Positions 1 to 64,000 of a stretch of DNA of 64,000 nt are shown piece after piece. Under the pieces are notes generated by a model that saw only the letters and a program-made list of their open reading frames with translations, searched no databases and had not been told where the DNA came from. Every line of letters begins with the position of its first letter. The stretch's first letter is position 1. Origin of the DNA: Macrocystis pyrifera (taxonomy: Eukaryota; Sar; Phaeophyceae; Laminariales; Laminariaceae); the NCBI GenBank assembly GCA_031763025.1, contig JASSKH010000028.1:8509359-8573358 (forward strand), written 5' to 3'. The translations under genes were made by a program, and so were the position numbers.

Positions 1-7
1 GTTGTCA

Positions 8-115
8 TCATTTTTTACTCTCCAGCTCACTCAATCAACTCGTGGATGAGCTTTACCCTCAGAAACCTCCTGGACAAGCTGTGGTCACATGTATCGTCGT
101 CCCTTCTTCTGCCTC
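8..115 (-). repeat. SINE-1 copy, 3' part only
   Basis: Matches in reverse the 3' part of the SINE at 18104-18445 (sequence around the GGTCACATG and GTCGTCCCTTCTTC blocks and the terminal CTGGAGAGTAAAA). The tRNA-like head is missing. Confidence 0.6.
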
Positions 116-944
116 TGAAAATACACACGGTACGATCTCGTTCGAGGGACATATGACCCTTCGCCTACGGATGGAAAACATCGGGCACATGAGTGAATAA
201 TATGTCCTTCGGGCACGTACATTGCGCGATCATAAAGACCCCAACGAACCACGTACATTGGACAATCATAAGACACGCACGAACCACGTACATTGGACAT
301 CCATAACACACCAACGACCCGAAAAGGTGACTGTTTATATCATTACGAACGAGCACTCGGGTGCGTACACAATGTCATGCACACACCCTGACAGTCGGCC
401 GAGGCGCTCACCACGCAACGAGAACATAGACTGCTGTACATACCTATTGTTCTGATGGACTACGAATGATCTGCAGCAATACTACCGGTGGGTGTATTTG
501 CATACACATGGCGGCAAAGAGACACAATCAGGCAACTTGTCGCGTACCGAAATCACAACTCAAAATCACCACGCTTAAGAAATGCCGCGTCGAGAGAAAA
601 CCTCGCATCATGTATACGTGCGGCGGAAACAGAAAACAAAACTGTCAAAATGGGTTCGAAGATCGCTCCAGCAGCAGCATTCAGGTGAACATTTCGCGGC
701 CAGCTCGAGGCTGCGTAAGTACATACTATGTACCAGACCGATCGTACGTGAACCATAATAAGAGGCAATCAATAAGATGGCCACAAAAAAGTCAAAATCT
801 CGCACTATTATTGCTTCGATCAGACTGGTTCGGGTTTCGACAGCGCGCTTACCGCATCACACGCATCTACGTACACGCCGGACAGATACTCTCACGGTCT
901 GTTTTACCTCATCTGCCATAGGTACGTCCTAACCTGCCTAACCG

Positions 945-1040
945 TTTTTAGGACTGCAGTCCCGTTTTGGCGACAACAACTACTCAGAATTAGAGTGCTT
1001 TGTCCTCACAACGGGGCTGCAGTCCTGAAACGGCTAAAAA
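945..1040. mobile_element. MITE-2 copy
   Basis: Short palindrome of the form CTGCAGTCCCGTTTTGG-GACAAA ... GTGCTTTGTCC-CAAAACGGG. This copy is somewhat diverged. Confidence 0.7.
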
Positions 1041-1294
1041 AGGTTGCGCAGGACCTGTAGAGGTACATACATATATATATATATCCAACCCAGAGGAACT
1101 ATGTCTTACTTTAGAGACCACGCAGATCACACGGCTCCCACTGCGACAACGCGTGAGTTACTGTAGATCATACAGATCAGGTATCTACAGTATCTATCTG
1201 TGCCCTGAAGCATCTAGATCATCAAGGGGGGGACCGATGATCTGTTAGGACTATTTGTCCGAGGTGTGCACCTATGCTAACGAGAGACGGGACT

Positions 1295-1405
1295 GCCTGC
1301 TTGACCCTTCTAAGGAACAATCAGTCCAGATTTGGGGACAAACTACTTACAGCAGCAGAATTTGAGTGGTTTGTCCCCAAAAAAACGGGACTGCAGTTTT
1401 TATCA
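1295..1405. mobile_element. MITE-2 copy
   Basis: Contains TTTGGGGACAAACTACTTA and TGGTTTGTCCCCAA with flanking GGGACTGC blocks in inverted order. Confidence 0.65.
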
Positions 1406-1805
1406 GGGATAAGACCATCCTTCTCACCTACAACCTACAGCAAGGAACGACCCCCCAATCACCACCACCACCGCCACCACCACCGCCACCACCGCCGACA
1501 AACACCGTACTTCTTTCCGGAATCGAAAAAAATTAGCATCCCTCCACCGGTGCCCGCGAATACACACAGGAGACGGGGATCGACCGCACAATGCATGGAT
1601 TTTACGGGCCCTCCTCCGCGTTCCGCACGTCTACAGCAATGACTGGATCCTTAAGAAAAAAAACAAACAAGAACACAAAAACTTACATCCCACATGCAAC
1701 ACGATAAGAGCGACTCATAATCCGTTTATCTCCGGCCCCACAACGCTTGGTCACTATGGGATGACTTTTTCCAGATACAGCAGTAGCGGTCCATCTCTAC
1801 AGTGA

Positions 1806-1992
1806 CGGTTTCATATGCGCCAGCCAACAGTACCGGCACTATTATAGCGGCAACCGGCACTAATTACTCCGCACATTGTCTGCCACACTGGTTCATCCCC
1901 GTATGTGCCAAGCGATGTCACCGGCACTCCATATATATCGGGCAGCCGGCACTGTTCGTACTCGACCGGCACTATAGAGGGACCACTTACGG
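1806..1992 (+). repeat. MITE-3 (CCGGCACTA-rich element) copy
   Basis: Begins with CATATGCGCCAGCCAACAG and carries several CCGGCACTA units in a fixed order with GCACATTG and GTTCATCCCC between, ending CACTATAGAGGGACCA. Related copies at 60412, 62411 and 63045 share the order. Confidence 0.75.
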
Positions 1993-2317
1993 TATATAGC
2001 CCAAAAGCCCCCAACTCCAACCACACCGTGGAGCACTTTCATTTCAGCGTGAAAGAACAAACGCTCACCCAAATCTCCCCTAAACGAGCATTTTCAGCAA
2101 TAAAAACAACAAATCCCTCCCCCCTCGCCTATAAGAGACGAGGAACATAGACGAATGTGACATGGAGAAACTTGGAACAGTAGATAGCAGCGAGAAAACG
2201 GTCGCCATCCTAGGAGATAGATGGTGGCCACAGGCGGCGAAATGGGAAGGGGAAAAGAGTAGCAAAACAAGTCTATGTAATCTATGGAAACAACGTAATG
2301 AGGGACCAACTATTGGA

Positions 2318-2419
2318 GGTGTCTCTATCAGGAGTAGGAACGGTGTTCCGTCTCGAAAGGAATGCGTGGTCAATGGTCAAATGACCAAGGCAAGCAAGAA
2401 ATGAGTACCCCCCCCCCCC
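2318..2419 (+). repeat. G-tract repeat B copy
   Basis: GGTGTCTCTATCAGGAGTAG, GTCTCGAAAGGAATGCGTGG, AATGACCAAGGCAAGCAAG, then GAGTACCCCC; the border is the same as repeat A in reverse. Confidence 0.7.
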
Positions 2420-2590
2420 CGCGCGTCATGATACGCATGCGAGGGTCTATGGTTATACAACTACACCCTCCCCCCCCCCCCCCCGCCCGGGTACATCCCT
2501 CCTGCGCCTCGTCATGGTAGGGATGAGAGGGTCTATGGCCACACGACTGCGGCCATGCACGGCATGAGAACACACTCCTCCCCTCTGCCA
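2420..2590 (-). repeat. Repeat A fragments between C tracts
   Basis: Two pieces with GCGAGGGTCTATGGTTATAC and GAGAGGGTCTATGGCCACAC, each near C runs; overlaps the end of the CobW gene region. Confidence 0.55.
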
Positions 2591-2624
2591 CAACCAAACA
2601 CCATCAGCTTAGAACAAGAGCTCA

Positions 2625-2924
2625 TCATCCCCCGCCCCCCCCCCCAAATTTCACTGAACCCAGGCGGGACGCGAACCCCCCCCCTCTTTTCCCCATGCTC
2701 GGGGCTCTGGCTGATCGTTGATATTTCGACGACGACGACCACGATGACGATGACGGGGGGGGAGGGGGCACGCGGGGGCGAGGTGCCACCATACAAGAGC
2801 GCACGCCGGCTCGCAGTGCCTCCTGCACCACCGGGGGAAGGTCACCTATAAACACCATCCTGGATCGGCGTGTCGTTCCGACCGGCCAATCAGATACCTC
2901 GGATTCGAAGTGGCCGTAGAGTCC
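2625..2924 (-). CDS. CobW GTPase exon 6 (C-terminus)
   Basis: After a TATACAG| acceptor the exon reads [27 protein letters not shown] and LRAGVRSCM, matching the end of the CobW C-terminal domain. It continues as a Pro/Ser/Gly tail to a TGA at 2625. The tail runs into G-rich repeat sequence, so the exact stop is less certain than the domain. Confidence 0.85.
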   Translation of the reverse strand, partial: GLYGHFESEVSDWPVGTTRRSRMVFIGDLPPVVQEALRAGVRSCMVAPRPRVPPPPPSSSSWSSSSKYQRSARAPSMGKRGGGFASRLGSVKFGGGGGG

Positions 2925-5900
2925 CTGTATACAGGTGTTGTACACAAAGCACGGTACATATATGGAGGGGAGAGAATACGGGGTGGACAAAAAACGAGGC
3001 GCGTAAGAACTTTCCTCGTGCTTTCCTTCAGCCGGCGAGGAGAGAGAGAGGGTACTACAGCACAAACGGGAGGTGATTGGCGCCAGCCTGATCGTACATG
3101 CAAGGGACATTTAGATGGCCACTAAATTCTCCACGTGTACGGTACTATCAATAGTGTATTTGATTACAACAATCAGACCAATAGACAGATTTTGTACATA
3201 AACAGAAGAAGTCGGGGCGGGGCGTGACTCGAGTCAGTTTTATACGAATTAGACGATTTTTTTTCACGTCGGACGGATAGATGACGATCTACTATTGTAG
3301 ACAAATCTAAATTCTGTATATCTTTGCCGTTATAATATGTTGTGTAAAGAGTCGTATCATACATATAATACAGATAATACAGACCATACATATCATATAG
3401 ATCATACAGATCATACAGATAATACAGATCATACAGATCATACAGATTACACATACCACACAGATCATACAGATCATACAGATCATACATATCATATAGA
3501 TGATACAGAAAATACAGACTACACATACCATACAGATCAAACAGATCCCACCCGGCAAAACACGTGGGCTAAGCGTCGTGCCGTGCAGATACAACACGGC
3601 CAAAACACCGTTTGGATTGTGCAGGTCACACAAAATCAGGGGGTCATGTCTATATATCTTCCGCTTGTAAGATCTGGGGGGTCTGTCTGATCGCTCCGAG
3701 GTGTGGACGATTCCGTATACCAGGTATATAGCTCAAAAGGTATCAACGCGACAATGCCGTCCATACATGTAGATACGCGCGTTTCAATTTTTTGTATTGT
3801 TATCAAGAAAAAATAACGGTCTTTACTCTGCATCACTCGTTCCACTGTAGATATAGTAACTCCGAAAAGTCACCGGGTTGATTTTTTCATTTCATGGACC
3901 GCGCCAGCTGGGACCCCTGGCGCCGCCTGCCCCTCCCCCCCTGCAGAGGGTCCGGGTACACCCCATACCATCGATGGAGGCGCTGTTACAGAGACAGGCA
4001 AATAAAACTGACGATTGCAGCATCGGCCAGCAAGAAGTAGCCCGGTCTGCTGGAGATGCTAAATTTTGGGTCCAAAATACTGGTACGATGCAGGGAGTTG
4101 TATGCTTCCAGCATACACGGAGCATACGACACACGCATCAGCACCACGTACGTAATAGACGGGTTGAAAAACGCTGTCGCTGTAAAAGACCAGCAAGAGA
4201 CAAGAACAAACCAGAGGGTTTTGAAGCACCCCTGCGTTCACTCTTCTCGCCCGCATCCGAACTTCTCAAGGTTATCGTCCCCAACAACTTTTTCCTCGGC
4301 CCGACGAGCCTCTCTTTCCCAGTTTTTCCTCGGCCCGACGAGCCTCTCTTTCCCAGTGATCGTATTGTATTTTACCATCTTCCACATCATCAAGTGCTGC
4401 TCGAGTTTGTCTGAAAACGTTTCTAGTTTTTTTTTTTGCGATCACAAGACGTGGCTGGGCCCCCATATGCTTCACAAACGACTCTACTGTACATCTATGA
4501 CCCCTTCACAACCGCACCCCAAGATTTTCGGGAAAAATCAACCGAAACTTCTGCGGAATGTTCTTTGCAGTCTAAAACAAAAAGGGGTATAATTGGTTTA
4601 ATCATGAAAACAGCAGCAAAACTTTTGTACACAGATCCGCCATACGACCGTCTGTGTGGCCTTACCTGCACCACCGTGCGCCTTCCAGCGCCCCAGCCCC
4701 ACGCCTTACTACTTCCCCCGCCTCCCGGGGCGCTCGTCCACAGCACCCCCTTAAGCCGCCATATCAAATCGTCTTCTTTTTCGAGGAAACCCTTCAACCA
4801 AGCCGTGAACTTGGCCCAGTCGATCGGTCGGTCCGACAACTCCACCCCGACGCTTTGCGCTCCCAGGCGGTCGTGTCCGTGCACGTGGCCGCCGCCTGGT
4901 GCAGTTTCAGCTGTAGCTTTCGTGGTCTCTCCGTTGTTTCCGTGGGGCTCATGAGCCTCCTCGCCGTGCCCTTGGCCGGGGCGGTCGTGGCGGGTATCGC
5001 TACGGGTACCGTTGTCGCCTTTCGAGGCGTCGGGCGGACGGTCCGCGAGGATCTCCGCGAACTGCTGGTCCATCTTGAATGCACAAAGCAAAAGCGGAGG
5101 GAGCGCGGCGAGGATAGATGCCGTTTGTTACCCTCATATCAAGCTCGGCATTCGCTCCCGCACAACACTTTGCACGCTTCGACTTACCCTACGCACGGCC
5201 GAAGCTCGCAACAAGCGAGGATAAGCTTGCTACTGTCTTTTGTAGTACAAGCAGATCATCTACAGACAGATCATCTACAGATATATCATCTTCAGATAGA
5301 TCATCTACAGATGAATCATCTACAGATAGATCATCTACAGATAGATCATCTACACATATATCATCTACAGACAGATCATCTACAGATAGATCATCTACAG
5401 ACAGATCATCTAGATCATCTGGATCCTATATTTACCGTTTGGATAGGTTTGAGCAGAAGCCACATCATACAGACCCCCCCCCCCCCCCCGAGCATGTGCG
5501 CACGAGCTGTTGTCATACAGATATATGCCGCCCGACAAAACATAAGTAACATAGATTTAGATACATCCCGGATAGATCACGATTTAGACCTTACTGTATA
5601 TTTACCGTTTAGATATGTTGTGCGGGAGCCGAATCATATAGATCTCTACCGAGAGCATGTGAGCAAAAAAAAGCGGCGTCGTACAAGATCCTACAAGGAA
5701 AGACCAATCTAAATCAGCGATCTAGCTGCCCCGAAAAGTCTATATCATGAAATGGGCATGATGTGACATGTTCAGTGTACGGAGACGCATCGCTAGAACA
5801 TCATTTCAAATGGTCGGCATCAAAGTAATATGCACCGAATCGAGCAACCGAATCGAGCAACCAAACCGAGCAATCGGACCGAGCAATTGAGCAACCGAAC

Positions 5901-8900
5901 CGAGCAACCCAATCGAGAACAACCGAATCGGGCACACAACCGAATCGAGCACACAACCGAATCGGGCACACAAACCGAATAACCGAATCGAGCACGAACG
6001 AATCGAGCACTCAACCGAATCGGGTGCACACAACCGAATTGAGCAAACTCGACTCATCGAAGGCATCTATCCATCCGAGGGCCCGTAAACCCTCTCTAGT
6101 CTACAGCAGTACTATAGCTGCTGCACCACAAAGAACGGCCCCCGAGACCGCACCCGCAAAAGCAGAGCCACTCTTTCCGGAAACACATCGTCTTTACCGG
6201 CAGCACCTTACGCACACCCCGATCTGCAGGAAAGTATTCAACACCTTGGGAAAATCATCGATTTCCCAGTGGATCATCTAAATCGTTTCATGGCAGACTT
6301 ATTCGTGACCTGGTATTTATATGAGCTGCTGCAGCCTATGTCGCAGGGTGGGGACCAGGACGCCGCGAGTTCTGCACGCTCTTATTACGGGGGACCATAG
6401 TAAATAGGACCAAATATTGTTAGTGAAAAGAGGGAAATATATAGGTTTTTGTGTGCACCGTAGGTCCTATTTACTACAGTCCTCCGTATCAATAGGACAC
6501 GTTTCTTTTGGGTTGGATCTGTACCGTATGCAGATCCCGCACGACCTCCTTCCAGCGGCAGGTGAGGAACTGCTGCAGATGATCTATCTGCAGATAGATA
6601 GATCACGGTCTGATCTTACGCAGATGACCTGTCCGAGTGTGTGTGGAACTATTCGCGGGAGTCGGCGACGGTCGGTCGCGACTCACCTCCAACGCCTTGT
6701 CCAGCGAGAAGCTGTCCACGCCCAGAATCAAGTCCACGTCCACCTTCCCCCGCTCGCAGCGCGTGATCGAAGCGCCCGGGAACTTGCCCTTGACGGCCTC
6801 CGCCAGCAATTTCCCCTTGTTGCGGAGATTTGCAACGTCATAGGGGTGCCGAGCAACGACAACAGGTTCGCGATAGTCAGAAACAAGTATCGAGGAAAGA
6901 ATTGGGCGAAATAAAATAAAAAAAAACGATTTCGTAACGAGGTCGGACGGGGGAGGGCTTGGTATAAAATGTGAACACGTCGCGCATCTCTCTCTTTTTT
7001 TTTTGGGGGGGGGGGGGGGGGCACGACTGCCGTCAACGAGCTGTAGATAAGAGGGACCACGACGCGCATAGCCCGCGCGCGTAAGCAGAGCACACACACC
7101 ACACCTACAGCGGCCGAAAAATATATAAATATACGTCGAAAGCAACGCCATAGACACGAAACGGTATGGCCAACGCCGGCTGGGAAGCGCGATTTCCTTT
7201 CGATACAACCAATATTATTGTATCCATACCTCCGCGGGCGTGAGCAAGTCCGATTTGTTCAGCAGCACTCGATCCGAGAGGGCCAGCTGACCCATCACCA
7301 GCTCAGCCCTCGAGTCGCTCGCCGATACGCCGCCTGATCCGTCGGCAGCGTCGACCTTTCCCCCCGCCCCCGCCCCCCGCCGCGGACTGCTCAGACGTGG
7401 CAGCAGCAGTTGGCGGCAGTAGCGTGCGCAGCAACCGCGGGGAGTCGCAGAGACACACGACCGCGTCGAGGCGGACGTGCTCTTGAACAAAGGGGTCCGC
7501 GAAAAACGTCTGCCGCAACGGGGAAAAAAAAACATTGCGACCGTCGACGATGTGACCGTTGGTTTGAGCGGCGGGTACGAAGGAGAAGGTCAGGAGATGG
7601 TAAAAAAAAATACTTTCAAGTTGGAGAAGAGGAAAAAAAAAAAAGCTTAAAAGCAGAAGAAAAATAGCCTACCGGTACCTGGTACCAACACATGAGCATA
7701 CGGTACCGGATGCTTGGTACGGTTATATAGCTGCATAGCTGCGAGAGTGTGTGTGGGGGGGTTCATCGTGTCTTTCCCGCGGGCACTCAGACTCGTGTGA
7801 GAACTGCTGTGGTTGTGTCCCACCACCCCACGCCGCACACAAGACACTCCCTCTCTCCGTGAGAAAGTACGTGAACCCCACCTGGAGGACAGGAGCCAAC
7901 TCGTCCAGGCCAGAGCATTCCAGAATGATTCCATCCAGCGCGCTCTTCTCCCGCTGCTCCGACGACGCGAGAACCTGAGCGCCCGCGCCATCAGCAGCGA
8001 GGCTTGGCACGCCTGAAGAAGAACGAGAAGAAAAAGAAGACGGAGAAGAAACGCCTTCCCCCGTTTTATCGCCCGCGTTGGTGGTACTGGCCGTCATACT
8101 GCCGCCGCTGCTGCTGGCTGCATCGCCGGCACCATCGGCGGGTAAAAGGCCAGCCCGTTTCGGGCCCTGGGGTTCCGGCGCCTGCGGCGCCGAGGAAGTG
8201 GCGATGAGTCGCTTGAGCGCGTCCACGAGGTCGGCCCTCACCCTGCAGCACATGCACCCGTTGGGCATGAGGATAACCTAACGGAACGAAAAAGCGCGTA
8301 CCGGTAACGTACGAGTATATGCACGAGTGAGCCACTTTGACGTATGTTTGCGCACCTGGTGCAGTTTTACGGGTACATACTTCGTACCAGGTAACACGTA
8401 CAACACTATTAATAGCACAGCAAACAGTACCTGGTGCCATAATACCAGTGCAGTAGCGCCAGCACAGCAGTCGTACTTTGGGTATGGGCGCACAGCCGTG
8501 GGTCGTGGGCCGTGGGTTGCTGCGGGAAACTGGGACGACTGGAATATTCTGGAGGATTGCAGTGGGGAGTACCCAGTAGTCTTCCGCGTGAGGGACTCAG
8601 TGAGCAGGTCGTCGGCGGGTACGGCGGTTGACGAGATCATGAAGATCGAGGGGTCGAACACACAGAGAGTAGCGAAGTACTACATCGGGTCGACGACGAG
8701 TATACACGGGCCCCCAGCGTCCAAGAGGACACGGGGCCACGACTACGCGCACGCGAACGAGTCACCACTGTCTCAGGCATTGACATTCAGACATCTCCGC
8801 GTGAGCGCTGGAGGCCGCCGAGACAGATGGCACAATATAAGTAAGTTTGGGTGAGACAGCAGCGCAAGACCCGGCCGCTACCTAACAGTATGCTAAGAAC

Positions 8901-10677
8901 ACAACGAAGTTTGGGTAGGACCACATGGCCGGGGCAGGAGCCCTCATCCCAATCAAATACTTGCATTGAATGACCTGCGGCAGCGATAAAGAATACTGCA
9001 AGTAAAATCGTCAATCAATCAGCTGGAAACGAGAGTTGGGACAAAAAGGTGATTCCAGTGATTTTCTCGATTGTCTTATTGAAAGTACCGCTACCCCGAT
9101 AATTCGTCTACTACGAAGTAAGGGCAAGATATTACGGGGGATCATAGTAAATAGTACCTACGGTAGACACTAAAACCTACATATTTACCTATTTTTACCA
9201 ACAATAATTGGTCCTATTTACTACGGTCCCTCGTAACAGGTGCAGCAAAACTACAGACCCATCCCACCCTCCCTACAAGCGTAGTAGTCCTTTTCTGCAA
9301 CGTCATTTTCAATTCCAGGAGAGCCACCGCGCTGAGGGCGCACTCAGCGCGGAGATTATCCCGGGCGAGGTCCTCCGGCCAGGGCAGGAGGCCTCATTCA
9401 ATCCAATAGCTGCATCGAATGATCCGCGGCAGCGCTCAAGAATTCTACCTGGCGTACCGCTGTAGTATATCGTGGGGAGCACCCAGTAGTTTGGAGACAA
9501 GTACTAATAGTAGTCTGGGGTACTGGGACTGGCAATTGGCAGCATGCGTACTTGACGCATACTCTTCTGTACCTGGTTCATAACTGTGACGAAGCAAGCG
9601 GGGCACCGCAGTACACAGGAGTATAGCGCAGGACTACCAGCACAACAGCAGTACTCTGGGCCCCGGGGTACAGGCTCCCTTCATACAAAATCGTACTTTC
9701 ATGGGGGTATCGGGCAAAACGAAACCCCTTTTCGTAGTACCAGGTACTGCAGTTCCGATTTGGGGACAAACCACTCGTTTCCAAGTGCTTTGTCCCTAAA
9801 ACGGGACTGCAGTAAGTATTAATAAAGTGGGGTGGCAGTGGCCAGCTACTGGGAGCGCTGTACTGGCTGCGAAGAACTCTGCGGTGCACGTATATACATG
9901 ATAGCGCCATTTGCTCCTCTTGTCGGGGTGTTGACCTGGAGAGGTATTCATAGGGCAGCTCCATTACGACAGGGTGACACCACGGGGAAACGTGTGCCAT
10001 CTTCATCGGCCGCGACGCAGCGTTGTCGGCGAAAACATGTGATCAAGCAACACTGCTGTACTCAAGACAGAGCACATCTGAATCACAGACCGGTAAGAAG
10101 TACCAGTATTAATCGGCAGCAGACTATCGTCCATCGCTAAGCCTACATCAATCAGCAGCTAGCACAGCAGCTATACAGCAGTAACAGCAGCAGCAGCAGC
10201 AGCACCAAGCCCACCACCACTACCACCGCCACCACCACCACCAGTAACAGCAGTCAAGCTGTCGTAGCTTGTACATAGCAGTACTGTACCTGCTGCCCCT
10301 CCCCTCGCTCGACGGGGATGCCGCCGTACCCCAGCAGCACATCGTCGATCGCCACCTCCCCGAACTCGTTCTCGATCACGGCCAGCCGCCGCCCGTGCCT
10401 TGCTGACAGCAGGTGATTCACAAGCGTGGTCTTTCCGGCGCCGAGAAATCCCGTGATCACTGTGACAGGCAGGCGCGCCCGCTTCTTCAGCTCCTCGCAG
10501 CGCTCCGCCTCTCGCTTCTGCCGCAGAGTAGCTTCCCAGCCGCTTTTTTTTCGCCCTCCTGCTGTTGGAGCTGTACGCTGTAACGTCGTCAGAGTTGGCT
10601 CCCCACCCGCCGCCACCGTCTAGACCAGCTAGAGGGTCCGCGAGAGAAGCTTTTGCCCTCTCGCAGAAAATACACAT
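2625..10677 (-). CDS. CobW/COG0523 (G3E family) GTPase, six exons
   Basis: This is a G3E P-loop GTPase of the CobW/YjiA/ZNG1 group, a family of nucleotide-dependent metal (often zinc) chaperones or metallocofactor insertion proteins. Exons are 10677-10290, 8277-7882, 7509-7230, 6815-6687, 5073-4666 and 2924-2625; all five introns are GT-AG and lie in phase 0. Domains in order: Walker [10 protein letters not shown] (about residues 76-84), the [11 protein letters not shown] switch region, the metal-binding NGCMCC (CxCC about 137-140), a low-complexity Ser/Ala insert (about 155-242), the ECSGLDE motif, the G4 motif NKSD, a His-rich linker (about 426-462), and the CobW C-terminal domain with DWAKF..WL..FL and [11 protein letters not shown]. 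Predicted length is about 632 residues, long for the family because of the insert, linker and tail. Two places need a one-base correction, both in homopolymers (10544-10551 and 7360-7380). The start ATG at 10677 is inferred; the frame holding Walker A has no ATG of its own. The metal specificity cannot be read from the sequence. Confidence 0.92.
3337..3550 (+). repeat. 9 bp tandem repeat (ACAGATCAT)
   Basis: About 20 imperfect units in the last CobW intron. It produces spurious HTD-repeat reading frames on the plus strand. Confidence 0.9.
4666..5073 (-). CDS. CobW GTPase exon 5 (His-rich linker, start of C-terminal domain)
   Basis: This 408 nt, phase-0 exon has acceptor TTCAAG| and donor CAG|GTAAGG. 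It encodes a linker with scattered His, Asp and Glu (including HVHGHDR), then [20 protein letters not shown] and RLKGVLW, which are hallmark C-terminal CobW positions. Confidence 0.92.
5248..5430 (+). repeat. 15 bp tandem repeat (AGATCATCTACAGAT)
   Basis: About 12 units in a CobW intron. Shares the GATCAT core with the array at 3337. Confidence 0.9.
5835..6045 (-). repeat. Tandem repeat with CGAATCGAGCA core
   Basis: Imperfect 13-22 bp units in a CobW intron; gives artefactual ARFG-rich frames on the minus strand. Confidence 0.85.
6383..6488. mobile_element. MITE-1 copy
   Basis: A 105 bp palindromic element of the form TATTACGGGGGACCATAGTA ... TGGTCCCCCGTAATA with a T-rich centre. TA at both ends is consistent with Tc1/mariner-like insertion. 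It lies in a CobW intron. Confidence 0.85.
6687..6815 (-). CDS. CobW GTPase exon 4
   Basis: This 129 nt, phase-0 exon encodes [15 protein letters not shown] and then [22 protein letters not shown], the end of the GTPase domain. The donor is GAG|GTGAGT; the acceptor ACAAG| is weak but keeps frame. Confidence 0.85.
7230..7509 (-). CDS. CobW GTPase exon 3 (NKxD)
   Basis: The acceptor is GCGGCAG| and the donor GAG|GTATGG. It begins [18 protein letters not shown] and ends with [17 protein letters not shown], the G4 motif. The exon is 280 nt between two phase-0 borders, so one base is in excess. The frame switch falls in the C/G tract at 7360-7380, inside a Gly/Ala-rich stretch. Confidence 0.88.
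7882..8277 (-). CDS. CobW GTPase exon 2 (CxCC)
   Basis: The acceptor is CGTTAG| and the donor CAG|GTGGGG; the exon is 396 nt, in phase 0. It encodes [11 protein letters not shown], then a Ser/Gly/Ala-rich insert, and ends in [15 protein letters not shown], which corresponds to the family's LETTGLADP segment. Confidence 0.93.
8930..9450 (+). repeat. Direct duplication of about 85 bp (8930-9005 and 9361-9450)
   Basis: Both blocks share GGCCGGGGCAGGAG-like and GCATTGAATGACCTGCGGCA-like sequence, in the first CobW intron, on either side of a MITE-1. Confidence 0.6.
9130..9236. mobile_element. MITE-1 copy
   Basis: Same terminal inverted repeats and centre, in the first CobW intron. Confidence 0.85.
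9745..9818. mobile_element. MITE-2 copy
   Basis: TACTGCAGTTCCGATTTGGG paired with the inverted CTAAAACGGGACTGCAGTA. Confidence 0.75.
10290..10677 (-). CDS. CobW GTPase exon 1 (Walker A)
   Basis: This exon encodes the N-terminus, the P-loop GFLGAGKTT and [11 protein letters not shown]. The donor is CAG|GTACAG. ATG 10677 opens a frame starting MCIFCERAK that joins the Walker A frame only if the run of eight A (plus-strand T, 10544-10551) is really seven. Alternatively an upstream exon joins at a CTAG acceptor near 10621. Confidence 0.85.
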
Positions 10678-11135
10678 GGCGAGGAACTTCAAATACGGGT
10701 GGGCGCGTCGGTGGGTGCCTCTTGTTGTGCCTGCCGTGCTTGCTCGGTTATCGGTTCAATCAGTGTGCTGGTTGAGGCAAGGGGCGAACAGTGAGAGGAG
10801 AGGGAAGCAGCGATGTCCGTTCTTTGGTACCCTTGGTACGTTGCAGGGTTTCGCACGAGCTTTTCGCCTTCTGTAAACTTCCCTCGAGCAAGTGAAGTGT
10901 CTGAACGTCGAGAAGGGGGTGGTTTCTTGCAGGTTGGTATATGTCCCACTACCGCTGTAGACGTCGCCTGTGGTTTTCAAACTCGTGTTTGGTGGTTCGG
11001 TGAGAGAGAACGGTGTTTTTCAATATAACGTGGGAAGCGTTTTTGTACCGGGGATATGGACATACCGTGTTGATCAAGCAAGCGCCAAAAGTACCCTGCT
11101 CTTCTGGCTGTGCGGTGTGTGCAAGCCTCCTTGTC
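10678..11135. promoter_or_regulatory. Shared upstream region of the divergent CobW and MAT1 genes
   Basis: The two start codons face away from each other about 458 bp apart, so this interval must hold the promoters and 5' UTRs of both genes. I see no clear TATA box and no copy of the repeat families found elsewhere. A bidirectional promoter is inferred from position only. Confidence 0.45.
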
Positions 11136-11239
11136 ATGGACGACGAGCTGGTGTGCGCGCTGTGCAAAGGCGCAGAGAACGCAGTCAACAACATCACGCA
11201 GCAGAAGCTGGTCGTCAACAACAAATGTGGGCATCGCTT
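11136..11239 (+). CDS. MNAT1: MAT1 exon 1 (RING, first half)
   Basis: Encodes MDDELVCALC through NNKCGHR and ends in phase 2 (TT) at a GTGAGT donor. It carries zinc ligands C7, C10, C31 and H33. Confidence 0.93.
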
Positions 11240-14200
11240 GTGAGTGTCGAATCATGATATCTGGACATTTCAATATTTTCCATCTTTCTTTTTGTATAGT
11301 GTCTCTGTACAGAACACCTGATACCAAAGTACGAACTCTTTACCAGTACACTCTTTACGTACTATTTTTTATTAATACTCACACTATCACACTTGTGCTG
11401 CAATTGAGCGCCAGACTCCTTCCAATTTTGCAAGGAGAGGGAAAGACGCTTTTTTCAACACTCGAGCTGTTGCGTTGATGTATCTGCCGCTCGTCTGCCC
11501 CCCCCTATTGTGCCTTTCAACGGAAGCCACCAAGCATGTGCGGAGAAGGAGCTCCTGCGGCGCAAGACTTTTCCGTGCCCTATCTGCCAAATACAGGTGG
11601 GTGCGGCGCAATACGGCCTACTGCCTACTGTGTACGTACGCAAAGTAAGGCGTGAGGCGTACTGCCGCGTAGGTCTAAGGCAGGGCTGGGCACTGGCGAC
11701 TCGACCTATGTGCAGCTGCATCTTGCACAAAGAACTGTGCAGGTTGCGAGTCTTATTGGTCAAGGAGGGTATTTCGGCCGCCCAGCGTTTTTTGGGGAAA
11801 ACGCCACCAAAACACACGGCGGAGCCGCATGACTGCCCCTGCCGACCTCGAGCGAGCCCTCCAAAGGGTTGGAGTTCGGGTTGGGGTTATAGGGTCAGGC
11901 CTGGGGCCGGGTTGATCTGGGTCCACGCGCAAGGCTGAAATTGACGACATAGGCCCTGCACAAAGTTTTTTGCAGGTTGCAGCTGCACATGGCGCACGCC
12001 GGCACTGGCGGCTGTCCTCAACCGGTAGATATTATATACTGCCTGCGTCAGCAATCAGTATATACTAGATTGCATCAGTGTACTGGTCGTAGCACAGGCG
12101 CATAATAGAAGAGAGCTGTGAGTCGGCACGACTTCAGTCACCAACTACACATACCGTCCGTACAGCCGTCCCTGGTACTATTACGGGGGTCCATCGTTAA
12201 TAGGACCTATGGGATACATAAAAACCTATATATTTACCTATTTTTAGTAACAATATTTGGTCCTATTTACTATGGTCCCCCGTAGTAATAGAATTAATCG
12301 AGTAGTTATCTACTGGCAGTCTTTTCGTGGACGTGCTGACTATTCGGCTCACTGGAAGCCCATACTCGTAGGAAGGATTGCTGAATGCGGGATTGTTTTT
12401 TCTTTTTTTGGTGGGCCCCCCGGCTCACCTCCCGGGGACAGGCACCGGCTCAACTCCCGGAAGTAGGGACACCCTTTTTGTCAGTCGAAAGGTTTTGAGG
12501 CGTTTCGCTCGAATTTTTTTTCGCCTCAATGCCGCATCGAGCAACTTTTGCACAACAATATATAGACAGTGTGTGGTGTGGAGGCAAAAGACGACCGCAG
12601 GAACCTAACTGCTACTACTACCTGTTGTCCTTTCGAGTGGGTGCAGCTACGACGCCCTGCTACTGTACCGCAGCTTTTGGATCCACTACGTCAATGAGAT
12701 TATTACGAGCTTGTCGACCCAAATACCAACTAACTGCGCAGCTCGAACAACAGCAGAGACGGCGGTGCGTGATGGTGATGATGCAGGCAAACGGTGACGA
12801 CGGCAGGCACGTGCGTACTGCTCTCCTCTCGCCTGGCTGTGAGAATTGCGCCGCTGCAGCAGAGGAGAAGTACAGCAACAGTTTTTTTTTTTGGTGGCGG
12901 TTGTTGGGTGTTGTGATCGGTGTCGTCCCAGTCGGGATGTCATTCATGCTGTACGTGCACCCGCGCCCCCAGCCCTGCCTACTATTACGGGGGACCATGG
13001 TAAATAGGACCTACGGTACACACAAAAACCTGTATGTTTCCCTATTTTTACCTACAATATTTGGTCCTATTTACTTTGGTCCCCCGTAGTATTCATCCTC
13101 GGTGCTGCATCGTAGGCTCCGCTACATGTAACTAGCCGTAAAGTACACCCCGGATATGCCACACCACGCGCATGATTTTGCCTGCTGCTGCTGGGCGCCT
13201 GCTGCTGCTGGGCAACGACAGCAGAGGAGGAGTACTTTTGTCAGGTGGCGGTTGGTTACTGATCGTCGTGGTGGGCGTGGTCGGAAGTCGGGATTCATAC
13301 ATACATGTACATACGTGCGCCCGCACCCCAAGCTCTGCCTATCTATCCTCGATGATGCATCGTAGGCTCCGACACTTGCATCTACAGGCAAGAGCACGCC
13401 GCGGATGTGCCACCTCTCGCGCTGGTTTTGCCTGTTGCTGCTGCTGGGGCAACAGCAGAGAGGGGGAGTAAAGTTTTTCTGGTGGCGGGCGTTGCTGTTG
13501 GTCGTCGTGGTGGGTGTGGTCGGGAGTCTGGATACATACATGCGCCCGCACCCCAAGCTCTACCTATGCATCTTCCATGATGCATCGCAGGCTCCGATAG
13601 ATGCAACAAGCCATAACGTATACTGCGGATGTGCCACCTCACGCATGGTTTTGCCTGCTGCTGCTGCTGCACGGCACGGCTGCAGCGATGTGCAACAGCC
13701 TCCTTGTTGTAACGGCACTGTTGGCCAATCACGGCCATTTTGTTAAAAGTCGCAATGCAAGTCATAGCTCTGATTTGATTGGTGCAAGCTCGAACAGTCT
13801 AGTTTATTTTTACGTTGTTTTTTGCTTGTAGGTGATAACTTTGTCCCTATCGCTTGGCGTGGTGCCGGCCCCCCTTGACTTGGGGGGGGGGCGGGGGGGG
13901 GGGGGGGGGGCTGATTTGGCTCGCTTTTTCGCTCGCAAGTCTGCTGGCCATCAGCTGGCTTCGCCGGCTGACTTAACCGACTGTAGTCAGTTAGTTGGCT
14001 AGTGGCGCCTACCGACTTGTTTTTCGTCGTGAGATCCTGCCGTCTGACAGGTCTATAAAGCTCTCTGTTATTAGATACCAGGTCTTTGTACCAGGTATGC
14101 ACCACAATCACTTGAGCTATCAGTCAGCGCTGACTATATGATTCAAGTGATTTTATAAAATTTATTAAATACGTCAGCTGTGAGTTCGACTGGTTAAATA

Positions 14201-14860
14201 CTCGATGCTCAACTCCGCAAGCTACCTATTAATAATACGTCTGTTCTATATTTCGTTCGTAGTCCGACAAGTGATTATGGTGCATGTCTTTATAAAAAAA
14301 CGCGATCCGGGGTCGACTGGGTGCTGAAGCACTGAACCTCAGATGTAACCCAGGGGTTGCATTCCCTGTACTTACGTAACCCTTTCAGCACTGCAGTCCC
14401 GTTTTGAGGACAAAACACTTAGAATCTGACTGGTTTGTCCCCAAAATGGGACTGCAGTGCTAAAAGAGTTCACGCGCCGTTCCATTCTATCCTGATACAG
14501 CAGTGACTGAATCGACAACGGATTGTTTTTTGGGCGTTTCCAGGTGCGGAGAGCGGGACTGACGGAGAAGACCCTGGACGAGTTAGAGGTGGCGAGGGAC
14601 ATCACCGTAAGGAAGAGGATCACCAAAATGTGGGTGCTGCTGCTGTATTTGACCGCGATTTTTTTTTTTTTTTTTTTTTTTTATCGCGCCTCCTCTGCTG
14701 CGTCTGCTGCCTGCGGCACGCGTTAACTCTTGAATACTGCTGTAACTCTATTGCCGGCGTTAACCCTGCATGTAGGGACGGACGGCTTGTCTGATAGTGT
14801 ACTGCACACCTGTAAGGGCCCCAAACAAAGGGGAAACCCATCGTGGGGTTATGCAGTAGT

Positions 14861-14900
<40 letters not shown>

Positions 14901-17900
14901 GAAAGAGCCCCTCACAAGAAAAGAAACTTGGTCCTGACAGTTCCTTGGAAATAAGAAAGTTATGTAGTGCGGAGCGGTTGTGCTGAAAATAGTGTTGAAA
15001 ACACCCTTCTCAGTATTTTCCGGTTTCCTTGCGAGGGGGCCTTTACTGTATCAACCATCCAGAATACCAGGTTTAGTACCATGGGTAAGTTCCTGTTATT
15101 ACGGGGGGGGGACCATAGTAAATAGGACCAAATATTGTCAGTAAAAATAGGTAAAAGATATAGGTTTATGTGCATACCATAGGTCCTATTAACTATGGAC
15201 CCCCGTAATAATAGCGTTGTTTTGGTTGCAAGTGATACGGGATGGTGTACCACAGCTCGTCACAACCGTTTCCCTTAAGGACTTTTATGATACTGCTGCC
15301 GTGCGCACCATTTCGTACTTGTTTGTTTTCTCCGCACACCCATCGAGATGCATTTTTTGCTACAGCCTGTTTTTTTTTCGTGACCGCAGGCAGGATCGCA
15401 GGGAAGTGAGAGCTGTTAGCGTGAGAACATCATCGTCATCAGTAGTGCAGGCGTCGGGCAGGTCACCCATCCCCACTATTACGGGGGGCCATAGTAAACA
15501 GGACCAAATATTGATAGGAAAAATAGGGAAGTATGTATTTATTTGTGTGTACCGTAGGTCCTACTTACTATGGTCCTCCGTAATAGACGATCTAGATCTC
15601 TTGGGGGCAGATACCGTAGATCCCCGATCTGTGCCTGATATACCGTAGGTGATGTTGCTGGGTGGAAGCCGAACTATCTGCGTGATCTATACGCGATAGA
15701 TGCAGCACGTGTGTTCCTAGGTTGGGATCTGTTCTTGAACAGACCCTGCGCAGCATCTCATAGCGGGTCGGGTCAAGAGGCCCCAGATGACTTCTTCTTC
15801 TGCAGTAGTACATAGGTCGTCACCTGTCTGTCTGTCCGTCCGCATCTGTCCGCAAGTTGTGTACCGTTGACAAGTGTGGGCACGCAACCATTGCACGTAC
15901 GAGTTATGTACGAGGGGTCGTGCGAGTCGCGCGCGTGTTGCACTTCGGGCACTGAAATAAACAACTCTATCACGGGGGACCATAGTAAATACCTGGTACG
16001 ACCAGATGTTGTTACTGCTGTAGTACAAATAGGTAAATATGTACCTGGTAGGTTTTTGTGTGTAACGTAGGTCCTATTTACTATGGTCCCCCCGCGATAT
16101 ACACCACCACTATAAGTGCGCCCAATACCAGGTGCCACACACTCTGTTGCTAAATTTAAGGAGCATTTGTATTGAATTTTTAGTACAGAAAAATTTCCTC
16201 GTGGTTTAAGGTACAGAATGGTACGAATATGATGTAGCCCCCCGGGGCTGTCCTTTGTGAGGGCGGACGATGCTGTGTGCCTGTCTTTTGTTTTTCACCT
16301 CATCGTTTTGTTTTCCCTCCGTGAAGAAGAAGCCCCAGAAGTTTTGTTGTTGTTGTTGTTCTTGTTCTTGTTCTCGTTCTCGTTCTCGTTCTTGTTCTGG
16401 TTCTTGTACTATAATACAGTAGTTTTTTGTTGTTGTCTGTCCATCCCATTCATTTATCTTTGCCGTTATTTTCTCTCTCCCTCATGTTGTAGTCGTAACT
16501 CAGATCCGGGGTCACACCTGATAGCAGGCAGGCTCCTCCTCCTTCTCCTCCCCTCTTCCCGCTACGGCTCGCGCCTTGCATTTTTCATCGCGATAAGACT
16601 TCGTTCAGCCGTTTCGCATCGAATTTCTCGTAACCCCAACCCCACTATTTTTTTAATTTTTTTTAACTTTTTACTACGAGCACTGCACTCACGTTTCGAT
16701 GGACTAATTATTTGAAATCACGAGCGGGATAACGCTTGTCGACTACCGAAAGGGTTAATTGACTATATATTTTCGTGGTTTATAGTTCAGAGATTGGCGA
16801 CGAGACGGACGCCGCATGGAAAAAAGAAGAAGCCTCGATGGGGGGCCTCTCTCGTCATCATTCGGTCATTTTTCGGAATTACAGGGATGCGTTCGGCGTA
16901 AAAGCGAGTACGTTTCGTTGACCAAGCGCGAGCGCGTGGTTCGGAAGCGTGCCCTCTCACGACTCGAGGCCGACGATCGGTCGGCTTTGCTGGCTGATGG
17001 CACAGCCTGCAGGCGATTTCTATGCTTCCACGGCAAAAGTCGTTCGTCGGCTGCCTGGCGCCGACCTTTTGGCTGCTGTTTTTCCCGTCCCTTTGTCTCT
17101 GCAAAAAGAAGGAGCGAATCCGGTAAAAGTTTCAATAGGTAGAACCAGAAGCGGCATAGTTGACATGGTTTGAAGACTTTCGACAGCTGGTGTCCACCAA
17201 GACAAAAAAAAAAAACACGAAAACCTTTCCGACAAAAAAAACAGTAACCACTCACCCCCCCCCCCCCCCCCCCTCCCTCCCTCCCTCCCTCCCTCCCACC
17301 CGCCTCCCATGCGTCGTCAACAACCCCCCCCCCCCCCCGGCGCCGCCGCCGCCTTATATTAACGCAACGAAACAAAAACAAAAACAACACGGAAAAACTA
17401 CTGGTAAAACACAAAACACAACTAAAACACGGGGAAAAAAAAAAATAAACGACAGCTTTAACCGTTCGGAGGAAGATTTCGAGGGGGACCTGCGGGCGTA
17501 CAACGACTACCTCGAGATCCGAGAAGACATCATCTACGGCCTGTGCAGCGGCGTCAAGGACGAGATCAGCCAGGCGCAAGCGAAAGTGCAGCAGTACGAG
17601 GATGGCCACAGGGACGAGATCACGAAAAATGCCGCCAAGAAGTGAGTTGGTGGTTTTGTAGTAGTTCTGTACCCCTGGAAGGGATTACAGAGAGGGGAGT
17701 GCGGGTAGGGGGCTGGCGGGGGGGGGGGACGGGGACGGAGGGGGTACGGGGACGACGGGGGGGGGTACTCATGCTGTGCATGGCCGTAGCCGTGTGACCA
17801 TAATATAGACCCTCGCATCCCTACAACGCGGGGACGGAGCAAGATCGAATTTTTTGCCAACCAGGCAGACACTGCTTGCACCAATCGCGAAGCGACACGT

Positions 17901-19015
17901 GAAGTGTTCGGCTGATAGCATGAGGGGGTGACCTGCATCCTCTACAAAGAACCGATTGTGAGGCAGGCGGGCTTTCCTGCATTTGGATGACAGTGTCGGA
18001 CGAACTGACTTGTTTTCTGGTGTGTCCAGTTTAGAGTAGCAATGAGTCTACTGGGGGTCGGGATGGGGCGTGGGACGGGGGGGGGGTCAGAGGGGGGTTA
18101 CATCCGGCGTCCCCGGTGGCTTGGTAGGGGGTCTGCGTGCCTATCAAGATCAATTTCGTGGGTTCGAGTCTCACCGAGTGATTGCTCGTAGGGACTTTTC
18201 CTTGCATAAATAAAATGATTAGCGGAAAGCGCGAGAGCGTGAGTTAGCTACATTCGATGAAAATCGACGAGCAGTGGGAATGCTGAACCCTCAGCGCGAC
18301 AAAAAAATAGAGGCACGTACCGGGGGGGAGAAGGGACGACACCTATGACCACGGCTTGTCCAGAAGATCGCTGAGGGTAAAACCTCCTGCGAGGTACAGT
18401 AGACTGGAGAGTAAAAGTGATGATTAAAAAAAAAAAAAAAAAAAACGACGGGGGGGGGAAGGGCACCTGGACGAAATTCTGAAAAACGAGGCGAAGACGT
18501 GAGTGAGTATGTTGTGTTCCGTTTTCGGGGAATGGGGGGTGGGAGGGTGGGAGGGTGGGGGTGGGGGGGGGACTGTCCCTTGTTTATGCTTCGTTATTAG
18601 CATGTATGTGAATGGGTGCCTCGGTGTGGCGATGGTCGCGGTCGCTTTCGTGGGTAAGTTTCGTCGGCTGTTAGCCACGTCCTGTGGCCCACTGCGGGTG
18701 TGCCATGCGAGTGTGCTGCAGGACGTAGAAGAATGGTAAAATTGCCGCCGCCACCGCCGCCGTCGTAGTCGTCATTATTGTCAACCAACATCGCCGCCGT
18801 CATCACCATCGCCATCATCTTTCATCTTCATCTTCATCTTCATCTTCCAGAACCGTCGCCATCCTCAGCATCACCACCATGATCGATATCATTATCTTTT
18901 GTCACCGGCCACCGGCATCTTCCTCGGCGTGAGCACCATCATGATCATCATGATCGTCATCATCATCATGATCGTCGTCATCATCGTGGTCGTCATCATC
19001 ATCATCATCATCATT

Positions 19016-19047
<32 letters not shown>

Positions 19048-21264
19048 TATCATCATCATCATCGTCATCATCATCATCTGTACAGTAATACCTTCGTCGT
19101 TCTAATTTACAATATCAAGATAGTTTCCTCAAGGCGGCCGGACTCTTCTTTTTTTTTTCTTTTTTTATTGCCTTGTGGACCAGTGGCGATAATATGTTTT
19201 TCGTGTTTTCGACACGATCCGATCCGTACCTCACCCAGGATGATGAACGCCTACAATTCCCCAATAAAACCCGTATGACACCCACAAAAACCGGAAGGCT
19301 ACGTGGAGCTATTTATCAAGAACGCCTACTTCTTTACCGTAACCCTCTCGAGACTCCAACAGGATGCCACACCACTACAGCACGTGATTTCCAAGCAGCT
19401 CGGCCCTCAAGAATGTGGTTGCGTTTCCTATGGGGCCCAATCTGCGCTTTCGTAATAATTTTGACAAATTTGTCCCGCGTCTGCTCCCGCCGTGGCTTCT
19501 GCTATGCATAACATTGCTCCCTCCCTCCCTCCCCCCCCCCTCGATCGCTCCCACGATATTAATCCCAACCGCCCGGACCGTTTCAGAGTGGACCAGGAAA
19601 ACCTCGTGGAGGAGCAGCTGGCCGCTCTACGACAACAGCAGGCGAGTTTTCGAAAACACGACAAAAAAAATACCTGGTGCAAGGAAAAAGCAAACAACTC
19701 AAAACTGTAAGGGCCCATCTTAACGGGGACTTTCGGCTCTTTCAATTTGACTTGATTTTTTTTTTTCTAATTTAATTTAAAGGGCCCATCTTATCTAGGA
19801 CTTCCAACTTGACTAGATTTTTTTTTTTTCTTCTAATTTAACTTACATCTGATTGAACGAAATTTAGTGTTCCCCGTTAAGATGGGCTCTAAAAAGAAGA
19901 GAAGAGCTGTGTGTGAGTCGGCACCGCCTGCTATATAACCCCGTATTAATAGGGGCTTCCAGTGAGTCGGGGGGAAAACGGTAAAAGATGGCGATTTCAG
20001 GAACGGTGACAAAACTGCGTGATTTTTTTGGCGGGTGATGAGAACAAACAGGCAAGACAAAAATGCGGCCCCGAGTCACAAATGGTTGGGGAGTCGTGTC
20101 GTGCGTGCACACGGCACGGACGCAACGTGACAACGTGACCCCTGCCCGTACTTCTCTGGAAGCTCAAAATTATCAACCATTGGTTCGGCCGTGATCTCGA
20201 GGTCCCCGCGGTCGTTATCTCGGACTGGACTCCCGCCATGGGCACGAAACACTTCTTGGGGGACTTGGAGTCTTATTAACCCCTTTTAGTACCGCAGTCC
20301 CGATTTGGGGACAAACCAGTCTAATTCCAAGTGATTTGTCCCCAAATCGGGACTGCGGTACTAAAAGGGTCAAGGGGGTACACGTACAGTTCGGTACTAT
20401 TACGGGGGACCATATATAGTAAATAGGACCAAATATTGTTAGTAAAAAAAGGTAAATGTGTAGGTTTTTTGGGTATACCACAGGTCCTGTTAGCTATGGT
20501 CCCCCGGAATGGAAGGATGAAGGTCACCAACTTTATGATGCCATGGTATTTTAGTTATCAGTCGGACTACGGTACGAATACGAAGGGTAATGATTTCGTG
20601 GAGGTACCGCCTATCCGATCCGACTTGCTTATTGAGTTTCCACACCTATAGGAAGGGTTGCTGAATGCGGGATTTATTTTGTTTCGTTTTTTGGGCGGGT
20701 TCCCCCTTGACTTGGGGGGGGGCATGGGGGGGAGGGCGGGGGGTACTCCTTATCATGCATGGCCGCAGTCGTGTGACCATAGACCCTCGCATCCCTACAA
20801 TGCCGGGACGGAGCACGGCGGGTTCTCATCGGCCCGGCAGGGGGCGCGGGGGGGGGGGGGTGTGTTTTGTGTACTCGTTATCTCATTCTGATGTGTCGCC
20901 GTAGTCGTATGACACCCTTGATTTGGGGGGGGGGGGGGCTGATTTGGCTCGCTTCTCTCGCCGGACCTGAGTCGGCAAGTCGACCGGTCATCAGCTGGCG
21001 TAACCCTTTGAGTAGTGCAGTCCCGTTGTGCGCAGACGAAGTATTTAGAGCTTGAGTGCTTTGTCCCGAAAACGGGACTGGACGGTACTTCTAAAAGGAA
21101 GGTAACGACTACGTAAGAACTCAGCTAGTTGGCCAGCGGCACGATTTCGTTATTAGTCCTGAAATCCTGCTGACTTGCAGCTGTCTCTCTACAAGACATG
21201 CAAACAAATCAGACAACCGAAACAGATAACGCTGACGCCGCCCGCCGCCGCGCGAGGCGACCCC

Positions 21265-21329
<65 letters not shown>

Positions 21330-24132
21330 TATTATATATATATTATACATGGGTTGGGTTGGCGTCGGTTGGCAACGACACTGTAAAACATGCCGCTCAC
21401 TACGTAAGCTAGATATCCAGGGTACCGTTTTTTTTTTTTTTTTTTTTTTTTTTTTGGCGGTCGCCCACAGCTGGTCGTCGAGTTAGATCATTTGTGCGAG
21501 GTAAATAACCTTTACTCTGCACAAGGAATTGATCGTATCACGTAGTGTTCAAGGTACGGCACCCAAGAGGCAGTTACATAGTACTCCCATTGCTGTCTCT
21601 GGAAGTGGCCACACCAGAAATTAAACTAACTCATTGAAGGTGTCATCCATATGCAAGTCCGCCTCACAAGCGGTTCTTAGTAGGATGCAGCTCACCCTTC
21701 ATGCGACTCGCCGGACACCTCACGGCGCTTCGCGCTTGGTGCAAGCAATGTCTGCCTGGTCGGTGAAAACCCGACATGCTCCGTCCCGGCATTGTAGGGA
21801 TGCGAGGGTCTATGGTCATACGACTACGGCCATGCGTGAGATCGAGTACATCTCTCCTATCGAGTACACCCCCCCCCCCCCTGCGTCTTCGGGGGGTTGT
21901 TCCACTTGCTGTGCGGTGCTTGTCGCTGTGTGGAAAGAAGGCCTTCTCTTTCTTTCTCGTCCGTAGAACTCGTATCTCGTGTGGCTTTCTTTTGTTTCTT
22001 CTCGCCCCTTCACCACCAACTTTTGCGCTCTGGTTACTCGCTGGTTTGGTGATGCTGGTATTAGGTTTATCTGCGCAAAAGCAGTTGACTCCCGAGGGCT
22101 TTCAATGGGGAGACGAAACAAAGTGCGCTTTACTCGCCCTACTTATCAGATATATACCTGGTATATGTAAATGTAAGTTATTAAAATATACCAGGTATAT
22201 ATACATACTGTCCGTATACCTGGTATATTTTAATAGCATATTATACTACAGCAGTAGGTACCCATAGACATGCCGGTCGGACATGGCAAGTTTTTGTTTT
22301 TCGTTTTTGTTTTTTGCGCTCGTGCTTAAAACAAAACTTTGTTTATTTTTTTTCGTTTTTGCTTTTTTGATATTTTTTTGTTGATTTTTTTGTATTTGTT
22401 GTTGCTTTGTTTTTTTTTTTTTTTTTTTTCGTTCTTGTCTTTTTTGTCTTTCTGCCCTTTGTTTTCGGCGGTGACGCAGGAAAGCCGCAAACATTACAAC
22501 CAGCTGGAGGAGGCGCGCAAGCAGCAGCACAAGCGGAAGCTCAAGCTCGAGGCCCAGGAGGTGGCTCTCGGGGAGCGAGATCACGTCACCGCCACCTTGG
22601 GAGACAACCTCTATGTCGGTGAGCGAGGCTTCGCTCGTATACACTGTACGGGTATGGTTTTTTGATGGCAGAGGTGGCGTTTTTCGGGGATGAGTTGGGG
22701 TTGGCGTGGGAGAGATGGTGTTTTTTTTCGGGGGGGGGGGGGGTAGGGGTTGGGGTTGGTGTTTGGGGGTTAGCGTTTTGGGGGGAGGGGCGGTGTTGGG
22801 GTTGGAGTTTGGGGCAAAGGCGTTTACGGGGGGGGAGGGGGGGGGGGAGTGTTGGCATATGCCTTAAGGAATGGCACCCGCCATCGGTCTCTGCTTTTGT
22901 TTTTTGTGGGACGGGAGGGAGCGACGTGCCTGACTGCTCGGGCTGTGCTGAACGGAGACGAGACGGGCTACGACCTGCCGCGGCACATCCAATCTCGTAT
23001 GCATCTGTGTACGCACGAAGCGCACCTCGTTCTGTGGAGGCTAGGTTGGCGTTTGTTCTTGGGAGCGGCGGCACCATTCCTTTTGCTCGTTTCGGTTCTA
23101 GGAGGGAGGTCCCTCTCTCCGCGCGTGGAGAGACTCCCCCGCGGGGTCGTGCGTGGCACGTATGTATTAGGTCTGTGTTAGGCCTGTCGGCTAAGTTTTG
23201 TACTTCGGTCGCGCGTGCGTGTACTGGCAGGGTCTGTGCGCGCTAAGTTTGCACTCCGATCGCGCGTGCGCGCCCTGTGAACCAACTCTTTTCGGGGCAA
23301 ATGCCGAGAGAAAGAAAAAAATGTCGATTTGCGGCATGATGGGAGCCACACACGAAGTAACGCGCAGTAGAGCTTACCACTTGTTCGAGATAAGAGCCTT
23401 GAAAAAGAAACGCGCACGCACACACACCTGTGCACGAAAACTAAGGGGCTAGCGCTATTCCCATTGGTTGATTGTGTCTGATCGATTTACTAGGGTTATT
23501 GGTACAGTAGGGGTAGCATTTTTACTATTACGGGGGACCATCGTAGTAAATAGGACCTACGGTACACACAAAAAACCTATATATTTCCTTATTTTTTCCA
23601 ACAATATTTGGTCCTATTTGCTGTGGTCCCCCGTAATAGGCGCAGAAAATATTTTTTCTGGTTGACGATATTCCCCCAACAGAGAAAGCAACTACCCAAT
23701 ATCGCTGGGATACCTCACTTCTTTTTTGTGTTTTATGATACCAAGGACATGGGATTGTCCATCAGGTTGCACATTCGGTTTTTCTCAAAATTAAGGGTTT
23801 GGGTTGGCTGAAGACCCCCCCCTCTCGAGTGAGGGGGGCCAGAAGGCGTTAGTTTCTAGTCGTCTCGTACACAGTGACCCTCAACCGTGTTCTCGAGTAG
23901 TGGTAAAAGCTGAAGGAGGGGAGGGGCGGGGGGGGGGGGTGTACCCGAAGTTATAAACAAATCCGTCTCACGCGCGCAGCACTTCCCCTACACGTGTTTG
24001 GGTGTATGTTTTGGTAGCCGCACTGTAATCAAGTCAACATGATGAATAGGTGCTGCCGCGGCCGCCCACGCAGCGCCGTTTCTCTCGTGTGTCGGAGCGA
24101 AGCATCGGTCGCCCCCCACGACAGAGCCCCCG

Positions 24133-24172
<40 letters not shown>

Positions 24173-25459
24173 CTAAAACGTCGCGACGCGGTCAACCCAA
24201 ACGAATTAACCCCGCCCCGCCCCCCTACATGTCGTTATGCAAGTCCGCCTCACAAGCGCTTCTTAGTAGGATGCAGCTTTCACCCTTTCATGCGACTCGC
24301 CCAACATCTCACTCACGTTTCGCTTCGCGCTTGGCGCAAACAAACGTCTGCCTGGTCGGTGGAAAACCCGACGTTGCTCCGTCCCGGCATTGTAGGGGTG
24401 CGAGGGTCTACGGTCACACGACTACTACGGCCATGCTGCATGATATCGAAAACGCCTCCCAACCACCTTGAACGACGCGACGCAGATAACCTCGAAGGAC
24501 TCGACGACGAGGGGAACCCGAGGGAGAACGGAAGCACGCTCGCTGCCGTACCGTCGGGCATGAGGCAGATGCTCAATATCCCCGCACCGGTACCGCAGCC
24601 GAAGAGCAACCAGGTAGAACGTGATATGATCGCACGACGCTGGAACGGGAAAGCGAGCGCGCGCGCGGACGGCATAGTTTTTTTTTTTTTTTCTTCTTGT
24701 GCTCCTTCTGCCGACCCCCCGTGTGTGTGTGTGTGTGTTTTTTTTTTCTTGTCTTGTGTGAGCAAACCCCGTTTTTGGGTCTCGGAGTGGGGGTTCCACC
24801 GAACGGTTGGGAAGCCTCTATATATATATATACCTGTCAGCCTGCGCGCTTGCCTTTCCTGCACCCACCCCACCCCATCCAGCCACTCACTCACCCATAC
24901 ACCCACCAACCCCCCCGCCCACCCACCCACCCGCCCGCCCGCCCACGCACCCGTTCTGATTTTGTGATCACCTGCAACATATCGGACCACTGTTGATATA
25001 TCACTTTTCATGTTGATGAGCATTGTTCAGTAGCATTACGAAGGGTATATAGGTGCGTCTCGTGGTTCCGTTGTTCCTCCGGACGCGCGCCTTAAAAAGC
25101 GGCGGCATGTGTGCAAATCTGACGCCCGTTTGTCATTATAACAAATCGGACGCTGGACCGCTATAGCATACCAGGTACCTAGTGTGGTAGACGTGTTGTG
25201 TGTCAAAATGCGCGATTGTTGCCCGTGACTTGTGTTGCAACGGGGCGCGCCTCCCCCCCCCCCCCCCCCCCCCGTCTGCCCCCCCCCCCTCCGTCCGCCC
25301 AGACGTGCTCCGTCCCGGCATTGTAGGGATGCGAGGGTCTATGGTCTTGCGACTACGGCCATGCATGATAATGAGTACCCCCCCCCCCCCCCATCCTCCT
25401 CCTTCCCCCCCCTTCCCTCTTCCTCTCCCCCCTTCCCCCCCCTTCTCCTCCTCCTACCT

Positions 25460-25508
<49 letters not shown>

Positions 25509-26151
25509 ATGCATGATATCGAGTGCACCACCCCCCCCCCCCCCCCCCCCCGCTATCCAATTCTCCCTTCTCACACCCGCCCTTGCCTCATCAACTCCAC
25601 ACACCCCACTCCCACACCCTATATCACCATACATATACATGCACAAATATGTATACACCTCTATATACCCCCCCCTACCCCCCCCCCGCTTTCTGGAAGT
25701 GGGCATACCAGAAAAAAATCAATTTGTTGCCGCGGCCATCCATAAAAAAAAAAAACGCCTCTAAAGCGGTCCTTAGTAGGATGCAGCTCACCCTTCATGC
25801 GACTCGCCCAACACCTCACTCACGTTTCGCTCGGCGCTTGGCGCAAGCAATGTCTGCCTGGTCGGTGAAAACCCGACGTGCTCCGTCCCGGCATTGTAGA
25901 GATGCGAGGGTCTACGGTCATACGACTACGGCCATGCATTATCATGAGTACACGCCCGCCCCCCCCCCCCCCCCCCCCCGAACCCATCCCCGCTGTACCT
26001 GTGTACTTTTTAGGACACGAGGAGACGATTCGCGTCCATGTCGGTGACGGAGCGACGGCCTCGCATGCAGAAAGCCGCCGCCGCGCCGGATCGGGCCCTC
26101 GGCGGAAAGCGAAACTGGGAAGAGATGCTGGGGAGCTTGTTTTTCCGATGA
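11136..26151 (+). CDS. MNAT1: MAT1, CDK-activating kinase assembly factor / TFIIH subunit, eight exons, complete
   Basis: MAT1 (Tfb3 in yeast) joins CDK7 to cyclin H, stabilises the CDK-activating kinase and tethers it to TFIIH, acting in the nucleus in transcription, repair and the cell cycle. Exons: 11136-11239, 11527-11596, 14544-14629, 17456-17641, 19587-19641, 22480-22618, 24486-24613, 26014-26151. Phases match at all seven junctions and give 301 residues, against about 309 in human. Order: N-terminal RING (C7, C10, C31, H33, H36, C39, C52, C55); the TVRKRITKIFN and SEEDF..LRAYNDYLE segments typical of MAT1; a long coiled coil (about 110-210); a Pro-containing linker; and a C-terminus LGGKRNWEEMLGSLFFR that matches the family's GG...F.GLF end. 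ATG 11136 is chosen because MDDELVCALC starts as other MAT1 proteins do, although the frame is open upstream. Intron 5 uses a GC donor. Introns are full of MITEs, SINEs and microsatellites. Confidence 0.93.
11527..11596 (+). CDS. MNAT1: MAT1 exon 2 (RING, second half)
   Basis: The acceptor is CGGAAG|. The first base completes Phe35, then HQACAEKELL and FPCPICQIQ supply H36, C39, C52 and C55. The donor is CAG|GTGGGT, phase 0. Confidence 0.93.
12179..12290. mobile_element. MITE-1 copy
   Basis: Both inverted ends intact, in MAT1 intron 2. Confidence 0.85.
12830..13745 (+). repeat. Four tandem units of about 215-250 bp
   Basis: Each unit has a (CTG)n tract, GCAGAGGAG, GGTGGCGGTTG, GTCGTGGTGGG and GATGCATCGTAGGCTCCG in order. 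The units are diverged, and the first holds a MITE-1. Lies in MAT1 intron 2. Confidence 0.8.
12983..13091. mobile_element. MITE-1 copy inside a tandem repeat unit
   Basis: Interrupts the first of about four repeat units (12830-13745). The other units show the uninterrupted sequence CTGCCTATCTATCC, which defines the empty site and supports TA target duplication. Confidence 0.88.
13855..14060 (+). repeat. Repeat C copy with internal poly(G)
   Basis: CCCTTGACTTGGGG then a long G run, CTGATTTGGCTCGC, and later CATCAGCTGGC and GAGATCCTGC. The same order is found at 20893-21180. Confidence 0.65.
14386..14470. mobile_element. MITE-2 copy
   Basis: Both arms clear: CACTGCAGTCCCGTTTTG and CAAAATGGGACTGCAGTG. 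It lies about 75 bp before MAT1 exon 3. Confidence 0.8.
14544..14629 (+). CDS. MNAT1: MAT1 exon 3
   Basis: The acceptor is TTTCCAG|. Encodes VRRAGLTEKTLDELEVARD and then TVRKRITK, the conserved segment after the RING. It ends AT|GTGGGT in phase 2. Confidence 0.92.
14862..14897 (+). repeat. Poly(C) tract, 36 nt
   Basis: Uninterrupted C run in MAT1 intron 3. Runs this long are hard to assemble, so the exact length is uncertain. Confidence 0.9.
15097..15210. mobile_element. MITE-1 copy
   Basis: Both ends present, with a slightly expanded G run in the left end. Confidence 0.85.
15477..15584. mobile_element. MITE-1 copy
   Basis: Both inverted ends present, in MAT1 intron 3, about 270 bp from the previous copy. 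Confidence 0.85.
15968..16098. mobile_element. MITE-1 copy (enlarged centre)
   Basis: Inverted ends intact. The centre is longer than in sister copies and includes two short CCTGGTA-type blocks. Confidence 0.8.
17456..17641 (+). CDS. MNAT1: MAT1 exon 4
   Basis: Encodes FNRSEEDFEGDLRAYNDYLE, then the start of the coiled coil (VQQYEDGHRDEITKNAAK). This is the most diagnostic MAT1 block. The acceptor GACAG| follows an A-rich rather than pyrimidine-rich stretch. The donor is AA|GTGAGT, phase 2. Confidence 0.93.
17757..18046 (+). repeat. G-tract repeat A, partial
   Basis: G9 then TACTCATG, GCATGGCCGTAGCCGTGTGA and the following blocks to GTGTGTCCAG; diverged. It ends in G-rich sequence, next to SINE-1. 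Confidence 0.75.
18104..18445 (+). mobile_element. SINE-1, tRNA-derived, full length with poly(A) tail
   Basis: The head has RNA polymerase III-type boxes: a box A-like GGTGGCTTGGTAGG near 18115 and box B GGTTCGAGTC at 18161-18170. A unique body follows, ending GAGAGTAAAAGTGATG and about 20 A. It is the reference copy for three others (56134-56455, 35650-35790, 8-115). It is non-autonomous; the partner LINE is not visible here. Confidence 0.8.
18455..18497 (+). pseudogene. Partial duplicate of the 3' end of MAT1 exon 4
   Basis: Inside MAT1 intron 4 this stretch reads GHLDEILKNEAKT followed by a perfect GTGAGT donor. It resembles the end of exon 4 (GHRDEITKNAAKK then GTGAGT) in both DNA and protein. 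No acceptor gives the right phase for inclusion after exon 4, so a relic of a local duplication is likelier than an alternative exon. It lies directly behind the poly(A) tail of a SINE. Confidence 0.45.
18770..19085 (+). repeat. CAT/ATC microsatellite
   Basis: Over 300 bp of imperfect ATC repeats in MAT1 intron 4; Met- or Ile-rich frames here are artefacts. Confidence 0.9.
19587..19641 (+). CDS. MNAT1: MAT1 exon 5 (55 nt, followed by a GC donor)
   Basis: The acceptor is GTTTCAG|. Encodes VDQENLVEEQLAALRQQQ of the coiled coil. Frame to exon 6 is kept only with the donor CAG|GCGAGT, a good GC-AG type site; the next GT, four bases on, gives the wrong phase. Confidence 0.88.
19711..19890. mobile_element. 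180 bp TIR element (Harbinger-like MITE) with TAA duplication
   Basis: Ends GGGCCCATCTTAACGGGGAC and GTTCCCCGTTAAGATGGGCTC are inverted repeats, flanked by TAA on both sides (19708-19710, 19891-19893). A second copy of the left end lies inside at about 19781. Same ends as the 1.9 kb element at 45831. Confidence 0.8.
20280..20372. mobile_element. MITE-2, best copy
   Basis: Near-perfect palindrome from AACCCCTTTTAGTACCGCAG to TGCGGTACTAAAAGGG with GGGGACAAACCAGTC in the arm. Confidence 0.85.
20398..20510. mobile_element. MITE-1 copy
   Basis: Both ends present, in MAT1 intron 5, next to a MITE-2 copy. Confidence 0.85.
20745..20845 (+). repeat. G-tract repeat A, left end only
   Basis: GGGGGGTACTCC, GCATGGCCGCAGTCGTGTGA and AATGCCGGGACGGAGCACG, then a new G tract. 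Confidence 0.75.
20893..21180 (+). repeat. Repeat C copy interrupted by MITE-2
   Basis: CACCCTTGATTTGGGG, G run, CTGATTTGGCTCGC, CATCAGCTGGCGTAA, then MITE-2 (20999-21100), then the repeat resumes to GAAATCCTGCTGACTTG. Confidence 0.65.
20999..21100. mobile_element. MITE-2 copy inserted in repeat C
   Basis: Starts GTAACCCTTTGAGTAGTGCAG and ends TACTTCTAAAAGG. It interrupts the repeat shared with 13855-14060. Confidence 0.75.
21266..21329 (+). repeat. Poly(C) tract, 64 nt
   Basis: Directly abuts the right end of a full-length repeat A copy (21330-21868). Confidence 0.9.
21330..21868 (-). mobile_element. G-tract repeat A, full length, about 538 bp
   Basis: Lies between poly(C) runs on both sides (21266-21329 and from 21869). 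In minus orientation it reads G-run, GTACTCG, GGCCGTAGTCGTATGACC, CAATGCCGGGACGGAGCATG, GCGAAGCGCCGTGAGGTGTC, GTGTGGCCACTTCCAGAGAC, a homopolymer, then CCAACCCAACCCATGTATA and the second G-run. No coding capacity or terminal inverted repeats seen. Collinear over its length with 56907-57440. Confidence 0.8.
22480..22618 (+). CDS. MNAT1: MAT1 exon 6
   Basis: The acceptor GACGCAG| follows a long T-rich tract. Encodes ESRKHYNQLEEARKQQHKRK and the end of the coiled coil. It ends in phase 1 at G|GTGAGC. Confidence 0.9.
23526..23637. mobile_element. MITE-1 copy
   Basis: Both inverted ends present, in MAT1 intron 6. Confidence 0.85.
24133..24171 (+). repeat. Poly(C) tract, 39 nt
   Basis: C run in MAT1 intron 6, about 65 bp before a repeat A copy. 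Confidence 0.9.
24235..24470 (-). repeat. G-tract repeat A, partial, just before MAT1 exon 7
   Basis: Reverse orientation, from TGCAAGTCCGCCTCACAAG to GGCCATGCTGCATGATATCG. It ends about 16 bp before the exon 7 acceptor; an A-type left border is missing. Confidence 0.75.
24486..24613 (+). CDS. MNAT1: MAT1 exon 7
   Basis: The acceptor is GACGCAG|. Two bases complete Asp214, then NLEGLDDEGNPRENG and MRQMLNIPAPVPQPKSNQ follow, a Pro-containing linker as in animal MAT1. The donor is CAG|GTAGAA. The 3' splice region starts only about 16 bases after a G-tract family A repeat. Confidence 0.88.
25305..25378 (-). repeat. G-tract repeat A, left end
   Basis: GTGCTCCGTCCCGGCATTG to GCATGATAATGAGTAC then a C run, the standard border seen in reverse. 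Confidence 0.75.
25461..25550. repeat. Poly(C) with a 24 bp repeat A remnant inside
   Basis: 47 C, then GATGCATGATATCGAGTGCA and CCA, then another C run. The remnant is just the terminal piece of repeat A. Confidence 0.7.
25760..25952 (-). repeat. G-tract repeat A, left half
   Basis: AAGCGGTCCTTAGTAGGATG to TGCATTATCATGAGTACACG followed by a C tract, 60 bp before MAT1 exon 8. Confidence 0.75.
26014..26151 (+). CDS. MNAT1: MAT1 exon 8 (C-terminus and stop)
   Basis: The acceptor is TTTTTAG|, phase 0. The exon ends LGGKRNWEEMLGSLFFR then TGA. The GG and terminal hydrophobic GSLFF pattern correspond to the conserved MAT1 C-terminus that contacts CDK7-cyclin H. Confidence 0.9.
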   Translation, partial: DTRRRFASMSVTERRPRMQKAAAAPDRALGGKRNWEEMLGSLFFR

Positions 26152-26239
26152 TGATAATGATGATGATGATGATATTGATAATGATAAGGGTGGACCGCAG
26201 AAAGAATGCAAAGAACCCCCTGCCGAAAATCCATCCCAA

Positions 26240-26480
26240 AGTTGAAGGTTTCTCTAGTTAAGACTAGGAGCGGTGCTCCCCCGTCTCGAAGGGGATGCGT
26301 GGCCAATGGTCGGATGACTAAGGCAAGCAACAGGGGAGAATCCCCCCCCCCCCCCCCCCCCCCCGCCCAATTGTTGGAGATGTATCTATTGGGAGTAGGA
26401 ACGGAGCTCCTCCGTCTCGAAAGGGATGCGTGGTCAATGGTCGATGACTCATGCAAGCGACAAGTGAGTACACTCCCCCC
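26240..26480 (+). repeat. Two tandem G-tract repeat B copies
   Basis: Units at about 26247-26342 and 26383-26468, each with TCTCGAAGGGGATGCGTGGC-like and GATGACTAAGGCAAGC-like blocks, ending in poly(C). The second ends GTGAGTACAC then C runs. Confidence 0.7.
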
Positions 26481-26590
26481 TCCCCCCTCCCCCCCCCCCC
26501 GACACCTCTACGGCCTCTGCGAACGACCGTCAGGCCATTGGCCAGGTCAAGCTGGGGTAAGGGTTTGGACGAGATGAGGCGGTTTGGGCA

Positions 26591-26617
26591 GAGGGGTGTC
26601 GGTCGGTCGGTCGATCG

Positions 26618-26657
<40 letters not shown>

Positions 26658-26658
26658 G
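26591..26658 (+). repeat. Microsatellite (GTCG then GTCT)n
   Basis: About 17 tetranucleotide units downstream of MAT1. Confidence 0.9.
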
Positions 26659-27325
26659 GTTGGTGTGCATGCTCAATCCTAGGCAATTCAGTTTTCGCTC
26701 CTTGCGCCTGTGTTTTGTTGATAGTGCAGTATAAGGAGGTCTGTTGAAGAATTCAAGGAGAGCAACGGGCTAAATTGACAACGACCACGTATTTTATTTG
26801 TGGAAGGTGTGGTGAGCTTAAACCCTTGCGTTATTTTTTTCCTAATCCGCTGGAGAATTAAACAAAAAGCAATTGAGAAAAAACGGACGTTTTTTTTTTT
26901 TCTCTGCGGCAAGGCAGTTAGCTATTAATAGTTGCATGCGTTACCCGCGCATGCGCTGTATGCGCGGGGAGTCTGAACTATTGAGACACTACGTACCGAG
27001 GGTACCGACGGGATGATTGTGACATGCCTGTGTGCTTGTTTTTTCTCTCCAGCAGCCTGTGTACTTTTTTTGTATCATGTCTACACTAGTTACTGTGGAC
27101 GGAACTGTATAGTGAACGAATGCGCACGGCATGAACTTCTATCATTGTGTTTGTCGCTATGCCTGATATATCAGGGTACGCTACGACCTCACTGCTCAGC
27201 TGCATCTATATGCAGCAGTTGTCCCTTGTTCTAGAAGAAAAAAAAAAACGATTCAGAAACTCATCCCAAGGAGCGCTATGATAGCTTTGATGCGTGTTAT
27301 TATTTGGTACGTATGATACGTACAG

Positions 27326-27408
27326 AGCTCGACGAAGAGCAAGGAGTGTGTACCCTTTTCGTCAGGAAACGTATGCGCAACACGAACGTGCACGAGGAGG
27401 AGGAGGAG
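27326..27408 (+). other. Possible orphan exon
   Basis: Between an ACGTACAG| acceptor and a GAG|GTGAGC donor the frame reads LDEEQGVCTLFVRKRMRNT and ends in a Glu run. The look is exon-like, but I found no partner exons and no recognisable family. Confidence 0.2.
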
Positions 27409-27531
27409 GTGAGCTTCACGTTTGTTTGCGACCTATTTTTTGTTGTTGTGTATGTACGTACCGCCACAACAAAATTCCCTAGGTTTACCTAGGGTTTCTA
27501 TTAATAGGAGCAAAATTAAAAAACTTGCCCT

Positions 27532-27835
27532 ACTTAACGAAATGACAAAAAAAACGGTACTTCAGTGATTTTTTGCCAGTTTACGGTACAAAAAAAAGGA
27601 CGTCAGGGTACACCAAACCCAAATTAGATGACGTTTTCTGTCAAGGTAAACCGTTTTCTGGCTAAATATTTATGACCGTCCGTCCAAGTTGAAAAATGAC
27701 AAAAAAAACGGTACACCTGTGTCTTTTTCCCAGTTTACGTACAAAAAAATAAAACGAGGTAATCAGGGCACACCAAACCCAAGTTAGATGACGTTTTCTG
27801 TCATGGTATACCTTTTTCTGGTAAAAAACCAATGT
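27532..27835 (+). repeat. Two tandem copies of about 150 bp
   Basis: Both contain AAATGACAAAAAAAACGGTA, CCAGTTTACG, CACCAAACCCAA and TTAGATGACGTTTTCTGTCA. Confidence 0.8.
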
Positions 27836-27899
27836 CTGGTGTAGCTCTCTCGTACTCGTATTCAGACGAGTAGTCAAGCGTAGCTTATATTTCTGAAGA

Positions 27900-28480
27900 G
27901 ATCTTCTTTCGTTTCGTGTGCGTGCGTGTACTCCGCGCACTCCACCGCGGGCGAGCCCGGCGCCGTCGCGGGTGTCAGCGGGTGCTGGCGGATTGCAAGG
28001 CGCGCGATCGCCGTTTTCGTGGCTAGGCGTCGCGTGTGCCTCGAATCACGAGGGAAGCATGAATGGGCTGTGTCTGGCCTCCATCTGTGAAATTGTGGGT
28101 ATAATTGTAAGATCTAATATAAGGGTCGTTCGGGATTGCTAAATAACGTTCAAGCAGTGCTTATTTTTGCAACCAAGCTGAAGTTCACAGAGCTACGCAG
28201 TCTGAGCACCAACTTTGTCGAGCTGGCGAACGAGGGCCACGGTGAGCACCGGGCTTCACGCGAGGCGGGCGAAGGGGCTCACTGTGGCAGAGGGACGAAA
28301 GCTTTACCCAGACCGAATCGGTGGTGAGGTGGTCGCGAGACGGGCGGGCGGCGTACAAGGCTGCGAGGGAAGCTCTGCAGTTCGATTTTTTTTCTTTTTG
28401 ACCGGTGCAAGGTGTTTCGACCAGGCAGAAAATTATTACATGAGAGGGGACGGGGATTTATTTTATTTCCGCGCTTTTTC
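27900..28480 (+). repeat. Left arm of a 0.6 kb inverted duplication
   Basis: Its reverse complement lies at 44945-45556. Shared blocks include GGGTCGTTCGGGATTG, CAGACCGAATCGGTGG and GAGGCGGGCGAAGGGGCTCA-like sequence. Both arms carry a short open frame with the motif TVSTGLHARRA. The family is unknown. Confidence 0.75.
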
Positions 28481-28489
28481 GCATTCATA

Positions 28490-29110
28490 CGAATAGTCAA
28501 GCGTAGCTTATATTTCTTAACAAACACCTCATGAATGAGAAAAATACTGAAAAAAAGGAGACGAAACCGAGGAAAAACGTTAAGAATCGGCAAAAAAACG
28601 AAAACGAAAAAAAAGACAAAAAAAATCGCAATAAAATGATCGACCAAATGTCGAAAATGTAATGGAAAATAATCTAAACTGAGCGAGATATTCGCAAAAA
28701 ACGTATAAAAAAAAAACGATGAAAAAAAAACGCAAAAATGGGGTAAACATCGTAAATTCTTTAAAAAATAAAATGCAAGCGGTGCTTTACGTGCGTCCCC
28801 TTCGACAACTCACACGAAAAGAGTCAAGCGTAGCTCATATTTCTGAACAAATACCTAACGAATGACGTAAGTACCAAAAAACGGACGAAACCGAGGAAAA
28901 ACGTTAAGAATCCGCAAAAAAAACGACAACGAAAAAAAAAAGCCAAAAAAATCGAAAAAAATTGATCGACCAAAACTCCCAAAAAATGGAAAATAATCAA
29001 AACTGAGCGAGATAATCGCGAAAAAACGGATAAAAACGATGAAAACATCGCAAAAATGGGATCAACGTCGTGAACTTTTCGAAAACGAACATGAAAGTGG
29101 TGCTTTACGT
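28490..29110 (+). repeat. Two A-rich tandem units of about 310 bp
   Basis: Each begins AGTCAAGCGTAGCT-ATATTTC and contains AACCGAGGAAAAACGTTAAG and GGTGCTTTACGTGCGTCCCC. A partial unit at 30430-30600 and a short piece at 27870 belong to the same family. Confidence 0.8.
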
Positions 29111-29202
29111 GCGTCCCCTTCTATAACTCCGGACCATACGTGCGTACTGCGAGCGCGCATACGAACAATCCCAAAAGCAGGACGAGACTCACGGAATAAC
29201 CT

Positions 29203-30430
29203 TGTTATGATCATGCGGGGGGGACACTTTGTATCCCTGGACAGGTTTGCCTATTAAGTCGGTACTCGTTGGTACTCACGTGTCTTGGTTGCTTAGAGAT
29301 ATAAGAAGAGCCGCTTTGTTCCTTTCGTGCACGCGGAGACTGAGACCAAGCTCCTGCCCCCCTGGAAAACCCCTGGCTTTCCACCTAAGATACACCTTCC
29401 AAGTACCAGGTATTACAAATACGATCCCAGTGCCTGAACCCAGGTACACACCGGGCTTTCAACCTCACTATTATTTTGCTTGCTTTCCGACAATATAGCG
29501 TAGATGCCGTTCCCATATAAACCGAATATCCTTCCGTAAATCAGTAGTATCCCTCATGCGCTTCTCTGCCAGCCGTTTCCCAATTTCCATTCTCCACATC
29601 ATTTCATTTTAGCTACCGGTATAGTATACCAGGTATATCCTACCTGGTATTCTTCATCAACGTTCCATCCCCAGATCATTGGTCGCATTTTCCTCCAGCT
29701 TCTTCCTCCCTTCCCCTAGCGTCCTGACGGTCCCTCAGGGCTAGTTTATACCTAAGTACTAGGCGTGAATTCGCGACCTGGGTGGTCACCGAGATGATCT
29801 GGAAGAGGCGTTCTTTGCAGACGCCTCATTCAAAGCAGTATCATAACACTAGCCCACTCTGACGAGCCGTATATTATGCAGAATTATGGGAAATTGATGG
29901 AAACCCCGATTCCACGAACTAGAACATGAGTCGAAGATGGGGCTCCTCAAAACCCACTCCCACACCTCTGAACGGCAAGGCAACAAAGTCGGCAAAGCAC
30001 GTAAAAAAAATGAAAGGAAGACCTAGCCTTAAGGGGCAGGAAGAAGTCGTCAATGGAAGCCATGCCACCCGCACGGGGGGGGAGGCGAGGAAGATGTATG
30101 GAAAAGAGAAAAGTGAATACCAAAAACGAAAGTCCTCAGCCGAAGACGCCGCTTGTTAAGATCATGCGGGCGGGGCACTTCGTATCCCTGGACAGGTTTG
30201 CTTATTATGTCGGTACTCCTTGGTACTCACGTGTCTTGGTTGCTTAGAGTTAGCAGAAGAGCAGCTTTTTCCTTTCGTGCACGCGGAGACTGAGACCAAG
30301 CTCGTGCCCCTCTGGAAAACCCCTGGTTTTCCACCTAAGATACGCCTTCCAAGTATTACAAATACGATCCCAGTGCTTGAACCCAGGTAATTACCGGGCT
30401 TTCAACCTCATTCAAAGCAGTATCATAGCA
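29203..30430 (-). mobile_element. Short LTR element (TRIM-like) of the Gypsy-LTR family, broken
   Basis: A fossil in the opposite orientation to the element at 37842. Two LTR copies (about 29203-29848, interrupted by an insertion of about 350 bp, and 30154-30430) flank only about 305 bp of internal sequence matching the 3' internal end of the large element. LTRs begin TGTTA and end with ACA or GCA. No coding capacity. Confidence 0.7.
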
Positions 30431-31320
30431 ACGTCAGGAATCGGCAAAAATGCGCAAAATATACGAAAACGATATACGAAAAAAATCGATTGACCAAAAC
30501 TCCCAAAAAAGATGGAAAATAATTCCAACTGCACGAGATAATCACAAAAAAACGAACAAGAACCATGAAAAAATCGCAAAATTGGGGGTAAACATCGTGG
30601 CTACTACTACTGACCAAGGAAGACCAACGCACTTATACTGCTGTACTAAACTACGGCATTAGGCTACGGTGCGGGTACGTACTTTCTACGTCCTTTCTCG
30701 GTATCTACAGTACACTACGACGATCTTTCCCCCCCCAAAGCTGCAACCTGCTACTTGCTGCCGTACTAGACTTCGAACTGTATTAGACTTAAAGCACGAG
30801 TACGTACTTTCTACGTACGTACTTCGATACATGGCACATTATTGCGACGATAACGGCCCACGAAAGACGACAGTCAACCTACCCTGCTATCCGTCACCGT
30901 TGAGGTCGTACCTGCGTTGGTTTCTTCGGTTCAGGTTGTTGCACGGCGCGTCGAGGCCTTCGAGTTCTGCAGCTGCATTTATATTATCTGTTTTGTCTAC
31001 AGAGCTTTGTTTACCGGGTGCATGCATGTATTACGTAACGGTCATCGGCGAAAGTTTTCCTTGTATGCCTTTTGTTGTCTTGGACTTTACTGCGGCGTCT
31101 TATTTGGTATGAGTGTGTTCACGGCACGTCGAAGCCATCGCAATCTGCGCGATTCGACTGTAATATTATGTTTGGGTTTTATATTTCGAATCTGAAGTAC
31201 CCATGAGACTCGCGAGGACTTCTGTCACTTCAACCCCTCGTACCCTTGAGACTCACGAGGACTCTGTCGTTTCAGTACTTTGACGTACTTTTGGACTCGC
31301 TAGCTCAAAATGACTGGTAT

Positions 31321-33235
31321 TTGTGAAGGTGTTACCTACTGAGCTATACGAAGGGGTAAAATATCGATCGATTACCCAGCCCAGGGTAATCCTTATATCA
31401 CCCCCCCCCCTCTGGGATGCGACTATTCGAGTGGCTTGTCATGCCGCAAGGCAGCAGAGCCTTCCTCGGCTGGTTCGTCAAGGTCATCAACGAGGTCATC
31501 ATTGCCTGGAACGCGTAGCCGCGTGCCTCGACGACATCATCGTCTTCGACCCCGACCCCATCGATCACGTCGCCAACATCAGAGCCCTCTTCGGACGCCT
31601 CCGGAAGCACCACCTCAAACTTTCCCCCCACCCCACGGTAGGGGTTGCACTTTTTGGGCGAAAGGTTCCTGGCTAATTGAGTTCCTCAAGTGAGGAACTA
31701 CCAGTTAGGATGAAAAAAAATACTCGTATATTCGTTTTAGGACTAGCGCATACAAGTGCCAGTCGGATGGCCCAAACGAATTTCTTCCAAGTATTGTTTC
31801 GGGTGAGATATTGAGTTCCTAATGTGAGGGACTCAGGAACGTCAGGTGCATCCCTACTGTGGGATGGGTACCCGCCAAGGCCAAAAATGGCGCCACCACC
31901 GCCAATTTCCTTGGACACACCATTTCCGCTGGGACACACCATTTCCGCTGGCGGTTATAGCCCCAACTCCGACAAGGGGCTCAGGGGCAGTGGTGGTGTC
32001 AACACCGTGGCAGCTGGTGAAAGCTCGTCATTCGCGGCTCCAACGCTGTCACAAGAAAAAAAAGCGCGCATGCTGGGGCAAGCGCGTATGGAGCGGCCAA
32101 TTTGGGGTTGAGGCAGGCTCAGGGGGCGATGGCCCGGTAGACGAAACAGGGACGGGCCAGGGGGCTTAGGGCATGTCCTGGTCGACGACGCCAAATGTGA
32201 AGGTGTTACCTACTGAGCTATAGGGGTAAAAGATCGATCGACTACCCAGCCCAGGGTAATCCTTATAACATATTCGCGAGTCGACGACTGTGTCCCGATG
32301 GCTGGGCAATGGTACTCTGCTGACCTTTTTGTTTGCGGTGTGTAGATCTCGTGTCGCTGCTGCATTTTCACTTCTACCCAAAATGCGCCTCACCTCTGCA
32401 GTATATTGTTATTGTATCGCTGCTGCTTTTTTTCGCTCCTATAATACCCCAAATGCACATACATGCTTCTATTGTTTCTGACCGACGTCTTTGCGAACAT
32501 ATCGCTCGTGTTTTTGGGCCGCTTTTGTAAGCCCGACTTTTCCCTGAAATTTCCATACCTCCCTCTAACTTTGTTTTACATGGTAACACCTAGGGAACAG
32601 CAGGGCAACCTTTGCCTTGCTCTACAATAACCAACACTCTCTAAACAAAGGACCAACCGCCAACACAATATACCATTAAATAACCCCCTAAGCGACCAAA
32701 AACGATGACAACTTTAGTAGTAGTACCAGGTATTATTCTCATCCGTCTACGGGCGGCGTGGGCGCCCAGAAAGAAGTGCGCGAACATGAACGGCAGTATT
32801 AGGATCATCATTCGCCCGAGCCGACACCCCTCGCATTGCAACTCATTCGGATATATTTCGGTATTATCCCTGTTATACACAAGGATTACCCTGGGCTGGG
32901 TAATCGATCGATCTTGTACCCCCCTATATAGCTCAGTATACTATACCTGGTAGGTAACACCTTCATATTTGGCGTCGTCGGTAGGACACGGGTTTCGAAT
33001 CTCACTTCGATCGTTTCTTTTTTAAATAGAAGTGCTTGCACTTGTGGTCCCTGAAAAACGTTATCTCCCTGGTTCCTCAGGAAGGTATTGAAACGAAGCG
33101 GGTAGGTCAGCGTACGGCGGTACACGGTACCGACACCCTACAGATCCCGCCGTTCAGCGCGGGGGGGAGTGTTATAAGGATTACCCTGGGCTGGGTAATC
33201 GATCGATCTTTTACCCGTGTGTCAAGAGGGTGCAG
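31321..33235. mobile_element. Remains of another Ty3/Gypsy element with short LTR-like ends, broken
   Basis: Four copies of a roughly 75 bp block (TGTTATAAGGATTACCCTGG to GGTAACACCTTCA) occur at about 31321-31397 and 32203-32270 (reverse) and 32880-32970 and 33173-33235 (forward). Two are followed by a TTTGGCGTCGTC block that may be a primer-binding region. Between them lie reverse transcriptase remnants (LDDIIVFD near 31530-31560, FLGHTIS near 31908-31928). An old, much-broken fossil. Confidence 0.6.
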
Positions 33236-33249
33236 AGATATAAGCTGGT

Positions 33250-33645
33250 AAAAGGCACAGGGATGTCGATGCTGGGTAGGGCATGCTGCTTGTAGTTCAC
33301 GAACTTCTTATTATTGCTCCACAAGTAAGATGTGAGGGAGAGAGAGAACTCGAGTGAACGAGGGTGGGCTTCGTCAGGAACGCAACTCATCCCAGGCGTC
33401 GACCAAAACTAACCTGGTATGCAAATACGAGTATTCTCATAGTCTCAAAGTGCACAGGGATGTCGATGCTGGGTAGGGCACTATGCTTGTAGTTCACGAC
33501 TTTCTTATTATTGCTCCACAAATGTGATTAAGGAGAGAGAGAAACTCGAGTGAGCGAGGGTGGGCTTCGTCAGGGATACAACTCAACCTAGACGTCAACC
33601 AAAACTAACCTGGTATGCAGATACAAGTATTCCCATAAAGAAGAT
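33250..33645 (+). repeat. Two tandem copies of about 195 bp
   Basis: Both have CACAGGGATGTCGATGCTGG, TTGTAGTTCACGA, CTTATTATTGCTCCACAA and AACTAACCTGGTATGCA. Confidence 0.85.
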
Positions 33646-33744
33646 TCTCAAAGCGCTACGTACGCGTAGCCATACAAGATTCGCAGACGGGATGTTCCTA
33701 AAACGCTACGCGTTCCGCGTAAGATTCCCAAACGGGTATGTACG

Positions 33745-34400
33745 TGCTAAGATCTTGCGGGCGGGACACTTTGTATCCCTGGACAGGTTTGACTATTAAG
33801 TCGGTACTCGTTGGTACTCACGTGTGATGCTTGCTTAGAGATAGAAGAATAGCAGTTTTTATTCCTTTCGTGCACACGGAGACTGAGACCAAGCTCGTGA
33901 CCCTCTGGAAAACCCCTGGCTTTCCACCTAAGATACGCCGCCCAAGTACTACAAATACGATCCCAGTGTCAGAACCCAGGTAATTACCGGGCTTTCAACC
34001 TCATTCAAGGCAGTATCATAACACTAGCCCACTTCGATGAGCCGTATATGCAGCATTATGGAAAATTCATGGAAACCCCGATACCACGAACAAGAACATG
34101 AGTCGAAGATGTGGCTCCTCAAAACCCACTCCCATACCTCTGAACGGCAAGGCAACGAAGCCGGCAAAGTACGTAAAAAGAATGAAAGAAAGACCTAGTC
34201 TGAAGGGGCAGGAAGAAATCGTCAATGAAAGCCATCGCCATGCCACCCGCACGGGGAGGGGAGGCGAGGAAGATGCACGGAAAAGCGAAAAGTGAATACC
34301 AAAACGAGAAGAAAAATAACACGGAAGACGGCAAGAACCGCCTAAACCCAGCCCACAACTCTGAAAACGCGTCCTGGGTCACAAATGAGTGGCCCGATCA
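33745..34400 (-). mobile_element. LTR plus adjoining 3' internal region, same Gypsy family, broken
   Basis: An LTR at 33745-34023 is followed by sequence matching the 3' internal end of the 37842 element (compare 43180-43484). Fossil, incomplete. Confidence 0.7.
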
Positions 34401-36500
34401 CCTAGACTAGCCCCGACAGGCATGTCCGCGTACGCCATCGACCCCGCCGCTCCTATACGGTAGATATGCTACTCCATCACATGAACCCACCATGAAATGT
34501 GTCGTAGACGCAGATCACACGATGATAAAAGGATGGTGACCATATAATCCCAACATCGGGAAGAGAGATCGAAGATGCGGCTATTCAACACAGAAATGAG
34601 GTGATAGATCTACCCACACCTCGTAGTGAGGCTTTTGACGCCTCACTCAAGAAATACCGGTAAGCGACTATCGGAAAGGAGAAAAACAAAACGCAGAAAA
34701 CCAGACAAGGCGCACGGGCGCGAAGAAGAGCGAAGGCGTAGCCCAGTAGGTAACACCTTTCCATGCCCCAATCACGCAGTAGCCGTTTTACTATTATAAG
34801 TACTGGAAACACCATTTTTTAGCGTCAGCTTTCACCTCTAGAGTCCCAAGAGAGTTGATATTCGGCGTGAAATTCAGGCTACTGTACATATGTACGTATG
34901 CCAGGTAAGTACATGTGCCAGGGCACCCTACTCTCCCGTACATTTCCCGACGGTTAACCTGAAGAATTACGAGCACTGCAACGATTTTTGTTTATTTCAA
35001 CGTGTTGTTGCCCTCGATGAAATGCATTCGAGCGCTGTTCACATTTTGCGTATTATGTTTTTTATTGTGAAGACGCAGGTGGAGTTGGTGAGAGTGACGA
35101 AAGAGACCAGTCGGGACCGGCACAGACGGCATCCCAGCAGGCGGGGTTTGGCTGAGACTGAGCGTCTGCGCGCTAGCTATCGTACTGAGCGGGGATAAGG
35201 GTCATTCGCCGTGGTCTGTAAAGGGCATCAGACATGCTAGAAAAAAACTGCTTCCTGTTGTTGGTATTAATAGTCATGCACCAGACTCTTTCACAGCCTA
35301 CTATTACTAGAAGAGTGGAAATATTGCCGAATGTGACAGATCTACGGCGGCAGTGGTCTACAGCGGGGTTTCTTGATATTGCGCTTGTACGCACGACGGT
35401 TTGAAATTAATCGACTGAATTCACAGCTGACGTGCCTTTTTTAGCTTTTTATAAAAGCAATCGACAGACGAATAGACAGAAGATGTCTGTACCACACAGA
35501 GGATCGCAAAATCAAAGCGAAATACTCTTCGTCTTGAAGTCAAAACTGCGGCTGTGCGGCATCGGTTGTAAGATCGTGTCAGTTGGGAGTCTTGAGTGAG
35601 GTACCTGATTTAGAAAGCGGCCAATCGCGTGTTTTTTGGAGGGGCAGTTATCTCCCTTTTACTTTCCAGCTTATTCTAGACAAACCGTGGTCGCATGCAC
35701 GTGTCGCTCCTTCTCCGTTATATTCTTATTGCCTAGACGGTTCAGCATTCCCGACTGCTCGTCGGTTTTCATCAAGTTTTGGCAACTATGAATAACAACC
35801 CTATGGAACAAGAAAAAGTTATTTAAACTACGTACTGCTGTGGAGAGCACCTTCCAAAACTCAATGTGGTACATGTACGTGTCTATTATCGTTCGTGCAA
35901 CGCGTGGTGTTGGTACAACAACAGCAGTATGGTACCTGGTATCTTGGTACAACAGCAGTATGGCATCCACACTCGTTCGTGTGATGTTGGTACAACAAGA
36001 GTATCATGGTATCTATACTCGTCAGCTGCTCGAGTGCTCTGCGCGGGGCATGCTCTTCTTCTGTTCTCGTATATGGCTCTCCGGCCAGAGAGCTGACGAC
36101 GCTCTGCCATCGCTCGTCGCGTGCTTGCTCCTCCTGCTCTGCCGCCCTGAAGGCAATACAGGTGAGGCTATCATTTTGCTCAACAGGAAGGAGTGTAAAC
36201 AGAGAGGTAGTAAGGGGACCCCCGCTGTATACAAAAACACAGTGTTTTGATGTACTGCTGAACTACTATGACGGCGCTTGTACGCACAACGGTTACAAAG
36301 TATAATCAACAGATGAATAGGCAGAAGATATCTGTACCACATAGAGGATCGCAAAATGATTAGAAGACCCTGGGGACAAGCAGTTACAAAGCAATCGACA
36401 GACGAATAGACAGAAGATGTCCGCACTACACAGAGGATCGCAATATATATAAAAAAAAAGCGAATCAAAAGGTCCCCAACAAGCAGTTCAACCGTGAAAG
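34401..36500. other. Intergenic, no gene recognised
   Basis: Includes a SINE fragment (35650-35790) and a CAGACGAATAGACAGAAGAT repeat that recurs at 35465, 36305, 36395, 37727 and 37800. A 390 bp block (35810-36200) is shared with 43780-44240. A frame ending VGESDERDQSGPAQTASQQA near 35080-35155 looks faintly like a C-terminus, but nothing supports it. Confidence 0.45.
35650..35790 (-). repeat. SINE-1 copy, 3' part
   Basis: Shares CTTTTACTTTCCAGC, the CCGTGGTC block and GGTTCAGCATTCCC with the 56134 copy; the tRNA-like head is absent. Confidence 0.6.
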
Positions 36501-36510
36501 GATGTTGATT

Positions 36511-37620
36511 ATGTTGACTGAGTGGTCTAGCAGGTATTATAGTGCTATATAATCAACAAAATATATGTTTTAGAGTTCGTGGAATCTCGGCGACTCAGTA
36601 ACAGTGATCTCCGGGGCCCTTCCCTCGCCAAACGCTACTACTGGACCAGGTGTCTAGAGGCACACTATCATAATCATTCGCATTGTCTCCAGCGCGCACG
36701 CTCGAAAAAAACAAATTACGAAGTCGATGAGATTTGAACTCACGACACATTGTTGATTATATATTAATCGCACTACCTGCTAGACCACTCAATCAGCGCT
36801 GACCATGTGGTCTAGCAGGTAGTCCTATATAGTCAACAAAATATATGCTTTAGAGTTCGTGGAATCTCGTCGACTTAGTTACAGTGATCTCCGGGGCCCT
36901 CCTCTCGTCAAACGCTACTACTGGTGTCTAGAGACACAATATCATACAGGTAATCATTCGCATTATCTCCAGCGCGCACGCCCGAAAAGAATAAATTACG
37001 AATTGAATTCGGCGAGATTTGAACCCCCGACCCACCCTTGGGACTTATATAACACTATCTACTAGAGACCGCACAGTCAGAATATAGTAGTACCTGCTAG
37101 ACTACTCAATCATAAACTTGAATGAGTGGTCTAGGAGATGGTGCTATGTAATTCTCAAGGGTGGGTCGGGGGTTCAAACCTCGCCGAATTTGTAATTTAT
37201 TCTTTTCGAGCGGGGGGGGCTGGAGACAATGCGAATGAATAATAGTATTATGAAGTGTGCCTCTAGACACTACCAGTAGTAGAGTTTGACGAGGGGAGGG
37301 CTCCGGAGATCACTGTTACTAAGTCGACGAGATTCCACGAACTCTAAAACATATCTTTAGTTGACTGTAAGTAGCGTTTGACGAGGGGAGGGTTACGGAG
37401 ATCACTGTTCCTAACTGCTAAGCGACGAGATTCCACGAACTCTAAAACATATCTATTTTTTGTTGACTATATAGCACTACCTGCTAGACCAACAGAGGCC
37501 TTCGGAGATCACTGTTACTAAGTCGACGAAATTCCACGAACTCTAAAACATGTATTTTATCGACTATATATCACTATGCCTGCTAGACCAAGGAAACAGT
37601 GATCTCCGGAGCCCTCCCCT
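36511..37620. repeat. Cluster of direct and inverted tRNA-related repeat units
   Basis: Units at about 36511-36730 and 36806-37045 are direct copies; 37117-37360 and 37372-37475 are inverted copies. Each has GTGGTCTAGCAGGTA, ACTCTAAAACATAT or its complement, GTGATCTCCGG and GTCTAGAGGCACA. The A-box-like GGTCTAGCAGG and B-box-like GGTTCAAACC suggest a tRNA-derived SINE. Confidence 0.65.
37121..37200 (+). repeat. tRNA-like sequence within the inverted cluster
   Basis: GAGTGGTCTAGGAGATGGTG and, 40 bp later, GGGGGTTCAAACCTCGCC resemble internal promoter boxes A and B. No acceptor stem closes, so it is called tRNA-derived and not a tRNA gene. Confidence 0.45.
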
Positions 37621-37841
37621 GGTCCCTATTCTATTCGGAAGAAGTTGTCGGGCCGTCTTGTTTGAACTAATTTCTGCTGTGGCGACAATATTAGAGTACC
37701 GAAATATACAACGGTCACAAAGTAATCGACAGACGAATAGACAGAAGAAGATGTCTGCATCACACTGCGGATCGCAAAATGAAAGCGAACTAGAAAGTGA
37801 CGAAAAGACAGAAGATGTCTGTACCCAAAAGAGGATCGCAA

Positions 37842-38120
37842 TGTTAAGATATTGTCTTGTATGAGATCGAAAGCCCGGTAACTACCTGGGTTCAGTCACT
37901 GGGAACGTATTTGTAGTACTTGGAAGGCGTATCTTAGATGGAAAACCAGGGGTTTTCCAGAGGAGCACGCGCTTGGTCTCAGTCTCCGCGTGCACGAAAG
38001 GAATAAAAACTGCTCTTCTTTTATAGCTAAGCAAACAGTACATGTGAGTACAATGTTTACCGACTTAAAAGGCAGACCTGTCCAGGGATACAAAGTGTCC
38101 CGCAACCCTTGATCTTAACA
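37842..38120 (+). repeat. 5' LTR of the Gypsy element
   Basis: 279 bp, TG...CA ends with 9 bp inverted termini, direct copy of 43485-43762. Solo or partial relatives in reverse orientation lie at 29203, 30154 and 33745. Confidence 0.88.
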
Positions 38121-39639
38121 AGTGGCGTCTTTGGCTTAGGACTTTCGGCTTTTTTGTCGGTTTGCGTTGTTTGTCACTGTTTTTTTTGTTTGCTTTCCTA
38201 TTGTTGAGTAAGTTTGTTCCGGCCACTGCATGATGGAGACTCAAGAGGTGGAAGGGTCTGCTTCCCCTCAGGGTGGCCGAGCCGCTGAGGCCCAGGGCCC
38301 CTCAGTGCCCCACCGCCCAAGAGCCGTCGATGTGGATCGAGCGCCTTGTACAACAGACCAACAAGTGGAGCACGAGTCTAGGCAGGAGCCCCATCAGAAC
38401 GACGTGGATCGAGCGCCTTGTACAACAAACCATGAGGAGAAAGAGCTCCGGAGCCCCCTGACGGGGCCCGAGTAGCCTCCGCTAGACGGACCTCATCCAA
38501 GACCCCTTCTGTGCCCAATCGTCGCTGCAGCGGGGGCTTCTGAAGAGCCCTGGTCGCCCCCGGAGGGTACGACAAAAACCGAAGCGAAAGCGGCGTTGGC
38601 GGGGGGTGAAAAATCCCCCAAGCCAGGACGGCGGTCGACGGTGGCGACGGAGGCAGATACACGAGCGACGAATCTCCCCGAAGGAGCAGAGAGGTCGTCA
38701 ATCCTCATACGTGGCCCGTGTGTGCGAAAATCGCGAAAATCCGAAGAGGCGAGAGATAACCCACCCAAGACGGCACTTTCACTGCGGGACACCAGCCCAC
38801 CCAAACCGACACCAGGGGTCGGCGAAGAGCGAGTGCGAAGCCCGCAGGCTCGGATGAGGAAGATACCACCGTCCTCGACGGGGTTGAGGCAGCTAGACCC
38901 ACGGCGGTCGTGTTCTGTGGCGGGCTCTGGCAAGCGGGGGAGAAAATCAGCATTTCCGTTGGCGCTGCCCTTGCGGTACTCGAGGGTGTAGTCGAACGCG
39001 GCGAGGAACTCGAGCCACCGCTGGATTCGCGCGTTGTGGTCCCCTACTTTGGCGATACTCTCAAGTGCTTTGTGATCCGAAAATATTCGAAACTTCGTGC
39101 CCCACAGGTAACCTCGGAGTCGTTTGATAGCCCAGACAATGCTGCCAGCTTCCAGGTCCAACGGTGTCCAGTGCCTTTCGGAATCAAGGGTTGCGCGGCT
39201 GATATAAGCAATGGGCCGTACCGAGCCGTCCGGTTGTTCTTGTTCGAGCGCGGCACCGAAACCGTCGATGCAGGCGTCGCAGTACACGTGGAAGGGGCGG
39301 GAGCCGTCGGCTACGGCATCCCAGTCAGGGAAGACCAAAATCGGTGGGGCAGCGAGCTCGGCGAGGATCTGGCGGACGATAACTTCCATAGCCGGCGTGA
39401 AGACATACTTGACCCCCTTTCGGAGAAGGGCGGTGAGAGGACGTATCCGTTTAGACAGGTCGGGCAGGAATTTGCGATAATATACTACGCCGCCCATCAG
39501 AGCGCGGACCTGCTTGAGGTTCTTGGGCATGGGCATTTTCAGCAAGGCCGAAACTTTGTCCGCATTAGGGCTTATACCCGCGGGCGAAATAGAGTGGCCC
39601 AGAAAATTGGCGTCCGTGGCGCCGAGGCGTCGCCCAGCG

Positions 39640-40320
39640 TGCTCCTCCCCCGACGAGCACTTTACAGGTCGAAGATTCCGTCGTGAGCACTGCTCCGGCA
39701 ACGTCTTCCCTCTCAGGCCAGGGCTCTGCAAAAGCCCCCGCTGCAGCGACGATTGTCGCCCAGCGCGCTCCTCCCCCCACGAGCACTTTACAGGTCGAAG
39801 ATTCCGTCGTGAGCACTGCTCCGGCCGCGTCTTCCCTCCCAGGCCAGGGCTCTGCCAAAGCCCCCGCTGCAGCGACGATTATCGCCCAGCGCGCTCCTCC
39901 CCCCACGAGCACTTTACAGGTCGAAGATTCCGTCGTGAGCACTGCTCCGGCCGCGTCTTCCCTCTCAGGCCAGGGCTCTGCCAAAGCCCCCGCTGCAGCG
40001 ATGATTGTCGCCCAGCGCGCTCCTCCCCCGACGAGCATTTTACCGGTTGAAGATTCCGTCGTGAGCACTGCTCCGGCCGCGTCTTCCCTCTCAGGCCAGG
40101 GCTCTGCAGAAGCCCCCGCTGCAGCGACGATTGTCGCCCAGCGCGCTCCTCCCCCGACGAGCACTTTACAGGTCGAAGATTCCGTCGTGAGCACTGCTCC
40201 GGCCGCGTCTTCCCTTTCATGCCAGGGCTCTGCAGAAGCCCCCGCTGCAGCGACGATTGTCGCCCAGCATGCTCCTCCACCGACGAGCACTTTACCGGTT
40301 GAAGATTCCGTCGTGATCAC
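39640..40320 (+). repeat. 126 bp tandem repeat, about 5.5 units, in the Gypsy element
   Basis: Each unit encodes 42 residues on the plus strand (for example STAPAASSLSGQGSAKAPAA). Units are nearly identical, so the array is young or homogenised. Confidence 0.9.
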
Positions 40321-43300
40321 TGATCCGGCCGCGTCTACCCCATCGCCGCCTGGCAACCCGGCGCCTCCGAACGTTTTGCAGTCTTCAGGCCGCATCTCAT
40401 CGCGGACGCGCCGACAAACAGCTGCCGCCGCTGGCGCCGTGCCGCCTCCGGCGGGACCCCTAGACCATCAGCCCGGCGTGCTACCACCCCGCTGCGAGCC
40501 CCACGGCCGCGACCGCCCACACCCGTCGTTTTGGCCCCGACTGCTGCCGCCTCGCCCGTCCCGACGGTACCCATCTCGTCCGGCCGCGACCGCACCGAGC
40601 CCGTGGGAACTCCTCTTTTACGACTTCCGCCGCCAACTGACGCACCCCCCCCACCTCGACCGCCTTGGACGCCCTCGGCGCAGCTGCCGAGTTTCAGTTC
40701 GGTGATTCCGCAGCGCGCTATTCGCACGCCGACTGGGCTCGGGAACAACAGGCTGAGCCCGCGTGCAATGCCGCCATGCGCTACATAGCCCTTGGCCGAC
40801 CGGAAGTTCTGTCAGACGACTTTTTATCAGGTTTCCCTTCCCACCAGCACCCTCCCTTTTCGGAAGTTCAAGAGCTGGCCACCAAAGGCCGCTTGCACAC
40901 CACTGACGCGGGCATCGTTCTACTTGTCCGACAGCCGTCTCCCCCCCCTGCGTTGGATACGCCACGCCCGGTGGGCCGTACGGCCTGCTTATTGAACGAC
41001 GAGCCTATTCGCATTTATGTTCCGCTGCTCATGCGCCCCTGGGTCATGCAGGCTTGCCATTCTACGGTTTCCTGCCACCTAGGAACCGCGCGCACTCTAC
41101 GTACGCTCGAACGTTTCTACTGGTGGATCGGCATGAGCATCTGCACCCGGTGGTGGCTACGCAACTGCTTAAAGTGCCAGGCACGGAAAACGTCGCGGCA
41201 GACGGTCCGGTGGCCCTCCATCACGTTGCCCTTGCCAGAAGGGCCCGGCGTCGCCGTCAGCATCGACTATTTCGGCCCCTTCCCGGTGACGCTTCGAGGT
41301 AATACCTACATCTTGATTTTCACTGATCGTTTCAGCCGCCGAGCTGACATGTACGCCGTCACAGCGGCCGAGTTCACCGCTGAGGGCACGGCTAACATTC
41401 TCATCAACCGGTATATCCCTCTTTGGGGGTGCCCGCGCAGCATCCTCTCGGACAACGGCCTCCAGTTCTGCTCCAAGCTTTCGCACGCCGTATATCAGCT
41501 TCTCGGGGTTCGAAAAATTGCCACCAGCTCCTACCACCCAAACGGCAACGGGGGGGTGGAACGTGTAAACCACACGATGGCCCAGATGTTGGCAATGGTC
41601 GTCAACGAGCTCCAAAACAACTGGGATGAACAGCTCCCTCACGTCGAATTTGCGTACAACAATTCCGTCAGTGTCACCACGGGTCTGGCTCCCAACGAGG
41701 TACATATGGGTCGGCTCCCACGCCTCCCACTCACGATTTTCGAACGTGCTGGAGTCGCCGGCCACCAGAGCTTGGCCCGCGACCACCTCGCCTACTGCGA
41801 CTTGGCGACGGACCGCCAGCAGCGCGCGTACGACATCGTTCGAGAACACCACGCCCTCACTGTCGCTCGTGTGAACCGCCGCAACTCCGCCCTCTCCGAC
41901 GCTCTGCGTCCGGTCCCCAAATTTTACGTTGGTGGTTGGGTATGGGTGTACAATACGGCGGCCACCATCCGCCAGGGCGCGAACCCAGACACGGACGCCA
42001 AGGTCCTCAAGGCCAAACTCTCACTCAACTGGACGGGCCCCTACAAAGTTCTCGCAGTTGGCCCCTGCTCCTCAGCGGACACCCCGGATGGATCTCCTCT
42101 CGGAGCAAAGCTCCTGTATTTGGATCTTCCTTCCGATATGCCCGGCGCCGAGGCTCGCCGGCGCGTATCTGTTCAACGCTGCAAGCCCTGTGCCAACCCC
42201 CACGACCGTGGCGACATGCCGAAGTATTTGCCGGCGGGGTTGACGCAATACGTGCTCAACAATTTCTCCAAGAAATCCCCTCCGTGCCACGTCACCGAGG
42301 ACGACGTTTCGACCCCTCTTGAACGACTCGAAGTGGAAAAGATTACTGGACATCAATCGGTTAGAGGTCGAGGTGGCGTCATCGCGGTGATGTACGAGAC
42401 GCACTGGAAGGGACTTTCCCGGCCATCCTGGGAACGGGAAATGGACCTTCAGCTTTCTGGCAACGCAATTTTGCGCTACTGGGCCGGCACCCCGAACCAA
42501 CACCGCCAAACCAACCGCCTGTATCGCCGAATGAGAATTGGCGCGGCACAACGGGAGCTTTCTCGGAGTAACGGCGAGAGGTTTCTGGCACCCGGCTATG
42601 GTTGCGTGTCGCACGCCGATTGGCTCCGCCGATACAGCAACACTGTACTTCCCAACGGGGCCCACTTTTGGTACAAGGGCGACGACGGTCTGTGGTGGCT
42701 CGGGAAAATCAGCGCTACTACACTGACGGATGGAGTCTATCTGGTTCGATTTTTGGACGACCCGGGACCAATCAAGCTTTCTCTTTCTCCGGCGCGCTAC
42801 ACGACTTCGACGAGAGCTGTACGAGGTTCCTGGTGTCTGCAAATTCACTTGTCTAGCGCGTTTACATGGGGGGTCCAGCGTAACGTAGATGAATCTCGAG
42901 GTGCCGCCGTGGATAGCTGATTTTCGCTTCTTGACTGCACTCGTTATTTAGTTATTTTTTGTCGTCTTCCTGGGCCTTGGGGGGTGAATTTTTGTCTGCC
43001 CGATATGTTTCTGGCGTGTTTTTTTTTTTTTTTTTTGGACTGGGTTAGGCATGTGTTTTTGCGTATTCTGTCCTGCCTACCCCCCCCCGCTCAGTGTAGC
43101 GTCTGGTCTGGGCACTCGGCCGCTCAATTGCGGCCCAGGACGCGCTTTCAGAGTTGTGGACTGGGTTTCGGTGGTTCTTGTCGTCTTCCGTGTTATTTTT
43201 CTTTTCGTTCCCGTACGCACTTTTCGCTTTTCCGTGCATCTTCCTCGCCCCCCCCCGTGCGGGCGGTATGGCGATGGCTTTCATCGACGATTTCTTCCTG

Positions 43301-43484
43301 CCACTTAAGTCTAGGTCTTCCCTTTAGTTTTTTACGTACTTTACCGGCTTCGTTGCCTCGCCGTTCAGAGGTGTGGGAGTGGGTTTTGAGGAGCCGCATC
43401 TTCGACTCATGTTCTAGTTCGTGGAATCGGGGTTTCCACGAATTTCCCATAATTCTGCATATACGGCTCATCAGAGTGGGCTAG

Positions 43485-43762
43485 TGTTAAGATATTGTCT
43501 TGTATGAGATTGAAAGCCCGGTAACTATCTGGGTTCAGTCACTGGGAACGTATTTGTAGTACTTGGAAGGCGTATCTTAGATGGAAAACCAGGGGTTTTC
43601 CAGAGGAGCACGCGCTTGGTCTCGGTCTCCGCGTGCACGAAAGGAATAAAACTGCTCTTCTTTTATAGCTAAGCAAACAACACATGTGAGTACAATGTTT
43701 ACCTACTTAAAAGGCAGACCTGTCCAGGGATACAAAGTGTCCGGCAACCCTTGATCTTAACA
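43485..43762 (+). repeat. 3' LTR of the Gypsy element
   Basis: 278 bp; about eight substitutions and one single-base length difference from the 5' LTR. Followed by the GCAA duplication. Confidence 0.88.
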
Positions 43763-44500
43763 GCAACATACCGTACATACTTTATTTTCGTCTTGAAGTT
43801 GATACTTCGTGCTCGAGGGCTCTGCGCGGGGCATGCTTTTCTTGTGTCCTCGTATGGCTCTGCGGTCAGAGAGCTGACGACGCTCTGCTGTCGCTCGTCG
43901 CGCGCTTGCTCCTCCTGCTCTGTCGCCCTGAAGGAATGCTCTTGTGTACTTGTAGCGTTGGTACAGCAGTATGCGGTCATAGAGCTGACGCTCTGCCATC
44001 GCTCGTCGCGCTCTCGCATGCTCTTGTGTACTTGTCGTGTTGGAACAGCAATCAGTATGGTATCTATACTCACTCCTGCTCTGCCGCCCTGAAGGCATGT
44101 TCTCTTGTAAACTTGACGCTCTGCCATCGCTCGTCGCGCGCTCGCTTGCTCTTGTGTACCTGTCTGTGGTGTTGGTATCGCAGCATGGTATCTATGCTCG
44201 CTCCTGCTCTGTCGCCCTGAAGGCGTGCTCTTGTGCACCCACTGGAGATGTTTGTTGCTACATATGGTATCTATACTCGTCGTTCAGTTCTCGTACTGTT
44301 GAGCCCCTCGGGTGGTGTTGGTACAGTATGGGTATGGTGTGGTACGGTATGGTGTGGCATGATGTGCGGTGTGGCACGGTATGTGATATCGAATGTTCGT
44401 ATGGTATCACGTTACGGTTTGTTTGGTGGATACACTACATGACACGGTATGTGATATCGTATGTTGGTATGGTATGATGGTACGGTTTGTTCGGTGGATA
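43763..44500 (+). repeat. Tandem blocks of about 110-120 bp and TATGGT-rich sequence
   Basis: Three to four units with GCTCTGCCATCGCTCGTCGC, CTGCCGCCCTGAAGGC and TGCTCTTGTGTACTTGT, related to 35810-36200. Then (GGTAT)-rich sequence from about 44315. No gene. Confidence 0.7.
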
Positions 44501-44944
44501 CACTACTACATGATTATAAGGATACACTTAAACTCTTAGCTGGATACACTACATGGACAAGACACGGTATGTTATACAACGCTCCGCGGGCGGCCTACGC
44601 CGCCCGCTACGCTCGCTCAGGAAGGAAAATCAAATTATGCGAAGCGGACAGAGGTCCATGATTGATTTTTTTTTTTTTTTATGGCCCCTGTAGTTAGCTG
44701 CAAACTGGTGACTTGATAATGAAAAGAGTCCCGCCGCCATGCTTCAGGAGAAAACAGCTCGGACGCCACATATGCTTCGCGTCGCGGGCGGTTTTCCGCT
44801 ACGCTCGCTCACACGTCGTACATACGTACATACCCCAGGTAGGGTACTTATTTTCTTCTTTCGATATGCTCTGTGTCTGTGTACTCGTCGTATGTACGAA
44901 AGATAAAGCACCGAACGGCAAAGCAACACAGCAAAAACAATGAA

Positions 44945-45556
44945 AATGAAACCGAAAAATTCTAAAAGAAATAAAATCCCGTCCCCTTTTGTGTAATAAT
45001 TTACTACCTGAGTGGAACACCTTACACCAGTCAAAAAAGAAAAAAATGAAAAAAATAAAAAACCTTGCAGCAGAGCTTCTCTCTCAGCCTCGTACGCCGC
45101 CCGCCCCTCTCGCGACCATCTCGCCACCGATTCAGTCCGGGTAAAGCTTCCCTCCCTCTCTTCCACAGTGAGCCCCGTCGCCCGCCTCGCGTGAAGCCCG
45201 GTGCTCACGGTGGACCTCGACGCAAGCTCGACAATGTTGGTGCTCATTCGGGGTACCTCCCTCTTGTGACTCTCAGCCCGGTCGCAAAAATAAGCACCGC
45301 TTGAGTATTATCTTACAATCCCGAACGACCCTTAAATACTCGAACGTACTCTATCCAAAATCACAAATGGAGGCCAGACAGAGCCTATTGATACATCCCT
45401 CGTGTCTCGAGGCACACGCGACGCCTAGGCACGAAAGCGGCGACCGTGCTCCTTGCAAGTCCCCCTCTACTCGCCAGCATCCGCTGATACCTGCGACGGT
45501 GCCGGGTTCGCCCGCGCAATCGTGCTCGGAGTACACGCACGCACATGAAACGAAAT
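44945..45556 (-). repeat. Right arm of a 0.6 kb inverted duplication
   Basis: In minus orientation it matches 27900-28480. The frame reads MSTNIVELASRSTVSTGLHA here against TVSTGLHARRAKGLTVAEG in the other arm, so part of the sequence may once have been coding, or the frame is chance. Confidence 0.75.
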
Positions 45557-45830
45557 AAAAAAAAAGGAAAGAAGGACTGAAAGTACGACGAGAAATGGAG
45601 AAAACAAAGACTCGCTGGAACGGTCCGGCAAGTAATAAACGGAGGCGATTCCCAAGTGGGAGCTCTGAGAGGCCAGGGATGTACCAACCGAGCACGCTCA
45701 GAGATTGAGGTCTAAGCAAGTATATCTATAGTATGTTGGTGTTGTGGTATGATGGTACGGTGTGGTGAATGTATTATATGGGTAATTATTGCCTTGTGGT
45801 ATGGTATGTTTCAGTATGTAAGGTCCTTAA

Positions 45831-47755
45831 GGGCCCATCTTATCGAGGACTTTTGGTTCTTGGAATTTGATTTTTTTTTTTTTTTTTTCAAATTTAATTT
45901 GCATCTGATTGGCCGAAGAGTGAATCCAATCACCAGGCAGGATTCTCAAGGCAACTCAGAAAAAATCAATTTGAATGAAAAGTCTTTTGGGACTTTTTTC
46001 GAGTGATTTTTTTTTTTTTTCAATTTCGAATTTGGGAGTTGATCAACCTTGATGTAGCATGTTCATAGTGGGTCAACACCCGCGGTGGACTCTGGGGTGA
46101 GGCAATTTCGCAGTGTTGGGGCCTGAAACCTTTGTGACGTAGGCCAATCACACACACTAAAACCAACCAAATTGTGACAGAATTCGTACGCTGATTGGAT
46201 GATGACTTGAAGAACCTAGCTTGTCAATTCCGCCGCCCATCGCAGCACAGCACACCTGCCACAGTAGCAGTGTCTGCAGGAGAAAGCGCCTCATGACAGA
46301 TAGAAAGCTCTGCTCGATGGAGGGAGCATCTGACGACCGCGCAGCAAGCAGCTGGCAGCTGCGACACGCAGCAAGCACGCCGCCCACAATCGTGTGATGC
46401 CACCGGACAACCCCGAGACCGGAGACACAGATCACAGCAGCGGCATGCCCAGTAGAGCGATGGCAAAGCTTGACAAGCGGTTGCGAGCGAGAACAAAAAA
46501 ATCCAAACGTATATATAACGAGAGGCAGAGCCACCTCGACACCCCGACAGCAAGCATATACATCTGTTGGTGGAACTCGTACGATCACAGGGACTAGCTA
46601 TGTCGTTGCTGCTGTTATTGCAGCGTCTGTGCAGCAGCTGTTGTTTGTCATTGTCGTAGAGAGAGAGCGCCTACTCCCCCAAATCCGAACGTGAGAAGAG
46701 ACGAGGGAGGGGCTTTGGGAAGAGCGTGGCGGAATTGTAAGATATATATGATATATATATATATATATATATAGAACCGTTGGGGCATAAATATGAAGAA
46801 CAAACGGTCGTTACATTCTTGCATCAGAATGGCGCATCAGCGTCGTGAATGGCTGGGGCCATTTATAAATATATTCCCCATGCTCCGACGAGTTGAGGTG
46901 GTTTAAATGCCTATGATGTAGCTCTACACAAGATCTTTCGAATGTGGCTATTGTCACGGCGAGGTTCCAACTACAGCGCTCTCGTGGTGGCGTCGCAGCA
47001 GAGAGCACATACATGGCACGGGCAACAACACAAAACTCGAAAACTAGAGCGACCCGTATCAAGAATGCCTACGCAAGCCTTGGAAATGTTTCCCTCCCCT
47101 CTTTTTTTTCGCCTCTCCCAGGCCCCACTACTAGAAAATTGCCCTGGGGTGATTCTTGGCCGCTTCGGTGACCACGGTCGAGGCGATAAAACGAGAACCT
47201 CAACGACAGGCGACCGGAGCAATAATAGCCGCGCCCTCGGTGACAGACCATAGCACATCGTACCCCGGCGGTGGCGCCTCAAAAGAAATCATGGCGGCCG
47301 CAAGCCCAATTTTTCGGCCTGCTCGATCGGCCAACCATCACGAAAACCGAGCAAACGAGCCAAAAAACAGAGGATACGCTCAAGACCTCGATAGCTGCAT
47401 CACCGTTGCTGTTCCGCACGTGGCGCTTGAGGGCTCCCTCCGCCCACCCAAGACACCTTGAGAGTGATACCTTCCTATCCTGCGCCACCAAAAAGAAACT
47501 AATGCTGGCGGCGGCGCGCGCACGCGACAACGTAAACCATCGCTCTCGCCTACGCTCGTCGCTGTTAGTCGGCTGGGCGTTGTGTGACGCGGTGCGTTAT
47601 TCCAGGTTGTTTCGAATTCCTTTTTGTTCGACAATGAATGCGTCGTTTCCCGATAGGATACAAACACGTTTTTTTTTTTCCCAAAAACAAATTAAAGTTC
47701 ATTGAAATTTTATTTCCCAACAACGAAATTTAGCGTTCCCCGTTAATATGGCCCC
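45831..47755. mobile_element. 1.9 kb TIR DNA transposon (PIF/Harbinger-like by TAA duplication)
   Basis: The left end GGGCCCATCTTATCGAGGAC and right end TTCCCCGTTAATATGGCCCC match the 180 bp element, with TAA on both flanks (45828-45830, 47756-47758). After the left end comes the same T-rich tract and CATCTGATTGGCCGA block. No transposase motif was recognised in the short internal frames, so it is probably non-autonomous or has captured other DNA. The 3 bp TAA duplication is the family argument. Confidence 0.7.
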
Positions 47756-48467
47756 TAAGAGTCGAACACGTCGTACGAAATATCATCTGTAACGACCTCT
47801 TATATCGATCATTGGAACGTACTGATGTAAGTTCGAAAATAATGCATGCGGACTGACGGACAGACAGACACATTTGCCATTACCGAAACAGAGACTCAGT
47901 TTTACAAACTGAAAACTACTTGGAATTAATGTGGGACACTTTCATTCAGAGTGTATACAAGGGATTTTGTTTTCAACCTAATATTGAATTTATTAGTGTG
48001 GGACACTTTCTTGCAGTAGTGAAAGGGTTAAGGGCGCACGCCTGCTCCACCTGCTGCCCGAATCACGATCACCCCGCGCGCTGTAAAGAAGCCGAACCGA
48101 TTTGAGGAGGAGGGTGATTTTTCCGGGAAAAAATGTCGTTTAGTCCTGGAAGGTGTCTTTCGCTGGGCTTGCCGATGTCGACGAACTCCTTCCGAAGGTA
48201 AATTTGCTACATGTATAATATTCGCATCACAACCATGTGTTTTTCAGCGAGAGCTCACGCGGGAAGAATTAGGAATTCCACAAAGAAAAGAACGAAGCAG
48301 TCCACAGATAAGAAATAAACAGTCCCCGGATATAAAAGAAGCGGTCCACGGATGACAAAGAAGCCTTCCCCGGATAAGAAACCCTTCCATGATGTTAATT
48401 TTAATATCTTATCAATTTTGCCCCCACCAATATTTTAATATGTTATCTTTTCGAGGGGGAGGGGGGT

Positions 48468-48570
48468 ACTCATGGCATGCACGGGCCGTAGTCGTATGAC
48501 CATAGTCCCTCGCATCCCTACAATGCCGGGACGAACGAAGCACGTCGGGTTTTCACCGGCCAGCCGGGGG
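48468..48570 (+). repeat. G-tract repeat A, left end
   Basis: GGGGGGTACTCATGGCATG, CCGTAGTCGTATGACC, AATGCCGGGACGAACGAAG, then a G tract. Confidence 0.7.
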
Positions 48571-50167
48571 GGAGGGGGGGGGCAGGCAAGTTCCTCGGTC
48601 ATAATCTATAGCCCCAGCGCTGCGAATCGACCTGTCTCTCCACATTTCAACCCTTGCATTCATCGGGCGCACATTGGCAGCAAGCAGCTCCATACATCAT
48701 CCATCTATCTTCCAAATTCACATGCTATCCTACCCCATACACCATCCTTCCAGCCTGCACACAGGAGAATAACTCTACGTACGTTTTGGTTGTGGAAGTA
48801 TGTCACTCGCATAAACAAAAAAACAGATAAGAAAAAAGTGCCGAAAGTTTTTGTATGTTCGCAACCTCCCAACACGCATAATAATAGAGATCGCTCGCTG
48901 CTGTTGGGCTGTCTTGAACAAGTTTCCATACCCAATCGGCTACTTTTCAGTAACCAACCGGCCAATTTCGCTCACGTACCCAACTTGGCCATCTTCGATT
49001 CGCTCCCCTACTGGCCACTTTCGCTACGTACCCAACTGGCTACTTTACGCTGCCGTGCTCTACATAAGGGCGACATCCGAGCGAGGATTGGAAAAACGAC
49101 TACAGTAAATCACAAATCGCCCCGCCCCACCACCGCTTGCCACCACTACCGCCGCTGCTGCTAGTACTGCAGCGTCTACTTCAACGCAACAGACGTTTTG
49201 CTTCTTCGTTGCTCTGAGCTACTACGTGCTACAGTACTATCGTTCGGCCTGCTTCACATCCACGAGAGGGGTCGAAAGGGTCCATCCACATCCAGCCAAG
49301 CCCGTGTGTACAAACAATGTTAACCCAAAAGTTCGCGCAAGAACAGCAGTGGTGGCAAAACCGAAAAAAACAAACTGAAAAAAAAAGAACCTGTGCCGCA
49401 AAGAACGATAAAAAACAAAAGCACGAGAAAACAAAAAAAAATCACGAAGCAAACGCTAGTCCGTGGGTGAATGATATGTAAAAAAGCAAACGCTATATAT
49501 ATATATATACGACGTACGGGGTGCTGGTCTGCCTACCCCCATCCGCGCGGCATCGCCAACGCACGACTCGCTCTACACCAACGTTTCCCGCTGCTCTTGA
49601 AATCGAAGTCTACAGGTGTGATACGTAGCTGGCGCCGATCGCGCGATCTCGGACGCCAAAGCACTGGAGACTTGCCAACCACCACCACCACAACGAGGTA
49701 TATACGCGCGGCCTGCCGCCCTTCTTCCTTCCCCCCTCTCCACCCAACATCCTTTCCCTGACCTGCCAAGCAATTCCCTCGTCGCGCACACGCACGTACC
49801 CGAAAGTAAGGCAGGACGGGTGGTTGGCCGATGGCCGGCCGGGAGCGAAGCAAACCAGCCCCCCCCCTCCAGCCTCCCCCGCAACGACATACCGCGCTAC
49901 CAGGCACCCTATCAACCAGCGAACAGCACCGCGAATCCTCAATACCCAGCTCCAGCCTCAGCATCAGCCTCGGGATAATAACCCTTTTGGCACATGGCAG
50001 GGGCGAAAAAAATAGCGAATCAAAATGACCATGATAAGAAATAGCACCTTCCACACCAAATAAACTCGGGCTGCTCGAATACGTATCCATCTCACGTGCC
50101 CCTCCCTATGCTAAGCAGTTCGCTCCGATCCGCAGAGGCGTGGAAGCTAGAGTCTTGGCCACGGAGT

Positions 50168-50545
50168 GGGGGGGGGTATTCATGTCATGGGTTGCCGTAG
50201 TCATCACGGGTCGGGGGGGGGGGGGGGGGGGGGGGGTGTACTCGATATTATGCATGGCCGTAGTCGCATAACTCTCGCATACCTACAATGCCGGGACAGA
50301 GCACGTCCGGTTTTCATCGATTAGCCAGGCACTACGTACACCAAGGGCGAAGCGCCGTGAGGTGTTCGGCGAGTCGCATGAAGGGTAGGTGTGTGGGGGG
50401 GGGGGGGGGGTACTCGATACCATGCATGGCCGTAGCCGCATGACCATAGATCCTCGCATCCCTATGCCGGGACGGAGCACGTCGGGTTTTCACCAACCAG
50501 GTAGCCATTGCTTACACCAAGCGCGAAGGGCCGTGAGGTGTGGGA
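50168..50545 (+). repeat. Three successive repeat A left ends separated by G tracts
   Basis: Borders GGTATTCATG (about 50176), GTGTACTCGAT (about 50236) and GGTACTCGATACC (about 50410) are each preceded by G runs of about 10, 23 and 16. Each copy carries the GGCCGTAG and GGGACGGAGC-type blocks to different lengths. Confidence 0.7.
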
Positions 50546-51761
50546 TTACCAGGAGCGAGTCCCTACCGGCTGTTTTGTTGCCTTGCCACGCCTTTTGGAG
50601 AAGGGTCTTTGATTCCGTAAGGACTGCAACCTCGTCAGAGCTGCAGCCACCACTTGTCGAGGACGACAAGTCTGCCAGGGTTCCGTCTAGGGTATGCTAT
50701 CGCCGTGGTACAGCAAGCAAAAGAGCTTACAAAGGAACCCACCCGCTTCGACGGGGCGGGGCGTCTCATGAGGGGCTTCAAATCAATCTTGTGTGCGGCT
50801 TCCTTTTGTGTGCCTTGCCGCCGCACCTACAATATCTGCCGCGCGAGTCACGCGCTACTGCTTGCTGCCCTCGTCCTTGATTGCGGAAAAGTGCCCAGAC
50901 TTATCAGCGCCAGCCCGAGGCAGCGCGCGACCGCAGTCCCACGCTCGACGACCGCGGAGCTGCTACCTTGGCCGCCACAGCCCTCCTGCGCCGATCGATC
51001 CACACACGCGCGCGCGCACGTACACACAAACCACGCACGAGGGAAGCGTCACATTATCGAGACACCTGTTAGCCAGTAAACATCAAATCCCAGGTATGCC
51101 GCGTGAACACGTAAATACGAAGACATTCGCACAAGCGGTCTTCTTTCTATTGTCCTTCGTCAGAACCGGGTTCAGAAACAACGAAATTATGCTGTGCTTT
51201 GGTCTAAAATCGTAATGCCCTCAGAACTGGCAAAACATGGACAAACAGTAAAAAAATACGACTCTGGATAAAACGGAAAACCACTGCAGAAAGCTAACTC
51301 TCGGGAAACTCCGGGGAGCATCCTGACGGGTCTATCGGTGTTTTCGACCATAGGTCCGACTAAAACGCGTCATTTCGGCAAAAACGAACTCAGTTCTCAG
51401 AGGACCGAAAACATTTGCCCGCAATCGGTTGGTCTAACAACAAACAATGAACACGTACCTGGTACTTCGTACAAAAACCGGCGTAATAGAAGAAGCACTG
51501 AAACACTCAAGAAACAAAGCACTCTGAAGAAACAACCGCTGGAAGGGCCACCGCAAGAACAACCTAAACGAAACAAAAACATTGAAAAAAAAAAACGGAA
51601 CGCAACAGACGAAAAAAAAAAACTGACAACGAAACGAAACAAAACAAAACAAAACAAAACAAAAAACAAGACAAAAAATGCATCAAACTGTGCGCAACAG
51701 ATGTAGCAACGTGATCGAAAAACTGACAGCAAAATGAAACACGACAAAACGAAACAAAGCA

Positions 51762-51799
<38 letters not shown>

Positions 51800-51827
51800 T
51801 TATCACATTACGCGCGGTCTTGTTTGT

Positions 51828-52717
51828 TCACCTTCCGCGAGAAGGGTGGCGACCGTTATCGAGCGACCCGAGCGCCGGAGACCTCGTCACGCTGCGAATC
51901 GTCCGGCTCTCCAGCGGCCGCGCACGCCCCCCTCCCCCCATCCCGCCACCCTCCACAGTCGGAGAAGATGCGCGCAGCGTGTTATTGTTGTTGCTGTTGG
52001 TGTTGTTGTTGTAGTTGCTAATCCCAGCGCCACCACCTCCAGCTCCGCCCCTTCCCCCTCCCCCTCCCGCGCCCGCGTCACCGCCGCCTCTGCCGTCCGT
52101 GTCGAACGCGGCGTTTCCTTCCGCTTCCACTCCTTTCTTGCCGCTGCCCAAGCCCCCATCCCCTCCTCTGCCCGCGGCGCCGACGTAGCCCACACGCTTA
52201 CAGGGGCCGCTCCCACCGCCGCCGCCATCTCCACCAAGGCTTCCCTTGTGCTCCCACGCTGGCGCCCTTCGACCCTGGACCCTGTTCTCCTTGTCATTGT
52301 CGGCACTCCTCGCCGACTCCGGGCCGGACAGATGGCTAGCCGCGGTTCCGGTTCCGGCTCCATCGCGGAGGGGGCCGGGGGAAGGGCTAGGGTGTCGTCC
52401 GAACGGCGATGTATCGATAACGCCTCCCCCCCCCCCCCCTCTCCCTCTGCCACTACCGCCTCCACCACCGCCACCATCTCCGTCGCTCGAAGCCGTCGCC
52501 CGCGGTAACGCCGGGCACCCACCACCACCACCAACACCGCCGCTCGTGCGCCTGGCGCTACTATACGAGGAGGACGAGAAAGAGGTCCGGGATAGAGGCG
52601 CGTCTACTTCGCTGGCGCTGTCGCTTCCTGCAACGCTCTCGTCGTGCCCGTCTTCGCTGCTGAGGCCACGGTGCTTCAGGAGGGGTGGCAAAGGCAGCAG
52701 CTGGATCGGAGCGCGCC
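51828..52717 (-). CDS. Coiled-coil gene terminal exon (Ser/Gly-rich tail)
   Basis: Acceptor CCTACAG|, then two bases that complete the codon split by the previous intron. 295 codons follow, rich in Ser, Gly, Arg and Asp, with a KEN motif (NDKENRV) and ending RTIRSVTRSPALGSLDNG before the stop. Long uninterrupted frame plus phase match support it. The poly-Gly parts are low complexity. Confidence 0.68.
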
Positions 52718-55700
52718 CTGTAGGATAGGATGCCCATCCGCCCATCCATCCATCCATCCCAATCAATCCGTCGGTACATCCGTTCGTCGGTTCACAAGGC
52801 GTGCGCGCGTGGGCAACACGGAAACAAGAAAGCATTAAGCAACGACGATACACGGTCAGAGCGGGGGGGAAGGCGCAGCCAAAGCGGGGAAGACACATAC
52901 CTGGTACCAGGCATTATACATACCGGGGTACCTGGTACCTGGTAAATAATACCAGGTATCATCAAAAAGGAGAAACACATTGCCCACCGCTAAGAGCATA
53001 AGAGCATGTCGCTTTCCCCCGTTTCTTACCATCAAGAACATGAGAACAAATATACTTGCCCATTTCTTACTATGTAGAACATAAAACAACATATGTATTT
53101 CCTCATTTACCGCCGCTAAGAACATAAGAACATCTCTGTTTCCCCATTTCTTATCATTGAGAACACAAGCACATATCTAATTCCCCATTTCTTATCAAAA
53201 ACAGCATAAGCACATCTCCATTTCCCCATTTATTACCATCAAAAACATAATAAAAAATGTACTAACCCGTTTCTTACCATCAAAAATATAAGAACATCCG
53301 TCTTTCCCCATTCACCTCTAAGAACATAATAACATCTCTATTTACCCATTTCTTGTTATCAAGAAAAAAAAACATACTCGTATAATTATTTTCCCATTTC
53401 TTATCATTAAAAACACAACAGATGTTTTCACCCATTTCTTACCATTGAGAACATAAGGGCACCCGAATTCACTCATTTTCTACCACTAAAAATATAAGAA
53501 CATCAGTAATTCCTCACTTCTTATCTATGAGACCATAAAAATATCGTTATTTCCCCATTTCTTATCATCGAGAGCACAATAACAAATGTATTTGCACATT
53601 TCTTACCATTTGAGAACACTAGAATATCCTTATTTCCTTATTTCTCACCACTAAGAACATAAGAGTATATTTATTTCCCCATTTCTTATAATCAAAAACA
53701 TAATAACATCTCTATTTCCCCGTTTCTTGCCGCTAAGAACATCAGAACAAATGCAATGTACGTATTTACGCGATTCTTACCATTACAAACACAAGAACAT
53801 CCGTAATTTCTCTCTTCCCACCACTGCCAACATAAGAACATTTCTACTATAGTTCCTCATTTCTCATTTCTCAGCATTAGGAACATCAGAACGCCCATCT
53901 TTCCTCATTTCCCACCACTGAGAACATAACAACAAATCCATTCACTCATTTATGACCATTAAAAACATGAGAACATCTAAAACATGAAAACATCCGTATT
54001 TACTCATTTCTCGCCACTAAGAACACAAGCACATCTGTTATGACCGTTAAATAACATGAAACATCTGGATTTCCCCATTTCTTACCATTGAAAACCTAGA
54101 AACTCTGCCTTTCCCTGTCCTTCCCCGGTTCTCACCACTTGACTCATAAAACCTTCTATTCTTCCCCATGGATAGCAAGTGGGCTAAAACGCGGTTGATG
54201 CGCTCGACCTCACATAGCTCCACATCTCACCACGACGACCAACCTGAGACATTTGCCGTTCAACTATTAACTTCTTTTTCATCTCCTGGTAGGTGCTTTT
54301 GTGCTAGACATACACAGTAGCAGTAGTAGCTACCAGCTCTACCAGGTACAGCAGTGCATGGTAATCAGAGCCATGGCGTACCTTTGTGTGTGACGTGTGA
54401 CCCCTTTGCTCTAGCTTGCTAGGGGGTGGTCGGCTTTGTAGCCGATACTGCCCCAGATGAGGTCGTGTGGGCCGGCCTCGGTAAGATGTTAGGCGCCTTT
54501 TGTCGCGAGCGTTCGTACTTGGTAGGTCCGGGTTCTGTAAATACTAGTATTGCGGGGGGCCATAATAAATAGGACCAAATATTGCTAGTAAAATAGCTAT
54601 ATATATATATATATATTTTTTTTTTTTGTCTGTATCGTAGGTCCTATTTACTATGGCCCCCCCGTAATAGTTGTCCAAATTTGCGTTGTTAACACGATGC
54701 CGTAGCGGTGTCGCTCCCAGCAATCTAGGGCGAACCGTCACAGGTTAGGCTTCGACCAGGGTTAGGGTTAGGCTTCGACCAGGAGCGCTGGGAGCGACAC
54801 CGCTACGACATCGTGTTCAACGCAACTTTTTTTTTTAAATATTCACAAAACTCGGACCTACCAAGTACGAGCGCTCGAGACAACAGACACCCAACATCAT
54901 GCCGAGGCCAGCCCAAACGACCTCATCTGGGGCGTCGGCTACAAAGCCGACCACCCCCTTCCCCATTTTACTACCACTCAAAACACAAGCACATCTATCT
55001 CTCCCTGTCCTTCCCGAGTTCTGGCCATTCAAGAAATAACAACATACACATGTCTCTTTCCCCGATTTCTTACCACCCAGAACACAAGAACATCCGCCTT
55101 TCCCCGGCTTCACAAGGTTATTTCTTACCGGAGCCGCCGCTGATCGCGCCTCTCGGGGCCGACCCGGACCGAACGCGATTTTCCCTCTTCTCTTTCTCCA
55201 TCCTCCTCTTCTGGAACGTCTCCTGCCGTTCGATGCGTTCCTTGAGCCCCTTGTTATCCGCCTGAAGGCGGCGAAGCTCCGGTCCCTGTTGCCGCGCTAT
55301 CACCAGCTGCAGGAGGGAGAGAGGGAAGGAGGGAGGGAGGGAATGTAGGGCGGGGGGGAGGGAGGGACGGAGGGAAGGAGAGAGAGGGAGAAGGAGGGAG
55401 TTGTGGAGTTGAGGGGGGGAGGGAGGGGAGGGAAGGAGGGGGAGGGGGAGGTGCTGGCAACAACAACAAATACTTGGATCGACATGACAGCTGGACCATG
55501 AGGTGCGCGATGCACCACCAACACCACCACCACCACCACCCGCATCGTGGAGTCACAGCAGTGATTCCTTCCCTTACCTCCGCCTTTATCTGGGCCAGCT
55601 CCTTGTTGTGGCGTTCAGAGACGTCCGCCGCTTGCGTTCGCGCGTGTTGTAGCGCCTGCCTCCCAGTGGAAACCCCGACCAAAACCAAGGACGGTCGACG

Positions 55701-56654
55701 GGAATACGGACAATGCGGCAAGGTGTTACTGTACGTTGATATTTGCAAGGACATGTGCGCGCAGCATTTACATAGTATTACGGACGAGAGTCGCGACTAA
55801 AGGTGCGGAAGAAACAAAGGTCGCCGGACTGTGGATCGGAAGTCACCGTAGCCATCACGTCTATCAACAGATGTTCAGGCAAACGTCATGAGAACGAACG
55901 TAGCACGTAACAGGCATAGGTTAACTCAATACTCCAGGTGTTGTAGAGTACCAAGTACAACAGATGCAACATCAATATTTACAGGGAAAAAGTCGATACT
56001 GCACCCCAACACCAACACCACGCAAGCAATGTCAGCCAAACACACACACGTAATCGAAACTACTGGCCCCGATCAAAAAACCACTCCGAACACAAATACC
56101 TGGGTACCAGTCAGTCCCTAACCAAACACCAGCTTTTTTCACTTTTACTTTCCAGCCTAACTCGTAGGAGGTTTTACCCTCGGCGATCTTCTGGACAAGC
56201 CGTGGTCACAGGTAGGTGTCGTCCCTTCTCCCCCCCGGTACGTGCCTCTATATTTTGTCGCGCACAGGGTTCAGCATTCCCACTGCTCGTCGATTTTCAT
56301 CGAGTGTAGCCAACTCACGCTCTCGCGCTTTCCGCGAATCAACTTTTTATGCAAAAAAAAAAGGCCCTACCAGCATGTACTCGGTGAGACTCGAACCCAC
56401 GAAATTGACCTTGATAGGCACGCGGACCACCTACCAAGCCACCGGGGACGCCGGCTTGTATTGAATATCAATACGAAAACGGCCCCTCACAGTTAGAGAC
56501 AGACTGGCGCTACTACGGGATAGCATAGCTATCAGGACCCATCAAATACACAAAAACCTACACATTGCAGTACTTTTACCAAGCATTCCTATGCTCTCCC
56601 GTAATAATTTAAGAGGCGTATATCGTACTAATGCGAGTAAACCCCCCCCCCCCC

Positions 56655-56690
<36 letters not shown>

Positions 56691-58340
56691 ACAGCAAGAG
56701 AAATGTCAGCGCCGAAAAGACTGTTAAGGGTGGCGTTGGGCGGATCTCGCCAAGGTTTTCCAAAACCGTGTCGTTTGTTCTTTCCTACGGAGTTATCGAG
56801 CTCGAAAAATCGGCCCGAGGGAGGAGGGGGGCGGGGGTTGGGGCGGGGCGGGGCGGGGGGGGGGTGTACTCATTATCATGCATGGCCGTATGGGGGGGGG
56901 GGGGGGTACTCGATAGGAGAAATGCACTCGATCTCATGCATGGCCGTAGTCGTATGACCATAGATCCTCGCATCCCTACAATGCCGGGACGGAGCATGTC
57001 GGGTTTTCACCGACCAGGCAGACATTGCTTGCACCAAGCGCGAAGCGCCGTGAGGTGTCCGGCGAGTCGCATGAAGGGTGAGCTGCATCCTACTAAGAAC
57101 CGCTTGTGAGGCGGACTTGCATATGGATGACAGCTTCAATGAGTTAGTTTAATTTCCGGTGTGGCCACTTCCAGAGACAGCAATGGGAGTACTACGTAAC
57201 TGCCTCTAGGGTGCCTTACCTTGAACACTACGTGATACGATCAATTCCCTTGTGCAGAGTAAAGGTTCTTTACTTCGCACAAATGATCTAACTAGACGAC
57301 TAGCTGTGGGCGACCGCCAAACAAAAAACAAAAAACAAAAAACAAAAAACAAAAACGGTACCCTGGATGTCTAGCTCACGTAGTGAGCGGCATGTTTTAC
57401 AGTGTCGTTACCAACCGACGCCAACCCAACCCATATATATGGGGGGGGGGGGGGGGGGGGCGTTTACGCGCATTATTACGGTATAAAGCGGGTGTTACGC
57501 CTACGTGTCCCGAAAACAATGCTACAGCACAACCTCAAGGGTGATATCCCCGGTCTCACTGGCGTCGTCCGCACCGGCAGCAGCAACACTAGCACCCAGG
57601 CAGGGCCAGGCGAGCGAGAGGCGAATGAGCAAGCGAGAGCGCCGCCGGCCCTCCAGTCCTGCCTCTTCCTACGACGAGACCCAACCCAACCCAACCCAAC
57701 CCAACAGTAGTCAAAACCTCTTGTGCTTCCGTCAGGCCAAGACGAGACAAGACCTAAACAACCCGACAACATCAGCCAAGTCAAGCCAGACCAACCCAGC
57801 CCAACCCAACCCAACCCAACCCAGCCCAACCCAGTCCAGCCCACCCCAACCCCAACCTGACCCAACCCACTCCAACCAACCCACCCCACCCCAATCCCAA
57901 CCCCGACCCAACGTAACGCAACCCAACATCAAAACCAATACCGCTTTAACAATCTCTTGATTCGCTCACCTTGTTACTCGCGGAGGCCCTTTTGTCGTTA
58001 ATTGACGCCTTGCCTTTCAGGGCATCGACTTCCGCCTTCAGCCTTGAGCTAGCCTGCTCCGCTTTCCTCAGCTCCAAGTCCTTCCCGGCCAACTGCACCT
58101 CCATCCCTTCCTGGATGGCGGCGTTCTCGAGCTGCATCAGATCAACCTTTGCAAAGGGGAGAGGAAGTTTGGGGCGGGGTGAGGCGGGCAGGGGGGGGTG
58201 TACTCATTTTCACGCATGGCCGTAGTCGTATGACCATAGACCCTCGCATCCCTACAATGCCGGGACGGAGCGCGTCGGGTTTTCACCAACCAGACAGGCA
58301 TTGCGGGGAGGGGGGGGGTACTCGAGATCATACATGGGTG

Positions 58341-58417
<77 letters not shown>

Positions 58418-60621
58418 ATTGAAGGGTGGGGGCGCAGGTGGGTCAGGAGGAAATTTGGGGGTGGGGGGTGGAGGGGTGAGTCGGAGGGAGGATAGCGTAG
58501 GGGAGGAGGGCGGGGGAAGGGGGACGGAGGGAGTTGGGGGAGGTGACCAGGGGAAGGGACGGGGGAGGAGGGAGTTGGAACAGGGGGGGGGGTAAAGGGG
58601 CGAGGGGAAAGAGCAACGTGGGAAAGAGCGGTGGGGGTAAGGGGAGAGGAATGAGGAAGGGGAAGGGGAGGGGGGGGCGGACGAGAGACAGGAAGGGCAA
58701 GGCGAGGGGGGGGGGCGGAGAGGGGAGATGGGGGAGGGATAGGGGGTGAAAATTCGTGGACATTCCCGACCGATGCGTTTGATGTTGCTGCTTTCGAAGG
58801 TTCAACAAAACAGAGAAACACGAGTTCCCGGCGGACTGCGCTACAGACATATAGACCGATCGAACCAACCGTGCAACTGATCGCACACATTTGCAGCAAA
58901 CCGCATTGCTACCCCACGCAACGCCAACAAAACGAGCGAAGCAGCAGGACACGGAAGGCAACAGGCTTTGAGACTTGAGACCTCGTCGCCTGCAAAAAAA
59001 AAAACGTTGCTCTCCCTGCCCGGCAGATGCAAGGGGCAGAACACAAACGCACGCACACGCACAAACACACACGAAGAAAATAAAATGTGAGCGCTACACG
59101 GTAGTAGCCCCCCCTCCATACGCCTCTGAAAGAGTACCGCCAATATGTCTTCAGGAAAGCCCCTGTGATGTGCAACTGGTACACCACGGGATGCCGTGCG
59201 CCACGAGTCATGAAACTCTCTTGACACTATCCCGGAAAGAAAAAAGGTGCTTGCACGTGACACTTGACGGAAATAGCACAGGCCGTAGTACTGTTTCTCT
59301 TGTGTACTGGCGCTGTGATTCAGGCAAATAGTTCGTACATGTTTGCTTTCCATCGGGGCGTTTCATTTCGTTTATTTTTTTCTGTCTGGTTACAACCGGC
59401 TAGACTTGAGGGAAATTAAATAGCTCAACTGTACGAACCTCATCATCATCGTCGTCAACATCATCACAATAATTATCCTCATCATCATCATCATCATCAT
59501 CACCTTCGTCAACATCATCATACTCATCATTATCATCATCATCATCATTCTTATAATCATCATCTTCATCAACATCATCATACTCAATACTCATCACCAT
59601 CATCATCCCCACCATCACCATCACCATCACCCATCACCATCACCATCACCATCATCCCCATATTTTTCGTACCTGTCCGTTCGTGGTGGCTTCTCGCTCG
59701 GTCAGGTTCCGAATCTGATCCTCTAACCTAAAAAAAAAAAGAAAACAAAAAACACGAACACGGAAACACCCCATGCAGAGAGAGTGACAGGAACGGGTAA
59801 AGGGGGAGTAGTGTCAAGTGTAAGGCAGTATAGACCTAGGGACCGACTACTGCTAGCAGGTTGAAGTCTTTGCCTCTGCTCTGGTCACTCACACGAGGCG
59901 CTTGACGACGTTATAAGCTCTTGCATTAGTTGCTGGTTGCCTCGCCAGATGTCTTCAGAACGAAGGGGCGAGGCGCTCATCAGAAAGGCAGGCGATAACG
60001 CCTGCCAGGTATGATCAGGGGACGATTGCTACAAACAATAACGCCGCAACAGGGAGAGGGGATACCATAACACTAGCCCACCCTGCAGGGCCGTATATGC
60101 AGATTCATAGAAAACTCAGGCACGAACAAAAACAATCCGGAGAATTCGGAGAATGGATCGAAGATGCGGCACTTCACAACCCACTCCCACACCTCAACAC
60201 TTGCAAGGCTGTAGCCGATTACGCGTGGACACTGGAGTGTCTATAGAGGGGCGCGACGAGGCGAGAAAAAAAAGCAACGAAAAGAAAACGACGAGCCCAA
60301 TAACACAGGAAAATACGAGAAAAAAAACGATACCCTCACTACGATATTCGAGACCCAGACCGAGGGGGAGGTATATCAAAATCAACTATTATACACTAGT
60401 GGTATTTCTATAGTGCCGGTATATATGCGCCATAGTGCCAACCGGCACTAACTACTCCGCACATTTCCACAACAGTGAATCACATCTGTGCGAAACGATT
60501 CCACAGGCACTATATATAGCGGGCAATCGGCACTATTCAACAGGCACTATAGAAGGACTACTACGGTACGAGCAACGAGTACACGTCTCTTCTTCCGCTA
60601 GAAATCTCGTGCAACTCGCCG

Positions 60622-60653
<32 letters not shown>

Positions 60654-61077
60654 CCGACCCCCCCCCGATGTAGCTCACTCTTGATGCGACTCGCCGAGAG
60701 CACCAAACGTTTCGCTTCGCGCTTAGTGCAAGCAATGCCTGCTTGGTCGGTGACAACCGGACGTGCCCCATCCCAGCATTGGAGGGGCGCAAGGGTCTAC
60801 GGTCATACAACTATGACCATACACGGCATGAGTACTCCACCTCGCGTTTCGCTTCGCGCCTAGTGCAAGCAAATGCCTGCCTGGTCGGACGTGCCCCATC
60901 CTAGCATTGGAGGGGTGCAAGGGCCTACGCTCATACAACTATGGCCGTATGACAAGACTACGCCCCCCCCACACACACACCCCGTCCTCACCTCTCTTTC
61001 AACGCCGACATTTCCTCGCTTTTCTCGCGAATGCGGAGTTCCATGTCCTGCTTGACAGACTCCAACTTATTGCGGAG
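51828..61077 (-). CDS. Coiled-coil protein with Ser/Gly-rich tail, 3' part (six exons)
   Basis: Exons 61077-60992, 59727-59673, 58146-57970, 55655-55578, 55306-55129 and 52717-51828 are joined by GT-AG introns with matching phases (2, 0, 0, 0, 1), giving 487 residues to a TGA. The first five exons are almost wholly coiled coil rich in Glu, Lys, Leu and Gln (for example VKQDMELRIREKSEEMSALK and LVIARQQGPELRRLQADNK), ending in a basic KRRMEKEKRENRVRSG segment. The last exon is a disordered Ser/Gly tail with acidic SSEDGHDESVAGSDSASEVD and a KEN motif. I do not recognise a family; a cytoskeletal, centrosomal, golgin-like or motor-tail protein is possible. The first visible exon starts in phase 0 after an acceptor and no upstream exon was found up to 64000, so the 5' part probably lies beyond the window. 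Confidence 0.75.
52975..54140 (+). repeat. AT-rich minisatellite, about 22 diverged units of about 50 bp
   Basis: Units follow TTCCCCATTTCTTACCA, a few bases, AAGAACATAAGAACATC. It lies in the last intron of the coiled-coil gene. Two or three further units are at 54955-55110, on the other side of a palindrome. Confidence 0.88.
54425..54960. repeat. Nested large palindrome
   Basis: Outer arms of about 110 bp (54425-54535 and 54845-54960) are inverted copies around GTCGGCTTTGTAGCCGA and ACTTGGTAGGTCCG. Inner arms (about 54676-54720 and 54783-54825) share AACACGATGCCGTAGCGGTG. A MITE-1 lies between left outer and inner arms, and an AGGGTTAGGGTTAGG piece in the centre. Confidence 0.8.
54548..54669. 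mobile_element. MITE-1 copy in the loop of a larger palindrome
   Basis: Ends match the family (GCGGGGGGCCATAATAAATA and the GTCCTATTTACTATGG complement). The centre carries an AT microsatellite. Confidence 0.8.
55129..55306 (-). CDS. Coiled-coil gene exon
   Basis: Acceptor CCTGCAG| follows a long CT-rich tract (GA-rich on the plus strand, 55310-55450). Encodes LVIARQQGPELRRLQADNK through the basic KRRMEKEKRENRVRSG and ends TCCG|GTAAGA in phase 1. Confidence 0.82.
55578..55655 (-). CDS. Coiled-coil gene exon
   Basis: 26 codons in phase 0: ALQHARTQAADVSERHNK then ELAQIKAE. The acceptor is GGCAG| and the donor GAG|GTAAGG. Confidence 0.8.
56134..56455 (-). mobile_element. SINE-1, tRNA-derived, near full length
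   Basis: Reverse complement of the 18104 copy through head, body and tail end. The box B complement GACTCGAACC lies near 56389 and the box A complement near 56433. Confidence 0.8.
56513..56608. repeat. MITE-1, degenerate copy
   Basis: Weak match: TACGGGATAGCATAG at one end, CTATGCTCTCCCGTAATAA at the other, and the family centre CACAAAAACCTACA. Confidence 0.55.
56907..57440 (+). mobile_element. G-tract repeat A, full length, about 534 bp
   Basis: Begins TACTCGATAGG right after a G15 run and ends CCCATATATAT right before a G20 run. The order of blocks is identical to 21330-21868; the internal homopolymer T-run of that copy is replaced here by a CAAAAAA repeat. Confidence 0.8.
57675..57905 (+). 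repeat. (CCAAC)n-type satellite
   Basis: Runs of CCCAACCCAACC-like repeats in an intron of the coiled-coil gene, just past exon 57970-58146. Confidence 0.88.
57970..58146 (-). CDS. Coiled-coil gene exon
   Basis: A 59-codon, phase-0 exon: VDLMQLENAAIQEG, KDLELRKAEQASSRLKAEVD and ASASNK. The acceptor is TGCAAAG| and the donor AAG|GTGAGC. Confidence 0.82.
58201..58340 (+). repeat. Two repeat A left ends, the second ending in a long G run
   Basis: GTGTACTCATTTTCACGCAT ... AACCAGACAGGCATTG, then a G tract, GTACTCGAGATCATACATGG and the 75 nt G run. Confidence 0.7.
58342..58416 (+). repeat. Poly(G) tract, 75 nt
   Basis: The longest homopolymer in the window, in an intron of the coiled-coil gene, followed by about 320 bp of G-rich sequence. 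Confidence 0.9.
59440..59660 (+). repeat. CAT microsatellite
   Basis: Over 200 bp of imperfect CAT and CACCAT repeats, ending 13 bp from the donor of exon 59673-59727. Confidence 0.9.
59673..59727 (-). CDS. Coiled-coil gene exon
   Basis: The acceptor is TTTTTTAG|. One base completes Arg, then LEDQIRNLTEREATTNGQ and donor CAG|GTACGA. A GAT/GGT microsatellite of about 200 bp starts just downstream of the donor. Confidence 0.8.
60067..60192 (+). repeat. Small fragment of the same Gypsy 3' internal region
   Basis: ATAACACTAGCCCACC, GCCGTATATGCAGATT and ACCCACTCCCACACCTC match 34018-34140. Diverged fossil fragment in an intron of the coiled-coil gene. Confidence 0.6.
60412..60565 (+). repeat. 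MITE-3 copy
   Basis: Same order of CCGGCACTA-type blocks; slightly shorter and more diverged. Confidence 0.7.
60621..60956 (-). repeat. Two tandem diverged repeat A copies after a poly(C) tract
   Basis: A C run at about 60621-60651, then two units of CGCTTCGCGCTTAGTGCAAG-like, CCTGCTTGGTCGG and GGTCATACAACTATGACCAT-like blocks. Confidence 0.65.
60992..61077 (-). CDS. Coiled-coil gene, first visible exon
   Basis: The acceptor is CCCGTGCAG|, preceded by a GTCT microsatellite. Encodes LRNKLESVKQDMELRIREKS and on, ending AG|GTGAGG in phase 2. Confidence 0.78.
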
Positions 61078-61089
61078 CTGCACGGGTGG

Positions 61090-61091
61090 CG

Positions 61092-61127
<36 letters not shown>

Positions 61128-61128
61128 G
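61090..61128 (+). repeat. (GACA)n microsatellite
   Basis: On the minus strand this is a GTCT run immediately before the acceptor at 61078, so it may act as its pyrimidine tract. Confidence 0.85.
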
Positions 61129-61424
61129 CCCACAAAACGCGTTTAGTTTTGCACATCGAGACATCGCAAACAACTAGTTCGTTATTTCACTCTCCTTGGG
61201 TAAATATTACGTACGAGGAGTGATATACATTTATATAGCGAAAATATGAGGTACCGGGTACTGGAATCCGCAAGGCGCATCCAGAGACAATCTGCGTACC
61301 AGTAGGAGGCTCCGTCCCATAACGCCTCATTGTAAAATCTGGTGCCTCTTACCTTCGCATCTTAAACAGTATACATAATAGTATTATTAATATTAACCAG
61401 GGCTTTTAGGTCGGTTCAGGTCAA

Positions 61425-62275
61425 ATCTCACGGGTCGGGTCGGATCGGGTCGGGTCAGCTGACCCGACCCGACCCGCGAGATTTTGAAAGCCTCTTGACC
61501 CGACCCGACCCGACCCGCGAGATTTAAAAAGTTGTTGACCCGACCCGACCCGACCCGACCCGACCCGACCCGTGAGATTTGAAAATATCCTGACCCGACC
61601 CGACCCGACCCGCGAGATTTCAAAACCTCCTGACCCGACCCGACCCGACCCGCCACCTTCGGATTGACCCGTGAGACACGGGCTTTATGCGGGTTGGGTC
61701 ACCTTGACCCATGAGACTATTATCTTGACCCGCAAGTCCGATCTGTGGATCCGGCCCGTGGGTCGACACTTCAAAAACAATTTATTATCCATTTTTGTGC
61801 CCACAAGGGATATTTGGCCTGGCTGTAGTGGGTATAAATGGATGCGGGCATGCGTGTATGGATTTGGCAGTGTTTTAATGTGTGAATAAGATACCAAAGG
61901 AGTATTATTGAATATTTGTACGAGAAAAGCCTTTCGGTAAGAGAGCGGGAAGTGCTTTGAGTGTCGGATCCCGCGGGCCGGATGCGCGGGTCCGACCCGC
62001 GGGTCAGCAGAAAAGAACTCGCGGGTCACGTTGGGCCGACCCAGAAGGTGACCCGTTTCTCGCGGGTCATGACCTGACCCGACCCGTGAGCTTTTCATCA
62101 CCTCTTGACCCGACCCGACCCGACCCGTGAGATTTGAAAAACTCTTGACCCGACCCGACCCGACCCGTGAGATTTGAAAACCTCTTGACCCGACCCGACC
62201 CGTGAGATTTCGAACACTTCCTGACCCGACCCGACCCGACCCGTGACATTTTGAACACTCCGTGACCCGCGAAAA
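61425..62275 (+). repeat. GACCC satellite with a GTGAGATTTGAAAA spacer
   Basis: Two blocks (61425-61690 and 62060-62275) of (GACCC)2-6 units separated by CGTGAGATTTGAAAA-like spacers, with a more diverged stretch between. It lies upstream of the first visible coiled-coil exon. Confidence 0.88.
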
Positions 62276-62410
62276 GCCCTGATAATAACGATGATAACAA
62301 CAACGAAAAACTTCGTCTCCAAAAAAAAAAAAAAAAAAAAAATCGTCGATCGCCCACCGACACCTCGATCGCTCGTTCGGTCGATCGCACCGTCGTTCGT
62401 GCGCCTACTC

Positions 62411-62560
62411 TTAGTGGCCGGTATGCGCCAGCCAATAGTACCGGCACTATATAGCGACAACCGGCACTACTTATTCCGCACATTGCCACACCGGTTCATC
62501 CCCACATGTGCCGAGCGATTTCACATGCACTATACAACTATAGCCGGCACCGGCAACAAA
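62411..62560 (+). repeat. MITE-3 copy
   Basis: Starts GGTATGCGCCAGCCAATAG, with the CACTATATAGCGACAACCGG block as in the 1806 copy; truncated at the 3' side. Confidence 0.7.
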
Positions 62561-62564
62561 ATTA

Positions 62565-64000
62565 AACACGCAACAACATACATTGTAGAGAGATACGCCC
62601 GCCACTTACTGCGCGTGCGTACATAGCGCGCGCTTGTGTGCGCACCCGCGGTGCGGAGAAAGGGACGGTCAATTTTGGCGAGGCCTCTTTCCATCTCATG
62701 TGGTGTGTACCTCCTCGTGCGAGCGTCCAACAACCTTCACGAAAGTCGGCAGAACACTTACTGCTGTGGAACAGCAGAGCAACGCCTATCGATGGCTCTG
62801 CTCTACAGACAATTTTATCACCGCTCGTAACGTCAACAGCGAGGGAGAGCGCGACCACCACCGTATTACCGGCCGCACCACCCCCACCGCCACTGCAAGG
62901 GGAGAACACACCTGTAGTAATCACACCCAAAGCACGCCGTGTGTCCAATTTTGGGTTCTGATTATTAGCATGGCCCCCTGCAATACCACGACCACCGTAC
63001 CCATCGCCGCCACCACCAACACCACTGCTACTGTAAGTAATGGTCCCTCCATATTGCCGGTATCATACGCGCCAGGCAACAATACCGGCACTATTTTAGC
63101 GGAAACCGGCACTAATTACCCCGCACACTGCCTGCCACACTGGATAATCCCATCCGTGCTAAGCGATCCCACTGGCACTATATACAGCGGGCAGCCGGCA
63201 CTACTCAACCGGCAATATTTAGCGCAGCCGTCACTACTCAACCGGCACTATGGAGGGACCAATATTGTATAATGATACCACCTTCACAGGCACTATTTAG
63301 GGCAGCCGGCATTATTAGTACTCGACCGGCACTAAAGAGGGACCAGTATTATACGAGTATCATGATACTACTACCAACATCACCCCCCGGCCCCCCCGGC
63401 CCCCCTCGCCACCGCTCCAGCCACCCCCGACAGGAGAACAGAGACTCTCAAAGCGGAGAACTTTTCGGGAGAACAGACACTCTCAAAGCGGAGAACCTTT
63501 TCCTACGGAGTGCCGAGCGTACACACAGCAGCAGGCGTGAACCTCCTACAAGTACTAATTCTAATAGTGGAGCTGCACGTGGACTATACGCGAGGACTAC
63601 AAAAAAACATCAGACCACCACACCGCAAAAACGCCGGCACGGTACACCACCGGTCTGATGATTAAAATTTATACCGGAGATTGAGACGACGCGCCTGCCG
63701 CACGCACACATCCAACTACTAAAAAGTCTTCTTTGTTTTCGCACAATCAAACGTCTACTACAGCAGTACGTACGTATGTACGTGCTCATGCGCGCGTTGT
63801 TCATGCGTGTGCATTTGTCCTTACATTCAACCGTCCTTTCTGCGCAACGACATCAAAGCGCACCCAGTGTCCGTCCTGGTTTTACAACCCCCATCTAGGC
63901 TGATGGACACATACCAGACACAAGGTATGTGGTCACAGACTGTGAGACTTGATGATGATGATGATGATGATGATGAAAATGATGATGAAAATGATGACGA
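62565..64000. other. Right end of the window, no gene recognised
   Basis: Contains a MITE-3 cluster (63045-63345), a 33 bp direct repeat near 63430-63500 (CTCTCAAAGCGGAGAAC) and a GAT microsatellite from 63953. No exon for the coiled-coil gene was found here. Confidence 0.5.
63045..63345 (+). repeat. MITE-3 copy with extra end units
   Basis: Full element followed by two or three repeats of its right end (GGGCAGCCGGCA ... GAGGGACCA), so the terminal block has been tandemly amplified. Confidence 0.7.

Follow-up and report, generated by a model that had tools for sequence, protein, structure and literature searches.

Target-primed insertion of a poly(C)-ended LINE and its non-autonomous companion repeat A as the probable origin of their association with poly(G)/poly(C) tracts in the kelp Macrocystis pyrifera

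Introduction

Non-LTR retrotransposons of the LINE-1 type encode an AP-type endonuclease and a reverse transcriptase (RT), produce 5'-truncated copies flanked by target-site duplications (TSDs), carry a poly(A) tail and rely on a T-run as primer. Likewise, poly(A) tails together with T-run primers predominate among the known LINEs of such a homopolymer type. The element Zepp of Chlorella nests in the tails of earlier copies and forms arrays; its tails consist of poly(A) and its clusters are located near telomeres. Furthermore, LINE-derived SINEs and internal-deletion derivatives of LINEs are non-coding elements that have kept the head and the 3' end of a LINE. Insertion into simple repeats is also an established behavior: in the part of PMC4640811 considered here, Togen, listed among the relatives of NeSL, is described as inserting into (TG)n, and some families of HERO, placed among the elements with a restriction-like endonuclease, are likewise described as microsatellite-targeting. 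In the kelp genome publication, repeats were annotated by means of RepeatModeler, and the main text as accessible under PMC10498591 contains the terms 'retrotransposon' and 'SINE' zero times each.

Within this study, a repeat of approximately 530 bp, referred to as repeat A, and a LINE sharing its border were analyzed in the genome of the kelp Macrocystis pyrifera, in which repeat A represents a non-autonomous non-LTR retroelement. The kelp elements resemble LINE-1 and its non-autonomous partners regarding the type of endonuclease and RT, 5' truncation, TSDs and a homopolymer tail matched to the nick site. Unlike LINE-1, the kelp LINE would pair a poly(C) tail with a G-run primer, and its stop codon is immediately followed by the terminal GTAC(G). 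Nested insertion and arrays are common to Zepp and the kelp elements, the latter differing in being poly(C)-ended and dispersed. Compared with Togen and HERO, as far as these are covered by the part of PMC4640811 mentioned above, insertion into an abundant simple repeat is a common feature, whereas the target of the kelp LINE is a mononucleotide G/C tract and its endonuclease is of the AP type. Simple-repeat-targeting non-LTR elements are thus known as such, and the targeting of G-tracts by a poly(C)-ended element is what appears unusual for this well-known kind. The statement of the initial annotation that a family with exactly this signature is not known is compatible with the openly accessible literature, where none of the listed titles and entries mentioned a LINE that is poly(C)-tailed and inserts into G-tracts; the kind of element, a LINE together with a non-autonomous derivative, is a known one.

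Materials and Methods

Copies of repeat A and of the LINE were curated in the window, i.e., the whole 64-kb stretch of DNA that was analyzed, and in 20 blind regions of 10 kb that began at position 1,000,001 of their respective contigs. The curated set with both ends in view comprised 40 copies, 29 belonging to repeat A and 11 to the LINE. It omitted one edge-cut copy (L021), one chimeric fragment (L014, 9871-9938) and two contigs of metagenomically assembled genomes (MAGs). Borders were set by hand, and a G-run was scored when at least five consecutive G residues occurred within 20 nt of the copy end. Genome-wide counts refer to exact matches in an assembly of 537,376,219 bases in 223 contigs. 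For full-length repeat A, the 43 best query matches were taken irrespective of their flanks; one more match was dropped since its end was not found. The TSD test relied on in this study was based on exact borders of these 43 copies.

Results and Discussion

Copies of repeat A in the window and their association with G-runs

Hand curation of the window yielded 19 copies of repeat A in addition to three fragments of a related LINE. The initial annotation had correctly recognized a multicopy repeat, and its estimate of about 14 copies was too low. A full-length copy of 539 bp is located at positions 21330-21868 in sense orientation on the plus strand and ends with ...GAGTACA; its head and tail are LINE-like. 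It is preceded by a C64 tract (21266-21329, plus strand) and directly followed on its 3' side by C13 (21869-21881, plus strand), representing target tract or poly(C) tail. The second full-length copy (56907-57440, sense on the minus strand) is located between G15 (56892-56906) and G20 (57441-57460). Both copies are 94.4% identical and show the same polarity. The span 21266-21881 and the presence of G/C runs at both ends of both full-length copies, with identical polarity, had accurately been reported before.

Further copies were found on the minus strand. A very short, 5'-truncated copy (56865-56890) lies between G10 and the G15 of the neighboring full-length copy, and the 3' end of another 5'-truncated copy (17766-18052) is embedded in a G9 tract. 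Two copies (20744-20841 and 20870-20914) occupy a filled G-tract described below, and the 5'-truncated copy at 48467-48563 features G-runs at both ends. The copy at 50237-50386 follows G24, with its truncated end near G16, and that at 50411-50541 follows G16, with its truncated end lacking a G-run of at least five. Finally, the copy at 58199-58305 possesses a 3' tail that was aligned with the LINE 3' end, and a short copy (58319-58341) is placed between G9 and G75.

On the plus strand, two diverged fragments were found at 2424-2464, between G/C runs, and at 2502-2566, where the fixed end lacks G-runs of at least five; the latter also applies to the diverged copy at 24236-24440. The copy at 25299-25377 is bordered by G/C runs of 15 and 11 nt, a very short one (25508-25530) lies between runs of 21 and 47 nt, and a further 5'-truncated copy is located at 25688-25950. 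A diverged copy at 60667-60834 shows C-runs at its truncated end and no G-run at its fixed end, and its diverged tandem neighbor (60838-60960) is accompanied by a run at the fixed end only.

Based on the G-run definition given above, runs were observed at the TACTC end of 16 of the 19 window copies and at the other end of 17 of 19. Corresponding values for repeat A in the blind regions were 9/10 and 6/10. Considering all 40 curated copies of repeat A and the LINE, 33 featured a G-run at the constant and 30 at the variable end, compared with 2.7-4.5% of random positions; C-runs of at least five were detected at neither end of any of the 40 copies, and seven copies lacked a G-run at the fixed end. 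The pattern G8-TGTACTC (GGGGGGGGTGTACTC) occurred 9,024 times genome-wide, its reversed version 10 times and the opposite-polarity pattern C8-TGTACTC (CCCCCCCCTGTACTC) only six times. The previously proposed border G(n)-TACTC or G(n)-TGTACTC holds for most of the curated copies as well as for the genome. The 20-nt constant end TGTACTCGATAGGAGAGATG was found at 4,166 exact positions, of which 3,321 (79.7%) were directly preceded by GGGGG, and about a fifth (845) lacked this flush motif. Moreover, all 43 full-length copies of repeat A possessed a run of at least five G residues at the fixed end, and for 41 of 43, such a run also lay no more than 75 nt from the anchor on the opposite side. The link of repeat A with G/C tracts is real and exceeds chance.

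The constant border represents the 3' end of a LINE

A second family shares the border G(n)-(C)GTACTC, which in this case corresponds to the 3' end of a LINE. Its open reading frame is encoded on the opposite strand, and the stop codon is located inside the border (...AACAAA TGA GTACG), directly followed by C. All 19 LINE 3' ends taken from the top of the match list carried C10 to C91 within a few bases of the stop codon. The fixed 3' end was located at the same place in all 19 cases, and extents and open-frame lengths varied, reflecting 5' truncation. Among five further LINE 3' ends inspected by eye, four showed a C-run of at least 10, and one showed C7 followed by a broken run. In the window, this family is represented by a fragment at 2135-2407 (plus strand), encoding the C-terminus of the frame with 71% amino acid identity over 89 residues and followed by C13 at 2408-2420, and by two fragments on the same strand at 26236-26341, followed by C23 at 26342-26364, and at 26364-26470, the 5' end of which lies in this C23 tract.

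Because the LINE frame ends at the common border with a stop codon and then C, sense corresponds to the C-strand reading; the constant border marks the 3' end, and the ragged one results from 5' truncation. A sense strand with the G-run at its 5' end was considered and rejected, as the LINE frame runs the opposite way and terminates at the same border. Accordingly, the orientation given in the initial annotation has to be reversed: what it described as the constant 'left border' corresponds to the 3' end, and the element has a poly(C) tail.

All 150 scored matches to the LINE C-terminus, the query among them, showed 91-100% identity; they were drawn from 17,643 first-look candidates. Locus L092 contains a frame of 634 amino acids with a reverse transcriptase domain (RVT_1, E=1.2e-30). 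In one frame of locus L112, RVT_1 (PF00078, E=1.4e-29) was found together with Exo_endo_phos (PF03372, E=8e-11); this frame features a break before its last approximately 250 residues. The AP-like endonuclease match to PF03372 reached 42.5 bits at a cut-off of 24.5 in this one copy (L112), and PF14529 stayed at 24.2 bits, under its cut-off of 27.4. Judged by the RT part, the nearest solved structures are those of R2 and LINE-1 ORF2p. Regarding the 5' end, 40 of 40 scored matches to the query L113:225-640 started at query bases 1-17, and in 10 of 10 5' flanks inspected by eye a C-run of at least five was located within about 20 bases before the LINE start. At the seven loci with both ends, the LINE stretched over 5.5-6.1 kb as measured to the frame end, and no terminal repeats were seen by eye at these loci. 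A TSD of the LINE itself was recognized by eye at L092 only. On the basis of its predicted domains, the LINE is classified as a non-LTR retrotransposon of the AP-endonuclease type.

Repeat A as a LINE-derived element

The 5' head of repeat A and the 5' end of the LINE are 86% identical over 43 nt (E=1e-9). For the 3' tail of repeat A and the LINE 3' end, the identity amounts to 74% over 54 nt (E=0.001). Tail alignments of two of three copies tested scored 40 and 43 and exceeded all 500 shuffles (maxima of 25 and 24); the tail of the third, diverged copy scored 21, which is below the shuffle maximum of 27. Repeat A thus resembles LINE-derived SINEs in retaining the LINE head and 3' end and is unlike them in that its middle part had nothing beyond short words in common with the LINE pieces searched. 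Since repeat A has the 5' head and 3' tail of the LINE, the latter, featuring AP-type endonuclease and RT, is the likely autonomous partner of this repeat.

Searches for a tRNA gene and for Rfam families at gathering score gave no match for repeat A, and a degenerate head could escape both. A classical SINE with a tRNA, 7SL or 5S head was considered and rejected, given that the head matches the LINE 5' end. For this reason and in view of the negative tRNA and Rfam results, repeat A is filed, as judged from sequence comparison, as a LINE-derived non-autonomous element and not as a classical SINE. Furthermore, the sense strand of repeat A contains an internal T-run. A T-run of this kind in the sense strand would stop RNA polymerase III, so transcription by RNA polymerase II appears more likely for this element.

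Target-site duplications and an unfilled site

In order to be counted as a TSD, bases preceding the 3'-side G-run had to recur before the G-run just beyond the 5' side of the copy (pattern X-G(n)). At a score of at least 3.4, such TSDs were detected for 9 of the 43 full-length copies, compared with 0.95 expected from mismatched pairs; the permutation p-value of 5e-5 corresponds to 1 in 20,001 and thus to the floor of this test. Examples are cgtggcgacac followed by G6 and G8, cgggtgaga followed by G5 on both sides, ataagc followed by G11 and G12, and ggatggaa followed by G15 and G19. As the G-run is part of the duplicated segment in these nine copies, the tract belonged to the target prior to insertion there. 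For 34 of the 43 copies, no TSD above the threshold was found; these are assumed to have been inserted wholly inside a tract, in which case the duplication would be invisible. Applying another scoring to 20 copies (five dropped), no excess was obtained (p=0.39), and in a further test 3 of 32 copies reached a score of at least 6, the null rate being 0.23%.

Additional information was provided by a pair of sites in the window. The filled G-tract at 20701-20965 (minus strand), which harbors the copies 20744-20841 and 20870-20914, features CCCTTGAYTT-G(n) on both sides as TSD, followed by CTGATTTGGCTCGC. At 13864-13930 (no strand assigned), an unfilled site without element was seen by eye, composed of CCCCCTTGACTT-G10-C-G18-CTGATTTGGCTCGCTT. 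Both sites have 12 nt to the left and 16 nt to the right of the G-run in common. BLAST searches with longer flanks of the unfilled site retrieved only the site itself, meaning that the likeness to the filled tract is limited to short flanks. The unfilled site does not represent an orthologous empty site; a systematic search of the fetched loci for both flanks without the element gave nothing interpretable. Insertion into G-tracts, one of two options offered by the initial annotation, is supported by the G-run inside the TSD in 9 of 43 copies and by this unfilled tract sharing short flanks with the filled one.

The second option was that G residues are added in the course of mobilization. In the nine TSD-positive copies, the mean run length was 9.6 on the element side versus 11.0 on the far side, which gives no support to systematic addition at the 3' junction. 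At the 5' end, some addition or copying is possible: G-rich filler between the 5' end of repeat A and the TSD was seen by eye at L031, L032, L044 and L049, for which end addition by the RT and copying from a C-rich strand are candidate sources. At L031, the TSD itself was assigned by eye, since the run contains an interruption and the score in the 43-copy test was low.

Share of G/C tracts explained and occurrence of arrays

G/C runs of at least 10 were located within 25 nt of a copy end in 22 of 43 cases in the window and in 9 of 53 cases in the blind regions. Elements therefore account for about half of the window runs, and most tracts elsewhere are without these two families. The earlier suggestion that the element explains the abundance of such runs in the window applies to this half and not to the remainder. 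Pooled over both sets, runs at copies were longer than those elsewhere (median of 15 versus 13, p=0.004). This difference was significant for the blind regions (p=0.014) and not significant for the window alone (p=0.11).

In a rough motif test, 20 of the 43 full-length copies had a neighboring copy of repeat A or of the LINE. Neighbors of unlike divergence were found at L036 (96% and 81%), L040 (97% versus 82% and 79%) and L047 (96% and 82%), those of like divergence at L039 (95% and 96%). Moreover, a chimera passing from repeat A to LINE was observed at L014 (9799-9938).

Proposed mode of insertion

Based on these results, repeat A is very probably a passenger of the AP-endonuclease LINE, both elements being poly(C)-ended and using target-primed reverse transcription for their insertion into poly(G)/poly(C) tracts. 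According to this proposal, the strand carrying the G residues of a G-tract would be nicked by the LINE endonuclease at the 3' end of the tract or close to it. The freed 3' end of the G-run may then pair with the C-run terminating the RNA of the LINE or of repeat A and prime cDNA synthesis. The cDNA would correspond to the G(n)-TGTACTC... strand, and frequent early stops would lead to 5' truncation. Cutting of the second strand upstream would duplicate the tract together with a few preceding bases. As an outcome, insertions would tend to be bordered by a tract at both ends in the same polarity, one target being converted into two, and since each insertion would leave two tracts, copies could nest. 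Repeat A presumably uses the enzyme of the LINE in trans. The poly(C) run and the fixed 3' end, the variable 5' end, the TSDs of a minority of copies, the endonuclease and RT domains and the head and tail common to repeat A and LINE are direct observations.

A further-reaching and tentative idea, which is possible but for which the odds are judged to be less than even, assigns a triple role to the G/C tract: it would serve as landing site, as primer and, after duplication, as the DNA template encoding the poly(C) tail of the subsequent transcript. Each insertion would then create two new targets and provide its own tail, so that targets multiply along with the element and nested arrays arise. 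If true, this lineage would be a driver of the abundance of long G/C tracts in the genomes of kelps.

Alternative explanations were weighed against target-primed insertion into existing tracts. An unlikely one is that the C-run is borne by the element, meaning that an RNA with a long encoded or added C tail supplies the 3'-side tract and the target needs only a short G stretch. The C10-C91 runs at all 19 LINE 3' ends from the top of the match list and the TSD targets of just 5-8 G residues would fit this explanation, but the G-runs on the far (5') side of 41 of 43 full-length copies would need either a target tract or a second process. It is still less probable that the runs are made by mobilization, with the RT adding or slipping on C/G at the ends and no target tract being needed. 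The G-rich filler of several copies and the longer runs touching copies (median of 15 versus 13, pooled p=0.004) point in this direction. They are opposed by the location of the tract inside the duplicated target of the nine TSD-positive copies, by element-side runs that are not longer than far-side runs and go down to G5, and by the commonness of tracts of at least 10 away from both families (44 of 53 in the blind regions). TSDs and run lengths led to the rejection of the view that the runs stem mainly from terminal G addition.

It is regarded as very improbable that copies have spread predominantly via recombination or template jumping among G-tracts, generating head-to-tail arrays in place of separate insertions: while 20 of 43 copies with a neighbor, the pair of like age at L039 and the chimera at L014 could be products of such events, the neighbors at L036, L040 and L047 differ in divergence, and copies outside arrays possess TSDs of their own. 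Long homopolymers are hard to assemble, and exact run lengths are uncertain, which is why a homopolymer assembly or sequencing artefact was also taken into account. Its probability is considered negligible, given the strict polarity across 9,024 sites and two MAG contigs of other origin that carry repeat A with G11.

Target-primed insertion into G-tracts by the kelp LINE, as proposed above, would provide a system for testing to what extent the endonuclease and to what extent the pairing of tail and primer set the choice of target. Some of the long G/C tracts in the kelp genome can thereby be attributed to a concrete cause, namely the LINE and repeat A. Moreover, the nick rule could be derived from thousands of young copies, considering the 4,166 exact 20-nt ends.

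Repeat A on contigs of other origin

In two scans, no match to exact stretches of repeat A was detected among viral contigs. The two MAG contigs containing repeat A differ in the position of the run: on L001, G11 is present only at the truncated end and the fixed end is without a G-run, and on L002, G11 is positioned flush at TGTACTC. The stretch beside the L002 copy provided no empty site. Its best match in the kelp genome is 69% identical, which suggests that L002 originates from another brown alga.

Sequence features of repeat A and its probable LINE partner

Repeat A, the short non-autonomous LINE-derived element, contains an internal A/T stretch, which in one copy is a pure T28 run (window positions 21428–21455) and in the other copy (57311–57355) reads (AAAAAAC)n on the opposite strand. 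At four retrieved loci (L031, L032, L044 and L049), a G-rich filler of approximately 9–22 nt, recognized by eye, separates the 5' end of repeat A from the target-site duplication. Furthermore, a copy of repeat A passes into LINE family sequence at locus L014 (9799–9938) with no G-run at the switch point, as if by template switching or recombination.

Matches to the LINE 5' end included, in many LINE copies, offset secondary matches of the kind expected for a repeat of approximately 130 nt. In the LINE 5' region at locus L113 (440–1100), imperfect repeats of approximately 130 nt are arranged in an array together with T-runs.

Other repeats in the window and at the retrieved loci

A tRNA-like repeat (GCGTCCCCGGTGGCTTGGTAGG...GGGTTCGAGTCTCACCGAG) is located at 18101–18260 and 56297–56454, and further copies showing 79–92% identity were detected in several of the blind regions. 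By eye, A- and B-box-like stretches were observed within this repeat, which moreover, likewise as judged by eye, directly follows the 5' end of two retrieved copies of repeat A (C215:3021024 and C193:6396284). A short MITE-like repeat starting with GGGGGACCATAGTAAATAGGACC was found at 6389, 12259, 15106, 16070 and 20483 and also at other loci; the G-run at its start may be a source of targets.

Retrotransposon remains, presumably Ty3/gypsy-like, occupy 38493–42920 and comprise an RNase H part (38493–39878, minus strand) and an integrase (40641–42920, plus strand); a 126-bp tandem repeat lies within this stretch (39629–40340).

Kelp-like repeat DNA was also observed within contigs assigned to bacterial MAGs (Saprospiraceae, Robiginitomaculum), namely L001 (2210–3261) and L002. 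The former looks chimeric, being bacterial-like up to approximately 2.2 kb as judged by eye.
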